Positions 1-64,000 of a DNA stretch of 64,000 nt are shown in pieces. How positions within the stretch are numbered: position 1 is the first letter of the stretch; each line of letters starts with the position of its first letter. Source of the DNA: Pseudonocardia broussonetiae (GTDB lineage: Bacteria; Actinomycetota; Actinomycetes; Mycobacteriales; Pseudonocardiaceae); contig NZ_CP053564.1 of NCBI RefSeq assembly GCF_013155125.1, forward strand, positions 6,579,501 to 6,643,500, in the 5' to 3' direction. The notes below the pieces were generated by a model. The model was given only the letters and a program-made list of their open reading frames with translations, did no database searches and was not told where the DNA came from. The position numbers and the translations under genes were made by a program.

Positions 1-592
1 CCCAGGCCTCGTCGCCGACCTCGGCGAGCAGCGCCTCGAACCGCGCCCGCGCCTCGTGCATGAGCAGCGCGCCCGCCGAGTCGGTGCAGTACGGGGCCTG
101 GCAGCCGGAGTCGACCATGATCCGCGCCTGCTTCGCCAGGTCCTCCGGCGACGTGCGGTGGGCCATCATGAGGAACCCGGCGGTCTCCATGCCGAGGTCG
201 CGCGCGGCCGCGAAGTGCTGCGGCGACACGTCGGCCTCGGTGCAGTGCGTGGCCACCCGGACCATGTCGGCGCCGGCGTCGCGGGCGCGCTTGAGGTCGT
301 CGACGGTGCCGATGCCGGGCACCAGCAGCACCGCGATCCTGGCCTGCTTCGCCTCCTCGCGGGCGGCCGCGATGAGCGTCATCTCGTCGGTGTGGGAGAA
401 GCCGTAGTTGAAGCTGGAGCCGCCGAGGCCGTCGCCGTGGGTCACCTCGATGACCTCGACGCCGGCGCGGTCGAGCGCGCGGACGGTGTCGCGGACCTGC
501 TGCTCGGTGAACTGGTGCGCCATGGCGTGGGAGCCGTCGCGCAGCGTCGTGTCGACGAGGCGGACGTCGTGGCGGAGGTCGGGGCGGCTCAT
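1..592 (-). CDS. dmpG: 4-hydroxy-2-oxovalerate aldolase, partial (3' end outside window)
   Basis: Cleaves 4-hydroxy-2-oxovalerate to pyruvate and acetaldehyde, the last carbon-carbon cleavage of the aromatic or steroid-ring meta-cleavage pathway; it works as a complex that channels acetaldehyde to the dehydrogenase. The visible N-terminal 197 residues hold the HMG-CoA-lyase-like barrel start [17 protein letters not shown], with the catalytic Arg-Asp and a His. Further on come [15 protein letters not shown] and [11 protein letters not shown]. The ATG overlaps the stop of the dehydrogenase gene (ATGA), implying translational coupling. The C-terminal half, including the small communication domain that contacts the partner, lies beyond the window edge. 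In actinobacteria the same enzyme is called HsaF when it serves steroid degradation; sequence alone cannot decide the pathway. Confidence 0.93.
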
Positions 593-1494
593 GCGTTCTC
601 TCCCTGCTTCGCGCGTGCCATGAGCTCGCCGACGCGGGCCGCGGCGGCCGTCATGATGTCGAGGTTGCCGGCGTACTCCGGCAGGTAGTCGCCGTTGCCC
701 TTGACCTCGAGGAAGACCGCGACGCGGCCGTTGCCCCGCCAGCTCTCCCGGGGGTCGTCGAACTGCGGCTCGGCGCGCAGCGTGTAGCCGGGCACGTACT
801 CCTGCACCTCGGCGACCATCTCGTGGACCGAGCGCGTGATCGCGGCGTGGTCGGCGTCGGGGCCGATCATGCAGAACACGGTGTCGCGCATGATCATCGG
901 CGGCTCGACGGGGTTGAGGATGATGATCGCCTTGCCGCGCTCGGCGCCGCCGACCTCGCTGACCGCGCCGGAGGTCGTGTGCGTGAACTCGTCGATGTTG
1001 GCGCGGGTGCCGGGGCCGGCCGACCGCGACGACACCGACGCCACGATCTCGGCGTAGGGCACGGGCGTGACGCGGGAGACGGCGTGCACCATCGGGATGG
1101 TCGCCTGCCCACCACAGGTGATCATCGAGACGTTGGGGGCGGCGATGTGGTCGCGCAGGTTCACCGGCGGGCAGACCATCGGGCCCAGGTGCGCGGGCGT
1201 GAGGTCGACGGCCTGGATGCCGGCCTCGGCGTAGCGCGGGGCGTTGGCGATGTGGGCCGCGGCGGAGGTGGCCTCGAAGACGATCGCCGGGAGCGGGTCC
1301 TGGCGCAGCAGCCAGTCGACCCCCTCGGCGCTCGCGTCGATGCCCTGCTCGCGCGCCCGGGCGAGGCCGTCGGACTCGACGACCCCCACCACGTACCGGA
1401 CGTCGATGACGTCGCTGCGCTGCAGTTTGGCCAGCAGGTCGGTGCCGATGTTGCCCGGCCCGACGATCGCGGCGGGGACTGGTCCGGAGCTCAT
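589..1494 (-). CDS. dmpF: Acetaldehyde dehydrogenase (acylating)
   Basis: Oxidises acetaldehyde to acetyl-CoA with NAD+ and CoA, taking its substrate from the aldolase encoded next. The 301-residue protein has the usual family length. An N-terminal Rossmann motif ([10 protein letters not shown], about residues 10-19) binds NAD, and the catalytic cysteine sits in [13 protein letters not shown]. The family signature [17 protein letters not shown] follows. I chose the ATG at 1494 because it gives the family N-terminus ([15 protein letters not shown]); an open frame continues upstream but carries unrelated composition. The gene overlaps the aldolase start by 4 bp. It is first in the operon and faces a divergent PEBP gene across about 135 bp rich in palindromes. 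No hydratase gene precedes it, so that pathway step must be encoded downstream or elsewhere. Confidence 0.94.
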
Positions 1495-1530
1495 GACGTC
1501 GAGGGTGTCCGGCGCGGCGCCCGGAGGGAA

Positions 1531-1615
1531 CCGCCACGTTCCGGTGGACGGAACGGCGGCCGGGCTGCGGCCCGTTGTGGGCACAACTAGCTTGGGGCGC
1601 GTCCGTTCCGGAACG
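1531..1615. promoter_or_regulatory. Divergent promoter region with three inverted repeats
   Basis: Three symmetric elements lie between the dmpF and PEBP starts. At 1537-1555 the arms CGTTCCG and CGGAACG are separated by 5 bp, with flanking CCGC/GCGG. At 1574-1587 arms GTTGTG and CACAAC are 2 bp apart. At 1604-1615 is the perfect palindrome CGTTCCGGAACG. The first and third share the half-site CGTTCCG, which suggests one dimeric regulator binding twice. The third directly abuts the PEBP ribosome-binding site. The regulator is not encoded in this window. Confidence 0.55.
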
Positions 1616-1629
1616 AGAAGGAGCACCCG

Positions 1630-2166
1630 ATGGCCACGCCCCCCGACCCCTACAGCTTCCTGCCCGAGGTCCCCGCGTTCACCGTCACCAGCACCGACGT
1701 CGAGGACGGGAAGACGCTCCCCGCACCGCACACCTCCGGCGCCTTCGGCGTGCCCGGCGGCGAGGACCGCTCCCCCCAGCTGAGCTGGTCGGGCTTCCCC
1801 GAGGGGACGAAGAGCTTCGCCGTCACCGTCTACGACCCCGACGCGCCCACCGCGAGCGGCTTCTGGCACTGGGCCGTGTTCAACCTGCCCGCGTCCGTCA
1901 CCTCGCTGGACGCCGGAGCGGGCGCCGAGGGCGGCGCGGGCCTGCCCGGGGGCGCGGTGCAGCTGCGCAACGACGGCGGCTTCGCCGGCTACATCGGCGC
2001 CGCTCCGCCCGCCGGCCACGGGCCGCACCGCTACTACACGGTGGTGCACGCGCTCGACGTCGAGACCCTCGAGGTCCCGGCCGACGCGAGCCCCGCGTTC
2101 CTCGGTTTCAACCTGTTCGGGCACACGCTGGCCCGCGCGACGATCACCCCGGTCTTCGAGCAGTAG
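1630..2166 (+). CDS. YbhB/YbcL family Raf kinase inhibitor-like (PEBP) protein
   Basis: A 178-residue member of the phosphatidylethanolamine-binding protein superfamily, small cytosolic proteins with an anion- or ligand-binding pocket; bacterial members have no settled function. The hallmark pocket motifs are present: [20 protein letters not shown] (about residues 74-93) and [13 protein letters not shown] near 140-152. There is no signal peptide. The ATG is preceded by a good GAAGGAG site. The gene is divergent from dmpF, with a shared palindromic half-site just upstream, so it may be co-regulated with that operon. It is transcribed towards the next plus-strand gene, which starts about 50 bp later. 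Confidence 0.9.
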
Positions 2167-2217
2167 GACACGGCCGGCGGGTAGCGTGGGGTCCTGAGCA
2201 CGGAAGGGGAGCCGCGG

Positions 2218-3417
2218 TTGTTCCGATGGTCCGACCGGGGCACCCCGGGCGCCGCTCCGGACGACCGCGCCCTCGCCGCCCGCAACGCCGCCACGCAGGC
2301 ATTCCTGGCCCTGGACGACGAGCAGCGCGCCGCGGCCACGGCCGTCGACGCGGCCGAGGAGCTGGGGGCGGCCGACCGGGCGGCGGGGCGGCGCCTCGTC
2401 GACGCCTGGCGCCGGGTGGCCGAGCTGGGCGACCACGCCACCGAGGCCTACCTCGGCGCCACCACCGACACGCCGCCCGGGCGCGGCACCGCCACCGCCG
2501 ACGAGCGGGCGACCGCCGAGATCGAACGGGCGCGCGAGGCGATCCGGCGGTTCCGGGCGTCGCACGCGCGGGTGCTCGACGAGGCGGCGCACCTGGTCAC
2601 GGGCCTGCCGCGGGCCGTGCACGAGGCGCGGGTGGCGCTGGTCGACGCGCGTGCGGCCGTCGCGGGTCCGGCTGACGCCGGGCACGTTCGCTCACGGCGG
2701 GCCGAGGAGCGCCTGGCCGACGCCGAGCGCACCGCCGCCCGGCTCGACTCGCCCGGCCTGAGGGAGCGCCGCGACGCCGTCGCCCGCACCCTGGAGCTCG
2801 CGCGCGAGGCGCAGGCGCTGGCCGCCGACGCCCCGCGCACGGCCGCGCAGGTGCGGACCGCGCTGTCGAGCGTGGCGACCCGCCGCGCCGCCGCGCAGAC
2901 CCGCACCGAGCGGATCCCGCCCGCGCTGTCGTCGCTGCGCCGCGAGTTCTCCGAGAAGTGCTCCCGCGACCTCGACGACGCCGAGTCGCGCGCCCGCTCC
3001 GCGCTCTCGGCCGCCGACGCCGCGGTGGCCGACGCCGAGCGCCTGGCGGCCGCAGGCGAGTGGGACGACGCCGCCGACCGGATCGCCGCCGCTCGCGCCG
3101 AGCTGGGCCGGGCCGAGGAGCGGGCCGACGCGGTCACCGACCGGCTCACCGAGCTGCGCGACGTGCGCGCCGACCCCGCCCGCCAGGCCGCCGACACCCG
3201 TTTCGTCGTCCGCGACGCCCAGCGGCTCGTGGTCGACCGGGGTCTGGTCGCGGAGTTCGGGCCCGTCCTCGACGCCCAGTCGGTGCGCCTGCAGAACGCC
3301 GTCGACCGCCTCGACGGCGTGCACCCCGACTACTGGTTCTACCTCACCGAGCTCCGTGGCATCCGCGACCGCGTGCGCCAGGTCGTGGAGCGGGTGCGGG
3401 CGGGGGCGGGGCGCTAG
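2218..3417 (+). CDS. Hypothetical alanine/arginine-rich coiled-coil protein
   Basis: I do not recognise a family. The 399-residue product is dominated by Ala, Arg, Glu and Asp in long helical stretches (about residues 25-75, 95-215 and 240-330) that look like coiled coils. It lacks a signal peptide, membrane segment or catalytic motif. The C-terminus, around [21 protein letters not shown], is the only aromatic-rich, apparently folded part. The start is TTG, chosen because GGAAGGGGA lies just upstream and the reading begins MFRWSDRG. Sense-strand codon use is strongly G/C-ending, supporting real coding. It is convergent with the following oxidoreductase; a repeat array lies between them. A scaffold-like role is a guess. 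Confidence 0.7.
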
Positions 3418-3541
3418 GACCCGCGAGTCGGGGTCTCGTGGCGACCGTGTCGGGGTGGCGACACGCGCGCACTCAGAGCCCGACTCGCGGGCAACCGGAC
3501 CCCGACTCGCTCGCAACCAGAGCCCGACTCGCGGGATTTCC
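3418..3541. repeat. Array of 22-nt units with inverted copies between convergent genes
   Basis: Three direct units of exactly 22 nt start at 3475, 3497 and 3519, built on the core CCCGACTCGCGGG (the middle one reads CCCGACTCGCTCG). Two related units lie in the opposite orientation at about 3419-3458. The head-to-head layout could fold into a large stem. It occupies the only gap between the convergent coiled-coil and oxidoreductase genes, so termination is the simplest role. Confidence 0.65.
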
Positions 3542-3544
3542 GGG

Positions 3545-4492
3545 TCAGGTCGTCAGGACGAGCTTGCCGCTGGTCCGGCCCAGCTCCCCTGCGCGGTGGG
3601 CGTGCGAGGCGCGCTCCAGCGGGAAGGTCTCGGCCACGATGACCCGCAGGCGCCGCTGGTCGACGAGCGCGGCGAGGTCGTCGAGGCCGTCGCCGTCGGG
3701 CTCGACCATCATCCCGGTGGCGCGCAGCCCCCGCTCCCGGGCGGCGGTGAGCGCGTCGGCCGCGGCCGCGGAGGGCAGGCAGATCATCAGGCCGTCGGGG
3801 TGCAGGACGTCGAGCGAGCGCAGGGAGACCTCGCCGCCGATGAGGTCGAACACGAGGTCGACGGGCTCCACGACCTGCTCGAACGCCTCGCGCCGGTAGT
3901 CGATCGCCTCGTCGATGCCGAGGTCGTGCAGCAGGTCGTGCTTGCCCGACGACGCCGTGCCCAGCACGTACGCGCCGCGCGACTTCGCGATCTGCACCGC
4001 GAGGTGCCCGACCCCGCCCGCGGCGGCGTGCACCAGCACCCGCTGCCCGGGCTGCACCGCGGCGATGTCGACGAGGCCCTGCCAGGCGGTGAGCCCGGCC
4101 AGCGGCAGCGCGGCGGCGGCGACCTCGCCCAGCCCCGCGGGCCGGTGCGCGAAGTGCCGCGAGGGCGCCGTCACGAAGTCGGCGTACGCGGCGGCCTGGC
4201 GCGGGAACCAGGGCATCCCGAAGACGGTGTCGCCGACGGCGAAGCGGGTGACGCCGGGGCCGACGGCGTCGACGGTGCCCGCGACGTCCCAGCCCACCGT
4301 GAACGGCGGCGCCCCCAGGACGGCGGCCGCCCCGGACCCGGCGCGGGTCTTCCAGTCGACCGGGTTGACCCCGGCGGCCGCCACCCGCACCCGGACCTCG
4401 GTCGGCAGCGGCTCGGGCACCGGCGCCGTGCCGAGCACGAGGACCTCCGGACCCCCGAACGTGTGCTGGGTGATCGCGCGCATCGTCTCCAC
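3545..4492 (-). CDS. NADP-dependent MDR-family oxidoreductase (quinone oxidoreductase-like)
   Basis: A medium-chain dehydrogenase/reductase of 315 residues, the normal size for zinc-free quinone oxidoreductases. The GroES-like N-terminal half contains VNPVDWKTRAG and VGWDVAGTVDAVGPGV. The Rossmann half contains HAAAGGVGHLAVQIAKSRGA (about residues 155-174), the NADPH-binding motif. No structural-zinc cysteine cluster is seen. The GTG at 4492 has AGGA about 7 bp upstream; an ATG 9 bp further in is also possible. The likely reaction is NADPH-dependent reduction of a quinone or enone, but the substrate cannot be read from sequence. It is a single gene, convergent with the coiled-coil gene. Confidence 0.85.
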   Translation of the reverse strand: METMRAITQHTFGGPEVLVLGTAPVPEPLPTEVRVRVAAAGVNPVDWKTRAGSGAAAVLGAPPFTVGWDVAGTVDAVGPGVTRFAVGDTVFGMPWFPRQAAAYADFVTAPSRHFAHRPAGLGEVAAAALPLAGLTAWQGLVDIAAVQPGQRVLVHAAAGGVGHLAVQIAKSRGAYVLGTASSGKHDLLHDLGIDEAIDYRREAFEQVVEPVDLVFDLIGGEVSLRSLDVLHPDGLMICLPSAAAADALTAARERGLRATGMMVEPDGDGLDDLAALVDQRRLRVIVAETFPLERASHAHRAGELGRTSGKLVLTT

Positions 4493-4547
4493 GGCCGGTT
4501 CCTACCAGGACGGACGGCCCGACGCCGCTGCGATCGGCGCAATCGGC

Positions 4548-4961
4548 TCAGTTCGGCGGTGGCTGGTCGATCACGGTCGGTCGGCTGCGCCCCGGGGCCG
4601 CCGTGCGCTCCCAGGAGAGGAACCGGTCGGTCTCGGCGAGGAACGTGCCGCCGATCCACAGCGCGACGACGGCGTCGTCGGTCAGACCGAGCAGACCGAG
4701 GAACGCCTCGGGCACGAGGTCGACCGGCGAGACGAGGTAGGCCAGCGCGAGCAGCAGCAGCACGAGCCGCCCGCGGGCCTCGGGGAACCGCCCGGAGGCG
4801 GCGGCGGTGGCCAGGCGGGGCAGCGCGCGGAGGCGGTCGCCGAGGCCGGGCGCGCCGGGGCGACGGCTCGACGAGACGGCGTTCCAGAGCGCGCGGAACG
4901 CGGCGACGCGGCGTGGTCCGAGAGTGGGCACATCGGACACAACGCCGCGGGGCACCCACAC
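4548..4961 (-). CDS. DUF1232 (YkvA-like) membrane-associated protein
   Basis: A 137-residue protein with the short hydrophobic DUF1232 motif LVSPVDLVPEAFLGLLGLTDDAVVALWIG at about residues 75-103 (written here only as its key SPVDLVPE and LTDDAVV parts elsewhere conserved). The family has no defined function; it is probably membrane-associated through the preceding leucine-rich helix (VLLLLALAYLV). The GTG at 4961 is the longest start; internal GTG codons about 7 codons later are alternatives. It is divergent from the lipoprotein gene, with only 37 bp between starts, so the two promoters must overlap. Confidence 0.82.
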   Translation of the reverse strand: MWVPRGVVSDVPTLGPRRVAAFRALWNAVSSSRRPGAPGLGDRLRALPRLATAAASGRFPEARGRLVLLLLALAYLVSPVDLVPEAFLGLLGLTDDAVVALWIGGTFLAETDRFLSWERTAAPGRSRPTVIDQPPPN

Positions 4962-4998
4962 GTTCCCCTGACGGCGCGCGCTCTACGCTGCGCGCATC

Positions 4999-5481
4999 AT
5001 GAAGCGCGCACGACTGCTGCCAGCCGAGGGCTTCGTCGCCGCCCTGCTGCTCCTCGCCGTGGCCGGCTGCGGCGGGTCGGTGGCCGACCGCGACCGCCCC
5101 GATCCCGCGCGCGAGCGCCCCGCCCCGGCCAGCCCGTTCTGCGCCGCGGTGCAGGCCACCAACACCGCGCTCGCCCCGCTCAGCTCCACGACCGCACAGG
5201 CCGTGCCGGCCGAGCAGCTGACCAACACCGCCGACGCCGTCCGCGCGGGCACCGCGCAGCTGCTCACCACCGCGCCCGAGGAGATCCGCGCCGACGTCGA
5301 GCGCTACGTGCGGGTCGTCGACCTGCAGCTCGACGCGCTCGTGGCCAACGGCGGCGACGGCGCGGCGCTGGCGCGCGACCCCGAGTTCACCGCGCAGGTC
5401 AACACCACCGAGAACGCCGCGGCCAACCAGCGCGTGCGCGACTACGTCGCCCGGAACTGCGTGGCGGGCGCCGCGGGCTGA
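4999..5481 (+). CDS. Putative lipoprotein of unknown function
   Basis: The first about 24 residues form a lipoprotein signal: basic MKRAR, a hydrophobic helix (VAALLLLAVAG) and a lipobox AVAGC, so the mature protein should be acylated and held on the outer face of the membrane. The rest (160 residues in total) is soluble, Ala/Thr-rich and helical, with one Cys near the N-terminus (SPFCAAVQ) and one near the C-terminus (ARNCVAG) that could form a disulfide. This pattern is common in actinobacterial lipoproteins. No obvious Shine-Dalgarno precedes the ATG, and TACGCT 10 bp upstream could be a -10 box for a near-leaderless mRNA. It ends 12 bp before the TPP enzyme gene. Confidence 0.75.
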   Translation: MKRARLLPAEGFVAALLLLAVAGCGGSVADRDRPDPARERPAPASPFCAAVQATNTALAPLSSTTAQAVPAEQLTNTADAVRAGTAQLLTTAPEEIRADVERYVRVVDLQLDALVANGGDGAALARDPEFTAQVNTTENAAANQRVRDYVARNCVAGAAG

Positions 5482-5493
5482 CACCCTGGCCCC

Positions 5494-7074
5494 GTGGACG
5501 ACTCCTCGGTGGCCGGTCAGATCCTCGACGTCGCCCGGCGCGGCGGCGCCGGGCCCGTGTTCGGGCTCCCCGGCGTGCACAACCTCGCGTTCTGGAACGC
5601 CGGCGCGGCGCCGGTGGTGGTCCGCCACGAGCAGGCCGCCGTGTACGCCGCCGACGGCTGGGCCCGCACGACCGGGCGCCTCGGCGCCGCCGTGGTCACG
5701 ACCGGGCCGGGTGCGGCGAACGCCGTGGCCGCGTTCGGCGAGGCCGCCGCGGCGCACTCCCCCGTGCTGCTGGTCGCCTCGGAGATCCCTCAGGCCCTGC
5801 GGCGCGAGGGGCGGGTGCGCGGCGTGCTGCACGAGTCGCGCGACCAGGCGGCGCTGTTCGCCCCGCTCGCGAAGGCGGTGTTCACGCCGCGCACGCCCGC
5901 CGAGGTCGCCGACGTCGTGCAGGACGCGGTGGCGACGGCGCTGCGCCACCCGCGCGGGCCGGTGTACGTCGACGTCCCGGCGGACGTGCTGGGGCAGCCG
6001 GCCGCTCCCCTGCCCCCGGCCGTCGCGCCCGTCGTCGACACCCCGCCCGGGCTGGAGGAGGCCGCCGCGGTCCTCGCCGGGCGCCGTGTGGTGGTGTGGG
6101 CGGGCGGTGACGCCCTCGACGCACCCGACGCCCTCGCCGCGCTGGCCGGGCACCTCGGCGCACCCGTCGTCACGAGCTTCCGGGGGCGCGGCGCCGTGCC
6201 GACCGGGCACCCGTCGGCGCTCGGGCTGCCGCCGCACGAGCCGGAGGCGGCCGCGCTGGTCGCGTCGGCCGACGTGCTGCTCGCCGTCGGGGGTGACCTC
6301 GACGGCATGAACACCCGCAACTGGACGATGCCGCGCCCGCCGCGCCTCGTCGTCGTCGACGCGGCGGTGCCCGCCGACCCGCCGGAGTGGACCGCCGACG
6401 CCACCGCGACCGGCCCGCTCGGCCCCGTCCTCGACGGGCTGCGCGCGCTGCTCCCGCCCGCCCCGGCCTGGGCGCCGACCGGCCTGCGCGGCACGGTGCT
6501 CGACCGGCTGCGCGCCGACCCGGCCACGGCCGACGCGCTCACCCTGCTGGACGCCGTCGAGGGGGCCGGGGACGTGGTGCTGGTCTGCGACATGGCCGTG
6601 GCGGGTTACTGGGTCGGCGGCTACGCGGCGGTGCGCGCCCCGCGCCGGCTCGCCTACCCCGTCGGCTGGGGCACGCTGGGCTTCGGGCTGCCCGCCGCGC
6701 TGGGCGCCGCGGCGGCCGGGCGGCCGGTGCTCGCCGTGTGCGGGGACGGCGGGCTGGTGATGGCGCTGGGCGAGCTCGCGACGCTCGTGCAGGAGCGGCT
6801 GCCGGTCACCGTGCTCGTCGTCGACGACGGCGGCTACGGGATGCTGCGCTACGACCAGCAGCGCGCCGGGCACCCCGAACGCGGCGTCGACCTCGTGACG
6901 CCCGACTTCACCGCGCTGGCCGCCGCCTTCGGGCTGGCCGCGACGGACGTCGCCTCGGTCGACGGGCTGGCCCCGGCACTGGCGACGGCGGTCGCGTCCG
7001 GCGCCCCGCACCTGGTGCGGGTGCCCGCGCGGCTGACCCCGCCGCGGACGACGTCGCCGCGCTGGAACGAGTAG
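5494..7074 (+). CDS. Thiamine pyrophosphate-dependent enzyme (acetolactate synthase-like)
   Basis: A 526-residue member of the acetolactate synthase/benzoylformate decarboxylase superfamily with the three usual domains. The PYR domain carries the catalytic Glu in VVRHEQAAVYAADGWAR (near residue 49), a central domain spans about 190-320, and the PP domain has GDGGLVMALGELATLVQ. Cofactor binding continues as VVDDGGYGMLR. In most relatives the Mg-ligand position reads NN or ND; here it is DD, a conservative variant. The substrate is not predictable, since this superfamily includes 2-oxoacid decarboxylases, oxalyl-CoA decarboxylases and carboligases. The start is GTG. It probably shares a transcript with the lipoprotein gene 12 bp upstream. 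Confidence 0.85.
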   Translation: MDDSSVAGQILDVARRGGAGPVFGLPGVHNLAFWNAGAAPVVVRHEQAAVYAADGWARTTGRLGAAVVTTGPGAANAVAAFGEAAAAHSPVLLVASEIPQALRREGRVRGVLHESRDQAALFAPLAKAVFTPRTPAEVADVVQDAVATALRHPRGPVYVDVPADVLGQPAAPLPPAVAPVVDTPPGLEEAAAVLAGRRVVVWAGGDALDAPDALAALAGHLGAPVVTSFRGRGAVPTGHPSALGLPPHEPEAAALVASADVLLAVGGDLDGMNTRNWTMPRPPRLVVVDAAVPADPPEWTADATATGPLGPVLDGLRALLPPAPAWAPTGLRGTVLDRLRADPATADALTLLDAVEGAGDVVLVCDMAVAGYWVGGYAAVRAPRRLAYPVGWGTLGFGLPAALGAAAAGRPVLAVCGDGGLVMALGELATLVQERLPVTVLVVDDGGYGMLRYDQQRAGHPERGVDLVTPDFTALAAAFGLAATDVASVDGLAPALATAVASGAPHLVRVPARLTPPRTTSPRWNE

Positions 7075-7111
7075 ACCATCATGTGACGCAGAGCACAGTG
7101 TCGTGCGAGCG

Positions 7112-7155
7112 ATCCCGATATATCGTGATGGCACACGAGCTACTCGATGCTATCG
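7112..7155. promoter_or_regulatory. Putative PadR operator region
   Basis: The perfect palindrome CGATATATCG lies at 7116-7125, extended by ATC/GAT flanks to an 18-bp imperfect palindrome (7112-7129). A second, weaker copy, CGATGCTATCG, is at 7145-7155. AT-rich dyads of this type are typical PadR-family targets. Their position upstream of the padR-like gene suggests autoregulation. Confidence 0.55.
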
Positions 7156-7189
7156 GAGCAGGAGGCTCGCCACGTCCAGGAGACACACG

Positions 7190-7822
7190 ATGAACCCGCC
7201 TTTCGACACACCCCACCCCCGCTTCGGCGCCCACCCCTTCTCCGGCCAGGGCCCTGACGGCCCCCGCTTCGGGCGGCGCCATGGCGGCCCACGATTCGGT
7301 CCGGGCTTCGGCCCGGGCGGCCCCCGCGGCGGCATGCGCGGCGGCCCCTTCCCCGGCGCCCCGCGCGGTCGCCGCGGGCGGCGCACCTCGCGCGGCGACA
7401 TCCGCGCCGCCGTCCTCGCCCTGCTCGCCGAGCAGCCGCGGCACGGCTACGAGATCATCCAGGAGATCGCCGAGCGCTCCGGTGGCGCGTGGCGCCCCAG
7501 CCCCGGCTCGGTCTACCCGACCATCTCCCAGCTCGAGGACGAGGGCCTGGCCCTGGTCGAGAAGACCGACGGGCGTCGCGTCGTCTCGCTGACCGAGGCC
7601 GGCACGGCCTGGGTCGCCGAGCACCGCGCCGAGCTCGACGCGGTCTGGGAGCAGGTCGACGCCGAGGCCGACAGCGAGGCCGGTGAGCTGTGGGAGCAGC
7701 TCGGCCAGCTGCACGCGGCCGCCCAGCAGGTCATGGCGGCGGGCACGCCGGAGCAGGTGACCGCGGCGACCGCGGCGCTGACCGAGGCGCGCAAGACGAT
7801 CTACCGGCTGCTGGCGGAGTAG
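7190..7822 (+). CDS. PadR-family transcriptional regulator
   Basis: A 210-residue repressor-type protein. Residues 1-65 are a Gly/Pro/Arg-rich, low-complexity leader (FGPGFGPGGPRGG and similar) that may contact nucleic acid. The PadR winged helix covers about 68-140: ILALLAEQ-type helix (VLALLAEQPRHGYEI), SPGSVYPTISQLEDEGLAL and the wing RRVVSLTEAG. A C-terminal dimerisation helix follows. The ATG at 7190 follows CCAGGAG at good spacing; the frame is open further upstream but without a better site. A palindrome upstream fits autoregulation. Its regulated target is not obvious, since both neighbours are unrelated. It is followed by a strong hairpin. Confidence 0.9.
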   Translation: MNPPFDTPHPRFGAHPFSGQGPDGPRFGRRHGGPRFGPGFGPGGPRGGMRGGPFPGAPRGRRGRRTSRGDIRAAVLALLAEQPRHGYEIIQEIAERSGGAWRPSPGSVYPTISQLEDEGLALVEKTDGRRVVSLTEAGTAWVAEHRAELDAVWEQVDAEADSEAGELWEQLGQLHAAAQQVMAAGTPEQVTAATAALTEARKTIYRLLAE

Positions 7823-7838
7823 CGCCCGCCCGCCGGAG

Positions 7839-7893
7839 TTGCAGGAAGGCCACCTTGAGGACGATAAGCGTCCACAAGGTGGCCTTCCTGCAA
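7839..7893. terminator. Bidirectional two-stage hairpin terminator
   Basis: Arms of 19 bp pair perfectly: TTGCAGGAAGGCCACCTTG at 7839-7857 with its complement at 7875-7893. Inside the loop a second stem, GGACG/CGTCC, closes over ATAAG. It sits between the convergent padR-like and SCO5389-like genes, so it should end transcription from both sides. Confidence 0.8.
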
Positions 7894-7915
7894 TAAGCGA
7901 GGGGGTGGGCGGCGC

Positions 7916-8305
7916 TCAGCAGTCCCGCAGCTCCGGGCTCTGGTTCAGCACCTGACCGCGCGGGCTGGTGAACTCCCGGTACACCGCCGAGTCCACGTCG
8001 GCCGGCGCGAAGGCCGCCACCCGGTGGCAGTTCTGGAAGGCCAGCACCACGCCGAAGTGCCGCTCCAGCGCGCCGCGGATGGCGTTGCTGGCCAGCGCGC
8101 GCAGCAGCTCGCCGCGCTCGCGCTCGCTCGGCGGCGGCACCTCGTGCTCGCCGAACGGCCTGCCGGGGGCCCGGTCGTCGACCGCGGACGAGATCGTCGC
8201 CCAGGCGTAGGGCAGCGAGTCGCGCACCACGGCGAGGAACTGGGCGTCGTCCATCTCGCCGCGCGCGGCGGCGTCGAGGACGGGGGTGGGGACGTCGAGG
8301 GACAT
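7916..8305 (-). CDS. SCO5389 family protein (conserved actinobacterial protein)
   Basis: A 129-residue conserved protein of unknown function that I recognise from the Streptomyces SCO5389 family. The conserved stretches are SLPYAWATISS, LRALASNAIRGALERHFG and LAFQNCHRVAAF. No membrane segment or catalytic motif is evident. The ATG has a strong AGGAGGAG site. It lies 21 bp downstream of the CooC/MinD-like ATPase gene on the same strand, the arrangement I recall for SCO5388/SCO5389, so the two products probably work together. The pairing is from memory of the family, not from a search. Confidence 0.8.
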   Translation of the reverse strand: MSLDVPTPVLDAAARGEMDDAQFLAVVRDSLPYAWATISSAVDDRAPGRPFGEHEVPPPSERERGELLRALASNAIRGALERHFGVVLAFQNCHRVAAFAPADVDSAVYREFTSPRGQVLNQSPELRDC

Positions 8306-8326
8306 GGCTCTCCTCCTGGGACGGAA

Positions 8327-9277
8327 CTAGTGGGTGGGAACAGGGGCCCCGGGCACGAAGTCCGGGTCGATCTGGGCGGCGAGGTCGACGCCGACGGCGC
8401 GGTCGCCCCAGGCGCGGGCGTTGCGCAGGTGGAACTCGACGGTGCCGCGGTGGTAGGCGGCCCAGTCGCGCTGCTGGGCGTCCAGGGCCGCCGCGACGGC
8501 GTCCAGGGCGGCGAGGTTCTCCGGCTCCAGCTCCGCGACGGGCCGGGGGTCGCCGCGCTCGGCGGCCCGCACCCACGCCGACTGCCCGAAGCGCCCGAGC
8601 AGCGCGTCGCCGACCTGCTCGCGCAGGTACGCGGCGTCGGCGTCGTCGGCGACCTTGTTGCCCAGCACCCCGAGCGCGACGCCGTGCCCGGCGGCGTGGT
8701 CGGCGTACTGCCGGAACACCCCGACCCCGCGCCGGGTCGGCTCGCTGACCAGCACCGTCAGGTCGAAGCGGGTGAACAGCCCGGAGGCGAAGGCGTCGGC
8801 GCCCGCCGTCATGTCGACGACGACGTACTCGCCGGGGCCGTCGAGGAGGTGGTTGAGGTACAGCTCCACCGCACCGGTCTTGGAGTGGTAGCAGGAGACG
8901 CCGATGTCGGCTTCCTCGAACTCGCCGGTGACGAGGTGCCGCACGCCGCCGACGTCGATCGAGTACCGCGCGAGCAGCTCGCCCGCGGGGTCGAGGTCGA
9001 GCATCCGCGAGCCCGGCCCCGGCGGCGTCGTCTTGATCATCGTCTCGGCCGAGGCGATGCGCGGGTTGGTGCCGCGCAGGTGGTCCTTGAGCCAGGTGAG
9101 GTCGGAGCCGAGCGCGCGCGGCGGCGGCCCGTCGTGGCCCAGCGCCTGGCCCAGGTGCTGGTTGATGTCGGCGTCGACGGCGAGCACCGGGTGCCCCCGC
9201 TCGGCCAGGTGGCGGCTGAACACCGCCGCCGCCGTCGTCTTCCCGCTGCCGCCCTTGCCGACGAACGCGATGCGCAC
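8327..9277 (-). CDS. CooC/MinD-type P-loop ATPase
   Basis: A 316-residue ATPase of the deviant-Walker (SIMIBI) class. It opens with RIAFVGKGGSGKTTAAAVFSRH, in which the lysine before SGKTT is the deviant signature. DADINQHLGQALG follows, the switch region has VVVDMTAGADAF, and LVSEPTRRGV and LGNKVADDADA complete the nucleotide site. CooC relatives act in metal-centre or cofactor insertion; this member is uncharacterised. I chose GTG at 9277, because GAGGGGAG lies 5 bp upstream and the protein then starts directly at the P-loop strand; an ATG at 9292 has no well-spaced site. It forms a probable two-gene operon with the SCO5389-like gene. Confidence 0.85.
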   Translation of the reverse strand: MRIAFVGKGGSGKTTAAAVFSRHLAERGHPVLAVDADINQHLGQALGHDGPPPRALGSDLTWLKDHLRGTNPRIASAETMIKTTPPGPGSRMLDLDPAGELLARYSIDVGGVRHLVTGEFEEADIGVSCYHSKTGAVELYLNHLLDGPGEYVVVDMTAGADAFASGLFTRFDLTVLVSEPTRRGVGVFRQYADHAAGHGVALGVLGNKVADDADAAYLREQVGDALLGRFGQSAWVRAAERGDPRPVAELEPENLAALDAVAAALDAQQRDWAAYHRGTVEFHLRNARAWGDRAVGVDLAAQIDPDFVPGAPVPTH

Positions 9278-9309
9278 CCGGACTCCCCTCATCCGCCTGT
9301 GGAAGCGCA

Positions 9310-9322
9310 AACGATAAGCGTT
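9310..9322. promoter_or_regulatory. Small inverted repeat upstream of the ATPase gene
   Basis: AACGATAAGCGTT is a 13-bp inverted repeat (AACG/CGTT over ATAAG) about 33 bp upstream of the ATPase start. The core ACGATAAGCGT also occurs in the loop of the terminator at 7839-7893. Whether it is an operator or chance is not known. Confidence 0.3.
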
Positions 9323-9360
9323 GTCACTATCGGGTGACGACCCGGGCCCCGCGATGATGA

Positions 9361-10683
9361 TCAGCGGCGGCGGCGCGCCAGCACCTCGCGCAGCGGCGGC
9401 ACCACGACGCCGTCGGCGGCGAGCTTGCGCCGGGCGCGGCGGCGGGCGACCAGGATCCCCGCGGTCGCGAACGCCCAGACGACGTACTGCACCGTCCACG
9501 CCAGCCGGAACGCCTCGGGCGAGTAGCCGCCCGAGCTCAGCCCCAGCACCACCCCGACCGCCTGCGCCACCAGCAGCGACGCCAGGAACCCGCCGATGTT
9601 GACGATGCCGACCGCGGTGCCCTGCCGGTGGCCGGGGTTGAACGTGCGCGCGTAGTCGAAGCCGATCATCGACCCGGGCCCGCCCAGCGCCAGCACCACC
9701 ACGAGGACGACGAGCAGCCAGCCCGGCGCGGGCGGCGGGACGAGCAGCACCACCGTCCACGCGCCCGCCGTGAGCCCGATGACGGTGAGCACCAGCCACG
9801 AGCGGCGCAGCGGGTGCCGCGCGGTGAACTCGCCGAACAGCGGGCCCGCGAGGATCCCGACGCCGACGAACACCGTGAGCAGCGCGCTCGCCTGCCCGGA
9901 GCTGAACCCCTGCCCGGCGACGAGGTAGGGCACGCCCCACAGCAGCGCGAACACCGTGCCGGAGAACTGCGTGCCCATGTGCGTCCACAGGCCCAGCCGC
10001 GTGCCGGGCTCGCGCCACGACTTCTTCAGCCCGTCGACGATCTCGCGCGGCGACGGCGCTGCGGGCGGCGGCGGGGCCCCCGGCGGCCGGTTGCGGACGA
10101 CGACGAGCACGGCGATCGCGACGAACACCCCGAGCCCCGCGGCGGACAGGAACGCGGGCGTCCACCCCGGCCCGTAGAGCAGCGCCGCGAGCGGCAGGGC
10201 CGAGAGCACCTGCCCGAGCTGCCCGAGCAGGCCGGTCAGCTGCGTCAGCAGCGGCACGCGCCGCGCCGGGAACCAGGCGTTGACGACGGCGAGCACGCTG
10301 ATGAACGTCAGCGCGTCGCCGGTGCCCACGAGCAGGCGCGCGGCGATGGCCAGTGGCAGCGACGTGGCGAGCGCCAGGACCACCTGCCCGGCGGCCATCG
10401 TCAGCGCGCCCGCGACGACGAGCCGCTGCGCCCCGAACCGGTCGAGCAGCACGCCGACCGGGATCTGCAGGCTCGCGTAGACCAGGAGCTGGAGGACGAC
10501 GAAACCGGAGAGCACGGCGGGCGCGGCGCCGAAGCGGTCGGCCGCCTCCAGACCGGCGACGCCGAACGAGGTGCGGTGCATGACGCCGACGAGGTAGGCC
10601 GCGAGCGCCACCGCCCAGACCGCCCAGATCCGGCGGGTGGAGGTGGTCGACGGCGTCGTCGGGGAGAGGGCTGCGGCATCCAT
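9361..10683 (-). CDS. Major facilitator superfamily transporter
   Basis: A 440-residue inner-membrane carrier with about 12 hydrophobic segments in two halves. The first half includes the loop 2-3 MFS signature as PVGVLLDRFGAQRLVVAGA (about residues 76-94). The central cytoplasmic loop around 205-235 is Pro-rich. The C-terminal half contains GFDYARTFNPGHRQGTAVGIVN, and the tail is basic (ARRRARRKLAADG). Substrate and direction cannot be inferred; it lacks the features of a known drug-efflux subgroup. The ATG at 10683 gives a short polar N-terminus before helix 1. It is divergent from the PAC2 gene across about 100 bp and ends 83 bp before the ATPase gene. Confidence 0.88.
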   Translation of the reverse strand: MDAAALSPTTPSTTSTRRIWAVWAVALAAYLVGVMHRTSFGVAGLEAADRFGAAPAVLSGFVVLQLLVYASLQIPVGVLLDRFGAQRLVVAGALTMAAGQVVLALATSLPLAIAARLLVGTGDALTFISVLAVVNAWFPARRVPLLTQLTGLLGQLGQVLSALPLAALLYGPGWTPAFLSAAGLGVFVAIAVLVVVRNRPPGAPPPPAAPSPREIVDGLKKSWREPGTRLGLWTHMGTQFSGTVFALLWGVPYLVAGQGFSSGQASALLTVFVGVGILAGPLFGEFTARHPLRRSWLVLTVIGLTAGAWTVVLLVPPPAPGWLLVVLVVVLALGGPGSMIGFDYARTFNPGHRQGTAVGIVNIGGFLASLLVAQAVGVVLGLSSGGYSPEAFRLAWTVQYVVWAFATAGILVARRRARRKLAADGVVVPPLREVLARRRR

Positions 10684-10783
10684 GACCCACCCATGGTGCG
10701 CGATCCCCGTGCGGAACGGGATGCTGTGCGGGCAGGTTCACGTTGTGCGGACGGGACGACCGTCGAATGGGAAGAGGTGCGCG

Positions 10784-11722
10784 GTGCAGGAACCGGCCGA
10801 GCTGTACGAGATCGTGGACGACGCTCCGGCGCTCGAGGAGCCCGTGATGATCGTGGCGCTCGACGGCTTCGTCGACGCCGGGAACGCCTCGCGGCTGGCG
10901 CTGGAGGCGCTGGAGACCAGTGGGAGCGAGTCGAGGACGGTCGTGCGCTTCGACGTCGACCAGCTCGTCGACTACCGCTCGCGGCGGCCCCCGCTGCGCT
11001 TCGAGTCCGACCGCTGGGCGGCCTACCACGGCCCCGAGCTGGACATCGTCGCGCTGTCCGACACCGGCGACACGCAGTACCTGCTGCTGTCGGGCCCGGA
11101 GCCGGACACGCAGTGGGAGCGGTTCGCCGCGGCCGTCGAGCAGCTCGTGCAGCGCCTCGGCGTCCGCCTGGTGATCAACCTCACCGCCATCCCGATGGCC
11201 GTGCCGCACACCCGCCCCATCGGGGTCACGGTGCACGGCACGCGCCCGGAGCTGACCGAGGGCCACGAGGCCTGGTTCGCCACGGCCGAGGTCCCCGGCA
11301 GCGCCATCGCGCTGATGGAGTTCCGCCTCGGCGAGGCGGGCCACGACGCCATGGGCTTCGCGGTCCACGTGCCGCACTACCTCGCCCGCTCGGAGTACCC
11401 GCAGGCCGCGCGCGTGCTGCTCGACCACGTCGGGCTGGCCGCCGGGCTCTACCTGCCCACCGAGTCGCTGTCGCAGGCCGCCGAGCGCGCCGAGGCCGAG
11501 ATCGCCGAGCAGGTGGCGGGCTCCGAGGAGGTGGCCCAGGTCGTGCAGGCGCTGGAGCGCCAGTACGACACGGTGTCGTCCGGGCGCGGCGACCGCGGCG
11601 GGCTGGGCCTGTCCGGTGAGCTGCCCAGCGCCGACGAGCTCGCGGCCGAGGTGGAGAAGTTCCTCGCCGACCGCGACGACGAGAAGGGCGGCGAGGGCCC
11701 GGGGCCGATCACGCCCGGCTGA
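10784..11722 (+). CDS. PAC2 family protein
   Basis: A 312-residue member of the PAC2 family, whose eukaryotic relatives are proteasome-assembly chaperones; actinobacterial members are linked to the proteasome only by association. Conserved parts are VMIVALDGFVDAGNASRLALEAL (key GFxDAG at about 25-30), VINLTAIPMAVPHTRP and the C-terminal helical region. The GTG at 10784 follows GGAAGAGG at a suitable distance and yields VQEPAELYEIV. The final 40 residues are acidic and probably disordered. It is divergent from the MFS gene. No proteasome genes are nearby. Confidence 0.85.
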   Translation: MQEPAELYEIVDDAPALEEPVMIVALDGFVDAGNASRLALEALETSGSESRTVVRFDVDQLVDYRSRRPPLRFESDRWAAYHGPELDIVALSDTGDTQYLLLSGPEPDTQWERFAAAVEQLVQRLGVRLVINLTAIPMAVPHTRPIGVTVHGTRPELTEGHEAWFATAEVPGSAIALMEFRLGEAGHDAMGFAVHVPHYLARSEYPQAARVLLDHVGLAAGLYLPTESLSQAAERAEAEIAEQVAGSEEVAQVVQALERQYDTVSSGRGDRGGLGLSGELPSADELAAEVEKFLADRDDEKGGEGPGPITPG

Positions 11723-11807
11723 GTCCGGTCCCGCTGAGCCGAATCTCACCGGGGAGCTGCGCCTCACCGGCGGTACGGCCGCGGCGGGTGGGCGGTAGGA
11801 CGGACGG

Positions 11808-13079
11808 ATGACACCTCCGCCGATCCGGGTCGCCATCGCCTGCCAGGGCGGCGGGAGCCACACCGCGTTCACCGCGGGAGTGCTGTCGCGGCTGCTGGGC
11901 TCGCCCGAGCTGGCCGGGCGGGAGGTCGTCGGGATCAGCGGCACGTCGGGCGGGGCGATCTGCGCGACGGTGGCGTGGGCCGCGCTGCGCGACGGCAGGC
12001 GGCACGAGGCCGGCGCCCGGCTGAAGGCGTTCTGGGCCGACAACTCCGCCCGGTGGCCGCTGGACAGGCTGCTCAACGCCACGATGGTGTCGACGGCGCT
12101 GTGGCAGAGTCTGGGCCTGCTGCCCACGGTCAGCCCGTACCTGATCCCGCGGTGGATCGACGGGACCGGGGCCTTCCGGCGACTGCTGCGCCGGCACATC
12201 GACTTCGACGCGCTGGGTGTCGACCGCGACGGCGTCGAGCCGATGCTCGCCCTCGGCGCGGTCGACGTCGTCTCCGGCCGGTTCCGCGCCTTCTGCAACC
12301 GCCGCGAGCGGATCACCGCCGACATGGTGCTGGCCTCCGCCGCGATCCCCCAGCTGTTCAAGGCCGTGCGCATCGACGACGGCGTGTACTGGGACGGGCT
12401 GTTCTCGCAGAACCCGCCCACCGCCGACCTGCTCGAGGCCGCGCCGGACGAGCTGTGGGTCATCCAGATCAACCCGAGCGAGAGCCGGGAGCCGCGCTCC
12501 CTCCTCGACATCAGCGACCGCCGCAACGAGCTCGCCGGCAACATCTCCCTGTACCAGGAGCTCAACTCGATCGAGCGCGTCGACCAGCTGCTGGAGAGCG
12601 GAGCGCTCTCGCCCGGCGCCGGCTACAAGAAGGTGACGGTGCGGGTGATCGAGCTGTCCCGCTCGGTCCTGCCGCGGTGGCTGGGCTCGGCGTCCAAGAC
12701 CGACCGCAGCCCGCGGTTCCTGGACCGCCTGATCGCGCACGGCGAGGAGCGGGCCGACCGCTTCCTCGCCGCACTGCGGTTCGAGCAGGCGTGGCGCGAC
12801 GGGGACCTCGGCGCCGTCGGCTCGATGTTCACCGACGACGCCGAGCTCGTGAGCAGCTACCCGTTCCCCCGGTCCAGCACGGACCTGCGCGGGTACGTCG
12901 CCCGCTGGTTCGACGGCCCCATCACGATCGACAGCAACCGCAAGCAGATCGCCGGCGACGAGGTGACGTGGACGGTGCAGCTGCCCGCCGGTGACGACCG
13001 GCCGGTCACCTACGGGCGGGCGGTCGCGACGTTCGACGGGGACCGCGTCTCCGCGCTGCACCTGGGCCCGATGGCCTGA
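11808..13079 (+). CDS. Patatin-like phospholipase with C-terminal SnoaL-like domain
   Basis: Residues 1-310 form a patatin-type lipid acyl hydrolase. The oxyanion glycine-rich loop is QGGGSHTAF (13-21), the nucleophile elbow is GTSGG with Ser47, and the partner Asp196 is in DGLFSQNPP. This dyad is complete, so hydrolysis of a phospholipid or acyl ester is likely. Residues 325-423 (FEQAWRDGDLGAVGSMFTDDAELVS and on) look like a SnoaL/NTF2-like fold, a small ligand-binding or enzymatic domain. There is no signal peptide, so it should act in the cytoplasm. The domain pairing is uncommon in my experience. It is convergent with the RTX-like gene, 10 bp away. Confidence 0.85.
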   Translation: MTPPPIRVAIACQGGGSHTAFTAGVLSRLLGSPELAGREVVGISGTSGGAICATVAWAALRDGRRHEAGARLKAFWADNSARWPLDRLLNATMVSTALWQSLGLLPTVSPYLIPRWIDGTGAFRRLLRRHIDFDALGVDRDGVEPMLALGAVDVVSGRFRAFCNRRERITADMVLASAAIPQLFKAVRIDDGVYWDGLFSQNPPTADLLEAAPDELWVIQINPSESREPRSLLDISDRRNELAGNISLYQELNSIERVDQLLESGALSPGAGYKKVTVRVIELSRSVLPRWLGSASKTDRSPRFLDRLIAHGEERADRFLAALRFEQAWRDGDLGAVGSMFTDDAELVSSYPFPRSSTDLRGYVARWFDGPITIDSNRKQIAGDEVTWTVQLPAGDDRPVTYGRAVATFDGDRVSALHLGPMA

Positions 13080-13089
13080 CCGGCCCTCC

Positions 13090-14193
13090 TCAGAGGCGCG
13101 TCTCGCAGTTCCGCAGGACGTCGGTGCGGTCGGCGATCACCGTGTCGGTGCCCGCCCCGCAGTCGACGACGTCGACCTCGCCGTCGGCGGCCGACACCTC
13201 GTCGTCGCCCGCCCCGGCGGAGACGACGTCCCGCCCGGCCCCCGGGTCGACGAGGTCGGCGCCCGCGCCGCTGTCGATCGTGTCGGCGTCGGCGCCGCCG
13301 GCGACCTGGTCGGGCCCGTCGCCGGTGCGCAGCGTGTCGCGGCCCGCGCCGCCCAGCACGCAGTCGTCGCCGCCGAGCAGGTCGGCGACGTCGTCACCGG
13401 CAAGCAGGTCGACGCGGTCGCCCGCCGCCGTGCCGCGGACGACGTCGGCCCGCGCGGTGCCGGTGCGGCCCGGGCGCGGCGCGCTCTCGCACGCCGGCGG
13501 CGTCACCGGCTCGAAGTCGTAGGTGGTCGTCGTGGCGCCGGTGCTCAACCGGGCGTTGTCGAAGCCGCCGGTGATGCCCGCGTCGTTCGACGACGTGTCG
13601 CCCGCGTTGAGCGCCACCAGGAACGCCGTGCTGCCCGCCGGGAGGTCGTTCAGCGAGTCGCCGCAGGCCAGCCCCTCGCGCGGGCTCACGGCGATGGCCG
13701 TCGTCGCCGCCGTGACGGCCAGGGTGTGCCAGCCGTCGCCGCCGACCGTCGCCACGTAGTCGTAGCGGCACTCGTAGAAGTTCGCCGGCGGGGTGCCGTC
13801 GGCGGCGCTGTCGGCGTAGACGTTGACGTAGTACTGCTCGGGCGCCTTGTTCGCCGCCGCCGGGTCGATGTAGTAGTCGACCGCCACCCCGGCGGTGGCC
13901 GCGGGCAGGCTCGTCGCCCGGCCGATCACGAACTTGCTCGCCGCGGGCGTGGCGGCGATCGGCCCGAACCGCACCGCCCCCGTGCCGAGGGTGGCGGGCC
14001 CCGCCCGGAACTCCGTCGTCGTGCTGTTGGGCGCGGGCGAGACCACCCAGCCCTGCAGGTCCTCGGGCGTGACGACGACCGTCGTGCCTCCGGGCTGGGC
14101 GGCGGACGCGGTGGCCGGGACGAGGGCGAGGGCGAGGGCGGACACCGCCACGGACGCGGCGACGAGTCCGGTGCGGGTGAGGGACGGCTTCAT
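13090..14193 (-). CDS. Secreted RTX-like calcium-binding repeat protein
   Basis: A 367-residue exported protein. Residues 1-31 are a Sec signal (MKPSLTR, then a long Ala/Val/Leu core ending ATASA|AQ). Residues 35-240 are a beta-rich domain resembling a secreted jelly-roll or DUF domain that I cannot name. The C-terminal 100 residues carry degenerate hemolysin-type nonapeptides such as LLGGDDCVLGGAGRDTL and GAGADLVDPGAGRD, predicted to bind calcium in a beta-roll. Three late cysteines (VVDCGAG, RNCETRL and an earlier one) might pair. I chose the ATG at 14193 because it begins the signal peptide and follows AGGAG. Its role outside the cell is unknown. Confidence 0.82.
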   Translation of the reverse strand: MKPSLTRTGLVAASVAVSALALALVPATASAAQPGGTTVVVTPEDLQGWVVSPAPNSTTTEFRAGPATLGTGAVRFGPIAATPAASKFVIGRATSLPAATAGVAVDYYIDPAAANKAPEQYYVNVYADSAADGTPPANFYECRYDYVATVGGDGWHTLAVTAATTAIAVSPREGLACGDSLNDLPAGSTAFLVALNAGDTSSNDAGITGGFDNARLSTGATTTTYDFEPVTPPACESAPRPGRTGTARADVVRGTAAGDRVDLLAGDDVADLLGGDDCVLGGAGRDTLRTGDGPDQVAGGADADTIDSGAGADLVDPGAGRDVVSAGAGDDEVSAADGEVDVVDCGAGTDTVIADRTDVLRNCETRL

Positions 14194-14312
14194 GGCGCTG
14201 CTCCTGGTGACGAGGCGTGGGTGACCTGTCCCCGGGAGTCGGGCGCCCGCCACGGCCTGTTAGCACCGTTCGCCGCGGTTCACTCGGCCGTATGGAGCAG
14301 CTTGACTCCCGA

Positions 14313-16628
14313 CTACTCCACGACGTCGAGCGCGGCGCCGACGATGCTGTCGGCGTCGAGGCCGTGGTGGCGGAACACCGACTCCAGGTCGCCGGACTGC
14401 CCGAACCGCGACACGCCCAGGTGCGCGGCCGGGACCCGGTTGATCCCGGCCAGGAACGCCAGCGTGTGGGGGTGCCCGTCGAGCACGGTGACCAGCGGCG
14501 CCGCGCGGCGCGCCGGGAACGCGGCGTCGAGGACCCAGGTGTCGGCGGCCGCCCCCGAGACCTCGGGAGGCCGCCCCGCGCGCGCCTGCACCGCGTCGAA
14601 CACCAGCCCGGCGCTCGTCACGCAGACGACGTCGCACGCGTGCCCCTGCGCCTCCAGCCGCTCCGCCGCGGCGAGCGCCTCGGGCACCACGGCCCCCATG
14701 ACGGCGATCGTGACGGCGGGCGCGCCGGCCGCGCGGCGCAGCGGGTACGCCCCCGCGACGACCTGGCGGCGCCGGCGCTCCCGGGCCGCGGGGTCGGCGG
14801 GGACCGCGGCCAGCGACTGGTCGACCGGGCGCGTGGACAGCCGCAGGTACGCCGACCGCCCGCCGGGGCGCCCGAGCTGCGCCAGCGACGCCAGCAGCGA
14901 CCACTCGACGTCGATGGCGAACGCGGGCTCGTAGCTGGTGCAGCCCGGCTGCTCCAGCCCGACCGACGGCGTGGTGATCGACTGGTGCGCGCCGCCCTCG
15001 GGCGCGAGCGCGACGCCGGACGGCGTGCCGACCAGGATCGACTGCCCGCCCGCGTACATCCCGAACGACCACGGCTCCAGCGCGCGCTCGACGAACGGGT
15101 CGTAGAGCACCCCGATCGGCAGCAGCGGCTCGCCCCACCGGCTCCAGGTGGCGCCCAGCTCGCCGAGCAGCCCGACCAGGTTGGTCTCGGCGATGCCCAG
15201 CTCCAGGTGCTGGCCGTCGGGCCGCTCGCGCCAGTGCAGGATCGTCTCGGGATCGTCGGCGAACCAGTCGACCTGCTCGCGCGCGGCCCACACGCCGACC
15301 TTGTTGACCCAGCCGCCGAGGTTCGTGGAGCTCGACACGTCCGGGCACAGGGTGACGACCCGCTTCGCCGCCGCCGGGGCGGCGCGGGTGAGGTCGAGCA
15401 GCGCGCGGCCCAGCGCGGCCTGCGTGGTGGCCGTGCCCGACGGCGTGCGGCCGATGTCGGCGGGCAGGTCCGGCACCGCCGCGACCGCCACCGGCTCGCG
15501 GTGCAGCCGCTCGGCGACCTCCGCGCACAGCTGCGCGGCCGGGCCCGCGGGCAGCGGCTCCCACGGGGCGTCCGGGTCGGTGCCGACGGCCTCGGCCAGC
15601 TCGGCGAACTGCTCGGCGGTGAGCAGCGACGAGTGGTTCTGCGGGTGCCCCTCGCTGGCGAGCCCGTGCCCCTTGACGGTGTAGGCGAAGACCACGGTCG
15701 GGCGCGTGTCGTCGATGGCGGCGAACGCGGTGCGCAGCGCGGAGAGGTCGTGCCCGCCGAGGTTGCGGATGGCCGCGTGCAGCGTCGCGTCGTCGAGGTC
15801 GGCGATCAGGGCGGCCAGCTTCTCGTCGCCGTCGGGGACGCGCTCGCGCAGCTGGTCGGGGGTGCAGCGCAGCAGCCGCTGGTACTCCGGGTTGGGCATC
15901 TCGTCGATGCGCGTGCGCAGCGCGTCGCCGCCGGGGCGGGTGAACAGCTCCTCCAGCAGGGCGCCGTACTTGACGGTGAGGACCTGCCAGCCCGCGGCGT
16001 CGAACATGCCCTGCAGGCGCGTCGCGCCGATGTTGGGGACGACGCGGTCGAGGCTCTGCCGGTTCAGGTCGACGATCCAGACGACCTCCCCCAGCTCGGA
16101 GACCATCGGGTCGAGGACCGCCTCCCAGCAGGCGCCCTCGTCGAGCTCCGCGTCGCCGACCAGGGAGTACTGGCGACCCCAGCGTGGAGCGTCAGCGGAA
16201 CGCGCATCGGCGCCGCCCGCCTTGACGTAGCGGCGGGCGAGCGCGCCCCAGATCGGGGCGGTGGCGCCGATGCCGACCGAGCCCGTGGAGTAGTCGACGG
16301 GGTCGGGGTCCTTCGAGCGGCTCGGGTAGCTCTGCAGGCCGCCGAACTCGCGCAGCGTCGTGAGGTAGCGCGCGTCGAGCTCGCCCAGGAGGTGGTTGAT
16401 CGCGTGCAGGACGGGCGAGGCGTGCGGCTTGACCGAGACGCGGTCCTCGCGGCGCAGGTGCTCGAACCAGAGCGCCGTCATGATCGTGACCATCGACGCG
16501 CTCGACGCCTGGTGCCCGCCCACCTTGAGCCCACCGGGGTTGGGGCGCACGCGGTTGGCGTGGTGCACGATCGCGGTGGCCAGCCACAGCACCCGCTGCT
16601 CGATGGTGCGCAGGACGTCGTCGTTCAC
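14313..16628 (-). CDS. Transketolase-like / pyruvate dehydrogenase E1-like TPP enzyme
   Basis: A 771-residue single-chain TPP enzyme with transketolase architecture: N-terminal PP domain, central PYR domain and C-terminal TK_C domain. TPP and Mg binding is shown by SLVGDAELDEGACWEA and WIVDLNRQSLD (about 170-215), GHxAS-type GGHQASSASMVT near residue 40, and the catalytic Glu in HLELGIAETNLVG. It resembles homodimeric E1 (AceE) more than true transketolase but is shorter. No lipoamide partner lies beside it, so its acceptor is uncertain. The GTG at 16628 follows GGGAGG at 7 bp, which is far better than the upstream in-frame ATG. It is divergent from an Lrp/AsnC regulator, which probably controls it. 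Confidence 0.85.
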   Translation of the reverse strand: MNDDVLRTIEQRVLWLATAIVHHANRVRPNPGGLKVGGHQASSASMVTIMTALWFEHLRREDRVSVKPHASPVLHAINHLLGELDARYLTTLREFGGLQSYPSRSKDPDPVDYSTGSVGIGATAPIWGALARRYVKAGGADARSADAPRWGRQYSLVGDAELDEGACWEAVLDPMVSELGEVVWIVDLNRQSLDRVVPNIGATRLQGMFDAAGWQVLTVKYGALLEELFTRPGGDALRTRIDEMPNPEYQRLLRCTPDQLRERVPDGDEKLAALIADLDDATLHAAIRNLGGHDLSALRTAFAAIDDTRPTVVFAYTVKGHGLASEGHPQNHSSLLTAEQFAELAEAVGTDPDAPWEPLPAGPAAQLCAEVAERLHREPVAVAAVPDLPADIGRTPSGTATTQAALGRALLDLTRAAPAAAKRVVTLCPDVSSSTNLGGWVNKVGVWAAREQVDWFADDPETILHWRERPDGQHLELGIAETNLVGLLGELGATWSRWGEPLLPIGVLYDPFVERALEPWSFGMYAGGQSILVGTPSGVALAPEGGAHQSITTPSVGLEQPGCTSYEPAFAIDVEWSLLASLAQLGRPGGRSAYLRLSTRPVDQSLAAVPADPAARERRRRQVVAGAYPLRRAAGAPAVTIAVMGAVVPEALAAAERLEAQGHACDVVCVTSAGLVFDAVQARAGRPPEVSGAAADTWVLDAAFPARRAAPLVTVLDGHPHTLAFLAGINRVPAAHLGVSRFGQSGDLESVFRHHGLDADSIVGAALDVVE

Positions 16629-16674
16629 GGTGTCTACCTCCCAGGTCGCCCGCCCACTGCACCACCGGGGGTCC

Positions 16675-16709
16675 GTCTGCACAACCGCAGTCGGTTGCAC
16701 CGTGCAGAC
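16675..16709. promoter_or_regulatory. Nested palindromic operator between TK-like and Lrp/AsnC genes
   Basis: Perfect outer arms GTCTGCAC (16675-16682) and GTGCAGAC (16702-16709) enclose an inner dyad AACCG/CGGTT (16683-16687 and 16692-16696). A further TGCAC/GTGCA dyad overlaps the right arm. Nested dyads in the only gap between a regulator and a divergent enzyme gene are what Lrp/AsnC octamers often bind. Confidence 0.65.
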
Positions 16710-16738
16710 TGCTGCGGAACAGCCCGATCTCGTGCAGG

Positions 16739-17212
16739 ATGCCCGTCGTGGACGCGACCGACGCCCGGCTGCTGCAGGCCCTCACCGAGAGCCCGCGCGC
16801 CTCGGTGCTCGCGCTCGCCGAGCGCCTCGGCATCTCCCGCAACACCGTGCAGGCGCGCCTGGCCGGGCTGGAGGCGCGCGGGGCGCTGGGCACCTTCGAG
16901 CGGCGGATCGACCCGGCCGCGCTGGGCTACCCGCTCACCGCGTTCGTCTCGGTGCAGCTCGTGCAGCGCCGGCTCGCGGAGGTGTCGGCGGCGCTGGCGC
17001 TGGTGCCCGAGGTCGTCGAGGTGCTGGGGATGTCGGGCGACGCCGACCTGCTGTGCCAGGTCGTCGCCCGCGACGCCGACGACCTCTACCGCATCGCGGG
17101 GCAGCTCCTGGCCACCGACGGGGTCGTGCGGACGACGACCTCGCTGGTCATGCGCCGCCTCGTCGAGCACCGGGTCGGTCCGCTGCTGGAGCGGATCGTC
17201 GACGGTGGGTGA
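16739..17212 (+). CDS. Lrp/AsnC family transcriptional regulator
   Basis: A 157-residue regulator with normal Lrp length. The N-terminal helix-turn-helix covers residues 5-52: ATDARLLQALTESPRASVLALAERLGIS then RNTVQARLAGLEARG. The RAM ligand-binding domain follows from about 70 (TAFVSVQLVQ, VVEVLGMSGDADLLCQVVARD, TTTSLVMRRL). The ligand is often an amino acid, but it is unknown here. ATG at 16739 is taken as start, with GTG at 16748 possible. It is divergent from the transketolase-like enzyme, and a nested palindrome lies between the two starts, so autoregulation plus control of the enzyme is the obvious model. Confidence 0.92.
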   Translation: MPVVDATDARLLQALTESPRASVLALAERLGISRNTVQARLAGLEARGALGTFERRIDPAALGYPLTAFVSVQLVQRRLAEVSAALALVPEVVEVLGMSGDADLLCQVVARDADDLYRIAGQLLATDGVVRTTTSLVMRRLVEHRVGPLLERIVDGG

Positions 17213-17346
17213 GCCGCGTGCACACCGTGTTGCGACCGTGCGGCGATCGCGTTCCCGGAGTTGACGGGGGCGCAGTGCCGACGGAAGGTGTCCGCACCAC
17301 CGCCCGGGTGACGCCGGGCGGGCGCAGCACCGACCGTGAGGGGGGA

Positions 17347-17362
17347 GGCTCCGCAGGGAGCC
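17347..17362 (+). promoter_or_regulatory. Hairpin covering the BCCT ribosome-binding site
   Basis: GGCTCC (17347-17352) and GGAGCC (17357-17362) can pair over a four-base loop. The downstream arm is the Shine-Dalgarno GGGAG of the BCCT gene, so the stem could mask it. Only 6 bp, so this is suggestive. Confidence 0.35.
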
Positions 17363-17368
17363 GCCGAC

Positions 17369-19075
17369 ATGACCATCCAGGAGAGCCCGCGGAGCGAGGA
17401 ACCCGTCTCCGACGGTCCCGCCACCGAGATCCCGCGCCGGGCCGCCGCCGACCAGCACCACCCCGTCGACCGCACGGTCTTCGGCGTCGCCGCCGTGCTC
17501 ATGCTCGCGTTCATCGTGTGGGGCGCCTCCTCCACGGCGACGCTGAGCACCGTCGCGACATCGGTCCTGAACGGCATCATGAACGCCGGCGGCTGGGCCT
17601 TCGTGCTCGCCGCGAGCGGCTTCGTGGTGTTCGCGCTCTACCTCGCGTTCAGCCGCTTCGGCAAGATCCCGCTCGGCCGCGACGACGAGGCCCCGGAGTT
17701 CCGGACCGTCTCCTGGATCGCGATGATGTTCAGCGCCGGGATGGGCATCGGGCTCATGTTCTACGGCGTCTCCGAGCCGCTGTCGCACTTCACCTCGCCG
17801 CCGCCCGGCACCGTCGCGGCGGGCGACCCGGCCGCGCTCGACATCGCCATGGCCACCACGCTGTTCCACTGGACGCTGCACCCGTGGGCCATCTACGCCG
17901 TGGTCGGCCTGGCCATCGCCTACTCGACGTTCCGCCGCGGGCGCCGCCAGCTGATCAGCTCGGCGTTCGCGCCGCTGCTCGGCGAGAAGCGCACCGACGG
18001 CCCGCTGGGCAAGGCCATCGACATCCTCGCGATCTTCGCGACGCTGTTCGGGTCGGCGGCCTCGCTCGGGCTCGGCGCCCTGCAGATCGGCGCGGGCCTG
18101 TCGCTCAACGGGGTCCCGGTCGAGGGCAAGCTGCTGCTGGTCCTGATCATCAGCGTGCTCACGGTCGCGTTCGTCTGCTCCGCGGTCACCGGCGTCGCCA
18201 AGGGCATCCAGTGGCTGTCGAACATCAACATGGTGCTGGCGGGCGTGCTCGCCGTCGTCGTGTTCATCGGCGGGCCGACCATCCTCATCCTCAACCTGCT
18301 GCCCACCGCGATCGGTGACTACGCCGGCAACCTGTCGGAGATGGCCTCGCGCACCGCGGCCAACGGCGGCGACGCCACCGCCGAGTGGCTGGCCGGCTGG
18401 ACCGTCTTCTACTGGGCCTGGTGGATCTCGTGGACGCCGTTCGTCGGCATGTTCATCGCGCGGATCAGCCGCGGGCGCTCCATCCGCCAGTTCGTCACCG
18501 GCGTCATCCTCATCCCGAGCGCCGTGTCGCTGGTCTGGTTCGCGATCTTCGGCGGCGCGGCGATCGACCAGCAGCGCGCGGTCGACCCGACCGGCGCCAC
18601 CGGCCTCGCGTCGCAGTCGACCGAGGGCCAGCTGTTCGGGCTGCTCGGCTCGATGCCCGGCGGCGCGATCCTCAGCGTGCTGGCGATGGTCCTCATCGCG
18701 ATCTTCTTCGTGTCCGGTGCCGACGCCGCGTCGGTCGTCATGGGCACGCTGTCCTCGCGCGGCTCGATCGAGCCCTCGCGCTGGGTGGTGATCTTCTGGG
18801 GCGTCGTGATGGGCGCCATCGCGATCATCATGCTGCTGGTCAGCCCGGGCAGCGAGGCGCTCACCGGCATCCAGAACATCACGATCATCATGGCGGCGCC
18901 GTTCGCGCTGGTGATGGTCGCGCTCTGCGTGGCCCTGACCAAGGACCTGCGCCACGACCCCCTGATGCGGCGCGACGTGCGCTCGCAGGAGGCCGTGGTG
19001 CAGGCCGTGGAGTACGGCACCCGGAACTACGGTGACGACTTCCACCTGTCGGTGAAGAAGATGAAGGACAGCTAG
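17369..19075 (+). CDS. BCCT family betaine/choline/carnitine transporter
   Basis: A 568-residue secondary transporter with about 12 transmembrane helices, importing a quaternary amine such as glycine betaine or choline, typically in exchange for sodium or protons. Diagnostic motifs are GMGIGLMFYGVSEP (about 128-141), WTLHPWAIYAVVG near 170, and the BCCT signature WAWWISWTPFVGMFIARISRG near 350-370. Both cytoplasmic tails are short, so strong osmosensing through a long C-terminus is unlikely. The ATG at 17369 follows GCAGGGAG; the upstream in-frame ATG gives an unrelated leader. It shares its last 4 bp (CTAG) with the stop of the convergent quinone oxidoreductase gene. Confidence 0.93.
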   Translation: MTIQESPRSEEPVSDGPATEIPRRAAADQHHPVDRTVFGVAAVLMLAFIVWGASSTATLSTVATSVLNGIMNAGGWAFVLAASGFVVFALYLAFSRFGKIPLGRDDEAPEFRTVSWIAMMFSAGMGIGLMFYGVSEPLSHFTSPPPGTVAAGDPAALDIAMATTLFHWTLHPWAIYAVVGLAIAYSTFRRGRRQLISSAFAPLLGEKRTDGPLGKAIDILAIFATLFGSAASLGLGALQIGAGLSLNGVPVEGKLLLVLIISVLTVAFVCSAVTGVAKGIQWLSNINMVLAGVLAVVVFIGGPTILILNLLPTAIGDYAGNLSEMASRTAANGGDATAEWLAGWTVFYWAWWISWTPFVGMFIARISRGRSIRQFVTGVILIPSAVSLVWFAIFGGAAIDQQRAVDPTGATGLASQSTEGQLFGLLGSMPGGAILSVLAMVLIAIFFVSGADAASVVMGTLSSRGSIEPSRWVVIFWGVVMGAIAIIMLLVSPGSEALTGIQNITIIMAAPFALVMVALCVALTKDLRHDPLMRRDVRSQEAVVQAVEYGTRNYGDDFHLSVKKMKDS

Positions 19076-20028
19076 GGCTCGAGCACGACCTTGCCCGTGA
19101 CGCGGCGCTCGTCGATCTCGGCGAGCGCCGCGGCCGCGTCCGCGAGCGGGTAGGTGGCGCCGACGACCGGGTCGAGCGCGCCGGAGCGCAGGTGCGGCAG
19201 CAGGTCGGCCCACTGCTCGGCGACGAACCCGTCGCGGGGCATCGCGAACGCGCCCCACCCGACGCCGACGACGTCGATGTTGTTGAGCAGCAGGCGGTTG
19301 ACCTTCACCGTCGGGATGTCGCCCGCGGTGAAGCCGATGACCAGCAGCCGGCCCTCGGGGCGCAGGCAGCGCAGCGAGTCGGTGAAGCGGTCGCCGCCCA
19401 CGGGGTCGACGACGAGGTCGACGCCGCCGAGCTCCTTGACCGCGTCGCGGAAGCCCTCGACCAGCACGGCGTGCGCCGCCCCGGCCCGGCGCGCGACCTC
19501 GGCCTTCTCCTCGGTGGAGACGACGGCGACCACCTCGGCGCCCAGCGCCGCGGCGAGCTGCACGCAGGCCGTGCCGACCCCGCCCGCCGCGCCCTGCACG
19601 AGCACGCGCTGCCCGGCCTCCAGGTGCCCGCGGCGGCGCAGCGCGAACTGCGCGGTGAGGTAGTTCATCGGCAGGCAGGCGCCCGCGGCGAAGGACACCT
19701 CGTCGGGCAGCGGGAACACGTACCCGGCCGGCGCCGCCACGACCTCGGCGAACCCGCCGACCGTGGTGAACGCGGCGACCCGGTCACCCGCGCGCACCGC
19801 GGCGCCCTCGGGCGCCTCGCGCACCACGCCGGCGATCTCGGAGCCGAGCGTGAACGGGAGGTCGGGCTTGTACTGGTACTGGCCCTTGCTCTGCAGGACG
19901 TCGGGGAAGTTGACGCCCGCCGCCCGCACGTCGACCAGGACCTGGTCGGCCCCGCGGTCGGGCTCGGGCACGTCCCGCACCTCGACCGCCGCCGGGCCCT
20001 CCAGCCGCACCACCTGCACTGCGCGCAC
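19072..20028 (-). CDS. NADPH:quinone oxidoreductase family protein (MDR)
   Basis: A 318-residue medium-chain reductase of the quinone oxidoreductase type. It shows VNFPDVLQSKGQYQYKPDLP (about 43-62, the zinc-free signature), GSEIAGVVREAP, and the NADPH motif VQGAAGGVGTACVQLAAALGA at 140-160. GVGWGAFAM near 265 is typical of this subfamily. The likely activity is NADPH-dependent reduction of quinones or enoyl compounds. I chose the GTG at 20028 (VRAVQVVRLEGP) because AGGAGG sits 7 bp upstream; the open frame further upstream is low-complexity. It ends in a 4-bp convergent overlap with the BCCT gene. Confidence 0.88.
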   Translation of the reverse strand: MRAVQVVRLEGPAAVEVRDVPEPDRGADQVLVDVRAAGVNFPDVLQSKGQYQYKPDLPFTLGSEIAGVVREAPEGAAVRAGDRVAAFTTVGGFAEVVAAPAGYVFPLPDEVSFAAGACLPMNYLTAQFALRRRGHLEAGQRVLVQGAAGGVGTACVQLAAALGAEVVAVVSTEEKAEVARRAGAAHAVLVEGFRDAVKELGGVDLVVDPVGGDRFTDSLRCLRPEGRLLVIGFTAGDIPTVKVNRLLLNNIDVVGVGWGAFAMPRDGFVAEQWADLLPHLRSGALDPVVGATYPLADAAAALAEIDERRVTGKVVLEP

Positions 20029-20095
20029 GCGCGTCCTCCTCGTCCTCGGGTGGGGCCATCCTGCCCCGCGGGACGGGCGCGTGCCGCGCGCCGGG

Positions 20096-20398
20096 TCAGA
20101 CGGGGACGCCGTCGCCGTAGTGGGCGGAGTGGCGGGCACGGCTCAGCTCGTCGACGAGCGCGGTGAGCCAGCCGTCGACGCGCTGCTGGACGCGCTCCAG
20201 GCCGTCGAGCTCGCAGGCCAGGTCGAGGGCGTCGCCGCCCTGACCGTCGAGGGCGCGGCGCAGGTCGCCGCGCACCCGCTCGATGCGGGCGCGGCAGCCG
20301 TCGGCGGTCTCGACGTGGGCGTCGAGGCGGGAGCGCTGGTCGTCGGTGATGCCGGCCGGGACCGAGGCGACGAGCTGCTCGAGGCGGTGTGGGTGCAC
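20096..20398 (-). CDS. Small protein with a degenerate anti-sigma zinc-finger-like pattern
   Basis: A 100-residue soluble protein I cannot firmly name. The N-terminus (HPHRLEQLVASVPAGITDDQRSR, then LDAHVETADGCRARIERVR) follows the layout of the putative zinc-finger of anti-sigma factors: a His, three to four residues, then the CxxC region. The first cysteine is replaced by Ala, so zinc binding is doubtful. The rest is helical and ends without a membrane segment. The start is GTG at 20398. It is divergent from a methyltransferase gene; the gap holds a dyad TGCTGTG/CACAGCA at 20410-20431. Confidence 0.6.
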   Translation of the reverse strand: MHPHRLEQLVASVPAGITDDQRSRLDAHVETADGCRARIERVRGDLRRALDGQGGDALDLACELDGLERVQQRVDGWLTALVDELSRARHSAHYGDGVPV

Positions 20399-20409
20399 GG
20401 ACTTCCCCC

Positions 20410-20431
20410 TGCTGTGATCGTGGACACAGCA
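20410..20431. promoter_or_regulatory. Inverted repeat in a divergent intergenic region
   Basis: Arms TGCTGTG and CACAGCA are separated by 8 bp, just upstream of the GTG of the 100-residue protein and about 50 bp before the methyltransferase start. It could be an operator for either gene. Confidence 0.4.
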
Positions 20432-20481
20432 GACGCTAGATCGCCCCGGCTGTTCACGGAAGGCCCCTACCGTCCGCGGAC

Positions 20482-21078
20482 GTGCCCGCCGCCGCCGACA
20501 CCGGTCCGTTCGCCGACACCGCCCTGTTCCTGCGCGAGTTCGCCCGCGACCCGCTGCGCACCGCCGCCGTGGCGCCCAGCTCGGCCGCCCTGGCCGCGGC
20601 GATGGTCGAGCCCGTCGCGCCGGGCGCGGTGGTCGTGGAGCTCGGTCCCGGGACCGGCGCGTTCACCCGCGCGCTGCGGGGGCGCTCCCCCGCGCGGCAC
20701 CTGGCCGTCGAGCTCAACCCCCGGTGGGCGGCCCTGCTCGCGCAGCGGCACCCGGACGTCGACGTCGCCGTGGCCGACGCCCGCACCCTCCCGGCGCTGC
20801 TCGCCGAGCGCGGGATCACCCGCGTCGACGCCGTCGTCAGCGGGCTGCCGTGGGTCGCGTGGGCCGACGGGACGCTGCTTCCCGTCGTCGCCGACGCCCT
20901 GTCCCCCACCGGCGTGCTGACCCAGTTCGCCTACTCCGCGACGCGCTGGGCGCCGCCCGCCCGCCGCCAGCTCGCGGCGCTGCGCGAGCGCTTCGCCGAG
21001 GTGTCCACGACGCCGGTCGTCTGGTGGAACCTGCCGCCCGCCGTGGTCCACCGGGCAGGCACGCCGCGCCGGGCGTGA
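20482..21078 (+). CDS. Class I SAM-dependent methyltransferase (phospholipid N-methyltransferase-like)
   Basis: A 198-residue methyltransferase. After the PFADTALFLREFARDPLRTAAVAPSS-type opening (family cue FLREFxRDPxxxGAVxPSS at about 10-33), motif I reads VVVELGPGTGAFTRAL (about 50-65). The acidic ribose-binding region LAVELNPRW follows, then VDAVVSGLPW as motif IV. This layout matches small PmtA/LOS-biosynthesis-like and KsgA-like proteins that methylate phospholipid head groups, but the substrate here is not proven. There is no membrane helix. The start is GTG. It stands alone between divergent small genes and a long hypothetical gene. Confidence 0.8.
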   Translation: MPAAADTGPFADTALFLREFARDPLRTAAVAPSSAALAAAMVEPVAPGAVVVELGPGTGAFTRALRGRSPARHLAVELNPRWAALLAQRHPDVDVAVADARTLPALLAERGITRVDAVVSGLPWVAWADGTLLPVVADALSPTGVLTQFAYSATRWAPPARRQLAALRERFAEVSTTPVVWWNLPPAVVHRAGTPRRA

Positions 21079-21121
21079 GCACCCCACCCCCCGTTCTGCG
21101 GGCCCGGCGGGGGCTGCCAGG

Positions 21122-22804
21122 GTGGGCCGAGTGCGTCTCGTATTCGGCCCGGAGGACATGGAGGTCTACGCCGCTGCCCGCGACCGACTGCGGCTGCACA
21201 TCGTCGCCTGGGCCCGGCGCCGGGGCGTCGACGTGGAGCCCGCGCTCGTGGCCGCCGCGCTGGACCACAAGCACGGCGTCGACGGCCGGCTCGGGCACTG
21301 GACCCGCGCCCACGTCGCCGACGCGCTGGCCGTCTGGTTCCCCCGCACGGTGGCGCTGCGCGACGAGGACCGCGACGCCGTCCCGGCCGCGCTGCACGCC
21401 CTGATCGGGTTCCTCGACGAGCACGACTGGCTCGACCCGCGGTCGGCCCCCGCCGCCGAGCTGCACGCCCAGGTCGACGGCTCCACGCCCGCCCTGCACG
21501 ACGCGCTGGACGACGAGCGCAACCGCGACCTCGGCACGTTCTGGGCCGTGCAGATGCTGCGCCACGGCGTCCGGACCGGCGACCCGCTGGCCGTCCTGCG
21601 GTTCCTGGAGCAGGTCGAGCGCGGGGAGCTCGAGGTCGACCGCGCCGCGCTGGCCGAGATCACCAGCCGCCAGCAGGTGCCCGCCGAGCCCGTGGAGCCG
21701 CCGCTGCCGCCGGTGCTGCTGCCCGGGGCGGCGCAGCTGCTGGCCGCGGCCGACTCGTCGCCCGCGCTGGCGCGCCTGCGCGCGTTCACCCGCTGGGTCC
21801 GGGCCGGGCGCGCGGTCACCCGCGAGGGACGACTCGGGCTCGGTGACGCCCGCGCCGTCGCCGAGGCCCTCGACCTCGACCACTTCTCCCTCGGCCGCGC
21901 CCGCGCCGGCGACGACCTCCCCGAGGTCGCGCTGCTGATGACCTGGGCGCGCGAGGCCCGGTTCGTCCGGGTCGTCAACGGGCGCCTGGTGCAGGTCAAG
22001 AGCGCGGCCCCGCTGCTGAGCCGCCCGATCGAGATGTGGCGCCGCGCGTTCGAGGCCGTCGGCCGGATCGGGGAGGGCTTCGGCGGCAGCAACGTGTTCG
22101 GCGCGCCGTCGCTGTTCGGGATGAGCCTGGACGAGGCGTGGGCGATCCTGCTGCAGCAGCTCTACGCCGCCGGCGGTGACGCGATCCCGCTGGAGCGCTT
22201 CCACCGCGCCGTGCGCGACACCGTCAACCGGCGGATGGGCTGCGTCGTCGACGACCTCGCGGGCGACGTGGAGCAGCGGCTGTGGCGCCGCGACGTCACC
22301 GCGCTGCTCGACGCCCTGGAGCTGCTGGGCGCCGTGCACCTCTCGGAGAGCCTCGACACCGACGACCACGAGGAGCTGGCCGCGCTCGCGGGCCGCGACG
22401 ACCCGGACCCGACCTGGGTGGCGCTCACGCCGATCGGGCTGTGGGCGGTGCACGAGGTGCTGGTGGACGACGGGGTGCACGCGCCGCTGGTCGGCGAGCT
22501 GGCCGACGAGGACGTCGAGTACGTGTGCGTGCGGATGGCCCGCGTCCGGCCCGAGGTGGCCGACGCCGAGCTGGCCGCCTGGGTGGCCGCCCGGCCCGGC
22601 CGCGTCGCCGCGCAGGAGCTGATGCGCTTCCTGGAGCGCCTGGAGGCGCACGACCCGGTGGAGGGGCGGCACCGCGAGCTGGCGCTGCGGGCGCTGGCCC
22701 GCACCGGCGGGCCGGCCCGGGAGCGGAGCAGGCGCGCGCACCGGCCGGTGTCGAGCGGGGCGCAGCCGCGGGTGGAGTGCGACGCGCGGGCGCGCGGGCG
22801 CTGA
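21122..22804 (+). CDS. Large hypothetical protein, unknown function
   Basis: I do not recognise this 560-residue protein. The N-terminal about 180 residues (DMEVYAAARDRLRLHIVAWARRRGVDVEPALVAAALDHKHG and on) are helical and Asp/Arg-rich. The middle part (AFTRWVRAGRAVTREGRLGLGDARAVAEAL near 220-250, and FVRVVNGRLVQVKSA near 280) reads like repeated winged-helix modules similar to those in actinobacterial helicase-associated proteins. The last 40 residues are basic and look disordered. It has no signal, membrane helix or catalytic motif. The start could be GTG at 21122 or 9 bp later. It is convergent with the first kinase gene. A nucleic-acid-binding role is inference only. Confidence 0.72.
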   Translation: MGRVRLVFGPEDMEVYAAARDRLRLHIVAWARRRGVDVEPALVAAALDHKHGVDGRLGHWTRAHVADALAVWFPRTVALRDEDRDAVPAALHALIGFLDEHDWLDPRSAPAAELHAQVDGSTPALHDALDDERNRDLGTFWAVQMLRHGVRTGDPLAVLRFLEQVERGELEVDRAALAEITSRQQVPAEPVEPPLPPVLLPGAAQLLAAADSSPALARLRAFTRWVRAGRAVTREGRLGLGDARAVAEALDLDHFSLGRARAGDDLPEVALLMTWAREARFVRVVNGRLVQVKSAAPLLSRPIEMWRRAFEAVGRIGEGFGGSNVFGAPSLFGMSLDEAWAILLQQLYAAGGDAIPLERFHRAVRDTVNRRMGCVVDDLAGDVEQRLWRRDVTALLDALELLGAVHLSESLDTDDHEELAALAGRDDPDPTWVALTPIGLWAVHEVLVDDGVHAPLVGELADEDVEYVCVRMARVRPEVADAELAAWVAARPGRVAAQELMRFLERLEAHDPVEGRHRELALRALARTGGPARERSRRAHRPVSSGAQPRVECDARARGR

Positions 22805-22813
22805 GCGGTCGCC

Positions 22814-24475
22814 CTACGCGGTCCGCCGCGTCCGGCGCCGCCAGAACGTGAGCGCCCAGAGGCCGTAGACGCCGAGCGTGGCCACGACCACCGCGGCACC
22901 CGACCCGGCGAGGCCCAGCCCGAGCGCCACGAGCAGCACCGTCAGGAACACCACGGGCAGCGTGACGACGACGAGCGTCATGGTGCGGCCCGAGCCCCAC
23001 CGGCGCGGGCGCAGGGAGCCGGCGGCGAGCGTGCCGAACAGGGTGCCCGCGAGCGTCCAGTACAGCAGGCCCGCCTCCAGCGCCAGGTTCTGCAGGGCGA
23101 GCAGGTGCGCGACCGCCCCGAGCACCAGCGCGGCCGCGAGGCCGGCCCGGGTGCGCGCGGGCGCGGGGCGGGCGCCGGGGTCGGCGCCCCGGCGGGCCGT
23201 GCCGAGGACGTCGCCGGAGCCGATCGTCGCGCCGGGCGGGACGTGGGCGGCGACGAGGGTGCCGGCGACGTCGTCCGCGAGGCGCCACGGCGTGCCGTCG
23301 GGCAGGCGGAGCGCGACGAGGCCGGCGCCCGCGGCGTAGCCCTCCCCCGGCGCCACCAGCCACTCGACGACCTGGGCCGAGCCGCCGGGGACGTCCCAGC
23401 GCAGCGGCCGCTCGGTGCCGTCGGCCGGCGGGGCCGGACGCGGGGCCGGACGCGGGGCCGCGGCGCGCGGGGCGGACGGGGCCGGAGCGGCCGGGGCCGG
23501 AGCGGATGCGGACGGGGCGGGCCGGGACGGGGCGGCGGCGGACGAGGCGGATCGGGACGGGGCGGGGGCGGACGGGGCCGGTCCCGGGCCGCCGGGCACC
23601 CGCAGCCGTTCGGTCGCGGCGGGCTCGGGGGCCGCGACGGGCTCCGTGGTCTCGGGAGGCTCCAACGCCGCGCGGGCCGCCGCGGCGAGCTCCCCCGCCG
23701 TGGGGAACCGGTCGGCCGGGTCCTTGGCCATCGCCTTCGCCACGACCGCGTCGAGCGCGACGGGGGCGCCGTGCTCCGAGGGCCGGGGCGGGTCGGCGTG
23801 CACGTGGGCGTTCATCAGCGCGGCCGGCTCGCCGGTGTAGGGCTTGCGGCCGGTGAGCGACTCGTGCAGCAGGCAGCCCAGGGCGTAGACGTCGGCGCGG
23901 CCGTCGACGTCGACGCCCCGGAAGCGCTCGGGCGCCATGTAGTCGAGTGTGCCGACCGTCATGCCGCTCGCGGTGAGCGAGGCGCCCGACGTGGCGCGGG
24001 CGATGCCGAAGTCGCCGAGGTAGGCGAAGCGGGCCGTGCCCGGGCGGTCGCGGGTGAGGAACACGTTGGCGGGCTTGACGTCGCGGTGCACCAGCCCGGC
24101 CTCGTGCGCGGCGTCCAGCGCGCTCGCCACCTGCTCGATCACCGCGACGGCGTCCGCGGGGTCGAGCGGGCCGCTGCCGGACAGGACGGCGGCGAGGTCC
24201 TCGCCGTCGACGAAGCGCATGTCGAGGAACAGCTGCCCGCCGATCTCGCCGTGCTTGTGGATCGGCACGACGTGCGGGTCGGACAGCTGCGCGGCGACCA
24301 TCGCCTCGCGGCGGAACCGCTGCCGGTACTCCGGGTCGGCCGACAGCTCCGCGGTGAGGACCTTGAGCGCGACGGGGCGGGCGAGATCGGTGTCGAACGC
24401 GCGGAAGACCCGGCCCATGCCGCCCTGGCCCAGCAGCCCGTCGAGCCGGTAGGGCCCGAACATCTCCGGCGCCAC
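22814..24475 (-). CDS. Membrane serine/threonine protein kinase with lipoyl-like domain
   Basis: A 553-residue Hanks-type kinase. The catalytic domain (about 6-265) is complete: glycine loop GQGGMGRV, VALKVL lysine, HRDVKPANV loop, GDFGIA and MAPER. A Pro/Ala/Ser-rich linker (285-350, encoded by GGGGCCGGA-like repeats) follows. Residues about 355-430 (VVEWLVAPGEGY, then DVAGTLVAAHVPPGATIGSG) have the strand pattern of a biotinyl/lipoyl domain, but the modified lysine is missing. Four hydrophobic helices fill 445-545, with no extracellular sensor. It should phosphorylate cytosolic targets from the membrane. The GTG start follows GGAGG. It is a tandem paralogue of the next kinase gene, 84 bp upstream. 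Confidence 0.88.
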   Translation of the reverse strand: MAPEMFGPYRLDGLLGQGGMGRVFRAFDTDLARPVALKVLTAELSADPEYRQRFRREAMVAAQLSDPHVVPIHKHGEIGGQLFLDMRFVDGEDLAAVLSGSGPLDPADAVAVIEQVASALDAAHEAGLVHRDVKPANVFLTRDRPGTARFAYLGDFGIARATSGASLTASGMTVGTLDYMAPERFRGVDVDGRADVYALGCLLHESLTGRKPYTGEPAALMNAHVHADPPRPSEHGAPVALDAVVAKAMAKDPADRFPTAGELAAAARAALEPPETTEPVAAPEPAATERLRVPGGPGPAPSAPAPSRSASSAAAPSRPAPSASAPAPAAPAPSAPRAAAPRPAPRPAPPADGTERPLRWDVPGGSAQVVEWLVAPGEGYAAGAGLVALRLPDGTPWRLADDVAGTLVAAHVPPGATIGSGDVLGTARRGADPGARPAPARTRAGLAAALVLGAVAHLLALQNLALEAGLLYWTLAGTLFGTLAAGSLRPRRWGSGRTMTLVVVTLPVVFLTVLLVALGLGLAGSGAAVVVATLGVYGLWALTFWRRRTRRTA

Positions 24476-24559
24476 GCGGCCTCCATCCCTGAACCGTGCC
24501 CCGTCGGGACCCTACCCGCGGCGCTGCAGGTCGGCCCGGTGCCGCTCGCGCGCGACCCG

Positions 24560-26110
24560 TCAGCCGGTACCCGCCCGGCGCCACCACAGCGACGCCGCCC
24601 ACAGGCCGTACACCACCAGCGCCACGACCGTGAACGCGATGCCGGCGGCGGGGTTGTCGGGGGTGTCGCTGGAGTAGCCCGTCGGCAGGGCGGCGAGGAC
24701 GAGCGCGAGGAACACCAGCGCCGTCACGACCGGCGCCGTGACCACCAGGAGCGCGATCCGCTGGCCCTGCCCCCACGCCGCCGGGCGCCGGTTCCAGACG
24801 CCGAGCGTGCCGAACACGATGCCCGAGAGCCAGGTCAGCACGAGGATCCCGTCGAGCTCGACGAAGGCGAGCACGAGCAGGTGCAGCAGCGCGCCGACCC
24901 CGATCCCGATGATCGCGGGCGTCGACGGCGGGCGGCGGGCTCCGGGCTGCGCGCGCGGCAGCGGGCGGGACAGCCCGGCGGGCGCCTCGTCGACGCGGAA
25001 GACGGTGCCCAGGACGTCGCCGGTGCGGACCACGGTGCCGGGCGCGGCGGCGGCGCCGACCAGCAGCCCGGCGCGGGGGTCGACGACCGGGGCGCTGCGG
25101 CCGTCGCGCAGGCGGACCACGAGCAGTGCGGAGCCGGCCACGTGGGCCTGCCCTGGCGGGACCAGCCAGCGCTCCACCTGCCCGACGCCCTCGGGCACGT
25201 CCAGGCGCAGCGGCTCGGTGCCGTCGCCCTGCGGGGCCTTGTGGAGGCGCGCCGGCGGCGGCGGGGTGCTCACCGTGGGCGCGGTCCCGGCCAGCGCGGC
25301 CCGCGCGGCCTGCGCCAGCGCCCCGGCCGTCGCGAACCGGTGCGCGGGCTCCTTGGCCATGCCCCGCGCCACGACGGCGTCGAGCCCGTGCGGCAGCGGG
25401 CGCAGCTCCGAGGGCCGCGGCGGCGCGAGGTTGAGGTGCGCGTGCATCAGCGACGGCAGCTCGTCGCCGGGGAAGGGCTTGCGCGCGGTCAGCGCCTCGT
25501 GCAGCAGGCAGGCCAGCGCGTAGACGTCGGCGCGGGCGTCGACCTCGCGGCCCAGGAACCGCTCGGGGGCCATGTAGTCGAGCGTGCCCAGCGTCGTGCC
25601 GGTGGCGGTGAGCGTCGAGGAGGAGGAGTCGCGGGCGATCCCGAAGTCGCCGAGGTAGGCGAAGCGGGCGCCGCCGGACCGCCCGCGGGTGAGGAACACG
25701 TTGGCGGGCTTGACGTCGCGGTGCACCAGCCCGGCCTCGTGCGCGGCGTCGAGCGCGCTCGCCACCTGCTCGACGACGCGGACGGCCGACTCCGGGTCGA
25801 GCTGCCCGTCGCGGCGCAGCACCTTCGACAGGTCGTCGCCGTCGACCAGGCGCATGTCGAGGAACAGCTGCCCGTCGATCTCGCCGTGGCGGTGGATCGG
25901 GACCACGTGCGGGTCGGTGAGCTGCGAGGCGACCTTGGCCTCGCGCCGGAAGCGCTGCCGGTAGCCGGGGTCGGCCGACAGCGCGGCGGGCAGGACCTTC
26001 AGCGCGACGGGGCGGTCCTGGTCGGTGTCGAACGCGCGGTAGACGCGGCCCATCCCGCCCTCGCCCAGCAGTCCGTCGAGCCGGTACGGCCCGAACATCT
26101 CCTGCGCCAC
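24560..26110 (-). CDS. Membrane serine/threonine protein kinase, tandem paralogue
   Basis: A 516-residue Hanks-type kinase with the same plan as its neighbour. Kinase domain 6-265 shows [29 protein letters not shown] and MAPER. A short linker leads to a lipoyl-like segment at about 298-370 ([13 protein letters not shown], then [21 protein letters not shown]), again without a candidate lysine. Hydrophobic helices follow to the C-terminus. Long runs around the catalytic loop are nearly identical in DNA to the paralogue, pointing to recent duplication or gene conversion. The GTG start lies 4 bp after the stop of the phosphoglucomutase gene, so the two are likely cotranscribed. Confidence 0.88.
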
Positions 26111-26114
26111 GGGC

Positions 26115-27740
<1,626 letters not shown>

Positions 27741-27863
27741 CGGGGCTCTCCTCGGGTGGGCGGCGGGTGTGGGGCCAGCCTGCCGTGTCCGGGGCCGGAG
27801 CGCTGCCCCCACCCGCCCTCCCCACCCGCCCCCCGCTCCCGCCGCCCGCGCCCGCCCCCGCGC

Positions 27864-27920
27864 GTGACAGTGGAGTGGCTTTACTGCCACTGGGCGCCAG
27901 TAGAGCCACTCCACTGTCAC
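27864..27920. terminator. Hairpin repeat copy 1
   Basis: A 57-nt inverted repeat. The left arm starts GTGACAGTGGAGTGGCT, and about 24 nt pair with the right arm ending CCACTCCACTGTCAC, with one G-U-type mismatch, around a short loop. It is closely related to the copy at 28008. It lies downstream of the minus-strand 165-residue gene and upstream of pgm, so it probably ends transcription of the former. Confidence 0.7.
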
Positions 27921-28007
27921 GAGAGCGGGGAGCGGGCGGGCCGGGGGGCATGCGGGCGGGCGGCGGAACCCGTCCCCCGGCACCCGTCCCCCCGGCACCC
28001 GTTCCCA

Positions 28008-28064
28008 GTGACAGTGGAGTGGCTTTACTGCCACTGGGTGCAAGTGAAGCCACTTCACTGTCAC
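28008..28064. terminator. Hairpin repeat copy 2
   Basis: The second 57-nt inverted repeat, with the same left arm (GTGACAGTGGAGTGGCT) as copy 1. Its right arm has diverged to GTGAAGCCACTTCACTG, which weakens the stem slightly. Identical left arms and different right arms suggest duplication followed by drift. Confidence 0.7.
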
Positions 28065-28143
28065 GAGGGCGGGCGTGCGGGGTGGGGCGGGGCGTGCGGG
28101 AGCGGGGTGGGGCGCGGCGGGGCGGGGGTGCGGCGCGTGCGCG

Positions 28144-28641
28144 TCAGGCGGAGAGGGAGCCCTGCTGGCGCGGGATGCGGGCGTGGACCTCGGCCGGGGT
28201 GAGGGCGCGGCTCGTGTCGGTGGCCAGGTGGAAGTGGCCGCTGCGCGAGCGTCCGCACAGGTAGGAGCGCAGCGAGCGGGCGCCGAGCGCCTCGAGCTCG
28301 CGGGCGGCGTTCTCGGCGTCCTCGCGGGTCGAGTAGATGACCTTGCCGTCGGTGCCCCGGCCCTGGCGCAGCGTGACGACGCCGGCGATCTCGGCCTGGC
28401 TCGGCGTGCAGAACACCGGGCGGCCGGCCTTCGTCAGGCGGGCGTGGCGGTGCAGGACCTCGCTGCGCGCGGCGTCGCGGATGCCCTGCGCGGTGGTCGG
28501 CTCGACGATCGCGAACGGCACCGGGGTGTGCCGGACGGGCGTCAGCGGGGCGCGCTGGGCCGGGATGTCACGGGGGCTCGGAACGGAGCGGGGGCCGCGC
28601 TGGGCGGGGATCGCGGTCCGTCCGGGGATGTCGGCGTGCAT
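28144..28641 (-). CDS. Hypothetical protein
   Basis: A 165-residue protein of no family I recognise. The first 60 residues are Pro/Arg-rich and probably disordered (IPAQRGPR and IPAQRAPL form a short internal repeat). A compact part follows: [39 protein letters not shown] and [16 protein letters not shown], with two cysteines and a His pair that might bind metal. The ATG at 28641 follows GAGGAGGG at good spacing; an upstream in-frame start adds an Arg-rich leader. It is divergent from recC across 200 bp and is followed by two strong hairpins. Confidence 0.68.
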
Positions 28642-28841
28642 CTCGGCCCTCCTCGAAGTCGTGGTGCGTCGTCCACCAGATCGCGTTGGGGACACTCTGC
28701 CGTTATCCGCTCGGCGGCGGGATCGCTCGATCGTGTCGATCCTGGCGAACGGTCACGCTCGGTGGTCGCACCGGAGCCGCGTCGAGAAGTGTCGGACCGC
28801 CGCTCTAGCGTGTGGCCCCTACCGACCGGAGGGGGGCCACC

Positions 28842-31800
28842 GTGTTGCACGTCCACCGCGCCGAGCGCGCCGACGCACTCGCGGAGGCCCTGGCCGACGT
28901 CCTGGCGTCGCCGCTGCCCGACCCGTTCGCCACCGAGGTCGTCGCGGTGCCGGCCAAGGGGATCGAGCGCTGGCTGGCCCAGCGGCTCTCCCACCGGCTC
29001 GGCACGGCCACCGGCGGCGGGGTGTGCGCGGGCGTCGCGTTCCCGTCGCCCGGGCGGGTGCTGGGCGCGGCCGTGCACGCCGCGTCGGGCGTCGACCCGT
29101 CGGACGACCCCTGGCGCCCGGAACGGGTGGTGTGGCCGTTGCTGGAGGTGCTCGACGCCGCCGCGGGCGAGCCGTGGTGCCCCGACCTGAGGGCCCACCC
29201 GCGCTGGGCCACCGCCCGCCGGATCGCGGAGCTGTTCGCCACGTACTCCGCGCACCGCCCCGGCATGCTCGACGCGTGGCGCGCCGGGGCCGACGCGCCG
29301 GGCGACCTGTCGTGGCAGTCGGAGCTGTGGCGCCGCGTCCGGGAGCGGATCGGCGCACCCGGCCCGGCCGAGCGGCTGCGCACCGCGGCCGACGCGCTGC
29401 GGGCCGACCCGTCGCTGGCCGAGCTCCCCGAGCGCCTGTCGCTGTTCGGCCCCACCCGGCTCAGCACCGAGCACCTGCTCCTCCTCGACGCGCTCGCGAC
29501 CCACCGCGACGTGCACCTGTGGCTGCCGCACCCCTCCCCCGCGCTGTGGGCCGCCGTCGCGCGGCGGGCGCCCGCGGAGGTGCCCGAGCGCGCGGCCGAC
29601 CCCACGGCCGCGGCCGTCGCCCACCCCCTGCTGTCCTCGCTCGGGCGCGACGTCCGGGAGCTGCAGGTCCGGCTCACCGGCGCGGCGCCGGGGTTCTCCG
29701 ACCACCACCACCCCGCGCCCGAGCCCCCCGACACCCAGCTCGGGCGGCTGCAGCGCGCGCTGCGCGACGACCGCGCCGCCGACGTCGGGCCGGCCGACGG
29801 GTCGGTGCAGGTCCACGCCTGCCACGGCGGGCACCGGCAGGTGGAGGTGCTGCGCGAGGTCGTCGTCGGGCTGCTCGCGGCCGACCCCACGCTGGAGCCG
29901 CGCGACGTGCTCGTCATGTGCCCCGACATCGAGACCTTCGCCCCGCTGATCTCGGCCGCCTTCGGGCTGGGCGAGCTGGGCACGGCGGTGCACCCGGGCC
30001 AGCACCTGCGGGTGCGGCTCGCCGACCGTGCGCTGCGGCAGGTCAACCCGCTGCTCGACACGGTCGGCGCGCTGCTGGAGCTGGCCTCGGCCCGGCTCAC
30101 GGCGTCGCAGCTGCTCGACCTGCTGGCCTCCGAGCCGGTGCGGATGCGCTTCCGGCTCGACGACGACGACGTCGTGCGGATCCGCGAGCTCGTCGTCGCC
30201 TCGGGGGTGCGGTGGGGGCTCGACGCCGCGCACCGCGCCCCGTTCCACCTCGACGGGTTCGGCCAGAACACGTGGGCGGCCGGGCTCGACCGGCTGCTGC
30301 TCGGCGTCACGATGTCGGGCGACTGGCTGGGCACGGCGCTGCCGCTGGACGTGGAGTCGGGCGACGTCGAGCGCGTCGGGCGCCTCGCCGAGTTCGTGCA
30401 CCGGCTCAGCGCGGTGCTGGGCCGGCTGCGGCGCCCGCAGCCGCTGGCGGAGTGGGTCGACGCGCTCACGGCCGGGCTCGACGCGCTCACCGCCACCACC
30501 GCGGCCGACGAGTGGCAGGCCGGGCAGGCCCGCGGGGAGCTGGCCGAGGCGCTGCGCACGGCGGGCCCGCACGGCGCGGTCACCGAGCTGGGCCCGGCCG
30601 ACGTCCGCGGCCTGCTCGACGAGCGGCTGCGCGGGCGCCCGAGCCGGGCGAACTTCCGCACGGGCACGCTCACGGTCGCCACGCTCGTGCCCATGCGCTC
30701 GGTGCCGCACCGCGTGGTGTGCCTGCTCGGGCTCGACGACGGTGTGTTCCCGCGCGCCGGGGTCCCCGACGGCGACGACGTGCTGGCCCGCGCCCCGCTG
30801 GCCGGCGAGCGCGACGCCCGCAGCGAGGACCGCCAGCTCCTGCTCGACGCCGTGTGCGCGGCCACCGAGCACCTCGTCGTCGTGCACTCCGGGGCCGACG
30901 AGCGCACCGGCGCCCGCCGCCCACCCGCGGTGCCGCTCGGGGAGCTGCTCGACGTCGTCGGGCGGTCGGTGGTGGTGCGCCACCCGCTCCAGCCGTTCGA
31001 CGCCCGCAACTTCGCCGCGGGCGCGCTCGGCGTCGCCCGCCCGTTCAGCTTCGACCGCGCCGAGCTCGACGGCGCCCGCGCCGCGGTCGGCACGAAGGCG
31101 CCGCCCGCGCCGTTCCTGGCGGAGCCGCTACCGGTGCGCGACGAGCCGGTGGTCGCGCTCGACGACCTGGTGGCGTTCTGCGAGCACCCGGTGCGGGCGT
31201 TCCTGCGGCAGCGGGTCGGGCTGTCGCTGTTCACCCGCGACGACGACCCCGACGACGCGCTGCCCGTGGAGCTCGACGGGCTGGCCCAGTACGCGATCGG
31301 GAAGCGGATGCTGGCCGACCGGCTGGCCGGGCTGGACCTCGCGCACTGCCGGGCGGCGGAGTGGCGCCGCGGCGACCTGCCGCCGGGGCCGCTGGGCGAG
31401 GCCCTGCTCGCGCGCGTCGTCGACGGGGTGGAGCCGCTGGCCGGGGCGGCGGCGCGGCTCGCGGCGGGCGAGCCGGGTTCGCGCGACGTCGACGTGGAGC
31501 TCGCCGACGGCACCCGCGTCGTCGGCACGCTCGACGGCCTGCACGACGGCACGCTGCTGCGCGTCGAGTACTCGCGGCTCAAGGCCGGGCAGCGGGTGCG
31601 GGCCTGGGTGCGGCTGCTCGCACTGGTGGCCGGCACCGGGGAGAGCTGGCGCGCGGTGAGCCTCGGGCGGGCCGCGCGGCACGGGATCGCGCGGGCGACG
31701 CTGGCGCCGGTCGCGCCGGAGCGGGCGCGGGAGCTGCTGGCCGACCTCGTCGCGCTGCGCCGGGAAGGGCTGTGCGCGCCGCTGCCGCTGGCCACGCAGA

Positions 31801-32048
31801 CGGGCGCGGGCTACGCCAACCGCCGCCTGGGCGGGGCGTCGCCCGACATCGCGCTCACCGACGCCCTGCGCGACTGGACCGGCGCCATCGGCGAGGGCGC
31901 CGACGACGCCCACGTCCGCGTGTGGGGCGCCGGGGCCGAGCTGGCCGCGGAGCCCGGGCCACCCGGGGGCGAGCCCACCCGGTTCGGCGAGCTGGCGATG
32001 CGGCTGTGGCTGCCGCTGCTGGCCCAGGAGGCGGTGGACTTCCCGTGA
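28842..32048 (+). CDS. recC: Exodeoxyribonuclease V subunit gamma (RecC)
   Basis: A 1068-residue subunit of the RecBCD helicase-nuclease, which resects double-strand breaks and reads Chi-type signals through its inactive-helicase fold. Recognisable parts are the N-terminal VPAKGIERWLAQRLSHRLG (about 38-56), VLVMCPDIETFAPLISAAFG near 360, RFRLDDDDVVRIRELV near 435, and VCLLGLDDGVFPR near 630. The C-terminal nuclease-like fold lacks catalytic residues, as expected for RecC. The GTG at 28842 follows GGAGGGGGG by 5 bp and gives VLHVHRAERAD, typical of the family. It is first in a recC-recB-recD operon, as in mycobacteria; recB begins 34 bp after it. Confidence 0.93.
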   Translation: MLHVHRAERADALAEALADVLASPLPDPFATEVVAVPAKGIERWLAQRLSHRLGTATGGGVCAGVAFPSPGRVLGAAVHAASGVDPSDDPWRPERVVWPLLEVLDAAAGEPWCPDLRAHPRWATARRIAELFATYSAHRPGMLDAWRAGADAPGDLSWQSELWRRVRERIGAPGPAERLRTAADALRADPSLAELPERLSLFGPTRLSTEHLLLLDALATHRDVHLWLPHPSPALWAAVARRAPAEVPERAADPTAAAVAHPLLSSLGRDVRELQVRLTGAAPGFSDHHHPAPEPPDTQLGRLQRALRDDRAADVGPADGSVQVHACHGGHRQVEVLREVVVGLLAADPTLEPRDVLVMCPDIETFAPLISAAFGLGELGTAVHPGQHLRVRLADRALRQVNPLLDTVGALLELASARLTASQLLDLLASEPVRMRFRLDDDDVVRIRELVVASGVRWGLDAAHRAPFHLDGFGQNTWAAGLDRLLLGVTMSGDWLGTALPLDVESGDVERVGRLAEFVHRLSAVLGRLRRPQPLAEWVDALTAGLDALTATTAADEWQAGQARGELAEALRTAGPHGAVTELGPADVRGLLDERLRGRPSRANFRTGTLTVATLVPMRSVPHRVVCLLGLDDGVFPRAGVPDGDDVLARAPLAGERDARSEDRQLLLDAVCAATEHLVVVHSGADERTGARRPPAVPLGELLDVVGRSVVVRHPLQPFDARNFAAGALGVARPFSFDRAELDGARAAVGTKAPPAPFLAEPLPVRDEPVVALDDLVAFCEHPVRAFLRQRVGLSLFTRDDDPDDALPVELDGLAQYAIGKRMLADRLAGLDLAHCRAAEWRRGDLPPGPLGEALLARVVDGVEPLAGAAARLAAGEPGSRDVDVELADGTRVVGTLDGLHDGTLLRVEYSRLKAGQRVRAWVRLLALVAGTGESWRAVSLGRAARHGIARATLAPVAPERARELLADLVALRREGLCAPLPLATQTGAGYANRRLGGASPDIALTDALRDWTGAIGEGADDAHVRVWGAGAELAAEPGPPGGEPTRFGELAMRLWLPLLAQEAVDFP

Positions 32049-32082
32049 GCACCGCCGACGCACTCTTCTCCGCGGAGGCGAC

Positions 32083-35000
32083 ATGAGCGCCGTCCTGGCC
32101 CCTGCCGCGTTCGACGTCTGCGCCGCCCTGCCCACCGGCACCACCGTCCTGGAGGCCAGCGCCGGCACCGGCAAGACGTTCACGATCGCCGCGCTCGCCG
32201 CGCGGTACGTGGCCGAGGGCCGGGCCGCGCTGCCCGAGCTGATGCTGGTCACCTTCGGCCGCGAGGCCACCACGGAGCTGCGGGAGCGGGTGCGGGAGCG
32301 GCTGGTCACGGCGGCCGACGGGCTGGCCGACCCGGTCGCCGCCCGCGCCGGGTCCGACGACGTCCTCGCCCTGCTGGCCGACGCGCCAGACGCCGAGATC
32401 GCGGCCCGGCGCGAGCGGCTCACCCGCGCGCTGGCCGGCTTCGACGCCGCCACGATCGCCACCACCCACCAGTTCTGCCAGCAGATGCTCGCCGGGCTCG
32501 GGGTGGCGGGCGACACCGATCCCGGCGCGGAGTTCGTGGAGTCGATCGACGACCTGATCTCCGAGGTCGTCGACGACTTCTACGTGCGCAAGTACGGGGC
32601 GCGCGGGGCGGGCACGCCGGCGTTCGGGCGGGTCGAGGCGGGCAAGCTGGCGCGTGCCGCGGTGCTCGACGGGCAGGCCCGGCTCGAGCCGGCGCACGCG
32701 CCCGACGGCTCCCCCGCGCAGGTGCGGCACCGGTTCGCGAGCGCGGTGCGCGGCGAGGTCGCGAAGCGCAAGCGCGAGCGGCGGCTCTACACCTACGACG
32801 ACATGCTCACGCGCCTGTCCGCGGCGCTGCAGGACCCCGACGGCACCGCGGCGCGGCGGCTGCGCGAGCGCTACCGCGTCGTGCTCGTCGACGAGTTCCA
32901 GGACACCGACCCGGTGCAGTGGCACATCCTGCGCACCGCGTTCCACGGGCACACGACGCTGGTCCTGATCGGCGACCCCAAGCAGGCGATCTACGCGTTC
33001 CGCGGCGCCGACGTCGTCAGCTACCTCGACGCCACCACCACGGCCGACCGGCACGCCACGCTGGCCCGCAACTGGCGCAGCGACGCCCCGCTGCTCGACG
33101 CCCTCGACGTCCTGTTCGACGGCGCCGCCCTGGGCGACGAGCGCATCCGCGTGCACCGCGTCGACGCCGCGCACCCCGTGCCGCGCCTGTCCGGGGCGCC
33201 CGTCGACACACCCGTCCGGATCCGGGTGCTCGGCCGCGACGGGCTGCCGCAGTCCGGGCGCAAGCTCGCGCTCGCTCCGCCGGCTCGGGCGCGGGTCGCG
33301 CGCGACTGCGCCGCGGAGGTCGCGGCGCTGCTCGCGAGCCCGGCGCAGCTCGACGGGCGCCCGGTGCAGCCCGGCGACGTCGCCGTCCTGGTGCGCACCA
33401 ACGAGCAGGCCTCGGTGGTGCGGGCCGCGCTGTCGGCCGTCGGGGTGCCGGCGGTGTCGTCGGGCACGGCGAGCGTGTTCGGCACGCCGGTCGCGCGGGA
33501 GTGGCTCACGATGCTGGAGGCGCTGGAGCAGCCGCGGGCGTTCCGGGTGCGGGCGGCGGCGCTCACCTGCTTCGTCGGGGTCACCGCGGCGCAGCTGTGC
33601 TCCGCCGATGCCGACGCCCTGCTCGACCACCTCGGCGGCACGCTGCGCGACTGGGCCGCGGTCCTGCACGGGCGCGGGGTGGCGGCGCTGCTGGAGGCCG
33701 TCACCGGCCCCTCGTCCGACGGCGCGGGGCTGCCCGAGCGGATCCTGCGCACCGCCGACGGCGAGCGCACGCTCACCGACCTGCGCCACGTCGCCCAGTC
33801 CCTGCACCACGCGGCCACCACGCAGCACCTCGGCCCGTCCGCGCTGGTCGACTGGCTGCGCCACCGCATCGCCGACGCCGCCACCGACGTGGGCAGCGAG
33901 CGCAGCAGGCGACTGGAGTCCGACGCCGCCGCGGTGCAGATCATCACGGTGCACCGCAGCAAGGGCCTCGAGTTCCCGGTCGTGCACGTGCCGTTCGCCT
34001 GGGACCGCTTCGTCGGCGACCCCGCCTTCCCGCTGCTGCACGACGCGCGCGGCGAGCGGGTGCTCGACGTCGGCGGCCCGACCGGCGAGTCGTGGGCCGA
34101 GCACTGCGACCGCCACCGCGCCGAGGAGGCCGGGGAGGACCTGCGGCTGCTCTACGTCGCACTCACCCGCGCCCGCAGCCAGGTCGTCACGTGGTGGGTG
34201 CCGGCCACCACCGTCGCGTCCTCGCCGCTGCACCGGGTGCTGTTCGGGCGCGGCTCGGGCGGCGCGCTCGCCGAGTCCTACAAGGTGCCCGCCGATCCCG
34301 CGGCGCTCGACGTGCTGCGCGGGCTGGCGTCCTCGACCACGGCGGTGGAGCCGGTCGGTCCGCCCGCCGAGCCGGTGTTCACCCCGCGCGAGCCCGCGGC
34401 CGTCGCGCCGGCGGTCGCGTCGTTCGACCGGGTGCTCGACACCGACTGGCGGCGCACGTCCTACACCGCGCTCACGGCCACCGCCGGGCACCACGCCCCG
34501 ACCGCGCTCACCGAGCCCGACGAGCCGCGCGTCGACGACGAGCCGGCACCCGACCCGTCCGACCCCGGCACCCCCGCCGACCCGGCCGTGCCCGGCGCCC
34601 TCGCGGTGCCGTCGCCGATGGGCGCGCTGCCGCTCGGGGCGGCGTTCGGCACGCTCGTGCACGCGGTGCTCGAGTCGGCCGACCTCACCGCGCCCGACCT
34701 CGCCGCCGAGCTCACCGCGCACGCGGCCGAGCAGTTGGCGTTCCGTCCGGTGGCCGGGCTCGACGCCCCGACGCTGGCCGCGGCGCTGCTGCCGTCGGTG
34801 CGCACGCCGCTGGGGCCGCTCGCGGACGGGCTGCGCCTGGCCGACGTCGCCCCGCGCGACCGCCTCGCCGAGCTCGACTTCGAGCTGCCGCTGGCCGGGG
34901 GCGACGACGCGTCCGGCCCGCCGCTCACGCTCGACGCGCTGGTGCCGCTGCTGCGCACGCACCTCGGGCCGGCCGACCCGCTGCACGCCTACGCCGACGA

Positions 35001-35430
35001 CCTCGCCGCGCTCGGGCCGTCGCCGCTGCGGGGGTACCTCACCGGCAGCATCGACGCGGTGCTGCGCCTGCCCTCGGGCGGCTTCGCGATCGTCGACTAC
35101 AAGACCAACTGGCTCGGCCCGCCCGGCGGCGTCGAGCCGCTCGTCGCCGCGCACTACACGCCGGGGCGCCTGGCCGAGGCCATGCGCGGCGCCCACTACC
35201 CGCTGCAGGCCCTGCTCTACGGGGTGGCGCTGCACCGCTACCTGCGCTGGCGCCTGCCCGCCTACGACCCCGCCCGCCACCTCGGCGGTGTGCTCTACCT
35301 GTTCGTGCGCGGGATGTGCGGGCCCGACACCCCGGTCGTCGACGGCGTGCCGTGCGGGGTGTTCAGCTGGGCCCCGCCGCCCGCGCTGGTCGCCGAGCTG
35401 TCCGCGCTGCTGGAGAGGGGTGCACCGTGA
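32083..35430 (+). CDS. recB: Exodeoxyribonuclease V subunit beta (RecB)
   Basis: A 1115-residue superfamily 1 helicase and nuclease, the 3'-5' motor and sole nuclease of RecBCD. The Walker A is EASAGTGKTFTIAA (about 23-36), Walker B is VVLVDEFQDTDPVQW near 265, then LIGDPKQAIYAFRGAD and the motif V/VI region ITVHRSKGLEFPVVHVPF and LLYVALTRAR. The C-terminal nuclease domain has GSIDAVLRLPSGG and IVDYKTNW near 985-1010, with the Asp and Lys of the PD-(D/E)XK site intact. The ATG at 32083 follows GGAGG. Its stop overlaps the recD GTG start (GTGA), so synthesis of RecB and RecD is likely coupled. Confidence 0.95.
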   Translation: MSAVLAPAAFDVCAALPTGTTVLEASAGTGKTFTIAALAARYVAEGRAALPELMLVTFGREATTELRERVRERLVTAADGLADPVAARAGSDDVLALLADAPDAEIAARRERLTRALAGFDAATIATTHQFCQQMLAGLGVAGDTDPGAEFVESIDDLISEVVDDFYVRKYGARGAGTPAFGRVEAGKLARAAVLDGQARLEPAHAPDGSPAQVRHRFASAVRGEVAKRKRERRLYTYDDMLTRLSAALQDPDGTAARRLRERYRVVLVDEFQDTDPVQWHILRTAFHGHTTLVLIGDPKQAIYAFRGADVVSYLDATTTADRHATLARNWRSDAPLLDALDVLFDGAALGDERIRVHRVDAAHPVPRLSGAPVDTPVRIRVLGRDGLPQSGRKLALAPPARARVARDCAAEVAALLASPAQLDGRPVQPGDVAVLVRTNEQASVVRAALSAVGVPAVSSGTASVFGTPVAREWLTMLEALEQPRAFRVRAAALTCFVGVTAAQLCSADADALLDHLGGTLRDWAAVLHGRGVAALLEAVTGPSSDGAGLPERILRTADGERTLTDLRHVAQSLHHAATTQHLGPSALVDWLRHRIADAATDVGSERSRRLESDAAAVQIITVHRSKGLEFPVVHVPFAWDRFVGDPAFPLLHDARGERVLDVGGPTGESWAEHCDRHRAEEAGEDLRLLYVALTRARSQVVTWWVPATTVASSPLHRVLFGRGSGGALAESYKVPADPAALDVLRGLASSTTAVEPVGPPAEPVFTPREPAAVAPAVASFDRVLDTDWRRTSYTALTATAGHHAPTALTEPDEPRVDDEPAPDPSDPGTPADPAVPGALAVPSPMGALPLGAAFGTLVHAVLESADLTAPDLAAELTAHAAEQLAFRPVAGLDAPTLAAALLPSVRTPLGPLADGLRLADVAPRDRLAELDFELPLAGGDDASGPPLTLDALVPLLRTHLGPADPLHAYADDLAALGPSPLRGYLTGSIDAVLRLPSGGFAIVDYKTNWLGPPGGVEPLVAAHYTPGRLAEAMRGAHYPLQALLYGVALHRYLRWRLPAYDPARHLGGVLYLFVRGMCGPDTPVVDGVPCGVFSWAPPPALVAELSALLERGAP

Positions 35431-37301
35431 CGGTCCCCGCCGCCCCTGTCCCCGTCGCCGCCGCCCCCGTGCCCGCCCCGGTCCTCACGCCCGCCGAGGC
35501 CGACCCGCACGACGCCCGCCTGGTGCTCGGGGGGTCGGGCCTGCTCGCGGTGTTCAACGCCGCCGGCGTCCTCGACGCCGCCGACGTCCACACCGCGCAG
35601 CGGGTCGGGCGGCTCGGCGGCGAGTCCGACGAGGCGGTGCTGCTCGCCGTCGCGCTGGCCGTGCGGGCGGTGCGGCTGGGGTCGGTCTGCGTCGACCTCG
35701 CCGCGGCCGACCGCACCGTCCTGGGCGAGGGCGACGAGCTCCTCGACGTCTCGGCCCTGCCCTGGCCCGAGCCCGGCGCGTGGCACGCCGCCTGCCTGGC
35801 CGGGCCGCTGGTGGCCGACGGCGCCGACGCCCCGGCCGGGCGCCCGCTGCGGATGGTCGCCGGGCAGCTCTACCTGGAGCGCTACTGGCGCGAGGAGGAG
35901 CTCGTGCGGCTCTCCCTGCGCGAGCGGGCCGCCGCCGCGCCGCCCGCGCACGACCTCGCCGCGCTGCGCGCCGGCCTCGACGCGCTGTTCCCCGACCCGC
36001 TCGCGCTGCGCCAGCGCCAGGCCGCCGCCGTGGCGTCGCTGCGGCGCGTCACCGTGCTCGCCGGCGGCCCGGGCACCGGCAAGACCACCACCGTCGCGGC
36101 GCTGCTGACGCTGCTGCTCGACCAGCCCGGCCCGTCGCCGCGCATCGCGCTGGCCGCACCCACCGGCAAGGCCGCGGCCCGGCTGCAGGAGGCGGTCGCC
36201 GAGCGCCTGTCCCCCGCGCACCGCGAGCGGGTTGCCGAGGCCTCCACGCTGCACCGGCTGCTGGGCTGGCGGCCCGGCGGCGGCTCCGGGGCGTTCCGGC
36301 ACGACCGCACGCTCCGGCTGCCCTACGACGTGGTCGTCGTCGACGAGACGTCGATGGTGTCGCTGACGATGATGGCGCGGCTGCTCGACGCGGTGCGCCC
36401 CGAAGCCCGCCTCGTGCTGGTCGGCGACCCCGACCAGCTCGCCTCGGTCGAGGCCGGTGCGGTGCTGGGCGACCTCGCGCGCGCCGCGGGCCGCCCCGAG
36501 CCCGCCCTCGACAGCGCGCTCGCCGCGCTCGCCGTCCCCACCGGCGTGGTGCACGGCGTCGTCACCCTCGACCACGTCTGGCGCTTCGACGGCGCCATCG
36601 CCGAGCTCGCCCGCGCGGTGCAGGCGGGCGACGCCGAGCGCGCGCTGGCCGTCCTGCGCCGCGGCGATCCGGCGCTCGCGTTCACCGACGACGACGGCCC
36701 GGCGGCCGTCGAGGGAGCGCGGGCCGACGTCGTCGCAGCCGGCCGTGCGCTCGCCGACGCCGCGCGCGCCGGTGACGTCGACGCCGCGGTCGCCGGTCTC
36801 GACGCCCACCGCGTGCTGTGCGCGCACCGCCGCGGCCCGTACGGGGTGGCGCGCTGGACCCTCGACGTCGACCGCTGGCTCGGCCACGGCGGCGCCGCTC
36901 GCGAGCCCTGGTGGCCCGGCCGCGCGGTGCTGGTCACCACCAACGACTACGACGCCGGCCTGTTCAACGGCGACACCGGCGTCGCCGTCACCACCCCCGA
37001 CGGCCTGCGCGTGGCCTTCGCCCGCGGCGGCCCGCCCACCCTGTTCGCCCCGTCGCGGCTGTCGGAGGTCACCGGCGTGCACGCGATGACCGTGCACCGC
37101 GGGCAGGGCAGCCAGTTCACGCGCGTCACCGTGGTCCTGCCGCCCGCCGAGTCGCCCCTGCTCACCCGCGAGCTCCTCTACACCGCGGTCACCCGCGCCA
37201 AGGACTTCGTGCGGGTGGTGGGCACCGCCGACGCCGTGCGGGCGGCGGTGGAGCGGCCGGTCGCCCGGGCGAGTGGGCTGCGGCACCGGCTCGACTCCTG
37301 A
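35427..37301 (+). CDS. recD: Exodeoxyribonuclease V subunit alpha (RecD)
   Basis: A 624-residue superfamily 1B helicase, the 5'-3' motor of RecBCD. After an Ala/Pro-rich N-terminal tail of about 25 residues comes the N-terminal domain that contacts RecC. Walker A is LAGGPGTGKTTTVAALL (about 212-228), then APTGKAAARLQEAV, Walker B VVVDETSMVSLTMMARLL, LVGDPDQLASVEAGAVL and the C-terminal VHAMTVHRGQGSQF and LLYTAVTRAKDFV. All helicase motifs are present. The start is a GTG overlapping the recB stop by 4 bp. It ends the operon; the following lipoprotein gene is convergent. Confidence 0.95.
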   Translation: MTVPAAPVPVAAAPVPAPVLTPAEADPHDARLVLGGSGLLAVFNAAGVLDAADVHTAQRVGRLGGESDEAVLLAVALAVRAVRLGSVCVDLAAADRTVLGEGDELLDVSALPWPEPGAWHAACLAGPLVADGADAPAGRPLRMVAGQLYLERYWREEELVRLSLRERAAAAPPAHDLAALRAGLDALFPDPLALRQRQAAAVASLRRVTVLAGGPGTGKTTTVAALLTLLLDQPGPSPRIALAAPTGKAAARLQEAVAERLSPAHRERVAEASTLHRLLGWRPGGGSGAFRHDRTLRLPYDVVVVDETSMVSLTMMARLLDAVRPEARLVLVGDPDQLASVEAGAVLGDLARAAGRPEPALDSALAALAVPTGVVHGVVTLDHVWRFDGAIAELARAVQAGDAERALAVLRRGDPALAFTDDDGPAAVEGARADVVAAGRALADAARAGDVDAAVAGLDAHRVLCAHRRGPYGVARWTLDVDRWLGHGGAAREPWWPGRAVLVTTNDYDAGLFNGDTGVAVTTPDGLRVAFARGGPPTLFAPSRLSEVTGVHAMTVHRGQGSQFTRVTVVLPPAESPLLTRELLYTAVTRAKDFVRVVGTADAVRAAVERPVARASGLRHRLDS

Positions 37302-37355
37302 CCGCTGCACCCCACCGGCGCTCCCGACCGCTCCGGACCAGCACCGCCGCCCGCG

Positions 37356-37826
37356 TCAGGCCAGGAGGTTCGCCACCGCGAGCTCGATCATGGTGCCGCG
37401 GTCGGCGCAGCCGGTCGGCTCGACCATCGAGAGCAGCCCGCTGCCGACGTCGACGACGGTCGTGCAGCCCGGACCCGACGTGCGCAGCGCAGCGAGGCCC
37501 CCGACCTCGGCGTCGGTGTACCCACCGGAGAAGGGCGTCGGCGCGGACCGGATGCCGTCGAGGTCCTCGCCGGGAAACACCAACAGCGTCGCCACCGGCA
37601 CGGCGAAGCCCGCGTCCCGCCGCGTCCACGTGCAGGACCGCGCCGGCCCCGTGTCGGCGGCCCGCCCGGCGCCGAGCCCGGCCGTGGCGAGCTGCGCGGG
37701 GGTGAGCAGGTCGCACGGGGCCACTGCGGCGAGGTCCGGCCCGCCCGCTCCCCGGGCGCACCCTGCTCCGGACAGCACCAGTCCGGCCGTCGCCAGCACC
37801 GCGGTCATGATCGTGATCATCCTCAT
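37356..37826 (-). CDS. DUF3558-like lipoprotein
   Basis: A 156-residue exported lipoprotein. A short hydrophobic signal ends in the lipobox LSGAGC (Cys about 23). The body fits DUF3558: DLAAVAPCDLLTPAQLATAGL, then SCTWTRRDAGFAVPVATLLVF and a second Cys pair (GPGCTTVVDV and TGCADRGTMIELAVANL). The CDLLT and C(x)W positions are the hallmark. DUF3558 proteins are common in actinobacterial envelopes and have no assigned function. The start is uncertain: ATG at 37826 gives the best signal, with another ATG 6 bp in; neither has a clear Shine-Dalgarno site. It is convergent with recD and downstream of the NurA-like gene. Confidence 0.8.
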   Translation of the reverse strand: MRMITIMTAVLATAGLVLSGAGCARGAGGPDLAAVAPCDLLTPAQLATAGLGAGRAADTGPARSCTWTRRDAGFAVPVATLLVFPGEDLDGIRSAPTPFSGGYTDAEVGGLAALRTSGPGCTTVVDVGSGLLSMVEPTGCADRGTMIELAVANLLA

Positions 37827-37888
37827 CGGCGGAGGGTGGCAGGCCGACCCTGCGCCCCGTGGCGCTTTCGGAGAACCGGACGGGCCGG

Positions 37889-38860
37889 TCAGGCCGCCGC
37901 GAACGCCGCCCGCCGCAGCGCCCGGTACATCAGCGCGGGGTCGCCGAGGCGGCGGCGCAGGGCGCGCTCCAGCCCGGCGATCGGGTAGAGGTTCTGCGGC
38001 GCGCGGGAGTCCTTGTAGGCGGAGGAGGCGAAGCGCGGGATCGTCGCCTGGCTGACGTCGGCGAGCGCGACGACCAGCTCCGGCGCCAGCTCGCCGCCGC
38101 ACTCCACCCGCACCACCCCGGCCCACGGGGCGCCCGGCGGGCACGGCAGCCGCAGGTACCAGGTGTGGCGGTGCAGGGCGCGGTCGCTCTCGGGCTGCTC
38201 GAGGCGGAACACCGGCGTGCGCTGCGCCGGGCCCAGCTGCGCCACGACCGCGTTGAGCGCGGGCGGGAGGTAGGTGCGGGCGTGGGTCTTGACCAGCCCG
38301 AGCGCGCGGGGCAGGTGCAGGCGCCCGAGCGCGCCGTCGACGACGATCAGGTCGTCCTCGGCGCCGTGCTCGTCGCGGGCGCCCGCGGCGACGAGGAGCT
38401 CGGTCTCCTGCATCCGCGTCTGCACCGCGACGCTCAGCGCCTTGCCCGGGTCCTCCCCCGCCCGACCGGGTTCGACGCGGGTGCAGGCGTAGGTGCCCGC
38501 CGGGGTGGTGACGTCGACGCCGTCGGGCGAGCTCGTGACCAGGCCGCGCCGCACCTCGGCCCGCACCAGGTGCGCGCCGTCGTCGGTGCAGCAGCACACG
38601 ACGCCCGCGGCGTAGGAGGCGCACAGCGCCGGCGAGGCGGTGCCGTCGCTCTCGTCGACCCAGACCTGCGCGTCGGTGCGGCGCACGCCGTCGACGAACA
38701 GCACCCGCGAGGGCGGGAGCACGCCGGGCGTCGGGTCGACCGGCCCCCACTCCTCGGCCGGCCGCTCCAGCCCGACCACGGCCTCGACCCGCGAGGGCTC
38801 CAGGTCGGTGCCGACGCTGGTGCCGTAGGACGGGTCCCACGGGTCGACGGAGAACCTCAT
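37889..38860 (-). CDS. nurA: NurA-like nuclease
   Basis: A 323-residue protein that fits the NurA nuclease fold, the partner of HerA in resecting DNA ends. The first catalytic strand is VLFVDGVRR with Asp57, the second is LIVVDGALGR with Asp175, and both are DG motifs as in NurA. The late pattern WAGVVRVECGGELAP, then NLYPIAGLERALRRR near the C-terminus, matches the family ending. There is no signal peptide. Its ATG lies 10 bp after the sbcC stop, making an sbcD-sbcC-nurA operon, with the HerA-like gene upstream on the same strand. I am fairly sure of the family from motifs and context; a profile search would settle it. Confidence 0.75.
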   Translation of the reverse strand: MRFSVDPWDPSYGTSVGTDLEPSRVEAVVGLERPAEEWGPVDPTPGVLPPSRVLFVDGVRRTDAQVWVDESDGTASPALCASYAAGVVCCCTDDGAHLVRAEVRRGLVTSSPDGVDVTTPAGTYACTRVEPGRAGEDPGKALSVAVQTRMQETELLVAAGARDEHGAEDDLIVVDGALGRLHLPRALGLVKTHARTYLPPALNAVVAQLGPAQRTPVFRLEQPESDRALHRHTWYLRLPCPPGAPWAGVVRVECGGELAPELVVALADVSQATIPRFASSAYKDSRAPQNLYPIAGLERALRRRLGDPALMYRALRRAAFAAA

Positions 38861-38870
38861 GGCGCCACCC

Positions 38871-41800
38871 TCACAGGTCCTCCCGCGTGACCGACGACGT
38901 GCGCTGGTCGCGCCCCACCCGGAACCGCACCGGCACCCGCTCGGCCAGCGCCGGCACGTGCGTGACGACCCCGACCATCCGGTCGCCGCGGGCCGCCAGG
39001 TTCTCCAGCGTGCTCGCGACGACCTCGAGGTTGGCCTCGTCGAGCGTGCCGAAACCCTCGTCCAGGAAGATCGACTCCAGCCGCGCGGCGCCGCGGGCGG
39101 CGAGCCCGGACATCTGCGCGGACAGGGCCAGGGCGAGCGCGAGGCTGGCCTGGAACGTCTCCCCGCCCGACAGCGTCTTGACCGGCCGCCGCGCGTCGGC
39201 GTCGGCGTGGTCGATCACCAGGAACTCGCCGTGGTCGTGGGTGAGCGCGAACTGCCCGCCCGACAGCTCGGCGAGGCTGGTGGACGCGTCGGCCACCAGC
39301 GCGTCGAGCGCGGAGGCGACCAGCCAGCGCGGGAAGCCGTCGGAGCGCAGCAGCCCGCCCAGCATCTTCGCGACCTGCTGGGCCTCCTCGGCGGCGTCGC
39401 GGTCGGCCGCGATCCGCTCCGCGGTGGCCTTCCGCTCGGCCAGCCGCGCGTGCGCGCCCCGCGCCCGCTCGACGGCCGCGGCGACCACGCTGCGCGCGGC
39501 CGCCGGGTCGGCGTCGTCGCCGCGCGCGTTCCCGGCTCCCGCGGCCTCCCGGGCCCGCGCAGGACCCGGTTCGGCGCGCGGGAGGACGAGGTCGTGGGCC
39601 GCCAGGTCGTCCACCAGCGCGGCCACCGCGGCCTCGCGGGCCTCGCGCGCGGCGCGGGCGGCGCCGTCGGCCGCGGTCCAGCGGGTGCGGCGGTCGGCGA
39701 CCGCGTCGGACGCCCAGCCCACCAGCGTGCCCCAGGCGGCGCCCAGGTCGTCGCCGGTGACGGCCGGGGCCCCGAGCGGGACGAGCGGGTCGCGGGCCGT
39801 GCGCAGCGCCGCCCAGGCCGCGGCGACCTCGTCGGCCACCTGTGCGGCGTCGCGCTCGGCCGCGCGCAGGGCGGTGCGGGCGGAGCGCAGCGCGGCGTCG
39901 GAGGTGCGGGCGGCGTCCTCCAGGACGCTGCGGCGGGCCAGGTCGCGGGCGGCGTCGGCGTCGGACGGCGCGCCGTCGAGCGCGGTGCGCAGCTCGGCGA
40001 GCCGCGCCTGCACCCCGTCGACGGCCCCGCGCGCCTCCTGCTCGGCACGCGCGGCCGCCGTCTCCTCGGCGCGCCGCTCGGTGGCGGCGCGGTCGGCCGC
40101 GTGCAGCGCGCGCCCGGCCGCGTCGGACTCCCCGTCGGCGGCGGCCACCGCGGCCCGCGCCGACGCCAGCGACGCGTCCCGGGCCTCGGCCTGCTCCGCC
40201 GCCCACGCGACGAGCGCGGTCCAGCCGGCGAGCACGTCGTCGTCGGCGACGGCGGGCGCCCCGAACGGGACGAGCGGGTCGCGGGCGGTGCGCAGCGCGG
40301 CCGCCGCCCCCGCCGCGTCGGCCCGCACGGCCTCGACCTCGCGCGCCTCGGCCTCCCGCTCGCGGCGCGCCGCGCGGACGGCGGTGTCGGCCTCGCGCGC
40401 CGCGCGCTCGGCCTCGTCGAGCCGGGCGAGCTCCCGCTCGACGGTGGCGGCGTCGGGCTCGGGGCGCAGCCGGGCCAGCGCGGCGTCGAGCCGCTCGTGC
40501 TCGGCGGCGGCGCGGGCCAGCGCGGCGGCGGCCGCCGCCTCGTGCGCGCGGGCCGTGTCGTGCGCGGCCGCCGCGTCGGCGACGGCCTGCTCCGCCCCCG
40601 GGTCGGCGGGCGCCCCGGGCGGCGGCAGCGTCGCGACCGCCTGCGCGCACACCGGGCACGGCTCCCCCACGGCCAGCGCGGGGCGCAGCGTCGCGGCGAC
40701 GTCGGCGCGCTGGACCTCCGCGCGCCGGCCCTCGGCGTGCTCGAGCGCGTGCCGCGCCGTGCGCACCCGACCGGTCGCCTCGGCGGCGGCCCGCTCGGCG
40801 GCGGCGAGCGACCCGGCGGCCGACTCCTGCTCCCGCAGGAGCGTCGCGCGCTCGGCGTGCTCGCGCCGCGCCTGCTCCAGCGGGGCGCGGGCCGGAGCGG
40901 CGTCGAGCGCGTCGCGGGCGCGCGTGTCGGCGGCCTCGGCCGCGGCCAGCGCGGTGTCGGCGACGGCCAGCGCGGCGACCGCGGCGCTGCGGCGTCGGCC
41001 CAGCGCGTCGAGGCCCGCGGGGACGGCGAGCGCGCGCAGCCCGTCGCGCTCCCCGACGAGCCGGCGGACGGTCTCCCCCGCCGTCGCCGCGGCGGTGGCG
41101 GCGGCGTCGCGGACCGCGCGGGCGGTGTCGAGCGCGGTGCGGGCGTCGGCGGCGTCGCGGGCGGCGGTGTCGTAGGCGGCGAGGGACTTGGCGTGCCGGT
41201 CGCGCAGGCCGGGGAGGTCGGCGGTGAGCGACGCGAGCTCGGCGTGCCGCGCGCGCACCAGCTCCAACGGGCCGCGCTCGGGGGCGGCGGCGAGCGCGTC
41301 GCGGGCGGCGGTGTCGGCCTCCTCGGCGTCGGCGTGGGCGGTGGCGGCGGTGGTGAGCGCGGCGGCGGCCGCGGCGCGCCGGGCGTCGAGGCCCGCCAGG
41401 TCGTCGGGCGCGACGAGCGCCGCGAGCACGGTGCCCTCGGCGCGGATCCGGGTGGCGTCGGCCTCGGCCGCGGCCTGCGCGGCGGCGGCCGCCTCCACCT
41501 GCGGCACGAGCGCGTCGACCCGCCCCGCCAGCGCCACCAGCGCCTCCACCCGCTCCTGCGCGGCCGCCTCGGCCTCCGCGGTGGCGTCGGCGTAGCCCGC
41601 GAGCTGCTCGCCGAGCACGTCGGCGCGCTGGCGCGCCGCGGAGGCCTCGCTGTTGGCCTCGCGCGCGATCTGGTCGTAGAGCCCGAGCCCGAGGATCCGG
41701 ACCAGCTTCTCCTGGCGCTTGCGCGGCTCGGTGTGCAGGAATTCCGCGAAGTCGCCCTGGGGCAGCACGACGCACGTCGTGAAGTCGCCGAAGGGCAGGC

Positions 41801-42224
41801 CGAGCAGCTCCTCGACGGCCGTGGTGACGCCGCCCGCGCCGTCGGCCAGCGGCTCGGTCTCGTCGTCGACGCCGCCCTCGGCCGACGGGTCGCGCAGCCG
41901 CTCCAGCCGTGCCGACCGCACCGACACCGCGCCCGACGCCGCCCGCCGCAGCTCCCGCGCGGCGACGTAGCGCGCGCCGCCGACGTCGAACACGAGCGTG
42001 ACGGTGCCCCGCCCGGCCGTCGGGGCGAGCGCCAGCGACACCGTCCGCTGGTTGTCCCACCGCGGCACCGACCCGTAGAGGGCGAACGTGATCGCGTCGA
42101 TCACCGTGGACTTGCCCGAGCCGGTGGGCCCGACGAGAGCGAAGTACTCGGCGCCGGTGAAGTCGACGACCGTGCGCTCGCGGAAGGACGCGAAGCCGTC
42201 GAGGACCAGGCGGACGGGCTTCAT
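38871..42224 (-). CDS. sbcC: Exonuclease SbcCD subunit C (Rad50-like SMC ATPase)
   Basis: A 1117-residue SMC-type ATPase that holds DNA ends for the SbcD nuclease. The Walker A is ALVGPTGSGKSTVIDAITFA (near 30-50), with WDNQRTVSL next. A Q-loop region VVLPQGDFAEFLHT is near 150. Two very long Ala/Arg/Glu coiled-coil arms flank a zinc hook, PCPVCAQAV, at about residue 520. The C-terminal half has the signature KTLSGGETFQASLALALALS and Walker B SIFLDEGFGTLDE. The ATG overlaps the sbcD stop by 4 bp (ATGA), so the two are coupled. The frame continues upstream but the N-terminus MKPVRLVLDGFASF is that of the family. Confidence 0.94.
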   Translation of the reverse strand: MKPVRLVLDGFASFRERTVVDFTGAEYFALVGPTGSGKSTVIDAITFALYGSVPRWDNQRTVSLALAPTAGRGTVTLVFDVGGARYVAARELRRAASGAVSVRSARLERLRDPSAEGGVDDETEPLADGAGGVTTAVEELLGLPFGDFTTCVVLPQGDFAEFLHTEPRKRQEKLVRILGLGLYDQIAREANSEASAARQRADVLGEQLAGYADATAEAEAAAQERVEALVALAGRVDALVPQVEAAAAAQAAAEADATRIRAEGTVLAALVAPDDLAGLDARRAAAAAALTTAATAHADAEEADTAARDALAAAPERGPLELVRARHAELASLTADLPGLRDRHAKSLAAYDTAARDAADARTALDTARAVRDAAATAAATAGETVRRLVGERDGLRALAVPAGLDALGRRRSAAVAALAVADTALAAAEAADTRARDALDAAPARAPLEQARREHAERATLLREQESAAGSLAAAERAAAEATGRVRTARHALEHAEGRRAEVQRADVAATLRPALAVGEPCPVCAQAVATLPPPGAPADPGAEQAVADAAAAHDTARAHEAAAAAALARAAAEHERLDAALARLRPEPDAATVERELARLDEAERAAREADTAVRAARREREAEAREVEAVRADAAGAAAALRTARDPLVPFGAPAVADDDVLAGWTALVAWAAEQAEARDASLASARAAVAAADGESDAAGRALHAADRAATERRAEETAAARAEQEARGAVDGVQARLAELRTALDGAPSDADAARDLARRSVLEDAARTSDAALRSARTALRAAERDAAQVADEVAAAWAALRTARDPLVPLGAPAVTGDDLGAAWGTLVGWASDAVADRRTRWTAADGAARAAREAREAAVAALVDDLAAHDLVLPRAEPGPARAREAAGAGNARGDDADPAAARSVVAAAVERARGAHARLAERKATAERIAADRDAAEEAQQVAKMLGGLLRSDGFPRWLVASALDALVADASTSLAELSGGQFALTHDHGEFLVIDHADADARRPVKTLSGGETFQASLALALALSAQMSGLAARGAARLESIFLDEGFGTLDEANLEVVASTLENLAARGDRMVGVVTHVPALAERVPVRFRVGRDQRTSSVTREDL

Positions 42225-43411
42225 CCGGACCCCCGGTCGTGCCCGGACACGGTGTCGTGCCCGGACACCTTGTCGTGCAGCGTGCGGAACAGCGTCTCCA
42301 CGCGCGGGTCGGCCACGCCCTTCGTGCCCAGGTACTCGGTGAACAGCTCCGACGGGCTGCGCTCGGCCCCGCCCCCGGACGGCCGCGACGCCTCCGGCAC
42401 GGCGGCGAACTCGGGGTCGATGCGCACCTCGAGCGCGTTCGGCAGCACCGCCGTCACCTCCTCCCGCAGCCCGGCGCGGGCGGGCTCGGTGACCCACACG
42501 CGCAACCAGTCGTCCCCGACCGTGCCAGACAGCACCGACAGTTCCGCGACGGTGCCGCGCACGGTCCGCAGCCGGCGCCCCGACGTGACCGGGATGTCGG
42601 TGATCCGCGCGGGCGTCGACGGGGTGGCCTCGACCAGGCAGACGACGGGCTGGTTCTGCTGCTCCCCGAAGTCGACGGCGAGCGGCGCGCCGGAGTAGTG
42701 GACGGGGCACGGCGCCTCCATCCGCTGGCGGCGGTGCAGGTGGCCCAGGGCGACGTAGTGCGCCTCGATCGGGAAGATGCTCGCCGGCACCGCGTACTCG
42801 AAGATCGACTGCGCGGCGCGCTCGCCGCCGCCGAACGTCCCGTTCAGCACGGTCAGGTGGGCCATGACGAGGTTGACGCCGTCGTCGCGGAAGCCGGCGG
42901 TGAGGGTGCCGAGGACGTCGCGCAGGTTCTGGTCGTAGGCGTTCGTGTTCTCGCCCGGGGTCTGCGCGACGAGGTCGGCCGCGCGCACGGCGTAGCGCTG
43001 GGAGAGGAACGGCAGGACGGCGACGGTCACGGGCTCGCCGGTCGACCGCGCGTCGAAGCGCACGACGCCACCGCGGTCGGCCGTCCGCACCTCGCCGACC
43101 AGCGTGATCCCCGACGCCGACGCCAGCGGGCGGTACGCGTCGAGCGCGCGGGCGTGGTCGTGGTTGCCGGCGATCGCGATGACCTCCGCACCCGTCGCGG
43201 CCAGCCCCATCAGCGTGCGGATGACGAGCTTCTGGGCCTCGGCGGAGGGCGCGGCGGTGTCGTAGAGGTCGCCCGCGACGAGCACTGCGTCGACCTCCTG
43301 CTCCCGCGCGATCGCCACGATCTCGCGCAGCACCCGCTCCTGCTCCTCCAGCCGCGAGTGGCCCTTGAGCGTCTTGCCGACGTGCCAGTCGGCGGTGTGC
43401 AGGAAGCGCAT
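42221..43411 (-). CDS. sbcD: Exonuclease SbcCD subunit D (Mre11-like nuclease)
   Basis: A 396-residue manganese-dependent phosphoesterase, the nuclease of SbcCD, which opens hairpins and trims blocked DNA ends. The metal-binding motifs are all there: FLHTADWHVG (Asp8, His10), LVAGDLYDTAAPS, IAGNHDHARAL and the late ALGHLHRRQ. The C-terminal capping domain follows. The last 18 residues contain SGHD repeats encoded by a 17-nt DNA repeat, an oddity with no evident role. The ATG at 43411 starts exactly at the family motif. It overlaps sbcC by 4 bp and is divergent from the glyoxalase-like gene. Confidence 0.94.
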   Translation of the reverse strand: MRFLHTADWHVGKTLKGHSRLEEQERVLREIVAIAREQEVDAVLVAGDLYDTAAPSAEAQKLVIRTLMGLAATGAEVIAIAGNHDHARALDAYRPLASASGITLVGEVRTADRGGVVRFDARSTGEPVTVAVLPFLSQRYAVRAADLVAQTPGENTNAYDQNLRDVLGTLTAGFRDDGVNLVMAHLTVLNGTFGGGERAAQSIFEYAVPASIFPIEAHYVALGHLHRRQRMEAPCPVHYSGAPLAVDFGEQQNQPVVCLVEATPSTPARITDIPVTSGRRLRTVRGTVAELSVLSGTVGDDWLRVWVTEPARAGLREEVTAVLPNALEVRIDPEFAAVPEASRPSGGGAERSPSELFTEYLGTKGVADPRVETLFRTLHDKVSGHDTVSGHDRGSG

Positions 43412-43471
43412 AGGGCGACGATCGTAGGCGGGCCCTGTGTTCTGTCGGGGGTCGGTGCCACTCTGTCGGCC

Positions 43472-44233
43472 ATGCCCACCCGAGACGCCCCCTGGCCCGC
43501 CGGAACGCCGTGCTGGGTCGACCACGCCGCGCCCGACGTCGATGCCGCCACCGCGTTCTACGGCCCTGTGCTGGGGTGGTCGTTCGTCGACACCGGCGAG
43601 CAGTTCGGCCACTACACGCTCGCGCAGGTCGGCGGGCGGTCGGCCGCGGCGCTCGGCCCGGCGCAGCCCGGGCAGCCCGCGGCCTGGACGCTGTACCTGG
43701 CCAGCGACGACGCCGCCGCCACCGCACGGGCGGTCACCGAGCACGGCGGCACCGTGCTCGTGGAGCCGTTCGAGATCCCGGGCAACGGGCACCTCGGCAC
43801 GGCGCTCGACACCTCCGGCGCCGCGTTCGGCATCTGGCAGCACGGCGGCACGATCGGCGCCGAGGTCCACGGCGAGCCCGGCGCGCTGCTCTGGGAGGAC
43901 GCCCGCCTCACCGACCCCGTGGCGGGGCAGGAGTTCTACGCGTCGGTCTTCGGCTGGACCTACGACGCCGTCCCCGGCGCCCCCGACGACTACGCCACCT
44001 TCTCCGTCGGCGGGGAGATCGCGGGCGGCATCGGCGGCATGATGGGCGCCCCCGCCGGCACGCCCAGCCACTGGCTGCCCTACTTCATGGTGTCCGACGT
44101 CGACGCGGCGGTGGCCGCGGCGGTCGGCGCGTCGGTGCCGATGCCGCCCACCGACACCCCGTTCGGGCGGATGGCGATCCTGGTCGACCCCTTCGATGCG
44201 AGCTTCGCGGTGCACGGGGGGATGGAAGGCTGA
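43472..44233 (+). CDS. VOC family protein (glyoxalase/bleomycin-resistance-like)
   Basis: A 253-residue protein made of two vicinal-oxygen-chelate domains (about 10-122 and 133-250). Each has the beta-alpha-beta-beta-beta pattern: WVDHAAPDVDAATAFYGPVLGW in the first and TDPVAGQEFYASVFGWTYD in the second. Paired domains can form one metal site for an enzyme such as a dioxygenase or glyoxalase, or a binding pocket for a toxic ligand; the substrate is unknown. It is the only plus-strand gene between the HerA-like gene and sbcD, splitting what would be a continuous minus-strand operon. It ends just before a strong hairpin. Confidence 0.88.
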   Translation: MPTRDAPWPAGTPCWVDHAAPDVDAATAFYGPVLGWSFVDTGEQFGHYTLAQVGGRSAAALGPAQPGQPAAWTLYLASDDAAATARAVTEHGGTVLVEPFEIPGNGHLGTALDTSGAAFGIWQHGGTIGAEVHGEPGALLWEDARLTDPVAGQEFYASVFGWTYDAVPGAPDDYATFSVGGEIAGGIGGMMGAPAGTPSHWLPYFMVSDVDAAVAAAVGASVPMPPTDTPFGRMAILVDPFDASFAVHGGMEG

Positions 44234-44240
44234 CGCGTCA

Positions 44241-44286
44241 GCCGTGAGTGGCAACGAGTGCCCTGGCACTCGTTGCCGCTCACGGC
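44241..44286. terminator. Bidirectional hairpin terminator
   Basis: Arms of 22 nt (beginning GCCGTGAGTGGCAACG and ending CGTTGCCGCTCACGGC) pair with one T/C mismatch around a 2-nt loop. It lies between the convergent VOC and HerA-like genes and abuts the HerA-like stop codon. Confidence 0.8.
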
Positions 44287-46023
44287 CTAGAACGGCGCGT
44301 CGTCGTCCTCCGCACCCGCCGGGAGGCGGGCGAAGGGGTCCCTCGCCGTCGCCGCGTGCCCGTTCGTCGACGCCGGCGCCCCGGCGCTCTCCGAGAGCCG
44401 CGTCGCCCACGCCGGGAACGGGAACTCCACCGCCAGCGGCACCGGGATCTCGGGCTGCGAGACGAACATCGTCCCGGGCTTCGCCAGCACCGCCCGCGCC
44501 CGCTGCGAGGGCGGGAGGAAGCCGTACTCGGGGCGCCCGGCCTCGGCGGGGTCGAGCCGCCCGACCACCTTGATCGAGGAGTTCGACACGATCCGCCGCT
44601 CCACCTCCGACGCCGTCTGCTGCGCGCCGATCAGGATGATGCCGAGCGAGCGCCCGCGCTCGGCGATGTCGAGCAGCACCTCCTTGATCGGCGACGAGCC
44701 CTCGCGCGGGGCGTACTTGTTCAGCTCGTCGATCATCGTGAACAGCAGCCCCGCCGCCCCGGCCTGCTCCTTGCGCGCGGTCTCCGCGGCCAGCACCACG
44801 CCGACGACGAAGCGCTGGGCGCGCTCGGGCAGGTTGTGCAGGTCGACGACCGTGACCTGCTGGTTCTCCGTGCTCACCCGCCGCCCCGGCGCGTCGGCGA
44901 GGTCGCCGCGGACGATCGTGCGCAGCGGCTTGAGCGAGGAGCGAAGGCGGCGCAGGAACGCGTTGACCGTGCCGATGCCGGTGACGGGGCCGGCCCAGTC
45001 GCGGCGGGCGTCCTCGTCGGCGAGCCGGTCGGCGACGAACTCGACGAGCGCGTCGTAGCTGCGCAGCGTCTGCCCCTCGACGACTACGGCGCCGTCGGCG
45101 ACGGGCACGGCGACCCGCTTCAGCCGGGCCGCGACCTGGTGGATCACCATCGTGTACTGGTTGCGCTCGTCCTCGGCGTCGGCGAACACGAACGGCAGCA
45201 GCTCACCGGAGCAGAACTCGGCGAGCGTCCACCAGAACGCCGCCACCCCGCTCGTGCGCCCGCTGACGTACGGGCGGCCGGTGGGGTCGTCGGGCGTGGG
45301 CGGGGCGAAGAAGCCGGCCGAGGAGAACGGCGAGGCCGGCAGGTTCAGGCGGGCGTAGCGGGCGCGCTGCTCGTCGTCGAGCCGGGCGTTGGCGTGGTCG
45401 AGGAACAGCAGGTCCTCGCCCTTGACGCTGAACACGAGCGCCTTCGCGTTCACCGCGCGCCGTCCGAGCACCCCGGAGCGGAAGATCGAGTAGAGCAGGA
45501 ACAGCGCGAAGCTGGTCTTCGTCGCCACGCCGGAGATGCCGCTGATGGAGACGTGGCCGCCGCGGGTGCCGTCGAGGAACTCCAGGTTGACGAAGATCGG
45601 CTCCCCGTCGCGGCCGAGGCCGACGGGCACCTTGAGGTCCATCTTGTCGAAGTAGAGGGCCTGCGCGCGCTCGTGGCCGGTGGCGCGGCGGACGGGCGAG
45701 CCGGGCGTCGGCGGCACGTAGACCTCGGGCTCGACCCGGGTGGTCGTGATCTCGGCGACCTCCTGCACCTGCGCGGGCAGCACGCCGTCGGCGATGAGGA
45801 AGACGTCGGAGCCGAAGGTGGCGCCCTCGTGCCGCGCCCGCACCTCGGTGACCACCCCGGACGTCGTCACGGCGCCGTGCCCGGGCACCGACCGCTGCGT
45901 GACGACCACGTCGTCGAGCTGCAGGTACTCCCCCGGCTGCAGGGCGACGCAGAACTGCAGCGGCGTCGAGTCCTCCGTGCCGACGACGAGTCCGACGGGC
46001 GACGGGGTGGGCGGGGACGACAC
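44287..46023 (-). CDS. herA: HerA-like ATPase (HAS barrel + DUF87-type ATPase)
   Basis: A 578-residue hexameric-pump type ATPase related to HerA, the DNA translocase that works with NurA. Residues about 8-70 (VGLVVGTEDSTPLQFCVAL, then GEYLQLDDVVVTQ) have the HAS-barrel pattern. The P-loop is GISGVATKTSF near 190, a variant in which Thr replaces the Gly before Lys. Walker B is LLFTMIDELNKYAP near 450, followed by ERGRSLGIILIGAQQTASEV. The C-terminal 40 residues are acidic and flexible. In transcription order it precedes sbcD, sbcC and the NurA-like gene, with one opposing gene between. It is divergent from a hypothetical gene. Confidence 0.85.
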   Translation of the reverse strand: MSSPPTPSPVGLVVGTEDSTPLQFCVALQPGEYLQLDDVVVTQRSVPGHGAVTTSGVVTEVRARHEGATFGSDVFLIADGVLPAQVQEVAEITTTRVEPEVYVPPTPGSPVRRATGHERAQALYFDKMDLKVPVGLGRDGEPIFVNLEFLDGTRGGHVSISGISGVATKTSFALFLLYSIFRSGVLGRRAVNAKALVFSVKGEDLLFLDHANARLDDEQRARYARLNLPASPFSSAGFFAPPTPDDPTGRPYVSGRTSGVAAFWWTLAEFCSGELLPFVFADAEDERNQYTMVIHQVAARLKRVAVPVADGAVVVEGQTLRSYDALVEFVADRLADEDARRDWAGPVTGIGTVNAFLRRLRSSLKPLRTIVRGDLADAPGRRVSTENQQVTVVDLHNLPERAQRFVVGVVLAAETARKEQAGAAGLLFTMIDELNKYAPREGSSPIKEVLLDIAERGRSLGIILIGAQQTASEVERRIVSNSSIKVVGRLDPAEAGRPEYGFLPPSQRARAVLAKPGTMFVSQPEIPVPLAVEFPFPAWATRLSESAGAPASTNGHAATARDPFARLPAGAEDDDAPF

Positions 46024-46100
46024 GCGGCGAGCCTAGTGACCCTCGACCCCCGCCCCACCGCCGCCTACTGTCGACCCTCCACGACGGGGAGAGGACGACG

Positions 46101-46688
46101 ATGACCGAGCCCAGGTTCGATCTCGGCTGGATGGACGACGTGATCCGGGGTCTGCACTCCCTGACCTCCGACCAGGTCCCCGCCCTGGAGATCACCCTGC
46201 TCGACGCGGTGGTCGACTGGCTGTTCTCGCCGCAGAACCCGCAGACCGCCGACCCGCAGGCCGAGTACGACGAGTCGCACGCGGGCACGCTGGTCTCCAC
46301 GATGTTCACCGCCGTCGACACCTCGCGGACGTTCCTGCCGAAGCAGGAGCCCGCCGTCACCGACGCGATCACGGCGGCGCGGGCCCGGATGGTCGACGGC
46401 GCGCACGAGCTGTCGGCGCAGGGCCCCGAGGGCATCTCGATCCTGGTGTCGCGCGCGATGCCCGCGGTGCTCGCCGAGCTGAGCGGCAACTCCGGCGAGC
46501 GCGCCAAGCAGGCCCACGGCGTCTTCGTCTACCTGCTCTACACGCTCGCGCTGGGCACCCGCACCGAGCACGACCCGGTCGTCATGGACGGGGTCGTCGA
46601 GGCGTTCGTCGGATGGGACGGCGTGCTGCGCGGCGGGTACGCCCTCCCCTGGCGCCCCGCCCGCCCCGCCGAGGATCAGGCCGAGTAG
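46101..46688 (+). CDS. Hypothetical protein
   Basis: A 195-residue, largely helical cytosolic protein that I cannot assign. It starts MTEPRFDLGWMDDVIRGLH after a GGGGAGAGGA site. Acidic and Trp-containing segments (VVDWLFSPQNPQTADPQAE) give way to a long helix pair (TAARARMVDGAHELSA and ERAKQAHGVFVYLLYTLALG). No catalytic motif is visible. It is divergent from the HerA-like gene, with about 77 bp between starts, which may mean shared control. Its last 13 bp overlap the end of the convergent SRPBCC gene. Confidence 0.7.
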   Translation: MTEPRFDLGWMDDVIRGLHSLTSDQVPALEITLLDAVVDWLFSPQNPQTADPQAEYDESHAGTLVSTMFTAVDTSRTFLPKQEPAVTDAITAARARMVDGAHELSAQGPEGISILVSRAMPAVLAELSGNSGERAKQAHGVFVYLLYTLALGTRTEHDPVVMDGVVEAFVGWDGVLRGGYALPWRPARPAEDQAE

Positions 46689-47113
46689 CGCTGCTGGATG
46701 GCCGCCATGCCGGCGCCGAAGACCCCGTCCGCGAAGAGCTTGACCAGCTCGGGCTCGTCGGCGGCGTCGGCGTCGAAGTCGGTCCACCACTCCACGAACG
46801 CCCGGCCCGTGTCGGTCACCGGCGCCACCCGGACCGTCGCGACGTAGCGGCGCACCGGGAACGGGCTCTCGAGGATCTCGTAGGTCTGGCTGCGCACGTG
46901 GTCGTCGAGGGCGAGCAGGCGCTCGACGACGGTGCCGCCGTCGCCCAGCGTCAGCCGGCGCACCGCACCGGCCTCCGCGGCGCTGCCGTCGGTGTCGAGC
47001 GCGCTGGCGGCGATCGCCGGCATCCAGGACGCGAGGCCGTTGAAGTCGCGGACGATCCCCCAGACCTCGTCGGCGGAGGCGGCGATCACGGCACTGGCGT
47101 AGGCGCGGGGCAT
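46676..47113 (-). CDS. SRPBCC family protein (polyketide cyclase/START-like)
   Basis: A 145-residue helix-grip protein. The N-terminal strand PRAYASAVIAASADEVWGIVRDFNGLASWMPAI is the SRPBCC opening, RRLTLGDGGTVVERLLALDD covers the middle strands, and the C-terminal helix (ADEPELVKLFADGVFGAGMAAIQ) closes the cavity. Such proteins bind hydrophobic ligands, and some are enzymes. Its ATG shares one base with the stop of the PEP-hydrolase-like gene (TGATG), so it is the third gene of a tightly coupled operon. It overlaps the convergent hypothetical gene by 13 bp. Confidence 0.85.
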   Translation of the reverse strand: MPRAYASAVIAASADEVWGIVRDFNGLASWMPAIAASALDTDGSAAEAGAVRRLTLGDGGTVVERLLALDDHVRSQTYEILESPFPVRRYVATVRVAPVTDTGRAFVEWWTDFDADAADEPELVKLFADGVFGAGMAAIQQRYSA

Positions 47114-47955
47114 CAGGCGGTTCCTCTCGGGCGGAGACGGTTCTTGAAGGCTCGGGTCTGCTCGGTCAGCGCGATCTCGGTGGGCAGGCGCTCCATGGAC
47201 GACGCGCCGTAGAAGCCGTGGCAGTACCGGGTGCGCTCCAGCACGTGGGCGGCGTCGTCGGGCGAGGAGATCGGCCCGCCGTGGCAGAGCACGAGGACGT
47301 CGTCGCGCACCTCCCGCGCGGCCGCGGACCACTCGTCGATCAGCGCGACGCAGTCGTCCAGGGTCTTGGCGGTGCCCGCCCCGATCGCGCCGCCGGTGGT
47401 CAGGCCCATGTGGCAGACGACGAGGTCGGCGCCGGCGCGCGCCATCACGCGCGCGTCGTCGGCGGAGAAGACGTAGGGGGTGGTGAGCAGGTCGGCGGCG
47501 TGGGCGGCGGCGATCATGTCGACCTCCAGCCCGAATCCCATCCCGGTCTCCTCGAGGTTGGCGCGGAAGACGCCGTCGATGAGGCCGACGGTCGGGAAGT
47601 TCTGCACGCCCGCGAAGCCGAGGTCGGCGAGCTCGCGCAGGAAGCGGTCGGTGAGCAGGAAGGGGTCGGTGCCGTTGACGCCCGCGAGCACCGGGGTGCG
47701 CTCGACGACCGGCAGCACCTCCGCGGCCATCTCGACGACGATCTCGTTGGCGTTGCCGTAGGCCAGCAGCCCGGCCAGCGAGCCGCGGCCGGCCATCCGG
47801 TAGCGGCCGGAGTTGTAGATGACGATGAGGTCGATGCCGCCGGCCTCCTCGCACTTGGCCGACAGGCCGGTGCCCGCGCCGCCGCCGACGATGGGCTCGC
47901 CGCGGGCGGCCATGTCGGCGAAGCGCTCGACGAGCTCGGCGCGCCGGAACCTCAC
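47113..47955 (-). CDS. Phosphoenolpyruvate hydrolase family protein (TIM barrel)
   Basis: A 280-residue TIM-barrel protein of the group related to PEP mutase and hydrolase. The family parts are [32 protein letters not shown] (GAGTG and YNSGRYRM at about 20-50), [23 protein letters not shown] and [12 protein letters not shown] [19 protein letters not shown]. Its exact reaction is not known, and PEP hydrolysis is inferred by homology only. The start is a GTG overlapping the Tm-1-like stop by 4 bp. Pairing with a Tm-1-like gene is a recurring arrangement, sometimes fused into one protein elsewhere. Confidence 0.88.
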
Positions 47956-49121
47956 TCCGACACCTCCCGCCACGCGTCGAGGACCGCGTCGGCGAACTCC
48001 GGGTCGTTGACGTGGTGCGGCACCCGGCGCACGATCCCCGGCCGCGCGTCCTTCTCGACCGCGGAGAACAGCGCCTCGTCGGCCTCCGGGTCGTGAAACG
48101 GCTGGCCGGGCGCGTCGAGCGCGGAGACGCCGCCGGTCGGCAGCAGGAACAGCGCCGGCCCCGTCATCGCGTTGAGCTTGCGGGCCAGGAACTCCCCGAC
48201 GGCGACGTTCTCCGCCGGGGTCGTCCGCATGAGCGTGACCTGCGCGTTGTGCACGTAGAGCAGCCTCCCGTCGAAGCGCCCGGGCACGTCGGCCCCGAAG
48301 TTGACCATGTCCAGCGCCCCGCACGATCCCACGTACGGCACGCCGGTGCGCGCGACGGCGTCGAGCCGGTCCTCCCCCGCGGCCATCACGCCGCCGACGA
48401 GGAGGTCGGCGATCTCGGTGGTGGTGAGGTCGAGGACGCCGCCGATCAGCCCGTCGTCGACGAGCTTCTCCATCGCGCGCCCGCCGGTGCCGGTGGCGTG
48501 GAAGACGAGCGCGTCGACGTCGTCGCCGAGGCGCTCGCGGACGTGGGTGACGCACGGCGTCGTCACGCCGAACATGGTGAGCCCGACGGCCGGGCGGTCG
48601 TCCGCGGCGGGCACCCGGTGGGTGAGCATCCCGACCAGCGCGTGCGCGGCGTTGGCGAGCACGCGCCGGGAGATGCGGTTGAGCCCGGCGACGTCGGTGA
48701 CCGAGTGCAGCATCGCGATGTCCGACGCCCCGACGTAGGGCGCGACGTCACCGGACGCCACCGTCGACACCATGATCTTCGGGACGCCCACGGGCAGCGC
48801 CCGCATCGCCGGCGCCACGATCGCGGTGCCGCCGGAACCGCCGAGCCCGAGGATCCCGGCGACGTCGTCGCGGGCGCGGATCCAGTGCTCCAGCGCGACG
48901 GACATCGCGCTCACGGCCGTGCCGCGGTCGCCGGTGAACACGGCGCCGGCGCCGTCGGGGTGGGCCGCGGCGACCTCGGCGGCTGGCACGTCACCCCCGC
49001 TCGACGGGCCGGTGGAGACGTCGACGAGCCGCGCCTCCACCCCCGCCGCCCGCAGCAGGTCGGCCGCGTACGCGAGCTCCGCGGCCTTGGTGTCCAGGGT
49101 GCCGACGACGTAGGCGATCAC
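47952..49121 (-). CDS. Tm-1-like ATP-binding domain protein (UPF0261)
   Basis: A 389-residue protein of the family named after tomato Tm-1, whose N-terminal domain binds ATP and inhibits tobamovirus replication; bacterial function is unknown. It begins [23 protein letters not shown] and has [20 protein letters not shown] (about 93-112), [18 protein letters not shown] and [17 protein letters not shown]. The C-terminal half includes [16 protein letters not shown] and [10 protein letters not shown]. The GTG at 49121 is first of a three-gene operon with the PEP-hydrolase-like and SRPBCC genes, each overlapping the next. The divergent nuclease gene starts about 80 bp away. Confidence 0.9.
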
Positions 49122-49201
49122 CCGATCAGTTGTAGCGCATGGCCACGGCTAACGGGTGCCGGAGTGACGGCGATGTCCGGTTCACGAGGTTCGGGGGGTT
49201 C

Positions 49202-50224
49202 ATGGTTCTCACTGGAGCACTGGTCAAGGCGGTCGTCGGTCTGGTCGCGGTCGCCGGGGTGACGACGGCGGTGGTCGTCGCGACGTCGGGCGGGCCGGAC
49301 GAGGCGATCGTGACGCGGGTCGTCGACGGCGACACGATCGACGTGACCGTCGGGGGCACCGAGCACCGGGTGCGCCTGCTCAACATCGACACCCCGGAGT
49401 CCGTCGACCCGGACCGGCCCGTCGAGTGCCTGGCCCTCGAGGCGACGGCGTTCCTGGAGGACCTGCTGCCGAGCGGGACGCCGGTGCGGCTCGAGTACGA
49501 CGAGGTCCGCACCGATCGCTACGACCGGACCCTTGCCGGCGTGTTCACCGCTGCTGGGGCACTGGTGAACGCGGAGATCGCCCGCGCCGGGCTCGCCGCC
49601 GTCGTGGTGTTCGACGACAACGTCCGCTTCCTGCCGCCGGTCGAGGAGGCTCGGGCGGAAGCCGAGGCGGCGGGCGTCGGGCTGTACTCGGCGGACGTGG
49701 AGTGCACCCTCCCCGCGCAGGTGGCGGCGCTGGAGGCCGTTCCCGCCGTAGCCGCCCCACCGGCGGCCGCGACGTCGAGCGCGTTCACGGTCGCAGTGAA
49801 CACCGAATCGATCCTCGTCTCTGCTGCCGACCGTCTCCTCGTCCTGGTCCGCGACACCACCCGACCCGCTCTGGCGGTGTTCGAGCAGTCCGCTCGCCTG
49901 CGCTTCGCGGACCGGGTCGACGAGGTGCGCGCTGCGGCGGCGGCCCGGCGCGCGGAGCTGCAGGGCACCGCAGGTGTGCGACTCGCGGCCGAACAGGCAG
50001 AGGCCGCGCGGATCGCCGAGGAGGCACGACAGGCGGAGCAGGCCCGGGCGGAGGCCGAGGCCGCAGAGGCTCGCGAAGCCGAGGAGCGACGCCGGCGAGC
50101 AGAGGAGCGCGACCGGGCATCCGCGCCCTCCCCGCCGAGCAGCGGCGGGAGCAGCAGTGGCGGCGACACCTACACCGGCAAACGCTGCTACGAACCGGGT
50201 GGGGTCGTCTACCGCCCGTGCTGA
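49202..50224 (+). CDS. Membrane-anchored or secreted thermonuclease-like protein
   Basis: A 340-residue nuclease. A single hydrophobic N-terminal segment (LVKAVVGLVAVAGVTTAVVVA, about 6-26) acts as anchor or signal. The SNase domain (about 33-165) has TRVVDGDTIDV, VRLLNIDTPE with the catalytic Arg and Glu, and RTDRYDRTLAGVF with the second Arg, so it should hydrolyse DNA or RNA outside the membrane. A long Ala/Glu/Arg coiled coil (about 240-310) and a Ser/Gly tail end in KRCYEPGGVVYRPC with a Cys pair. I chose ATG 49202; an in-frame ATG at 49139 would add 21 polar residues. A hairpin follows. Confidence 0.85.
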   Translation: MVLTGALVKAVVGLVAVAGVTTAVVVATSGGPDEAIVTRVVDGDTIDVTVGGTEHRVRLLNIDTPESVDPDRPVECLALEATAFLEDLLPSGTPVRLEYDEVRTDRYDRTLAGVFTAAGALVNAEIARAGLAAVVVFDDNVRFLPPVEEARAEAEAAGVGLYSADVECTLPAQVAALEAVPAVAAPPAAATSSAFTVAVNTESILVSAADRLLVLVRDTTRPALAVFEQSARLRFADRVDEVRAAAAARRAELQGTAGVRLAAEQAEAARIAEEARQAEQARAEAEAAEAREAEERRRRAEERDRASAPSPPSSGGSSSGGDTYTGKRCYEPGGVVYRPC

Positions 50225-50247
50225 TTGCGCGACGGGCATGCCTCGAC

Positions 50248-50309
50248 GCGTGAGAGGAACGTCAGTGCTGTTCGGCCGGGCCCGAACTACCGTGGCGTTC
50301 CTCTCACGC
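50248..50309 (+). terminator. Hairpin downstream of the nuclease gene
   Basis: Perfect 14-nt arms GCGTGAGAGGAACG (50248-50261) and CGTTCCTCTCACGC (50296-50309) enclose a 34-nt loop with its own small stem (GTTCGG/CCGAAC). It starts 24 bp after the nuclease stop codon and is well placed as a terminator. Confidence 0.65.
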
Positions 50310-50353
50310 GCCCCCGGCCACCTGTGCACCACCGCCGCCGCTCACCGGACAGG

Positions 50354-50503
50354 TCACGCGAGCACGTAGCGCGCACCCAGCACGTCCGCCCACTCAGTGA
50401 GCGCGGGCTGCGCTGCCGCGGCGTCGGCGAACCGCTCGATCGACCAGAACAGTGTCGGGACCGCGGGAACCACCGTCCCCCCTGCCTCGACGACCGACTG
50501 CGG
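50354..50503 (-). pseudogene. 49-codon coding-like fragment in frame after the ADP-ribosylglycohydrolase stop
   Basis: Directly after the TAG stop of the ADP-ribosylglycohydrolase gene the same frame stays open for 49 sense codons, then ends in TGA at 50354-50356. The translation looks like real protein, for example TLFWSIERFADAAAAQ and LTEWADVLGARYVLA, and its codons are largely G/C-ending. It may be the tail of a lost gene, a separate small gene starting at an internal GTG (50473), or a readthrough extension. I cannot name a family. Confidence 0.4.
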
Positions 50504-51400
50504 CTAGCTCGCGCCCCCGGCCAGCACCACCAGGTCCTCCCCCGTCAGCCCCGGCCACCCGTGCACCACCCGCCGCCACTCCCCCGGCACCGCCGACGCC
50601 CCGAACCGCGCCCCGAGCAGGGCGCCGGCGATCGCCGCGACGGTGTCGGTGTCGCCGCCCCCGCGCACCGCGGCCTGCAGGCCGTCGACCAGGTCCCTTG
50701 CCCCGGCCACCGCCGACCATGCCCCCTGCAGCGCCGCCACCACCCAGCCGTTGGTCGCGGCGAAGGCCGAGGGGTCGTTGCGCTCGGCCTCGTCGATCCA
50801 CCCCTCCCACGCCGGGTCGACGTGCGGCAGCCCGACGCGGACGTCGAGCTCGCCGGTGCGCACGGCGCGGTCGATCGCCAGGCACCACAGCACGCAGGCG
50901 TCGCCGGCGACGGGGTCGTGGTGCGTCAGGCCCGACACCGCCCGCGCGGCCTCCACCACCCCGGTGCTGCGCAGGGCTACCGGCGCCGTGCGCATGAGCG
51001 AGCCGTTGCCCGCGCTGCGCCCGGTCGCGGCGTGCACGGCCGCCGCCCGTTCCCGCATCCGCGCCGCGGCCCCGGCCCGTGGCGTGCCGCGCAGCGCCCC
51101 GAGCACCGCCGCGGTCTGGGTGCCGACGTCGGCCGGGCCGGCGGCGAACCAGTCCAGGAACCCGGCGGCGACGGCGTCGAGCGCGGCGTCCGTGCGCAGG
51201 TCGCCGGGCACCCGCGCGATCACGCACGCCATCTCGGTGTCGTCGCTCCACTGCCCCGGCGCATAGCCGCCGAGCCCGCCGCCGAGCATCTCCGCGCGCT
51301 CCCCCAGCGCGCGGCTGCCCAGCTCGTACGGGACGCCGAGCGCGTCGCCGCACGCCGCGCCGAGCAGCACCCCCGCCGCGCGGTCCTCCTCGGTGCTCAC
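50504..51400 (-). CDS. ADP-ribosylglycohydrolase family protein
   Basis: A 298-residue DraG/ARH-type hydrolase that removes ADP-ribose from proteins, nucleic acids or small molecules. The magnesium site motifs are intact: GVLLGAACGDALGVPYE at the N-terminus, WSDDTEMA near 50 and GGGDTDTVAAIAGALLGA near 255. SAGNGSLMRTAP (about 127-138) is also typical. The target is unknown. The GTG at 51400 overlaps the stop of the ARPP-1-like gene by 4 bp, so the two are made together. It is transcribed away from an NrtR regulator, whose operator region probably controls this operon too. Confidence 0.92.
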   Translation of the reverse strand: MSTEEDRAAGVLLGAACGDALGVPYELGSRALGERAEMLGGGLGGYAPGQWSDDTEMACVIARVPGDLRTDAALDAVAAGFLDWFAAGPADVGTQTAAVLGALRGTPRAGAAARMRERAAAVHAATGRSAGNGSLMRTAPVALRSTGVVEAARAVSGLTHHDPVAGDACVLWCLAIDRAVRTGELDVRVGLPHVDPAWEGWIDEAERNDPSAFAATNGWVVAALQGAWSAVAGARDLVDGLQAAVRGGGDTDTVAAIAGALLGARFGASAVPGEWRRVVHGWPGLTGEDLVVLAGGAS

Positions 51401-52134
51401 GCCGCCGCCCGCTCGTTGATCGCCACCGCGTGCACGTCCCGACCCTGCCACCGCAGCACCGACACCCGCGGCCCGAGGTCGCGGACGAACCGCCGCGCGT
51501 GGCGCCCGAGCGTGGCCACCGGACGGCGGCCGAGTGCGTCGAGCGCGGCCGCGTGCAGCAGACCGCCCCACACGGCGGCGAGCGTCGACGGGGCGTCGAA
51601 CACCTCCAGCAGGACCGGTCGCCCCGCGATCCCGACCAGCACCCCGCTCTGGAACGGCAGCGGCGACAGGCCCGCGACCAGCGCGGACGCGGCCGCGTCG
51701 AGGTGGCGGACGGTGTCGAACAGCGACTCCCCGTGGCCGTAGCGCGCCACCCGCTCCCACACCTCCCGCTGGCCCGACGCCGTGCGCACCGCGAGCGGCG
51801 CCCGCCGCCCGTCGCGCGCGTGCACCCCCGCCCCGGCCCAGCGGGCCTGCTCCACGCACCGCACCGGCAGCACCGCCGCCGACCCCGGCTCGACGAGCAC
51901 CGACCGCGCCGCCACCCGGTCCTGCCGGCCCCCGGCCAGCAGCTCGCCCTCCAGCACGAGCGCGGGCCGGTCGCCGGGGTTGGTGACGAGCAGCTCCCCC
52001 ACCGCGGCGTCGCGGCGCTCGGCCACGACCACGCCCCCCAGCGCGTAGCCGGTGTCGGCGACCGCGGCGCCGTTGAACACGGGGAACACCGTCAGCGCTC
52101 CCCGCACCACCGGGTTGCCCACGTGCACGTCCAT
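51397..52134 (-). CDS. ARPP-1-type domain protein
   Basis: A 245-residue protein that I match to the ARPP-1 domain, described as associated with ADP-ribosylglycohydrolases and related phosphatase-superfamily genes. Its recognisable signature is NPVVRGALTVFPVFN near the start, then VTNPGDRPALVLEGELLAGGRQDR (key ELLxGGxQxR near 60-72) and an INERAAA-ending C-terminus. Its biochemical role is unknown. I chose ATG 52134 because GAGGGAG lies 8 bp upstream; the in-frame GTG at 52143 would sit on that site. It is first in the operon with the ADP-ribosylglycohydrolase gene and faces the nrtR-like gene across two palindromes. Confidence 0.75.
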   Translation of the reverse strand: MDVHVGNPVVRGALTVFPVFNGAAVADTGYALGGVVVAERRDAAVGELLVTNPGDRPALVLEGELLAGGRQDRVAARSVLVEPGSAAVLPVRCVEQARWAGAGVHARDGRRAPLAVRTASGQREVWERVARYGHGESLFDTVRHLDAAASALVAGLSPLPFQSGVLVGIAGRPVLLEVFDAPSTLAAVWGGLLHAAALDALGRRPVATLGRHARRFVRDLGPRVSVLRWQGRDVHAVAINERAAA

Positions 52135-52150
52135 CCCGACCACTCCCTCA

Positions 52151-52194
52151 TTAGCGCAAGACTGCGATAACTAATAAGAGCACGAGTGCGCTAA
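52151..52194. promoter_or_regulatory. Two tandem 20-bp palindromes, putative NrtR operators
   Basis: Site 1, TTAGCGCAAGACTGCGATAA, is at 52151-52170, and site 2, TAAGAGCACGAGTGCGCTAA, at 52175-52194. Each is an imperfect palindrome with 7 of 10 positions matching, and both share the half-site TTAGCGCA. They lie 4 bp apart in the only gap between the ARPP-1-like and nrtR-like starts, so one regulator could control both directions. Confidence 0.7.
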
Positions 52195-52204
52195 CTTGTC
52201 CAGC

Positions 52205-52825
52205 ATGATCTGGCGCGACTCCTCCGGCCGCACGCTGGCCGACTACCCGCACCCCTCGGTGGCCGTCGACGTCGCCCTGCTCACCGTCGCCGACGACCGG
52301 CTCTGCGTCCTGCTGCACGAGGGCCGCGCGCTGCCGGGCACGTTCCTGCGGATCGACGAGACCCTGCGCGCCGCCGCCCTGCGCGTGCTGCGCGACAAGG
52401 CGGGCGTGACGGGTGAGGAGCCGCGCCAGCTCGCCGTGTTCGACGACCCCGAGCGCGACGACCGCGGCCGCGTCCTGTCCGTCGCCCACGTCGACCTGGT
52501 CCCCGCCGAGCGCCTCGACGGCCCGCTGACCCCGGTCGACGACCTGCCGCCGCTCGCGTTCGACCACACCGCGATCGTCGACGCCGCCGTCGCCTGGGCC
52601 CGCGACGCCTACGCCGCGCTCCCCGACCCCCGCGGCCTCGTCGGACCCGACTTCACCCTGCTGGAGCTGCAGCGCGTGCACGAGGCCGTGCTCGGCGCGC
52701 CCCTGCCCAAGGACACGTTCCGACGCCGGATGCAGGAGCACCTGATCGACACCGGCACACTGAGCCGCGGATCGGTCGGCAAGCCCGCCCGGGTCTTCCG
52801 CCGCGCACCCCGGGAGTACGCATGA
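52205..52825 (+). CDS. nrtR: NrtR-family regulator (Nudix-like domain + winged helix)
   Basis: A 206-residue repressor-type protein of the NrtR family, which senses ADP-ribose or related NAD metabolites. The N-terminal Nudix fold (about 15-130) has the box region LPGTFLRIDETLRAAALRVLRDKAG. The catalytic REUXEE glutamates are replaced (RVLRDK), so it should bind but not cleave ligand. The C-terminal winged helix (about 140-203) includes FTLLELQRVHEAVLG and FRRRMQEHLIDTG. The ATG at 52205 lacks a Shine-Dalgarno, and TAACTT 7 bp upstream suggests a leaderless mRNA. It overlaps the NYN gene start (ATGA). Confidence 0.88.
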   Translation: MIWRDSSGRTLADYPHPSVAVDVALLTVADDRLCVLLHEGRALPGTFLRIDETLRAAALRVLRDKAGVTGEEPRQLAVFDDPERDDRGRVLSVAHVDLVPAERLDGPLTPVDDLPPLAFDHTAIVDAAVAWARDAYAALPDPRGLVGPDFTLLELQRVHEAVLGAPLPKDTFRRRMQEHLIDTGTLSRGSVGKPARVFRRAPREYA

Positions 52826-53934
52826 TCAACGACGACGAGCGCATCGCGCTGTTCCTCGACTACGAGAACCTGGCCATCGGCGCGCGCGACGGCCTCGGCG
52901 TCACACCGTTCGACTTCGGCCCCATCGCCGACGCCCTGGCCGAGCGCGGGCGGGTCGTCGCGCGGCGGGCGTACGCCGACTGGTCGGCCTTCGACGAGGA
53001 CCGCCGACTGCTCACCCGCGCGCAGGTCGAGCTGATCGAGATCCCGCAGCGGCTCGGGGCGTCGCGCAAGAACGCGGCCGACATCAAGATGGTCGTCGAC
53101 GCGATCGAGATGGCGTTCGAGCGCAGCTTCGTCACGACGTTCGCGATCTGCACCGGCGACTCCGACTTCACCCCGCTGGTCAACAAGCTCCGCGAGCTCG
53201 ACAAGCGCGTGATCGGCATCGGCGTGGAGTCGTCGACGTCGGCGCTGCTGCCGCCCTCGTGCGACGAGTTCCTGTTCTACGACCGCCTGCCCGGCGTCGA
53301 GCCGTCGCAGGCGCCGCGCCGCCCCGCGCGCCGGGGTCGCGGGCACGCGGCCGCACCGGTGCCGGTGGAGGCCGTGCCGGTCACCGACGTGGCGCCCGTG
53401 GTGGTCGCCGAGGAGCCGGTCGTCGACGAGCCGGCGGCGCCGGTCGAGGAGCGCGAGGTCGGCCCGATCGTCACCACCACCCTGGCCGGGTTGCAGCGCC
53501 ACGCCGACGGGGTCGTCCTCGCCTCACGGCTCAAGCGCGCGATCCTGCGCAAGGACCCCACCTTCGACGAAGCCGACCACGGCTTCCGCAGCTTCGGCGA
53601 GCTCATGCGGCACCTGGAGGCCGCCGGGGTCGTCGAGCTGCGCAAGGGTTCGGCGCAGGGGGACCCCGAGGTCACGTTCCCGCAGGACGCCTCCGCCGAC
53701 GACGACGCGTTCCGGCTGCTCGTCGACGTCGTCCGCGGGCTGCAGGGCCCGCGCTTCCGCCCGCAGCTCTCCGGCCTCAAGGACCAGCTCCGCAAGCGCG
53801 AGCCGGGGTTCAGCGAGAAGCGCTACGGCTTCAACACGTTCCTGTCGTTCGCGAAGGCCGCCCGCGCCCGCGACCTGCTCGCGATGGACTGGGACGAGGA
53901 CACCGGCGACTACCTGCTGCGCGTGCCCGACTGA
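52822..53934 (+). CDS. NYN domain RNase-like protein with two LOTUS/OST-HTH domains
   Basis: A 370-residue protein. The NYN (PIN-like) nuclease domain covers about 1-150, with the acidic metal site in ALFLDYENLAIG, KNAADIKMVVDAIE and AICTGDSDFTPLV. A Pro/Val/Ala-rich linker runs from about 160 to 212. Two OST-HTH (LOTUS) modules follow: one around VLASRLKRAILRKDPTFDE and FRSFGELMRHLEAAG, another around LSGLKDQLRKREPGF and FNTFLSFAKAARARDLL. LOTUS domains bind RNA, so an RNA-targeted nuclease is likely; the substrate is unknown. The ATG overlaps the nrtR-like stop, making a coupled pair probably under the same operator. Confidence 0.9.
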   Translation: MINDDERIALFLDYENLAIGARDGLGVTPFDFGPIADALAERGRVVARRAYADWSAFDEDRRLLTRAQVELIEIPQRLGASRKNAADIKMVVDAIEMAFERSFVTTFAICTGDSDFTPLVNKLRELDKRVIGIGVESSTSALLPPSCDEFLFYDRLPGVEPSQAPRRPARRGRGHAAAPVPVEAVPVTDVAPVVVAEEPVVDEPAAPVEEREVGPIVTTTLAGLQRHADGVVLASRLKRAILRKDPTFDEADHGFRSFGELMRHLEAAGVVELRKGSAQGDPEVTFPQDASADDDAFRLLVDVVRGLQGPRFRPQLSGLKDQLRKREPGFSEKRYGFNTFLSFAKAARARDLLAMDWDEDTGDYLLRVPD

Positions 53935-53962
53935 GCCACCGGGCCGCCGCCGCCCCGGTGGA

Positions 53963-56900
53963 TCAGGACGCCACCACCCGCGCCGCCGCGAACGTCTCGG
54001 CCGGCATCGCCCGCCGCAGGCGCCAGGTGATCGCGATGGGCCGCTCGCCCTCGTGCTGCACGTAGTCGCACAGCCCCAGGCACAGGAACGGGGCCGGGCC
54101 GAGGTCGCCGGTCGGGCTGTCGCGGACGAACAGCGCCACGTGCGTGCCGCGCTCGCGGTGGTGCAGGTAGCGCTGCCCCGTCTCCGACGCGATCGACGTG
54201 GCGTTCTGCGACTCCCACGCGAAGAGGTCGGGGGCGACGGCGTAGTCGCGGTACATCGTCGTCGGGGAGAAGTCGCGCTCGGTCTTGCGCAGGTTGACCA
54301 GCAGGGCGTCGGTCGACGTCGCCGGCGCCCACGCGACGCCGGTGGCGTGGCCGTGCGCCTTGCGCTCCGTCGACGCCCAGCCCAGCGCGGCGAGGACCTC
54401 CTCGCGCCGGTAGTGCGCGTGGCTCAGCAGCGGTACGGGCATCAGGCCCTCGCCGAGCGGACGCACGACGTGGCGGGCCGTGTCGGCGCCGAGCGCGACG
54501 AGCTCCCGGATCTCGGCGCACACGGCCGGGTGGGCGCGCAGCCGCGCGAGGCCCTCGCCGTAGGAGGCGAACCCGCCGCGGTCGGGCCACAGCACGAAGA
54601 ACAGCATCCGGGCCAGCGTCTGCTCGCGCGGTGTCAGCTCGTCGTAGCCGGGGCCGTCGACGGTCGCGAGCCGCGCGTAGACCTCCGCCCGCTCCGGGTC
54701 GTCGACGTGGGCGAACCCGACGACGCGCCGCAGCAGCGCGTCCTCGTCCGGCCCCGGCGACGCGCACGGCAGGGCGGCCTCGCGCCGCAGGCCCGTCCAC
54801 GAGCCGTTGCGGCCGTAGACGTCGACGAGCTCGCGCCCGGACTCCGCGAGGTACCCGGACAGCGGCAGGTCACCGTGCGAGCGGAGGTCCGCCACCAGGT
54901 CGCGCCGGCGCAGCCGCAGCTGCGCGCGCACGTTGTCGAGCACGATCCGCTGCGCCACGGCGTCGAGCACGAGCTGCGACCCCGACGGCAGGAACGGGAA
55001 GCCGTTCTCGACGTCGCGCTCGAGCTGGGCGCGGCTGGTGCCGGTCAGGGCGCGGTAGCGGACGTCGAAGCGGAACTCGCGACGGTGCTGGCCGATGAAG
55101 TCGAGCACCGTCAGCACCGCCTTGCCCGGCGCCCGGCGCAGCCCGCGGCCGAGCTGCTGCAGGAACACGGTGGCGCTCTGCGTCGGGCGCAGCAGCAGGA
55201 CGGTGTCGACCTCGGGCAGGTCGAGGCCCTCGTTGAACAGGTCGACGGTGAACAGGCAGGTCAGCTCGTGCGCCCGCAGGGCCCGCAGCGCGTCGGCCCG
55301 CTCCTCGGCCGGGGTCTCGCCGGTGACGGCGCGGCTCGGGATGCCGGCGCGGACGAACACGTCGGCCATGTACCGCGCGTGCCGCACCGACACGCAGAAC
55401 CCGAGCGCACGCATCGCCCGGACGTCGGTCACCTTGTCGACGGTCTCGCGCACGACCTTCGCCGCGCGGGCGTCGTTGCCGGTGTAGACGTTGTCCAGCG
55501 CGGTGACGTCGTAACTGCCGCGCGTCCACTCCAGCCCGTCGAGGTCGACGCCGTCGGCCACGCCGAAGTAGTGGAACGGCACGAGCAGGTCGGCGCGCAG
55601 CGCGTCCCACAGGCGCAGCTCGAAGGCGGTGCGGCCGTCGAAGTGGCTGCGGACGTCGGAGCCGTCGGTGCGCTCGGGGGTGGCGGTGAGCCCGAGCAGC
55701 TCGCGCGGGGCGAGGTGCTCGAGCAGCCGGCGGTAGGTGGGCGCCTCGGCGTGGTGGAACTCGTCGACGACGACCACGTCGAAGTGGTCGGGCGGCAGCC
55801 GGTCGACGCCGTACGCCGACAGCGACTGCACGCTCGCGAACACGTGCTCCCAGCGCTCCGGCCGCTCCCCGCCGACGTAGGTCTCGCCGAACGCGCCGTC
55901 GGCGAGCACCTCGCGGTAGGTGCGCGGCGACTGCTCCAGGATCTCCTTGCGGTGCGCGACGAACAGCAGCCGGGCCCGCGGCAGCTCGCGGCGCAGCCGC
56001 GCGTAGTCCAGCGCCGCGACGACGGTCTTGCCGGTGCCGGTGGCGGCGACGACCAGGTTGCGGTGCCGGTCGTGCAGCTCGCGCTCCGCGGCGAGGGCCT
56101 CCAGGATCTGCTCCTGGTAGGGGTAGGGCCGCACCTCCAGGCCGCTGATCGCGGTCGGTCCGGGCGAGAACGCGTCGCGGCGCAGGGCGGTGCGCAGCCG
56201 CTCGGCGTCCTCGGGGCGGTCCGGGTCGTACGGGACGAACGACGGGTCGGCCCAGTAGCTGTCGAACGTGCCGGCGAACTTGCGCACCAGGTCCGGCGTC
56301 GCGACCGCGGAGAGCCGCACGTTCCACTCCAGCCCGTCGACGAGCGCGGAGCGCGAGAGGTTGCTGCTGCCGACGAACGCCGTCGTGTAGCCGGAGTCGC
56401 GGCGGAACAGCCACGCCTTGGCGTGCAGCCGCGTCGTGCGGGTCTCGTAGCTGATCTTCACCTCGCCGCCGTAGCGGCGCACGAGCTCGTCGACGGCCCG
56501 CTGCTCCGTGGCGCCCACGTACGTCGTCGTGATCACCCGGAACGGGACGCCGCGCTCCCTCAACGCCGCCAGCTCCTCGGCCAGCACCCGCACGCCGTGC
56601 CAGCGGATGAACGCGCACAGCAGGTCGACGCGGTCGGCCGACCCCAGCTCGGCCCGCACCTCGGTGCTCAGCGACGGCTCGCCGGTGGCGTTGGTCATCA
56701 GGGCCGTGGCCGACAGGGGCGTGATCGGCCGCTGCAGCCGGTGCACCCCCGGCGCCACCTCCCGGCTCAGCACCGCGAGCTGCTGGTGCGACGCCACCCG
56801 CTCCCCCGGGTCCGCGACCCGCTCCAGCAGCTCGTTGACCAGCGCCAGCCGCTCCTCGGGCCGGCTCATCCCGGCCAGCTTGCGCTCCACGGACTCGGCG

Positions 56901-57043
56901 ATGTGCCGGGCGAGCACGTGCGGTGCGTCGGCCGGCTCGACCCCGTGCCAGCGCGGCGTCAGCCCGGCCAGCCCCGCGACGGCCGCCTCCAGCCCGTCGG
57001 TCCGCAGCGACTCGTACACGCCCTCGGGCAGCGGGTGGCTCAC
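53963..57043 (-). CDS. PLD-nuclease / superfamily 2 helicase / DUF3427 protein
   Basis: A 1026-residue multidomain protein. A phospholipase-D-like nuclease (about 120-270) shows HAKAWLFRRDSG and GSSNLSRSAL, the HKD-type motif. The SF2 helicase core (about 310-700) has AATGTGKTVVAALD, VVVDEFHHAE, LTATPERTDG and QQLGRGLRRAPGK. The C-terminal DUF3427 region ends in the last 350 residues. It resembles proteins linked to DNA restriction or repair, but its role here is not proven. The start is GTG at 57043. A 10-bp palindrome CACGATCGTG lies at 57046-57055, next to the start. It is convergent with the NYN gene and follows the oxidoreductase gene on the same strand. Confidence 0.9.
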   Translation of the reverse strand: MSHPLPEGVYESLRTDGLEAAVAGLAGLTPRWHGVEPADAPHVLARHIAESVERKLAGMSRPEERLALVNELLERVADPGERVASHQQLAVLSREVAPGVHRLQRPITPLSATALMTNATGEPSLSTEVRAELGSADRVDLLCAFIRWHGVRVLAEELAALRERGVPFRVITTTYVGATEQRAVDELVRRYGGEVKISYETRTTRLHAKAWLFRRDSGYTTAFVGSSNLSRSALVDGLEWNVRLSAVATPDLVRKFAGTFDSYWADPSFVPYDPDRPEDAERLRTALRRDAFSPGPTAISGLEVRPYPYQEQILEALAAERELHDRHRNLVVAATGTGKTVVAALDYARLRRELPRARLLFVAHRKEILEQSPRTYREVLADGAFGETYVGGERPERWEHVFASVQSLSAYGVDRLPPDHFDVVVVDEFHHAEAPTYRRLLEHLAPRELLGLTATPERTDGSDVRSHFDGRTAFELRLWDALRADLLVPFHYFGVADGVDLDGLEWTRGSYDVTALDNVYTGNDARAAKVVRETVDKVTDVRAMRALGFCVSVRHARYMADVFVRAGIPSRAVTGETPAEERADALRALRAHELTCLFTVDLFNEGLDLPEVDTVLLLRPTQSATVFLQQLGRGLRRAPGKAVLTVLDFIGQHRREFRFDVRYRALTGTSRAQLERDVENGFPFLPSGSQLVLDAVAQRIVLDNVRAQLRLRRRDLVADLRSHGDLPLSGYLAESGRELVDVYGRNGSWTGLRREAALPCASPGPDEDALLRRVVGFAHVDDPERAEVYARLATVDGPGYDELTPREQTLARMLFFVLWPDRGGFASYGEGLARLRAHPAVCAEIRELVALGADTARHVVRPLGEGLMPVPLLSHAHYRREEVLAALGWASTERKAHGHATGVAWAPATSTDALLVNLRKTERDFSPTTMYRDYAVAPDLFAWESQNATSIASETGQRYLHHRERGTHVALFVRDSPTGDLGPAPFLCLGLCDYVQHEGERPIAITWRLRRAMPAETFAAARVVAS

Positions 57044-57080
57044 GCCACGATCGTGTCGGACGCCCCGCTCGTCCCGATCA

Positions 57081-58022
57081 TCAGGGCCGGACGACGATGT
57101 TGCCGACCTTCCGCCCCGAGTCCACCCGCTCGTACGCCGAGGCGATGTCGTCGAGCCCCACCACCCGGTCCAGCACCACGGCCAGCTCCCCCTTCGCCAC
57201 CCGCTCCAGCAGCAGGGCGAAGTCGGCGGGGTCCTCCGGCGAGGTGCCGGCCCGGACCCGGCCCCGCGCCAGCAGCATCTGCCCCAGCGTCGCGGCGGGG
57301 AGCAGCAGCACCCCGTCGTCGGTGAGCAGGCGGCGCCCGGCCGCGGTGGACAGCCGGCCGACCGTGTCGAGCACGACGTCGAACCGGTCGGTCACCTCGT
57401 CCAGGCCGGTCCGGGTGTGGTCGACGACCCGGGCGGCGCCGAGGTCGCGCACCAGCGCCGCGTTCGCCCCGCTCGTGACGCCGACGACCGTCGCGCCGTC
57501 CTGCGCCGCGAGCTGCACGGCGGTGGTGCCGATCGCCCCCGACGCGCCGACGACGAGCACGGACGCCCCGCGCGTGACCCGACCGCGCAGGAAGTGCAAC
57601 GCCGTCGACCCGCCGAACAGCACGCCCGCCGCGTCCTCGTGGCTCACCTCCGCCGGCTTGCGCACCACCCGCTTCGCCGGCACGGCCACGAACTCGGCGT
57701 GCGTGCCCATCCGCAGCCCGGTCATCCCGCAGACGTCGTCACCCGCGGCGATCCCCTCGACGCCCGGCCCGACGGCCTCGACCGTGCCGGAGAACGTGCC
57801 GCCCAGGACCGGCCGCCGCGGCCCCGACCAGCCGAACGCCGGCCGGGCGATCAGGCCGAAGCCGCGCGGGAACCGGGCGGCGCGGATGCGCGCGTCGCCC
57901 GAGGTGACGGCCGCGGCGACCACCCGCACGAGCACCTCCCCGGCCCGCGGCACCGGCGTCGACACCTCGGCGATCCGCACGACGTCCGGCGGCCCGTACC
58001 TGTCGACGACGGCGGCTCTCAT
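57081..58022 (-). CDS. NAD(P)-dependent alcohol dehydrogenase-like MDR protein
   Basis: A 313-residue zinc-free medium-chain oxidoreductase. Its N-terminal part shows VVAAAVTSGDARIRAARFPRGF and VLGGTFSGTVEAVGPGV (about 80-96). The cofactor motif is LVVGASGAIGTTAVQLAAQDGA near 155-176. These resemble NADPH-dependent enone reductases. The substrate is unknown, but the TetR-controlled divergent arrangement suggests a toxic or catabolic compound. The ATG at 58022 follows GAGGAG. It shares a 72-bp intergenic region with the tetR-like gene, which contains two perfect palindromes. Confidence 0.88.
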   Translation of the reverse strand: MRAAVVDRYGPPDVVRIAEVSTPVPRAGEVLVRVVAAAVTSGDARIRAARFPRGFGLIARPAFGWSGPRRPVLGGTFSGTVEAVGPGVEGIAAGDDVCGMTGLRMGTHAEFVAVPAKRVVRKPAEVSHEDAAGVLFGGSTALHFLRGRVTRGASVLVVGASGAIGTTAVQLAAQDGATVVGVTSGANAALVRDLGAARVVDHTRTGLDEVTDRFDVVLDTVGRLSTAAGRRLLTDDGVLLLPAATLGQMLLARGRVRAGTSPEDPADFALLLERVAKGELAVVLDRVVGLDDIASAYERVDSGRKVGNIVVRP

Positions 58023-58032
58023 GGCGCTCCTC

Positions 58033-58076
58033 TACACGTGTACGTTGCTGCCGGACGCTAGCCTTACACCTGTAAG
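58033..58076. promoter_or_regulatory. Two TetR-type palindromic operators
   Basis: TACACGTGTA (58033-58042) and CTTACACCTGTAAG (58063-58076, with TACACCTGTA inside) share the TACAC/TGTA half-sites. They are 20 bp apart and cover the divergent promoters, a standard TetR layout for autoregulation and control of the oxidoreductase. Confidence 0.75.
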
Positions 58077-58094
58077 AAGGCAAGGGAGGTGCCC

Positions 58095-58742
58095 GTGGTC
58101 CAGCGCCCCGCGCTCACGCGCGACCGGATCGTCGACGCCGCCGTCCGCGTCGCCGACCGCGGCGGGCTCGTCGGCGTGAGCATGCGCACCGTCGGCCGGG
58201 AGCTCGGCGTCGAGGCGATGTCGCTCTACCACCACCTGTCGGGCAAGGACGACCTGCTCGACGCCCTCGCCGACCGCATCTTCACCGGCATCGCGCTCCC
58301 CGCGCCGGACGCGCCCTGGCGCCCGGCCATGGCCGCCCGGGCCGCGTCGGCGCGCGAGGTCCTCGCCCGCCACCCGTGGGCGCTCACCCTGATCGAGTCC
58401 CGCCGCAACCCCGGCCCGGCGCTGCTCGGGCACCACGACGCCGTGCTCGGCTGCCTGCGCGGCAACGGGTTCGGCGTCGCGCTCGCGTCGCACGCGTTCT
58501 CCGTGCTCGACGCCTACGTCTACGGCTTCGTGCTCACCGAGCTCACGCTGCCGTTCGAGCCGGGCGAGAGCACCGAGCAGTTCGTCGACGCCCTCGACCT
58601 GCCCGTCGACGCCTACCCGCACCTGGCCGCGATGGTCGCCGAGCAGGTCCGCGGCACCGGCTACGCCTACGGCGACGAGTTCGGCTACGGCCTGGAGCTG
58701 ATCCTCGACGGGCTCGCCGCCCGCCTCGAGGAGGGAAAGTAG
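58095..58742 (+). CDS. TetR/AcrR family transcriptional regulator
   Basis: A 215-residue repressor. The helix-turn-helix occupies about 5-55: LTRDRIVDAAVRVADRGG, then VSMRTVGRELGVEAMSLYHHLSGKDDLLDAL. The C-terminal ligand-binding domain has the TetR_C class-1-like pattern (HPWALTLIESRRNPGPALLG, FEPGESTEQF). I chose GTG 58095 because GGGAGG ends 5 bp upstream; the GTG at 58089 would overlap that site. It is divergent from the MDR oxidoreductase, with two palindromes between them, so the inducer is probably that enzyme's substrate. A pabC-like gene follows 10 bp downstream. Confidence 0.92.
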   Translation: MVQRPALTRDRIVDAAVRVADRGGLVGVSMRTVGRELGVEAMSLYHHLSGKDDLLDALADRIFTGIALPAPDAPWRPAMAARAASAREVLARHPWALTLIESRRNPGPALLGHHDAVLGCLRGNGFGVALASHAFSVLDAYVYGFVLTELTLPFEPGESTEQFVDALDLPVDAYPHLAAMVAEQVRGTGYAYGDEFGYGLELILDGLAARLEEGK

Positions 58743-58752
58743 GGTCCCCGTC

Positions 58753-59535
58753 GTGGACGAACTGGCCTCGGTCGACGGCGTGATCGGTCCGGCGGGGGCC
58801 ATGACGGTCCCGGTCACCGACGAGGGGCTGCTGCGCGGCGACGGGGTGTTCGAGGTCGCCCGGCTGTACGGCGGGCGGCCCTTCGCGTGGGACGAGCACG
58901 TCGAGCGGCTGGAGCGGTCGGCGGCGAACCTGCGCCTGGAGTTCGACCTCGACGCCGCCCAGGCCGAGGTGGCGGCGCTGCTGGAGCGCGCCGGCGCCGT
59001 CGACGGGACGGTCCGCCTGCTGATCACCCGGGCCGGGCGTCGCGTCGTGGTGCTCGCCCCGCCGCCCGTGGTCGCGCCGACGATCACGCTCGGCACCGTC
59101 GAGTACGCGCCGTCGCGGGTGCTCGACGCCGTCAAGTCGCTGTCCTACGCCGCCAACATGCACGCGTCGCGGCTGGCGCGGGAGGCGGGCGCGGGCGAGG
59201 CGCTGCTCGTGACGCCCGACGGGCTCGTCCTGGAGGGGCCGACGTCGGCGTTCTTCTACGTCCGGGGCGGCCGCCTGCACACTCCGCCGCTCGCCGACCA
59301 CGTCCTCGACTCGATCACCCGTCGGCACGTCCTCGCCGTCTCCGGCGCCACCGAGCGCAGCCTGCGCCGCGACGAGCTGGACGCCCTCGACGAGGCCTTC
59401 CTCGCCTCCACGACGCGCGAGGTCCAGCCGGTCGCCGCGATCGACGCCCGCGACCTCCCCGCCGCCCCCGGCCCGCTCACCGCCGCCGCGGCCGACGCGT
59501 TCCGCCGGTACGTGGCCGACCGCCTGGCTCCCTGA
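58753..59535 (+). CDS. pabC: Aminotransferase class IV, aminodeoxychorismate lyase-like
   Basis: A 260-residue PLP enzyme of fold type IV. The best match is 4-amino-4-deoxychorismate lyase, which releases p-aminobenzoate and pyruvate for folate synthesis; D-amino-acid or branched-chain aminotransferases are alternatives. Features are LLRGDGVFEVARLYGGRPFAWDEHV (about 25-50), the PLP lysine in DAVKSLSYAANMHASRLA (about 120), EALLVTPDGLVLEGPTSAFFYV and STTREVQPV for phosphate binding. The start is GTG, 10 bp after the tetR-like stop, so they may share a transcript. It is convergent with the methyltransferase, with a 3-bp gap. Confidence 0.85.
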   Translation: MDELASVDGVIGPAGAMTVPVTDEGLLRGDGVFEVARLYGGRPFAWDEHVERLERSAANLRLEFDLDAAQAEVAALLERAGAVDGTVRLLITRAGRRVVVLAPPPVVAPTITLGTVEYAPSRVLDAVKSLSYAANMHASRLAREAGAGEALLVTPDGLVLEGPTSAFFYVRGGRLHTPPLADHVLDSITRRHVLAVSGATERSLRRDELDALDEAFLASTTREVQPVAAIDARDLPAAPGPLTAAAADAFRRYVADRLAP

Positions 59536-59538
59536 GGG

Positions 59539-60216
59539 TCAGACCACCTCGGCCCGCAGCACCACGACCCCGCCGACCAGCAGCCGCAGCCGCTTCTCGG
59601 CCCGCACCGCGAACCCCGCCTCCGCGAGGAGGCCCTGCAGCTCGCCCGGCCCGAACGCCAGCATCGGCGAGCGGCGGCGCAGCGGGACCGGGCCGGGGGT
59701 GCCGTCGAAGTCGGCCAGCACGAGCGCGCCTCCCGGCCGCAGCACGCGTCGCACCTCCGCGAGCATCTCGGCCCGTCCCGTGGGGTCGAGGTGGTGGAAC
59801 ATCAGCGAGGAGAGCACGAGGTCGCAGGTGCCGTCCGCGGCCGGGACCTCCTGCGCGTAGCCGCGCTCCCAGCGCGCGTCGCGGACGGCCCGCTCGCGGC
59901 TCCGCACGGCCTTGCGGCGGGCCGTCGTGAGCATCCGCTCGTCGGGGTCGACGCCGACGAGCCGGACGCCGGGCAGGTCGCGGCCGACCCGGCGCAGCAG
60001 CGCGCCGGTGCCGCAGCCGACGTCGACCACCGTCGCCGCGGACGACGCGTCGAGGTCCGCGACCTCTGCGACCGCGGCGTACATCCGCGGCGCGCCGATG
60101 AGCCGGCCGAGGGCGTCGTAGAAGACGGGCGGGCGGTGCTCGCCCAGGGCGGGGAGGAAGGACCGGTGCCCGTGACCGTGTCCGTGACCGGCGTGCTGGG
60201 AGGTTGTGTCGTCCAC
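59539..60216 (-). CDS. Class I SAM-dependent methyltransferase with His-rich N-terminus
   Basis: A 225-residue methyltransferase. Motif I is VVDVGCGTGALLRRVG (about 63-78), the acidic loop is LVGVDPDERMLTTA, and post I LVLSSLMFHHLDP is followed by EVRRVLRPGGALVLADFDG. These fit UbiE/arsenite-methyltransferase-like small-molecule enzymes, but there is no cysteine trio for arsenic. The opening residues (HAGHGHGHGHRS) are a His/Gly run that could bind metal ions. The start is GTG at 60216, with only a weak Shine-Dalgarno. It is divergent from an AraC regulator and convergent with pabC. Confidence 0.82.
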   Translation of the reverse strand: MDDTTSQHAGHGHGHGHRSFLPALGEHRPPVFYDALGRLIGAPRMYAAVAEVADLDASSAATVVDVGCGTGALLRRVGRDLPGVRLVGVDPDERMLTTARRKAVRSRERAVRDARWERGYAQEVPAADGTCDLVLSSLMFHHLDPTGRAEMLAEVRRVLRPGGALVLADFDGTPGPVPLRRRSPMLAFGPGELQGLLAEAGFAVRAEKRLRLLVGGVVVLRAEVV

Positions 60217-60285
60217 CCGACCAGGATGACGGCCCGCGGACCTGCGGAGGTGTCCGATGTGCGGTGATGGTGGGACGATCCGACG

Positions 60286-61188
60286 GTGCGCACCGTGCGG
60301 ATGGCCTCGGGCGGGCGGCGCGTGCCCGTCTACGGCTTCACGGCCGGGCCGGCCGGGCCGCGGGTCCTCGTGCACCGCATCGGCGGGGACCACGCGCGGG
60401 TGCCGCCGGGCGAGCACGCCCACGACTTCTTCCTCGTCACCTACGTCGGCCACGGGTCCGGCCGGGTCGCCGGGCCGGGCGACCTGTTCGTCGTCGCGCC
60501 GGGCGACGTCGTCGGGCCGACGACGTGGGGCGGCGATCCGGAGGACCTGCACGGCGTGGCCGGCTGGTCGGTGATGTTCGACGCCGACGTGCTCGGCGCG
60601 CAGCCCGCGGCCTCCCCGCTCGCCTGGGGCGCGCACCCGCTGCTGGCCCCGTTCGTCGGCGGGCGCCCGTCGGGGACGACCCGGATGGCCGTCCCGCCCG
60701 ACGCCCGCCCGGACTGGGAACGGCGGTTCGCGCTCCTGGAGGCCGAGCTGCGGGAGCGCCGCGACGGCCACCACGCCGCGGCCACGGCCCACCTCACGCT
60801 GCTGCTCGTCGACGTCGCCCGGCTCGCGGTCGGCGTCGAGGGCGGCGTGGTCGCCGACCTGCGCCTCAACCGCGAGCCCCTGCTGGGCGACGTCTTCGCG
60901 GTGATCGAGCAGCGCTACGCCGAGCCCCTGTCGCTGCGCGACGTCGCCGCCGCCGTCGGGCTCTCCCCCGGGCACCTGACGACGCGCGTGCGCGACCGCA
61001 CCGGCCGCACGGTTCTGGAGTGGATCACCGAGCGCCGGATGCTGGAGGCGCGCCGGCTGCTCGCGTCGACGGACTCCCCGGTCGCGGCCGTGGGCCGCGC
61101 CGTCGGCTTCCCCGACGCCGGCTACTTCGCGCGGGTCTTCCGCCGCGAGCACGGCACGACGCCGGGCGGATGGCGCGGGCGCGCCTGA
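60286..61188 (+). CDS. AraC family transcriptional regulator
   Basis: A 300-residue activator-type protein. The N-terminal cupin-like ligand domain (about 20-120) has HRIGGDHARVPPGEHAHDFFLVTYV and the PGDVVGP turn. Two helix-turn-helices fill the C-terminus (about 195-295): LSLRDVAAAVGLSPGHLTTRVRD and PVAAVGRAVGFPDAGYFARVFRREHG, the standard AraC signature. The inducer is unknown. The start is GTG. It is divergent from the methyltransferase across about 70 bp, which makes that gene its first candidate target. It is convergent with the glycosyltransferase, with a 3-bp gap. Confidence 0.9.
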   Translation: MRTVRMASGGRRVPVYGFTAGPAGPRVLVHRIGGDHARVPPGEHAHDFFLVTYVGHGSGRVAGPGDLFVVAPGDVVGPTTWGGDPEDLHGVAGWSVMFDADVLGAQPAASPLAWGAHPLLAPFVGGRPSGTTRMAVPPDARPDWERRFALLEAELRERRDGHHAAATAHLTLLLVDVARLAVGVEGGVVADLRLNREPLLGDVFAVIEQRYAEPLSLRDVAAAVGLSPGHLTTRVRDRTGRTVLEWITERRMLEARRLLASTDSPVAAVGRAVGFPDAGYFARVFRREHGTTPGGWRGRA

Positions 61189-61191
61189 TCC

Positions 61192-62124
61192 TCACCGCAC
61201 CGCCGGCACCAGCACCTCGTCCACCGCGGCGAGCACGTCGGGCACGGTCACGGCGAGCAGCGCCGGGTCCGGGTCGGCGGCGAAGGCGTCGCCGCGGCGC
61301 AGGTCCGCCGCCGTCAGCGCGCGGTGCGGGCCGTCCGCGGGCGGACCCCACTCCTCCACCGGCGCCGGCCCGAACAGCACGACCGACGGCGTCCGGTAGG
61401 CCGAGGCGAGGTGCGCGGCCCCGGTGTCCCCGCTGACGACCAGCCGCGCGCCGGCCACCAGCGCGACCAGCTCGCCGAGGTCGGTCCGCCCGGCCAGCAC
61501 CGCGTCGCACGCCAACCCGGCCGCGGCGGCGACGGCCACGGCCCGCTCGCGCTCGGCGCCCGAACCGGTGACGACGACGTCGTGCCCCGCGCCGCGCAGC
61601 TCGGCCGCGACCGCGGCGAACCGCTCGACCGGCCACTCCTTCGCCCCGTAGCCCGCGCCGACGTGCACGACCGTCGCCCCCGGTGCGGGCGACGGGCCGT
61701 CCGGCGGGGCCAGCAGCAGGTCGGCGGGGTCGGCCGGGACGCCGTGCGCGACGAGGAGGTCGCACCAGCGCTCCCGCTCGTGCCCTCCGGGCCGCCACTC
61801 CGGGCCGCTCCAGCCCGGCGCGGCGTGCCCGATCCGCCGGTGCGGCCGCAGTGCGTCGAGGACCGGGTTGCTCTCGGCCGGCACCCCGTGGAGGTTGACC
61901 ACCACGTTCGGCCCCGGCGGCTCGTCGAGGGGCGTGAGCCCGCGAACGGCGTGCAGGCGGTCGACCGCGCCGGTCAGCGCGACGACGGGCCCGAGCCAGC
62001 CGTGCGTGGCGAGGACGATCTCGTGTCCGGCGAAGGCCCGGCGCAGCGCCCGTAGCGCCGGTACGACGACGAGCAGGTCGCCCAGGTTGAGCGCGCGCAG
62101 GGCGACGAGGCGGGGTGCGGTCAC
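61192..62124 (-). CDS. Glycosyltransferase family 9 (heptosyltransferase-like)
   Basis: A 310-residue GT-B fold enzyme. The N-terminal Rossmann half starts LVALRALNLGDLLVVVPALRALR (about 6-28, the GT9 entry motif). The C-terminal nucleotide-sugar half has VVHVGAGYGAKEWPVERFAAVA and LVVSGDTGAAHLASAYRTPSVVLFGP. In Gram-negatives the family builds LPS inner core; in actinobacteria it probably glycosylates a cell-wall or secondary polymer, and the acceptor is unknown. The start is GTG. It lies 28 bp after the SRPBCC stop on the same strand and may belong to that ArsR-headed transcript. Confidence 0.88.
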   Translation of the reverse strand: MTAPRLVALRALNLGDLLVVVPALRALRRAFAGHEIVLATHGWLGPVVALTGAVDRLHAVRGLTPLDEPPGPNVVVNLHGVPAESNPVLDALRPHRRIGHAAPGWSGPEWRPGGHERERWCDLLVAHGVPADPADLLLAPPDGPSPAPGATVVHVGAGYGAKEWPVERFAAVAAELRGAGHDVVVTGSGAERERAVAVAAAAGLACDAVLAGRTDLGELVALVAGARLVVSGDTGAAHLASAYRTPSVVLFGPAPVEEWGPPADGPHRALTAADLRRGDAFAADPDPALLAVTVPDVLAAVDEVLVPAVR

Positions 62125-62152
62125 GCGCCCGCATACCCGCCGCGGGAGCGCC

Positions 62153-62638
62153 CTACCGCGCGAGGAGCTCGTCGATCTGGTTGATCGCGGACGACGAGCC
62201 CTCGACGACGCCCATGTCGAGCACCTGCTGCAGCCCCTCGGCGGAGGCGTAGGTGGCGGTGTAGGTGGCGCGCGTGCCGCCGTCGGTCGGCGCGAAGCGG
62301 TACTCGTTGCGCGACACGGGCATGGCGGGGTTCGGCGAGAAGTCCTCGTGGGCGAACCCGTCCTCGAAGGTGAAGCCGGTCGGCTCGTCGACGGAGACGA
62401 TGTTCCAGTACCCGGCGAACTTCTCCCCCTCGGGGCTGGTCATGAAGTAGGTGACCCGGCCGCCGGGGCTCAGGTCGTGGTCGACGAACGTGGCCGGGTA
62501 GGTCGGCGGCCCCCAGACCCGCTCGAGCTGGCGCGGGTCGGCGTAGACCTGCCACACGCGGTCGACCGGTGCCGCGAACTCGGCGACGATCGTCAGGGTC
62601 AGGGTGTCCATGTCGTGCGAGACGTCGGTGACGGGCAT
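62153..62638 (-). CDS. SRPBCC (AHSA1-like) family protein
   Basis: A 161-residue helix-grip domain protein. The opening TLTIVAEFAAPVDRVWQVYADPRQLERVWGPPTYPATF is characteristic of AHSA1/CalC-like members, and SPGGRVTYFMTSPEGEKFAGYWNIVSVDEP and the closing helix AEGLQQVLDMGVVEGSSSAINQIDELL complete the fold. These proteins bind hydrophobic ligands and often travel with an ArsR-type repressor as here. The ATG starts one base after the ArsR stop, so translation is coupled. A second in-frame ATG (the M of MDTLTL) is a possible alternative. Confidence 0.9.
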   Translation of the reverse strand: MPVTDVSHDMDTLTLTIVAEFAAPVDRVWQVYADPRQLERVWGPPTYPATFVDHDLSPGGRVTYFMTSPEGEKFAGYWNIVSVDEPTGFTFEDGFAHEDFSPNPAMPVSRNEYRFAPTDGGTRATYTATYASAEGLQQVLDMGVVEGSSSAINQIDELLAR

Positions 62639-62639
62639 G

Positions 62640-62981
62640 TCAGCTCTCCAGGGCGTTGTCGGTGGCGATCAGTTCGTCGATGCGGGCGATGCGGCCGCGC
62701 CAGACCTGCTCCAGCTCGGTGAGCATCGAGCCCACCGACCGCACCGCCGCCACGTCGCCGCTGGCCAGCTGCTCGCGGCCGTTGCGCCGCTTGGTGAGCA
62801 GACCGGCCTTCTCGAGGACGGCGACGTGCTTCTGCACCGCGGCGAAGCTCATGTCGTAGCGCGCCGCGAGCGCGGAGACCGAGTGCTCCCCGGCCAGCAC
62901 GCGGCGCATGATGTCGCGCCTCGTGCGGTCGGCGAGGGCGTGGAACAGGGCGTCGGCCCGGTCCTCGTCGTCCTCGGTCAT
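62640..62981 (-). CDS. ArsR family helix-turn-helix repressor
   Basis: A 113-residue winged-helix repressor. DALFHALADRTRRDIMRRVLAGEHSV leads into the recognition region ALAARYDMSFAAVQKHVAVLEKAG, then the wing LLTKRRNGREQ. No metal-binding cysteines are present, so it belongs to the SRPBCC-associated group rather than the arsenic sensors. The ATG at 62981 is preceded by a promoter-like TATATT only 6 bp upstream, pointing to a leaderless mRNA. An upstream in-frame ATG lies inside the -10 region and is unlikely. It is cotranscribed with the SRPBCC gene 1 bp downstream. Confidence 0.92.
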   Translation of the reverse strand: MTEDDEDRADALFHALADRTRRDIMRRVLAGEHSVSALAARYDMSFAAVQKHVAVLEKAGLLTKRRNGREQLASGDVAAVRSVGSMLTELEQVWRGRIARIDELIATDNALES

Positions 62982-62987
62982 GACACC

Positions 62988-63015
62988 AATATACAACCGA
63001 TCGGTTGTACGTCAA
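62988..63015 (-). promoter_or_regulatory. Promoter with palindromic operator filling the spacer
   Basis: On the minus strand TTGACG (63015-63010) and TATATT (62993-62988) are separated by 16 bp. The perfect 18-bp palindrome TACAACCGATCGGTTGTA (62992-63009) fills the spacer and enters the -10 box. The start site would fall on the ATG at 62981, so repression by the ArsR product and leaderless translation are both suggested. Confidence 0.75.
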
Positions 63016-64000
63016 CCCTGTGCTGCCACAACCCCTGCATCTCGCAGCCGCTGCCGCGCCGTCGCCAGCTCCCCCGGCGCGAACAGGGCGGGAAACCGCA
63101 GCGCGACCGTCTCCACCGCGAGGTCGAGCCGCTGCTCCTCCCACAGGCGCCGGAACCCGTCGCTCGGCGTGGCCGAGTTGAGGATCCGGCGGACGGTGTC
63201 GAGCGCACCGAGCTCGTGCACCATCTCGCGCAGCTGGACCGGGTTGTACTGCAGCTCCGCCTGGCACCGCGCGATCATCAGGAACAGGGCGCTCTCCAGC
63301 GTGCCGTCGCCGCCGGTCTGCTCGGCGAAGCCGGCGCCGGAGGTGCGCTCCCCCGACGCCACCTCACCCAGGCGCTGGACGTACCCGCGCAGCGCGTCGC
63401 TGCTGGTGAAGACCTCGCAGCCGAGCTCGGTGAGCCGCGGGAGGTCCGCCTCCTCGGGGTCGAGCTCCAGCACCACCGGCTTGCCCTGGCCGACCTGCAG
63501 GCCGTCGGGCCAGAACGCCTCGGCGACGGCGAGCACCTTGCCGGTCTCGGCGTCGGTGATCTCCTCGTCGAGCAGCGGGCGGGCGTAACCGAGGCCGGCG
63601 AGCTCCTCGACCAGCGCCGCCACCTCCGCGGTGCGGGGGTCCGGCGGTGCGGCGTCCTCGGTGACCTCCACCGGCACGAGCACCCGGGACTCCGGGAGGA
63701 CGCCGGCCATCAGCTCGCCCAGGAACTCGTTGGCCGCCGCGGACAGCAGCTTGCGGCGGGCCGCGAGGAACTTCGGGTAGTCCTGGATCCGCCACAGGCC
63801 GTCGGGGATCCACTGCGACTCGCGCGTCGCCAGTCCGGGCAGGTACTCCCCCGGCTCGCGACCGTGCAGCGCCGTGGCCGTCGACGGCGTCACGAAGGCG
63901 TAGTTCGCCACGGAGTTGATCTCGGCCCGCGAGTAGCCGGCGTGCGCCAGCAGCGCGCGCGGGAAGATCTCGTGCACCTCGATCGCGCCGGTGTCGGCGC
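63012..64000 (-). CDS. DUF1524 (GmrSD-like) protein, partial (5' end outside window)
   Basis: The C-terminal 329 residues of a larger protein that runs off the right edge. The first visible part, IEVHEIFPRALLAHAG, is the HNH-like DUF1524 motif (HxIFP) of GmrSD-type and DUF262-linked proteins. INSVANYAFVTPSTATALHGREPGEYLP continues that domain, whose Asn residues are part of the active site. A further about 240 residues form a tail with no family I recognise, including VLAVAEAFWPDGLQVGQGKP and VVLELDPEEAD. The N-terminal DUF262 half is presumably upstream but cannot be seen. The product may be a modified-DNA restriction nuclease. It ends in the ArsR -35 box. Confidence 0.75.
   Translation of the reverse strand, partial: ADTGAIEVHEIFPRALLAHAGYSRAEINSVANYAFVTPSTATALHGREPGEYLPGLATRESQWIPDGLWRIQDYPKFLAARRKLLSAAANEFLGELMAGVLPESRVLVPVEVTEDAAPPDPRTAEVAALVEELAGLGYARPLLDEEITDAETGKVLAVAEAFWPDGLQVGQGKPVVLELDPEEADLPRLTELGCEVFTSSDALRGYVQRLGEVASGERTSGAGFAEQTGGDGTLESALFLMIARCQAELQYNPVQLREMVHELGALDTVRRILNSATPSDGFRRLWEEQRLDLAVETVALRFPALFAPGELATARQRLRDAGVVAAQG

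Follow-up and report, generated by a model that had tools for sequence, protein, structure and literature searches.

A probable bacterial Mre11-Rad50-HerA-NurA DNA-end-resection module, with an SSB-like tip on HerA, in Pseudonocardia broussonetiae and its relatives

We propose, at a probability of roughly 0.7, that four genes of Pseudonocardia broussonetiae encode a bacterial Mre11-Rad50-HerA-NurA module of four proteins for the resection of DNA ends. The genes lie in a 64,000-nucleotide stretch of contig NZ_CP053564.1, the whole of which is referred to below as the window (Table 1). SbcCD, which is of the Mre11-Rad50 type, would open or clean a broken end; a HerA hexamer would then draw the duplex through its ring and feed it to a NurA dimer, and the NurA dimer would cut the 5' strand, leaving a 3' tail for RecA. 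For the second half of this scheme there is a precedent in Deinococcus radiodurans, whose NurA-HerA complex has a solved structure and a published resection activity (PMC9960219). A complex that joins SbcCD to HerA-NurA is our prediction, as is resection by the module as a whole.

Table 1. Features of the four-gene set and the gene that interrupts it (window positions).
Feature	Position	Strand	Description
herA	44287..46023	-	HerA/FtsK-type ATPase, 578 aa; full-length D. radiodurans HerA match, E 3.9e-162
HerA last 25 residues (coding part)	44287..44364	-	variable linker, DPF motif, SSB-like acidic tip DDDAPF
glyoxalase/VOC-family gene	43472..44233	+	between herA and sbcD, outside the four; PF00903 E 7e-11
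herA-sbcD gap part, VOC gene/sbcD intergenic	43412..43471	-	60 bp; likely place of the sbcD promoter
sbcD	42221..43411	-	Mre11 relative, 396 aa; in the SbcD clade that accompanies HerA/NurA
sbcC	38871..42224	-	Rad50 relative, 1117 aa; Walker A, CPVC zinc hook, LSGGE signature, Walker B
nurA	37889..38860	-	nuclease, 323 aa; W8, D57, D175, K191, R286 conserved

All four open reading frames were found where the initial annotation had placed them, in the order herA-sbcD-sbcC-nurA on the minus strand. The tight spacing that it described was also correct: sbcD and sbcC overlap by 4 bp (42221-42224), and a 10-bp gap (38861-38870) separates sbcC from nurA. A single operon did not survive inspection of the layout. 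Between herA and sbcDC-nurA stands the opposite-strand VOC gene, which converges on herA and diverges from sbcD; judged from layout alone, one transcript cannot cover both parts. The set is adjoined by recCBD, tail-to-tail with nurA, and is therefore not the sole resection system, a point that counts against the module. RecBCD, AdnAB and AddAB likely perform the same task, broken-end resection, but have no proteins in common with the set. The recBCD loci numbered 15.

Two of the four names were doubtful, and full-length matches to the D. radiodurans proteins together with retained catalytic residues settle them at the level of sequence. Pfam and NCBIfam alone were too weak to identify HerA (the window protein matched DUF87 at E 0.25 only), and the HAS-barrel profile matched 3 of 26 HerA rows at E<=0.1 (best 0.0021), the window protein not among them. 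A PDB profile search decided the matter: a profile of 18 HerA relatives matched D. radiodurans HerA (drHerA) over profile positions 4-544, a homology that spans the barrel, the RecA-like core and the pore loops. Its ATPase and DNA-pore residues are conserved in the alignment of relatives. Window HerA has the same unusual Walker A as drHerA, GISGVATKTS (K169, T170), a Walker B at D432/E433, and the same pore arginines; K175/T176, D487/E488, R495 and R552 of drHerA all align with conserved residues. It differs from drHerA in the contact with NurA: it retains one of the three NurA-binding acids, D78 (as D73), and has F75 and L76 in place of E80 and D81. This loss is a further point against the module, and the acidic patch is reported to align poorly beyond Deinococcus (PMC9960219).

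With the Pfam NurA profile, whose cut-off is 21 bits, the window protein falls slightly short at 19.5; over the aligned rows the profile matched 25 of 43 at E<=0.01, the window protein included, with a best E of 2e-6. A profile of 20 NurA relatives matched D. radiodurans NurA (drNurA) over profile positions 32-317 (E 2.3e-35), so that both proteins are homologous over nearly their whole length to the NurA-HerA of that species (PDB 7F6D, 7WRW, 7WRX). The catalytic residues reported for drNurA, D53, K201 and R309 (PMC9960219), correspond to D57, K191 and R286 here, and these are invariant in 43 rows. The call of NurA was right. Of the motifs cited for it, the first DG motif contains D57 and the second the invariant D175; late in the protein, it is KDSRAPQN, with R286, that has a proven counterpart, and the YP motif that had been cited comes after it. 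Enzymes of the NurA family are Mn-dependent 5'-3' exo/endonucleases that form toroidal dimers, and the window protein would be expected to act likewise. The HerA-like gene belongs by sequence to the HerA family, and NurA is present in 13/13 class genomes with full-length HerA. PF09376, run against the window's genome, returned no match at E<=0.001.

SbcD passes TIGR00619 (187.5 bits, cut-off 77.65); SbcC passes Pfam AAA_23 and SbcC_Walker_B, and its best NCBIfam match, TIGR00618 (E 1e-70), reaches 239 bits, under the cut-off of 478.5. Every Mre11/Rad50 motif searched for was present: the phosphoesterase motifs, the ABC ATPase halves and the CPVC zinc hook. The cluster proteins belong to the same family as the housekeeping actinobacterial SbcCD, but the cluster SbcD forms a separate clade, its rows splitting from 20 ordinary SbcDs at support 100. 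Window SbcD is 53-69% identical to the 12 further cluster SbcDs found in the class sample, versus 28-39% to ordinary actinobacterial SbcDs (long matches, among the matches listed), and an ordinary SbcD is also present in at least 7 of the 13 cluster genomes. By these comparisons the SbcD of the module is a private lineage and not the housekeeping one.

Thermophilic archaea carry the order herA-mre11-rad50-nurA. Their herA cluster genes are reported to be clustered and co-transcribed, and direct binding of the Mre11-HerA type has been reported in Sulfolobus acidocaldarius (PMC2288612). The bacterial set comprises the same four protein families, and one of its two orders (type I, that of the window) is identical, which is what favors the suggestion, made in the initial annotation as an alternative to an ancestral set, that bacteria acquired the operon from archaea. 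The proteins themselves speak against it, and we hold it highly improbable. SbcD matched bacterial SbcD models at E 8e-56 versus 1e-14 for archaeal Mre11, a preference shared by two SbcDs from loci of the other order (type II), and SbcC likewise fits bacterial models better than archaeal ones. HerA and NurA are of the Deinococcus type, and the Deinococcus proteins are reported to share <20% identity with their archaeal counterparts (PMC9960219). The bacterial sets differ from the archaeal cluster also in having a second order, nurA-herA-sbcD-sbcC, and, in the window, an opposite-strand gene that splits the set. Nothing in these comparisons points to a recent archaeal origin.

We surveyed gene order in other genomes, and 48 of the 80 fetched NurA loci share the window order, herA-sbcD-sbcC-nurA on one strand, which is far beyond chance; in 37 of these 48 full loci the herA-sbcD gap is <=300 bp. 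The type II order was found in deeper Actinomycetota and on one cyanobacterial plasmid; nurA closes one of the two bacterial orders and opens the other. Wherever nurA-herA loci had enough sequence (12/12), sbcD and sbcC directly followed herA. Within the class sample, the same 13 of 197 genomes had full-length HerA, NurA matched at both its ends and SbcD of this type; these HerA counts exclude 59 of 72 matching genomes, whose matches were 18-41-bit fragments, mostly in frames >1000 codons. One genome with two N-terminal HerA pieces (G156) may carry a decayed herA. In the phylum sample of 149 genomes, all 34 genomes with NurA also had a HerA match, 7 of the 34 NurA matches being weak and partial, and 10 genomes had a HerA match but no NurA; G067 has full-length HerA and no NurA match. 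Across 49 loci, pairwise distances of HerA, NurA and SbcD correlate at 0.90-0.95, as is partly expected from shared ancestry alone. Co-occurrence, two gene orders and the SbcD clade together back a four-gene unit, the part of the earlier proposal of a single four-protein machine that stands. An apparent case from another phylum, a metagenome-assembled genome labelled Acidobacteria (L044), was discarded, since it is identical letter for letter to a contig of G010, a genome of the window's own phylum; the single Gemmatimonas metagenome-assembled genome (L080) may be mislabelled too.

These data also bear on whether SbcCD and HerA-NurA are two independent systems in one neighbourhood, the first removing hairpins or blocked ends and the second resecting, with nothing but regulation in common. 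In the window herA is a separate unit, and herA need not lie close to the other genes: of the 13 genomes lacking herA in the fetched NurA stretch, 12 carry it elsewhere. Yet the same 12 of 13 show that both parts are still kept in one genome, and the SbcD comes from the private clade and not the housekeeping one, so we regard independence as quite unlikely.

HerA carries a feature that may extend the resection module toward RecA loading. The window protein ends in EDDDAPF, and an acid pair followed by a terminal PF was found in 118 of the 120 nearest HerA homologues, but in 0/98 NurA, 0/111 SbcD and 0/897 other ORFs. Among the 77 fetched HerAs that were kept, 48 have the acid pair and PF, 6 have PF only and 23 have neither; among the 72 distinct ones the counts are 44, 6 and 22. 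Rows that were cut or odd in length were left out (5/82 HerA, 6/116 SbcD, 2/99 NurA). The 22 tipless proteins are a point against the module. On the HerA tree the C-terminal end needs 3 changes, with one PGF end scored as tip, and L151 and L152, whose ends are weak, may have gained theirs separately. As in bacterial SSB, acidic residues and a terminal P-F follow a linker that is variable, and the extreme C-terminus is kept; the best SSBs of the 13 cluster genomes end in DEPPF or EEPPF. In two genomes HerA ends in DDDIPF, the E. coli SSB hexapeptide (PMC5872125). Unlike that of SSB, the HerA tip sits on a ring-shaped motor and not on an OB-fold protein, and its binding of a partner is putative. 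The tip is borne by the actinobacterial HerA and is a putative difference from drHerA; it seems to be a new observation.

In Actinomycetes, each ring would thus display six copies of an SSB-like acidic tip on flexible tails, and the tip would most likely keep an SSB-binding protein close to the newly made single strand, allowing RecA to load without delay. The best candidate partner is RecO, which is present in 13/13 cluster genomes; RecJ was found in 0/13. Tentatively, HerA might serve as a six-fold SSB tail near the NurA exit, recruiting RecO or another SSB partner and handing it to the new 3' strand. The set could then be a self-contained, damage-induced machine, with a dedicated Mre11-Rad50, a motor, a nuclease and recruitment of a RecA loader, running parallel to RecBCD. 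On the unlikely side, in our estimate, is that the tip mimics no SSB and is a clasp that holds neighbouring ring subunits, like the C-terminal extension of Sulfolobus solfataricus HerA, which is reported to embrace the next subunit (PMC9960219). The DPF motif just upstream, kept more widely than the tip and also in HerAs without it, fits a clasp. The variable linker with its kept extreme end, and the identity to the E. coli hexapeptide, do not; moreover, the last 14 residues of drHerA are described as disordered and too short, in that paper's view, to reach the neighbour (PMC9960219).

Promoter sequences provide a separate line of evidence for repair. PafBC-type promoter cores, which mark RecA-independent damage responses, were found at 5 of 88 distinct herA starts, 3 of 85 distinct sbcD starts and 0 of 89 nurA starts, versus an expectation of ~0.06 per gene class from the rate over all loci. 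Of the nine exact sites in the fetched loci, eight precede herA or sbcD. These sites in relatives seem to be a new observation, and in some species at least, expression probably responds to DNA damage. The window, unlike several relatives, has no right-sense PafBC-type site just before herA or sbcD; scanned as a whole it gave 54 matches at <=2 mismatches versus 32 expected, none exact, and this too counts against the module. A LexA box before herA was considered and not used: it was seen in 7/79 cases at <=2 mismatches, four of the seven being the window and near copies, and some scan windows were mis-cut.

The main rival to the resection module is a role in defence, in which SbcCD would sense unusual ends, or replication intermediates, in phage and plasmid DNA for HerA-NurA to degrade, as an anti-invader or element-borne nuclease module. 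The patchy occurrence (13/197 class genomes) fits such a role and counts against a resection module. Copies were found on cyanobacterial and chloroflexotal plasmids, and a Streptomyces plasmid copy lies beside a TIGR02678/02679/02680-DUF2397 set, which we take to be Wadjet-like, near a restriction endonuclease. When the four proteins were scanned with PADLOC profiles, mad8 of the MADS defence system matched HerA (40.5 bits) and mad3 of the same system matched SbcC (83.5 bits). However, the mad3 match covers the ATPase motif region, and mad8 matches both HerA and SbcC, as expected of ATPase families generally. A HerA relative occurs in only 6 of 72,556 plasmid records, one of the six being 11.9 Mb long; among viral contigs there were 4 distant relatives, at 26-29% identity, and among phage records 2 that are partial. 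The contig carrying the window copy is at least 6.6 Mb long, and the damage-type promoter sites suggest repair. On balance we consider defence unlikely.

The role of bacterial HerA-NurA in cells has been called controversial, with nurA or herA mutants of D. radiodurans and Thermus showing modest or even improved resistance (PMC9960219); the modest phenotypes are another point against the module. In Deinococcus the connection of SbcCD with HerA-NurA was left open in one report (PMC4663267), whereas in this actinobacterium all four genes are grouped as a single set, and the genome layout suggests an answer: one SbcCD lineage goes with HerA-NurA. In the titles and opening parts of abstracts that we surveyed, mostly short of full texts and with the 2004 FtsK-HerA comparative genomics and archaeal herA-cluster papers outside that scope, no bacterial HerA-NurA-SbcCD operon or SSB-like HerA tail was described. 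These mesophilic bacteria offer ordinary genetics for a four-protein machine known from heat-loving archaea, with the neighbouring recBCD as a built-in comparison, and through the SSB-like tip resection could be coupled to RecA loading in a simple way that is open to testing.

Our survey of conserved neighbours followed named proteins only, since frames of both senses were mixed in the crude gene calls. Next to herA, a divergent gene of 195 aa precedes it; this gene and the two beyond were found in near relatives only, bar one weak match. In 12 other Pseudonocardia loci a homologue of the VOC gene is situated close to the set, its place differing between loci: in the herA-sbcD gap (L001-L003), between sbcC and nurA (L015, L042, L048, L051, L052) or beside herA (L006, L010, L191, L197).

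The four-gene set is a bacterial Mre11-Rad50-HerA-NurA module. By family this module is known; additional features are an SbcD of apparently private lineage, the occurrence of two gene orders, damage-type promoters in some species and, at the end of HerA, a tip resembling that of SSB. The four ORFs lie where the initial annotation had placed them, including the 4-bp overlap of sbcD with sbcC and the 10-bp gap between sbcC and nurA. SbcD passed its family cut-off; SbcC was supported by Pfam and by E-value, with a score below the curated TIGR00618 cut-off, and all Mre11 and Rad50 motifs searched for were found in the two proteins. The names of the other two proteins are settled because profiles of their near relatives match Deinococcus radiodurans proteins. 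NurA scored only 19.5 bits against the Pfam NurA profile (cut-off 21), yet a profile of 20 near-relative rows matched the proven D. radiodurans NurA (drNurA, chain 7f6d_H; E 2.3e-35). By the Pfam cut-off alone the protein lacks the profile hit on which the initial annotation had made the name depend; by full-length homology to a protein of proven activity it is a NurA. HerA barely matched the Pfam HerA model (E 0.25), yet a profile of 18 near-relative rows matched D. radiodurans HerA (drHerA, 7f6d_B; E 3.9e-162) almost from end to end.

Functional residues follow these alignments. Changing K201 or R309 of drNurA abolished nuclease activity, as did an earlier change of D53 (PMC9960219). These residues align with D57, K191 and R286 of the window NurA (numbers taken from the alignment, in which the drNurA chain is offset by 20 residues), which together with W8 were invariant in 43 aligned rows. 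Likewise, the Walker A (K175/T176) and Walker B (D487/E488) residues of drHerA correspond to K169/T170 and D432/E433 in the window HerA, and its DNA-pore residues R495 and R552 to R440 and R497; across 26 rows R440 was kept in at least 90% and the others were invariant. Of the three acids that drHerA uses to bind drNurA, two are replaced in the window HerA; according to the authors of the structure, these acids align poorly outside Deinococcus (PMC9960219).

Features of the window around the four-gene set
Feature	Position	Strand	Remark
recC-recB-recD operon	28812-37301	+	complete; tail-to-tail with nurA
recC	28812-32048	+	runs towards nurA; PF04257, 217 bits
recB	32083-35430	+	runs towards nurA; TIGR00609, 711 bits
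recD	to 37301	+	runs towards nurA; TIGR01447, 467 bits
nurA	37889-38860	-	
sbcC	38871-42224	-	
sbcD	42221-43411	-	
glyoxalase/VOC-family gene	43472-44233	+	between herA and sbcD; ORF checked
herA	44287-46023	-	
195-aa protein	46101-46688	+	divergent from herA; among the loci, in nearest relatives only
UPF0261 protein	47952-49121	-	
ARPP-1 domain protein	51397-52143	-	
NYN and OST-HTH/LOTUS domain protein	52822-53934	+	
helicase	53963-55909	-	ResIII, Helicase_C and DUF3427 domains

The archaeal gene order proposed initially stands, but by layout this genome does not have the four genes in one operon: between herA and sbcD, the VOC gene on the opposite strand divides the set into two units, herA and sbcDC-nurA. 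The VOC gene and herA face each other with their 3' ends, the VOC gene and sbcD with their 5' ends, which leaves 60 bp upstream of sbcD. A single compact row is the usual state: in 37 of the 48 loci seen in full, the end of herA is no more than 300 bp away from sbcD (median 69). In another 12 Pseudonocardia loci a VOC homologue lay close to the set, in the herA-sbcD gap (3), in the sbcC-nurA gap (5) or adjoining herA (4); the gene is a genus-level companion that changes place. A convergent recD lay past nurA in 15 of 26 Pseudonocardia loci; it was absent from at least five with 10 kb past nurA, and some other loci were short. Two distinct end-resection systems thus sit tail to tail in the window, which argues against the set being a substitute for RecBCD.

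A search with the NurA alignment confirmed 167 related loci, of which 80 were taken: 26 labelled Pseudonocardia, many Amycolatopsis, Frankia-type loci, two each of Kineosporia, Microlunatus and Mycobacterium, several MAGs from deep Actinomycetota and a single MAG with the label Gemmatimonas. The Acidobacteria label of one MAG was rejected, its contig being identical to one of a sampled genome (G010) placed in the window's phylum. The order herA-sbcD-sbcC-nurA (type I) was complete on a single strand in 48 of the 80; the other 32 had cut contigs or no herA within the stretch. SbcC preceded NurA by at most 200 bp in 62/78 loci, and where the fetched stretch had no herA (13 genomes), one full-length HerA was present outside it in 12. 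Deeper Actinomycetota had a second order, nurA-herA-sbcD-sbcC (type II): match positions put NurA directly ahead of HerA in 17 phylum genomes, and in 12 of the 13 fetched sbcD and sbcC followed, the thirteenth contig stopping after herA.

The main rival reading, that the set is a defence module, draws on its patchy spread, on family-level PADLOC matches and on plasmid copies, one of them beside a Wadjet-looking set. A conjugative plasmid of Sphaerospermopsis (Cyanobacteriota) had the type II order and a Streptomyces plasmid the type I order. On this second plasmid (Streptomyces sp. BB1-1-1; L188:2980-11382, 13878-21447) the four genes adjoin TIGR02678/02679/02680/DUF2397 genes, which we take to be Wadjet-like, and an ImmA/IrrE gene. 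A Chloroflexota plasmid (Ca. Chlorohelix; L190:5062-13119) likewise has an ImmA/IrrE gene close to the set, followed consecutively by an unnamed gene, a gene for a HerA relative, sbcD and a gene for an SMC-type ATPase.

Among 197 genomes of the window's class, full-length HerA (E < 1e-284) was found in 13. NurA matches occurred in the same 13 (in two pieces in four of them) and in one more, which held C-terminal pieces only and no full HerA. These 13 were also the genomes whose SbcD shares 53% identity or more with that of the window; the other SbcD matches listed reached at most 44% identity, and 28-39% where long. NurA matched in 34 of 149 phylum genomes (seven matches weak, partial and of one family), all 34 with a HerA match; ten more had a HerA match without NurA, comprising three short fragments, six of the weak-NurA family and one full-length protein (G067). 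Ordinary, housekeeping SbcD was also present in at least 7 of the 13 cluster genomes. In a quick, unrooted tree of 66 SbcD rows, drawn without bootstrap, 34 type I, 12 type II and 20 ordinary proteins fell on three sides with two changes in total; ordinary rows separated at support 100, and type II alone had support 55 with two long branches. The tree split, the identity gap between 44% and 53% and the coexisting ordinary SbcD suggest that the SbcD of the set is a private lineage. In keeping with this, HerA, NurA and SbcD distances correlated at r 0.90-0.95 (49 loci), much of which shared ancestry would give. The fourteenth NurA genome (G318, C159:16556-16923), which also lacks a cluster SbcD, perhaps holds a decayed nurA. 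Another decayed copy may lie in genome G156 (C44:31766-31986), where a herA-like gene is represented by two pieces from its N-terminal part alone.

Of the two origins suggested initially, acquisition from archaea found no support. Bacterial SbcD models beat archaeal Mre11 models by ~40 orders of magnitude in E-value, and HerA and NurA are Deinococcus-like, so a recent archaeal origin seems unlikely. As bacteria have both gene orders, the archaeal order may be a relic or a repeat.

Damage-type promoters belong to the set in some species only. We scanned the loci for TGTCRGTG-N8-TA, which we take to be the RecA-NDp consensus, and found nine exact copies in 3.4 million strand-bases (nine in 3.8 million with later loci), from four genera. 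PMC8223512 and PMC6789036 describe RecA-NDp as the RecA-independent actinobacterial promoter bound by PafBC. Five copies lay 20-106 bp upstream of herA and three ~30 bp upstream of sbcD with no herA seen adjoining, all on the coding strand; the ninth was inside sbcD. Exact sites thus preceded 5/88 distinct herA, 3/85 distinct sbcD and 0/89 nurA windows, with ~0.06 expected per set. Allowing one mismatch, 10/75 herA, 6/86 sbcD and 1/89 nurA windows matched. Some of the sites recur in closely related species: at herA in two of Kineosporia and five of Amycolatopsis, at sbcD in six of Pseudonocardia. The window's own copy had no site of this type.

The window HerA ends in DPFARLPAGAEDDDAPF. An acid pair followed by terminal PF was found in 118 of the 120 nearest HerA homologues and in all 13 class genomes, whose best-scoring SSBs end in DEPPF or EEPPF. 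Two genomes had a HerA ending in DDDIPF, the hexapeptide of E. coli SSB (PMC5872125). The linker before the tip varies in length and make-up, like that of SSB. Such ends were absent from 98 NurA and 111 SbcD proteins and from 897 other ORFs of the loci, some of them antisense frames. Because RecO was found in 13/13 cluster genomes and RecJ in 0/13, we infer that RecO is a candidate partner for the tip. Among the HerAs fetched, 72 were complete and distinct: 44 had the acid pair with PF, 6 PF only and 22 neither. Tip-less HerAs were deep type I and type II forms, most of which have a DPFEGL-like motif at, or just ahead of, the C-terminus. This motif, at or close to the HerA end in most tip-less forms, was seen in loci L134-L150.
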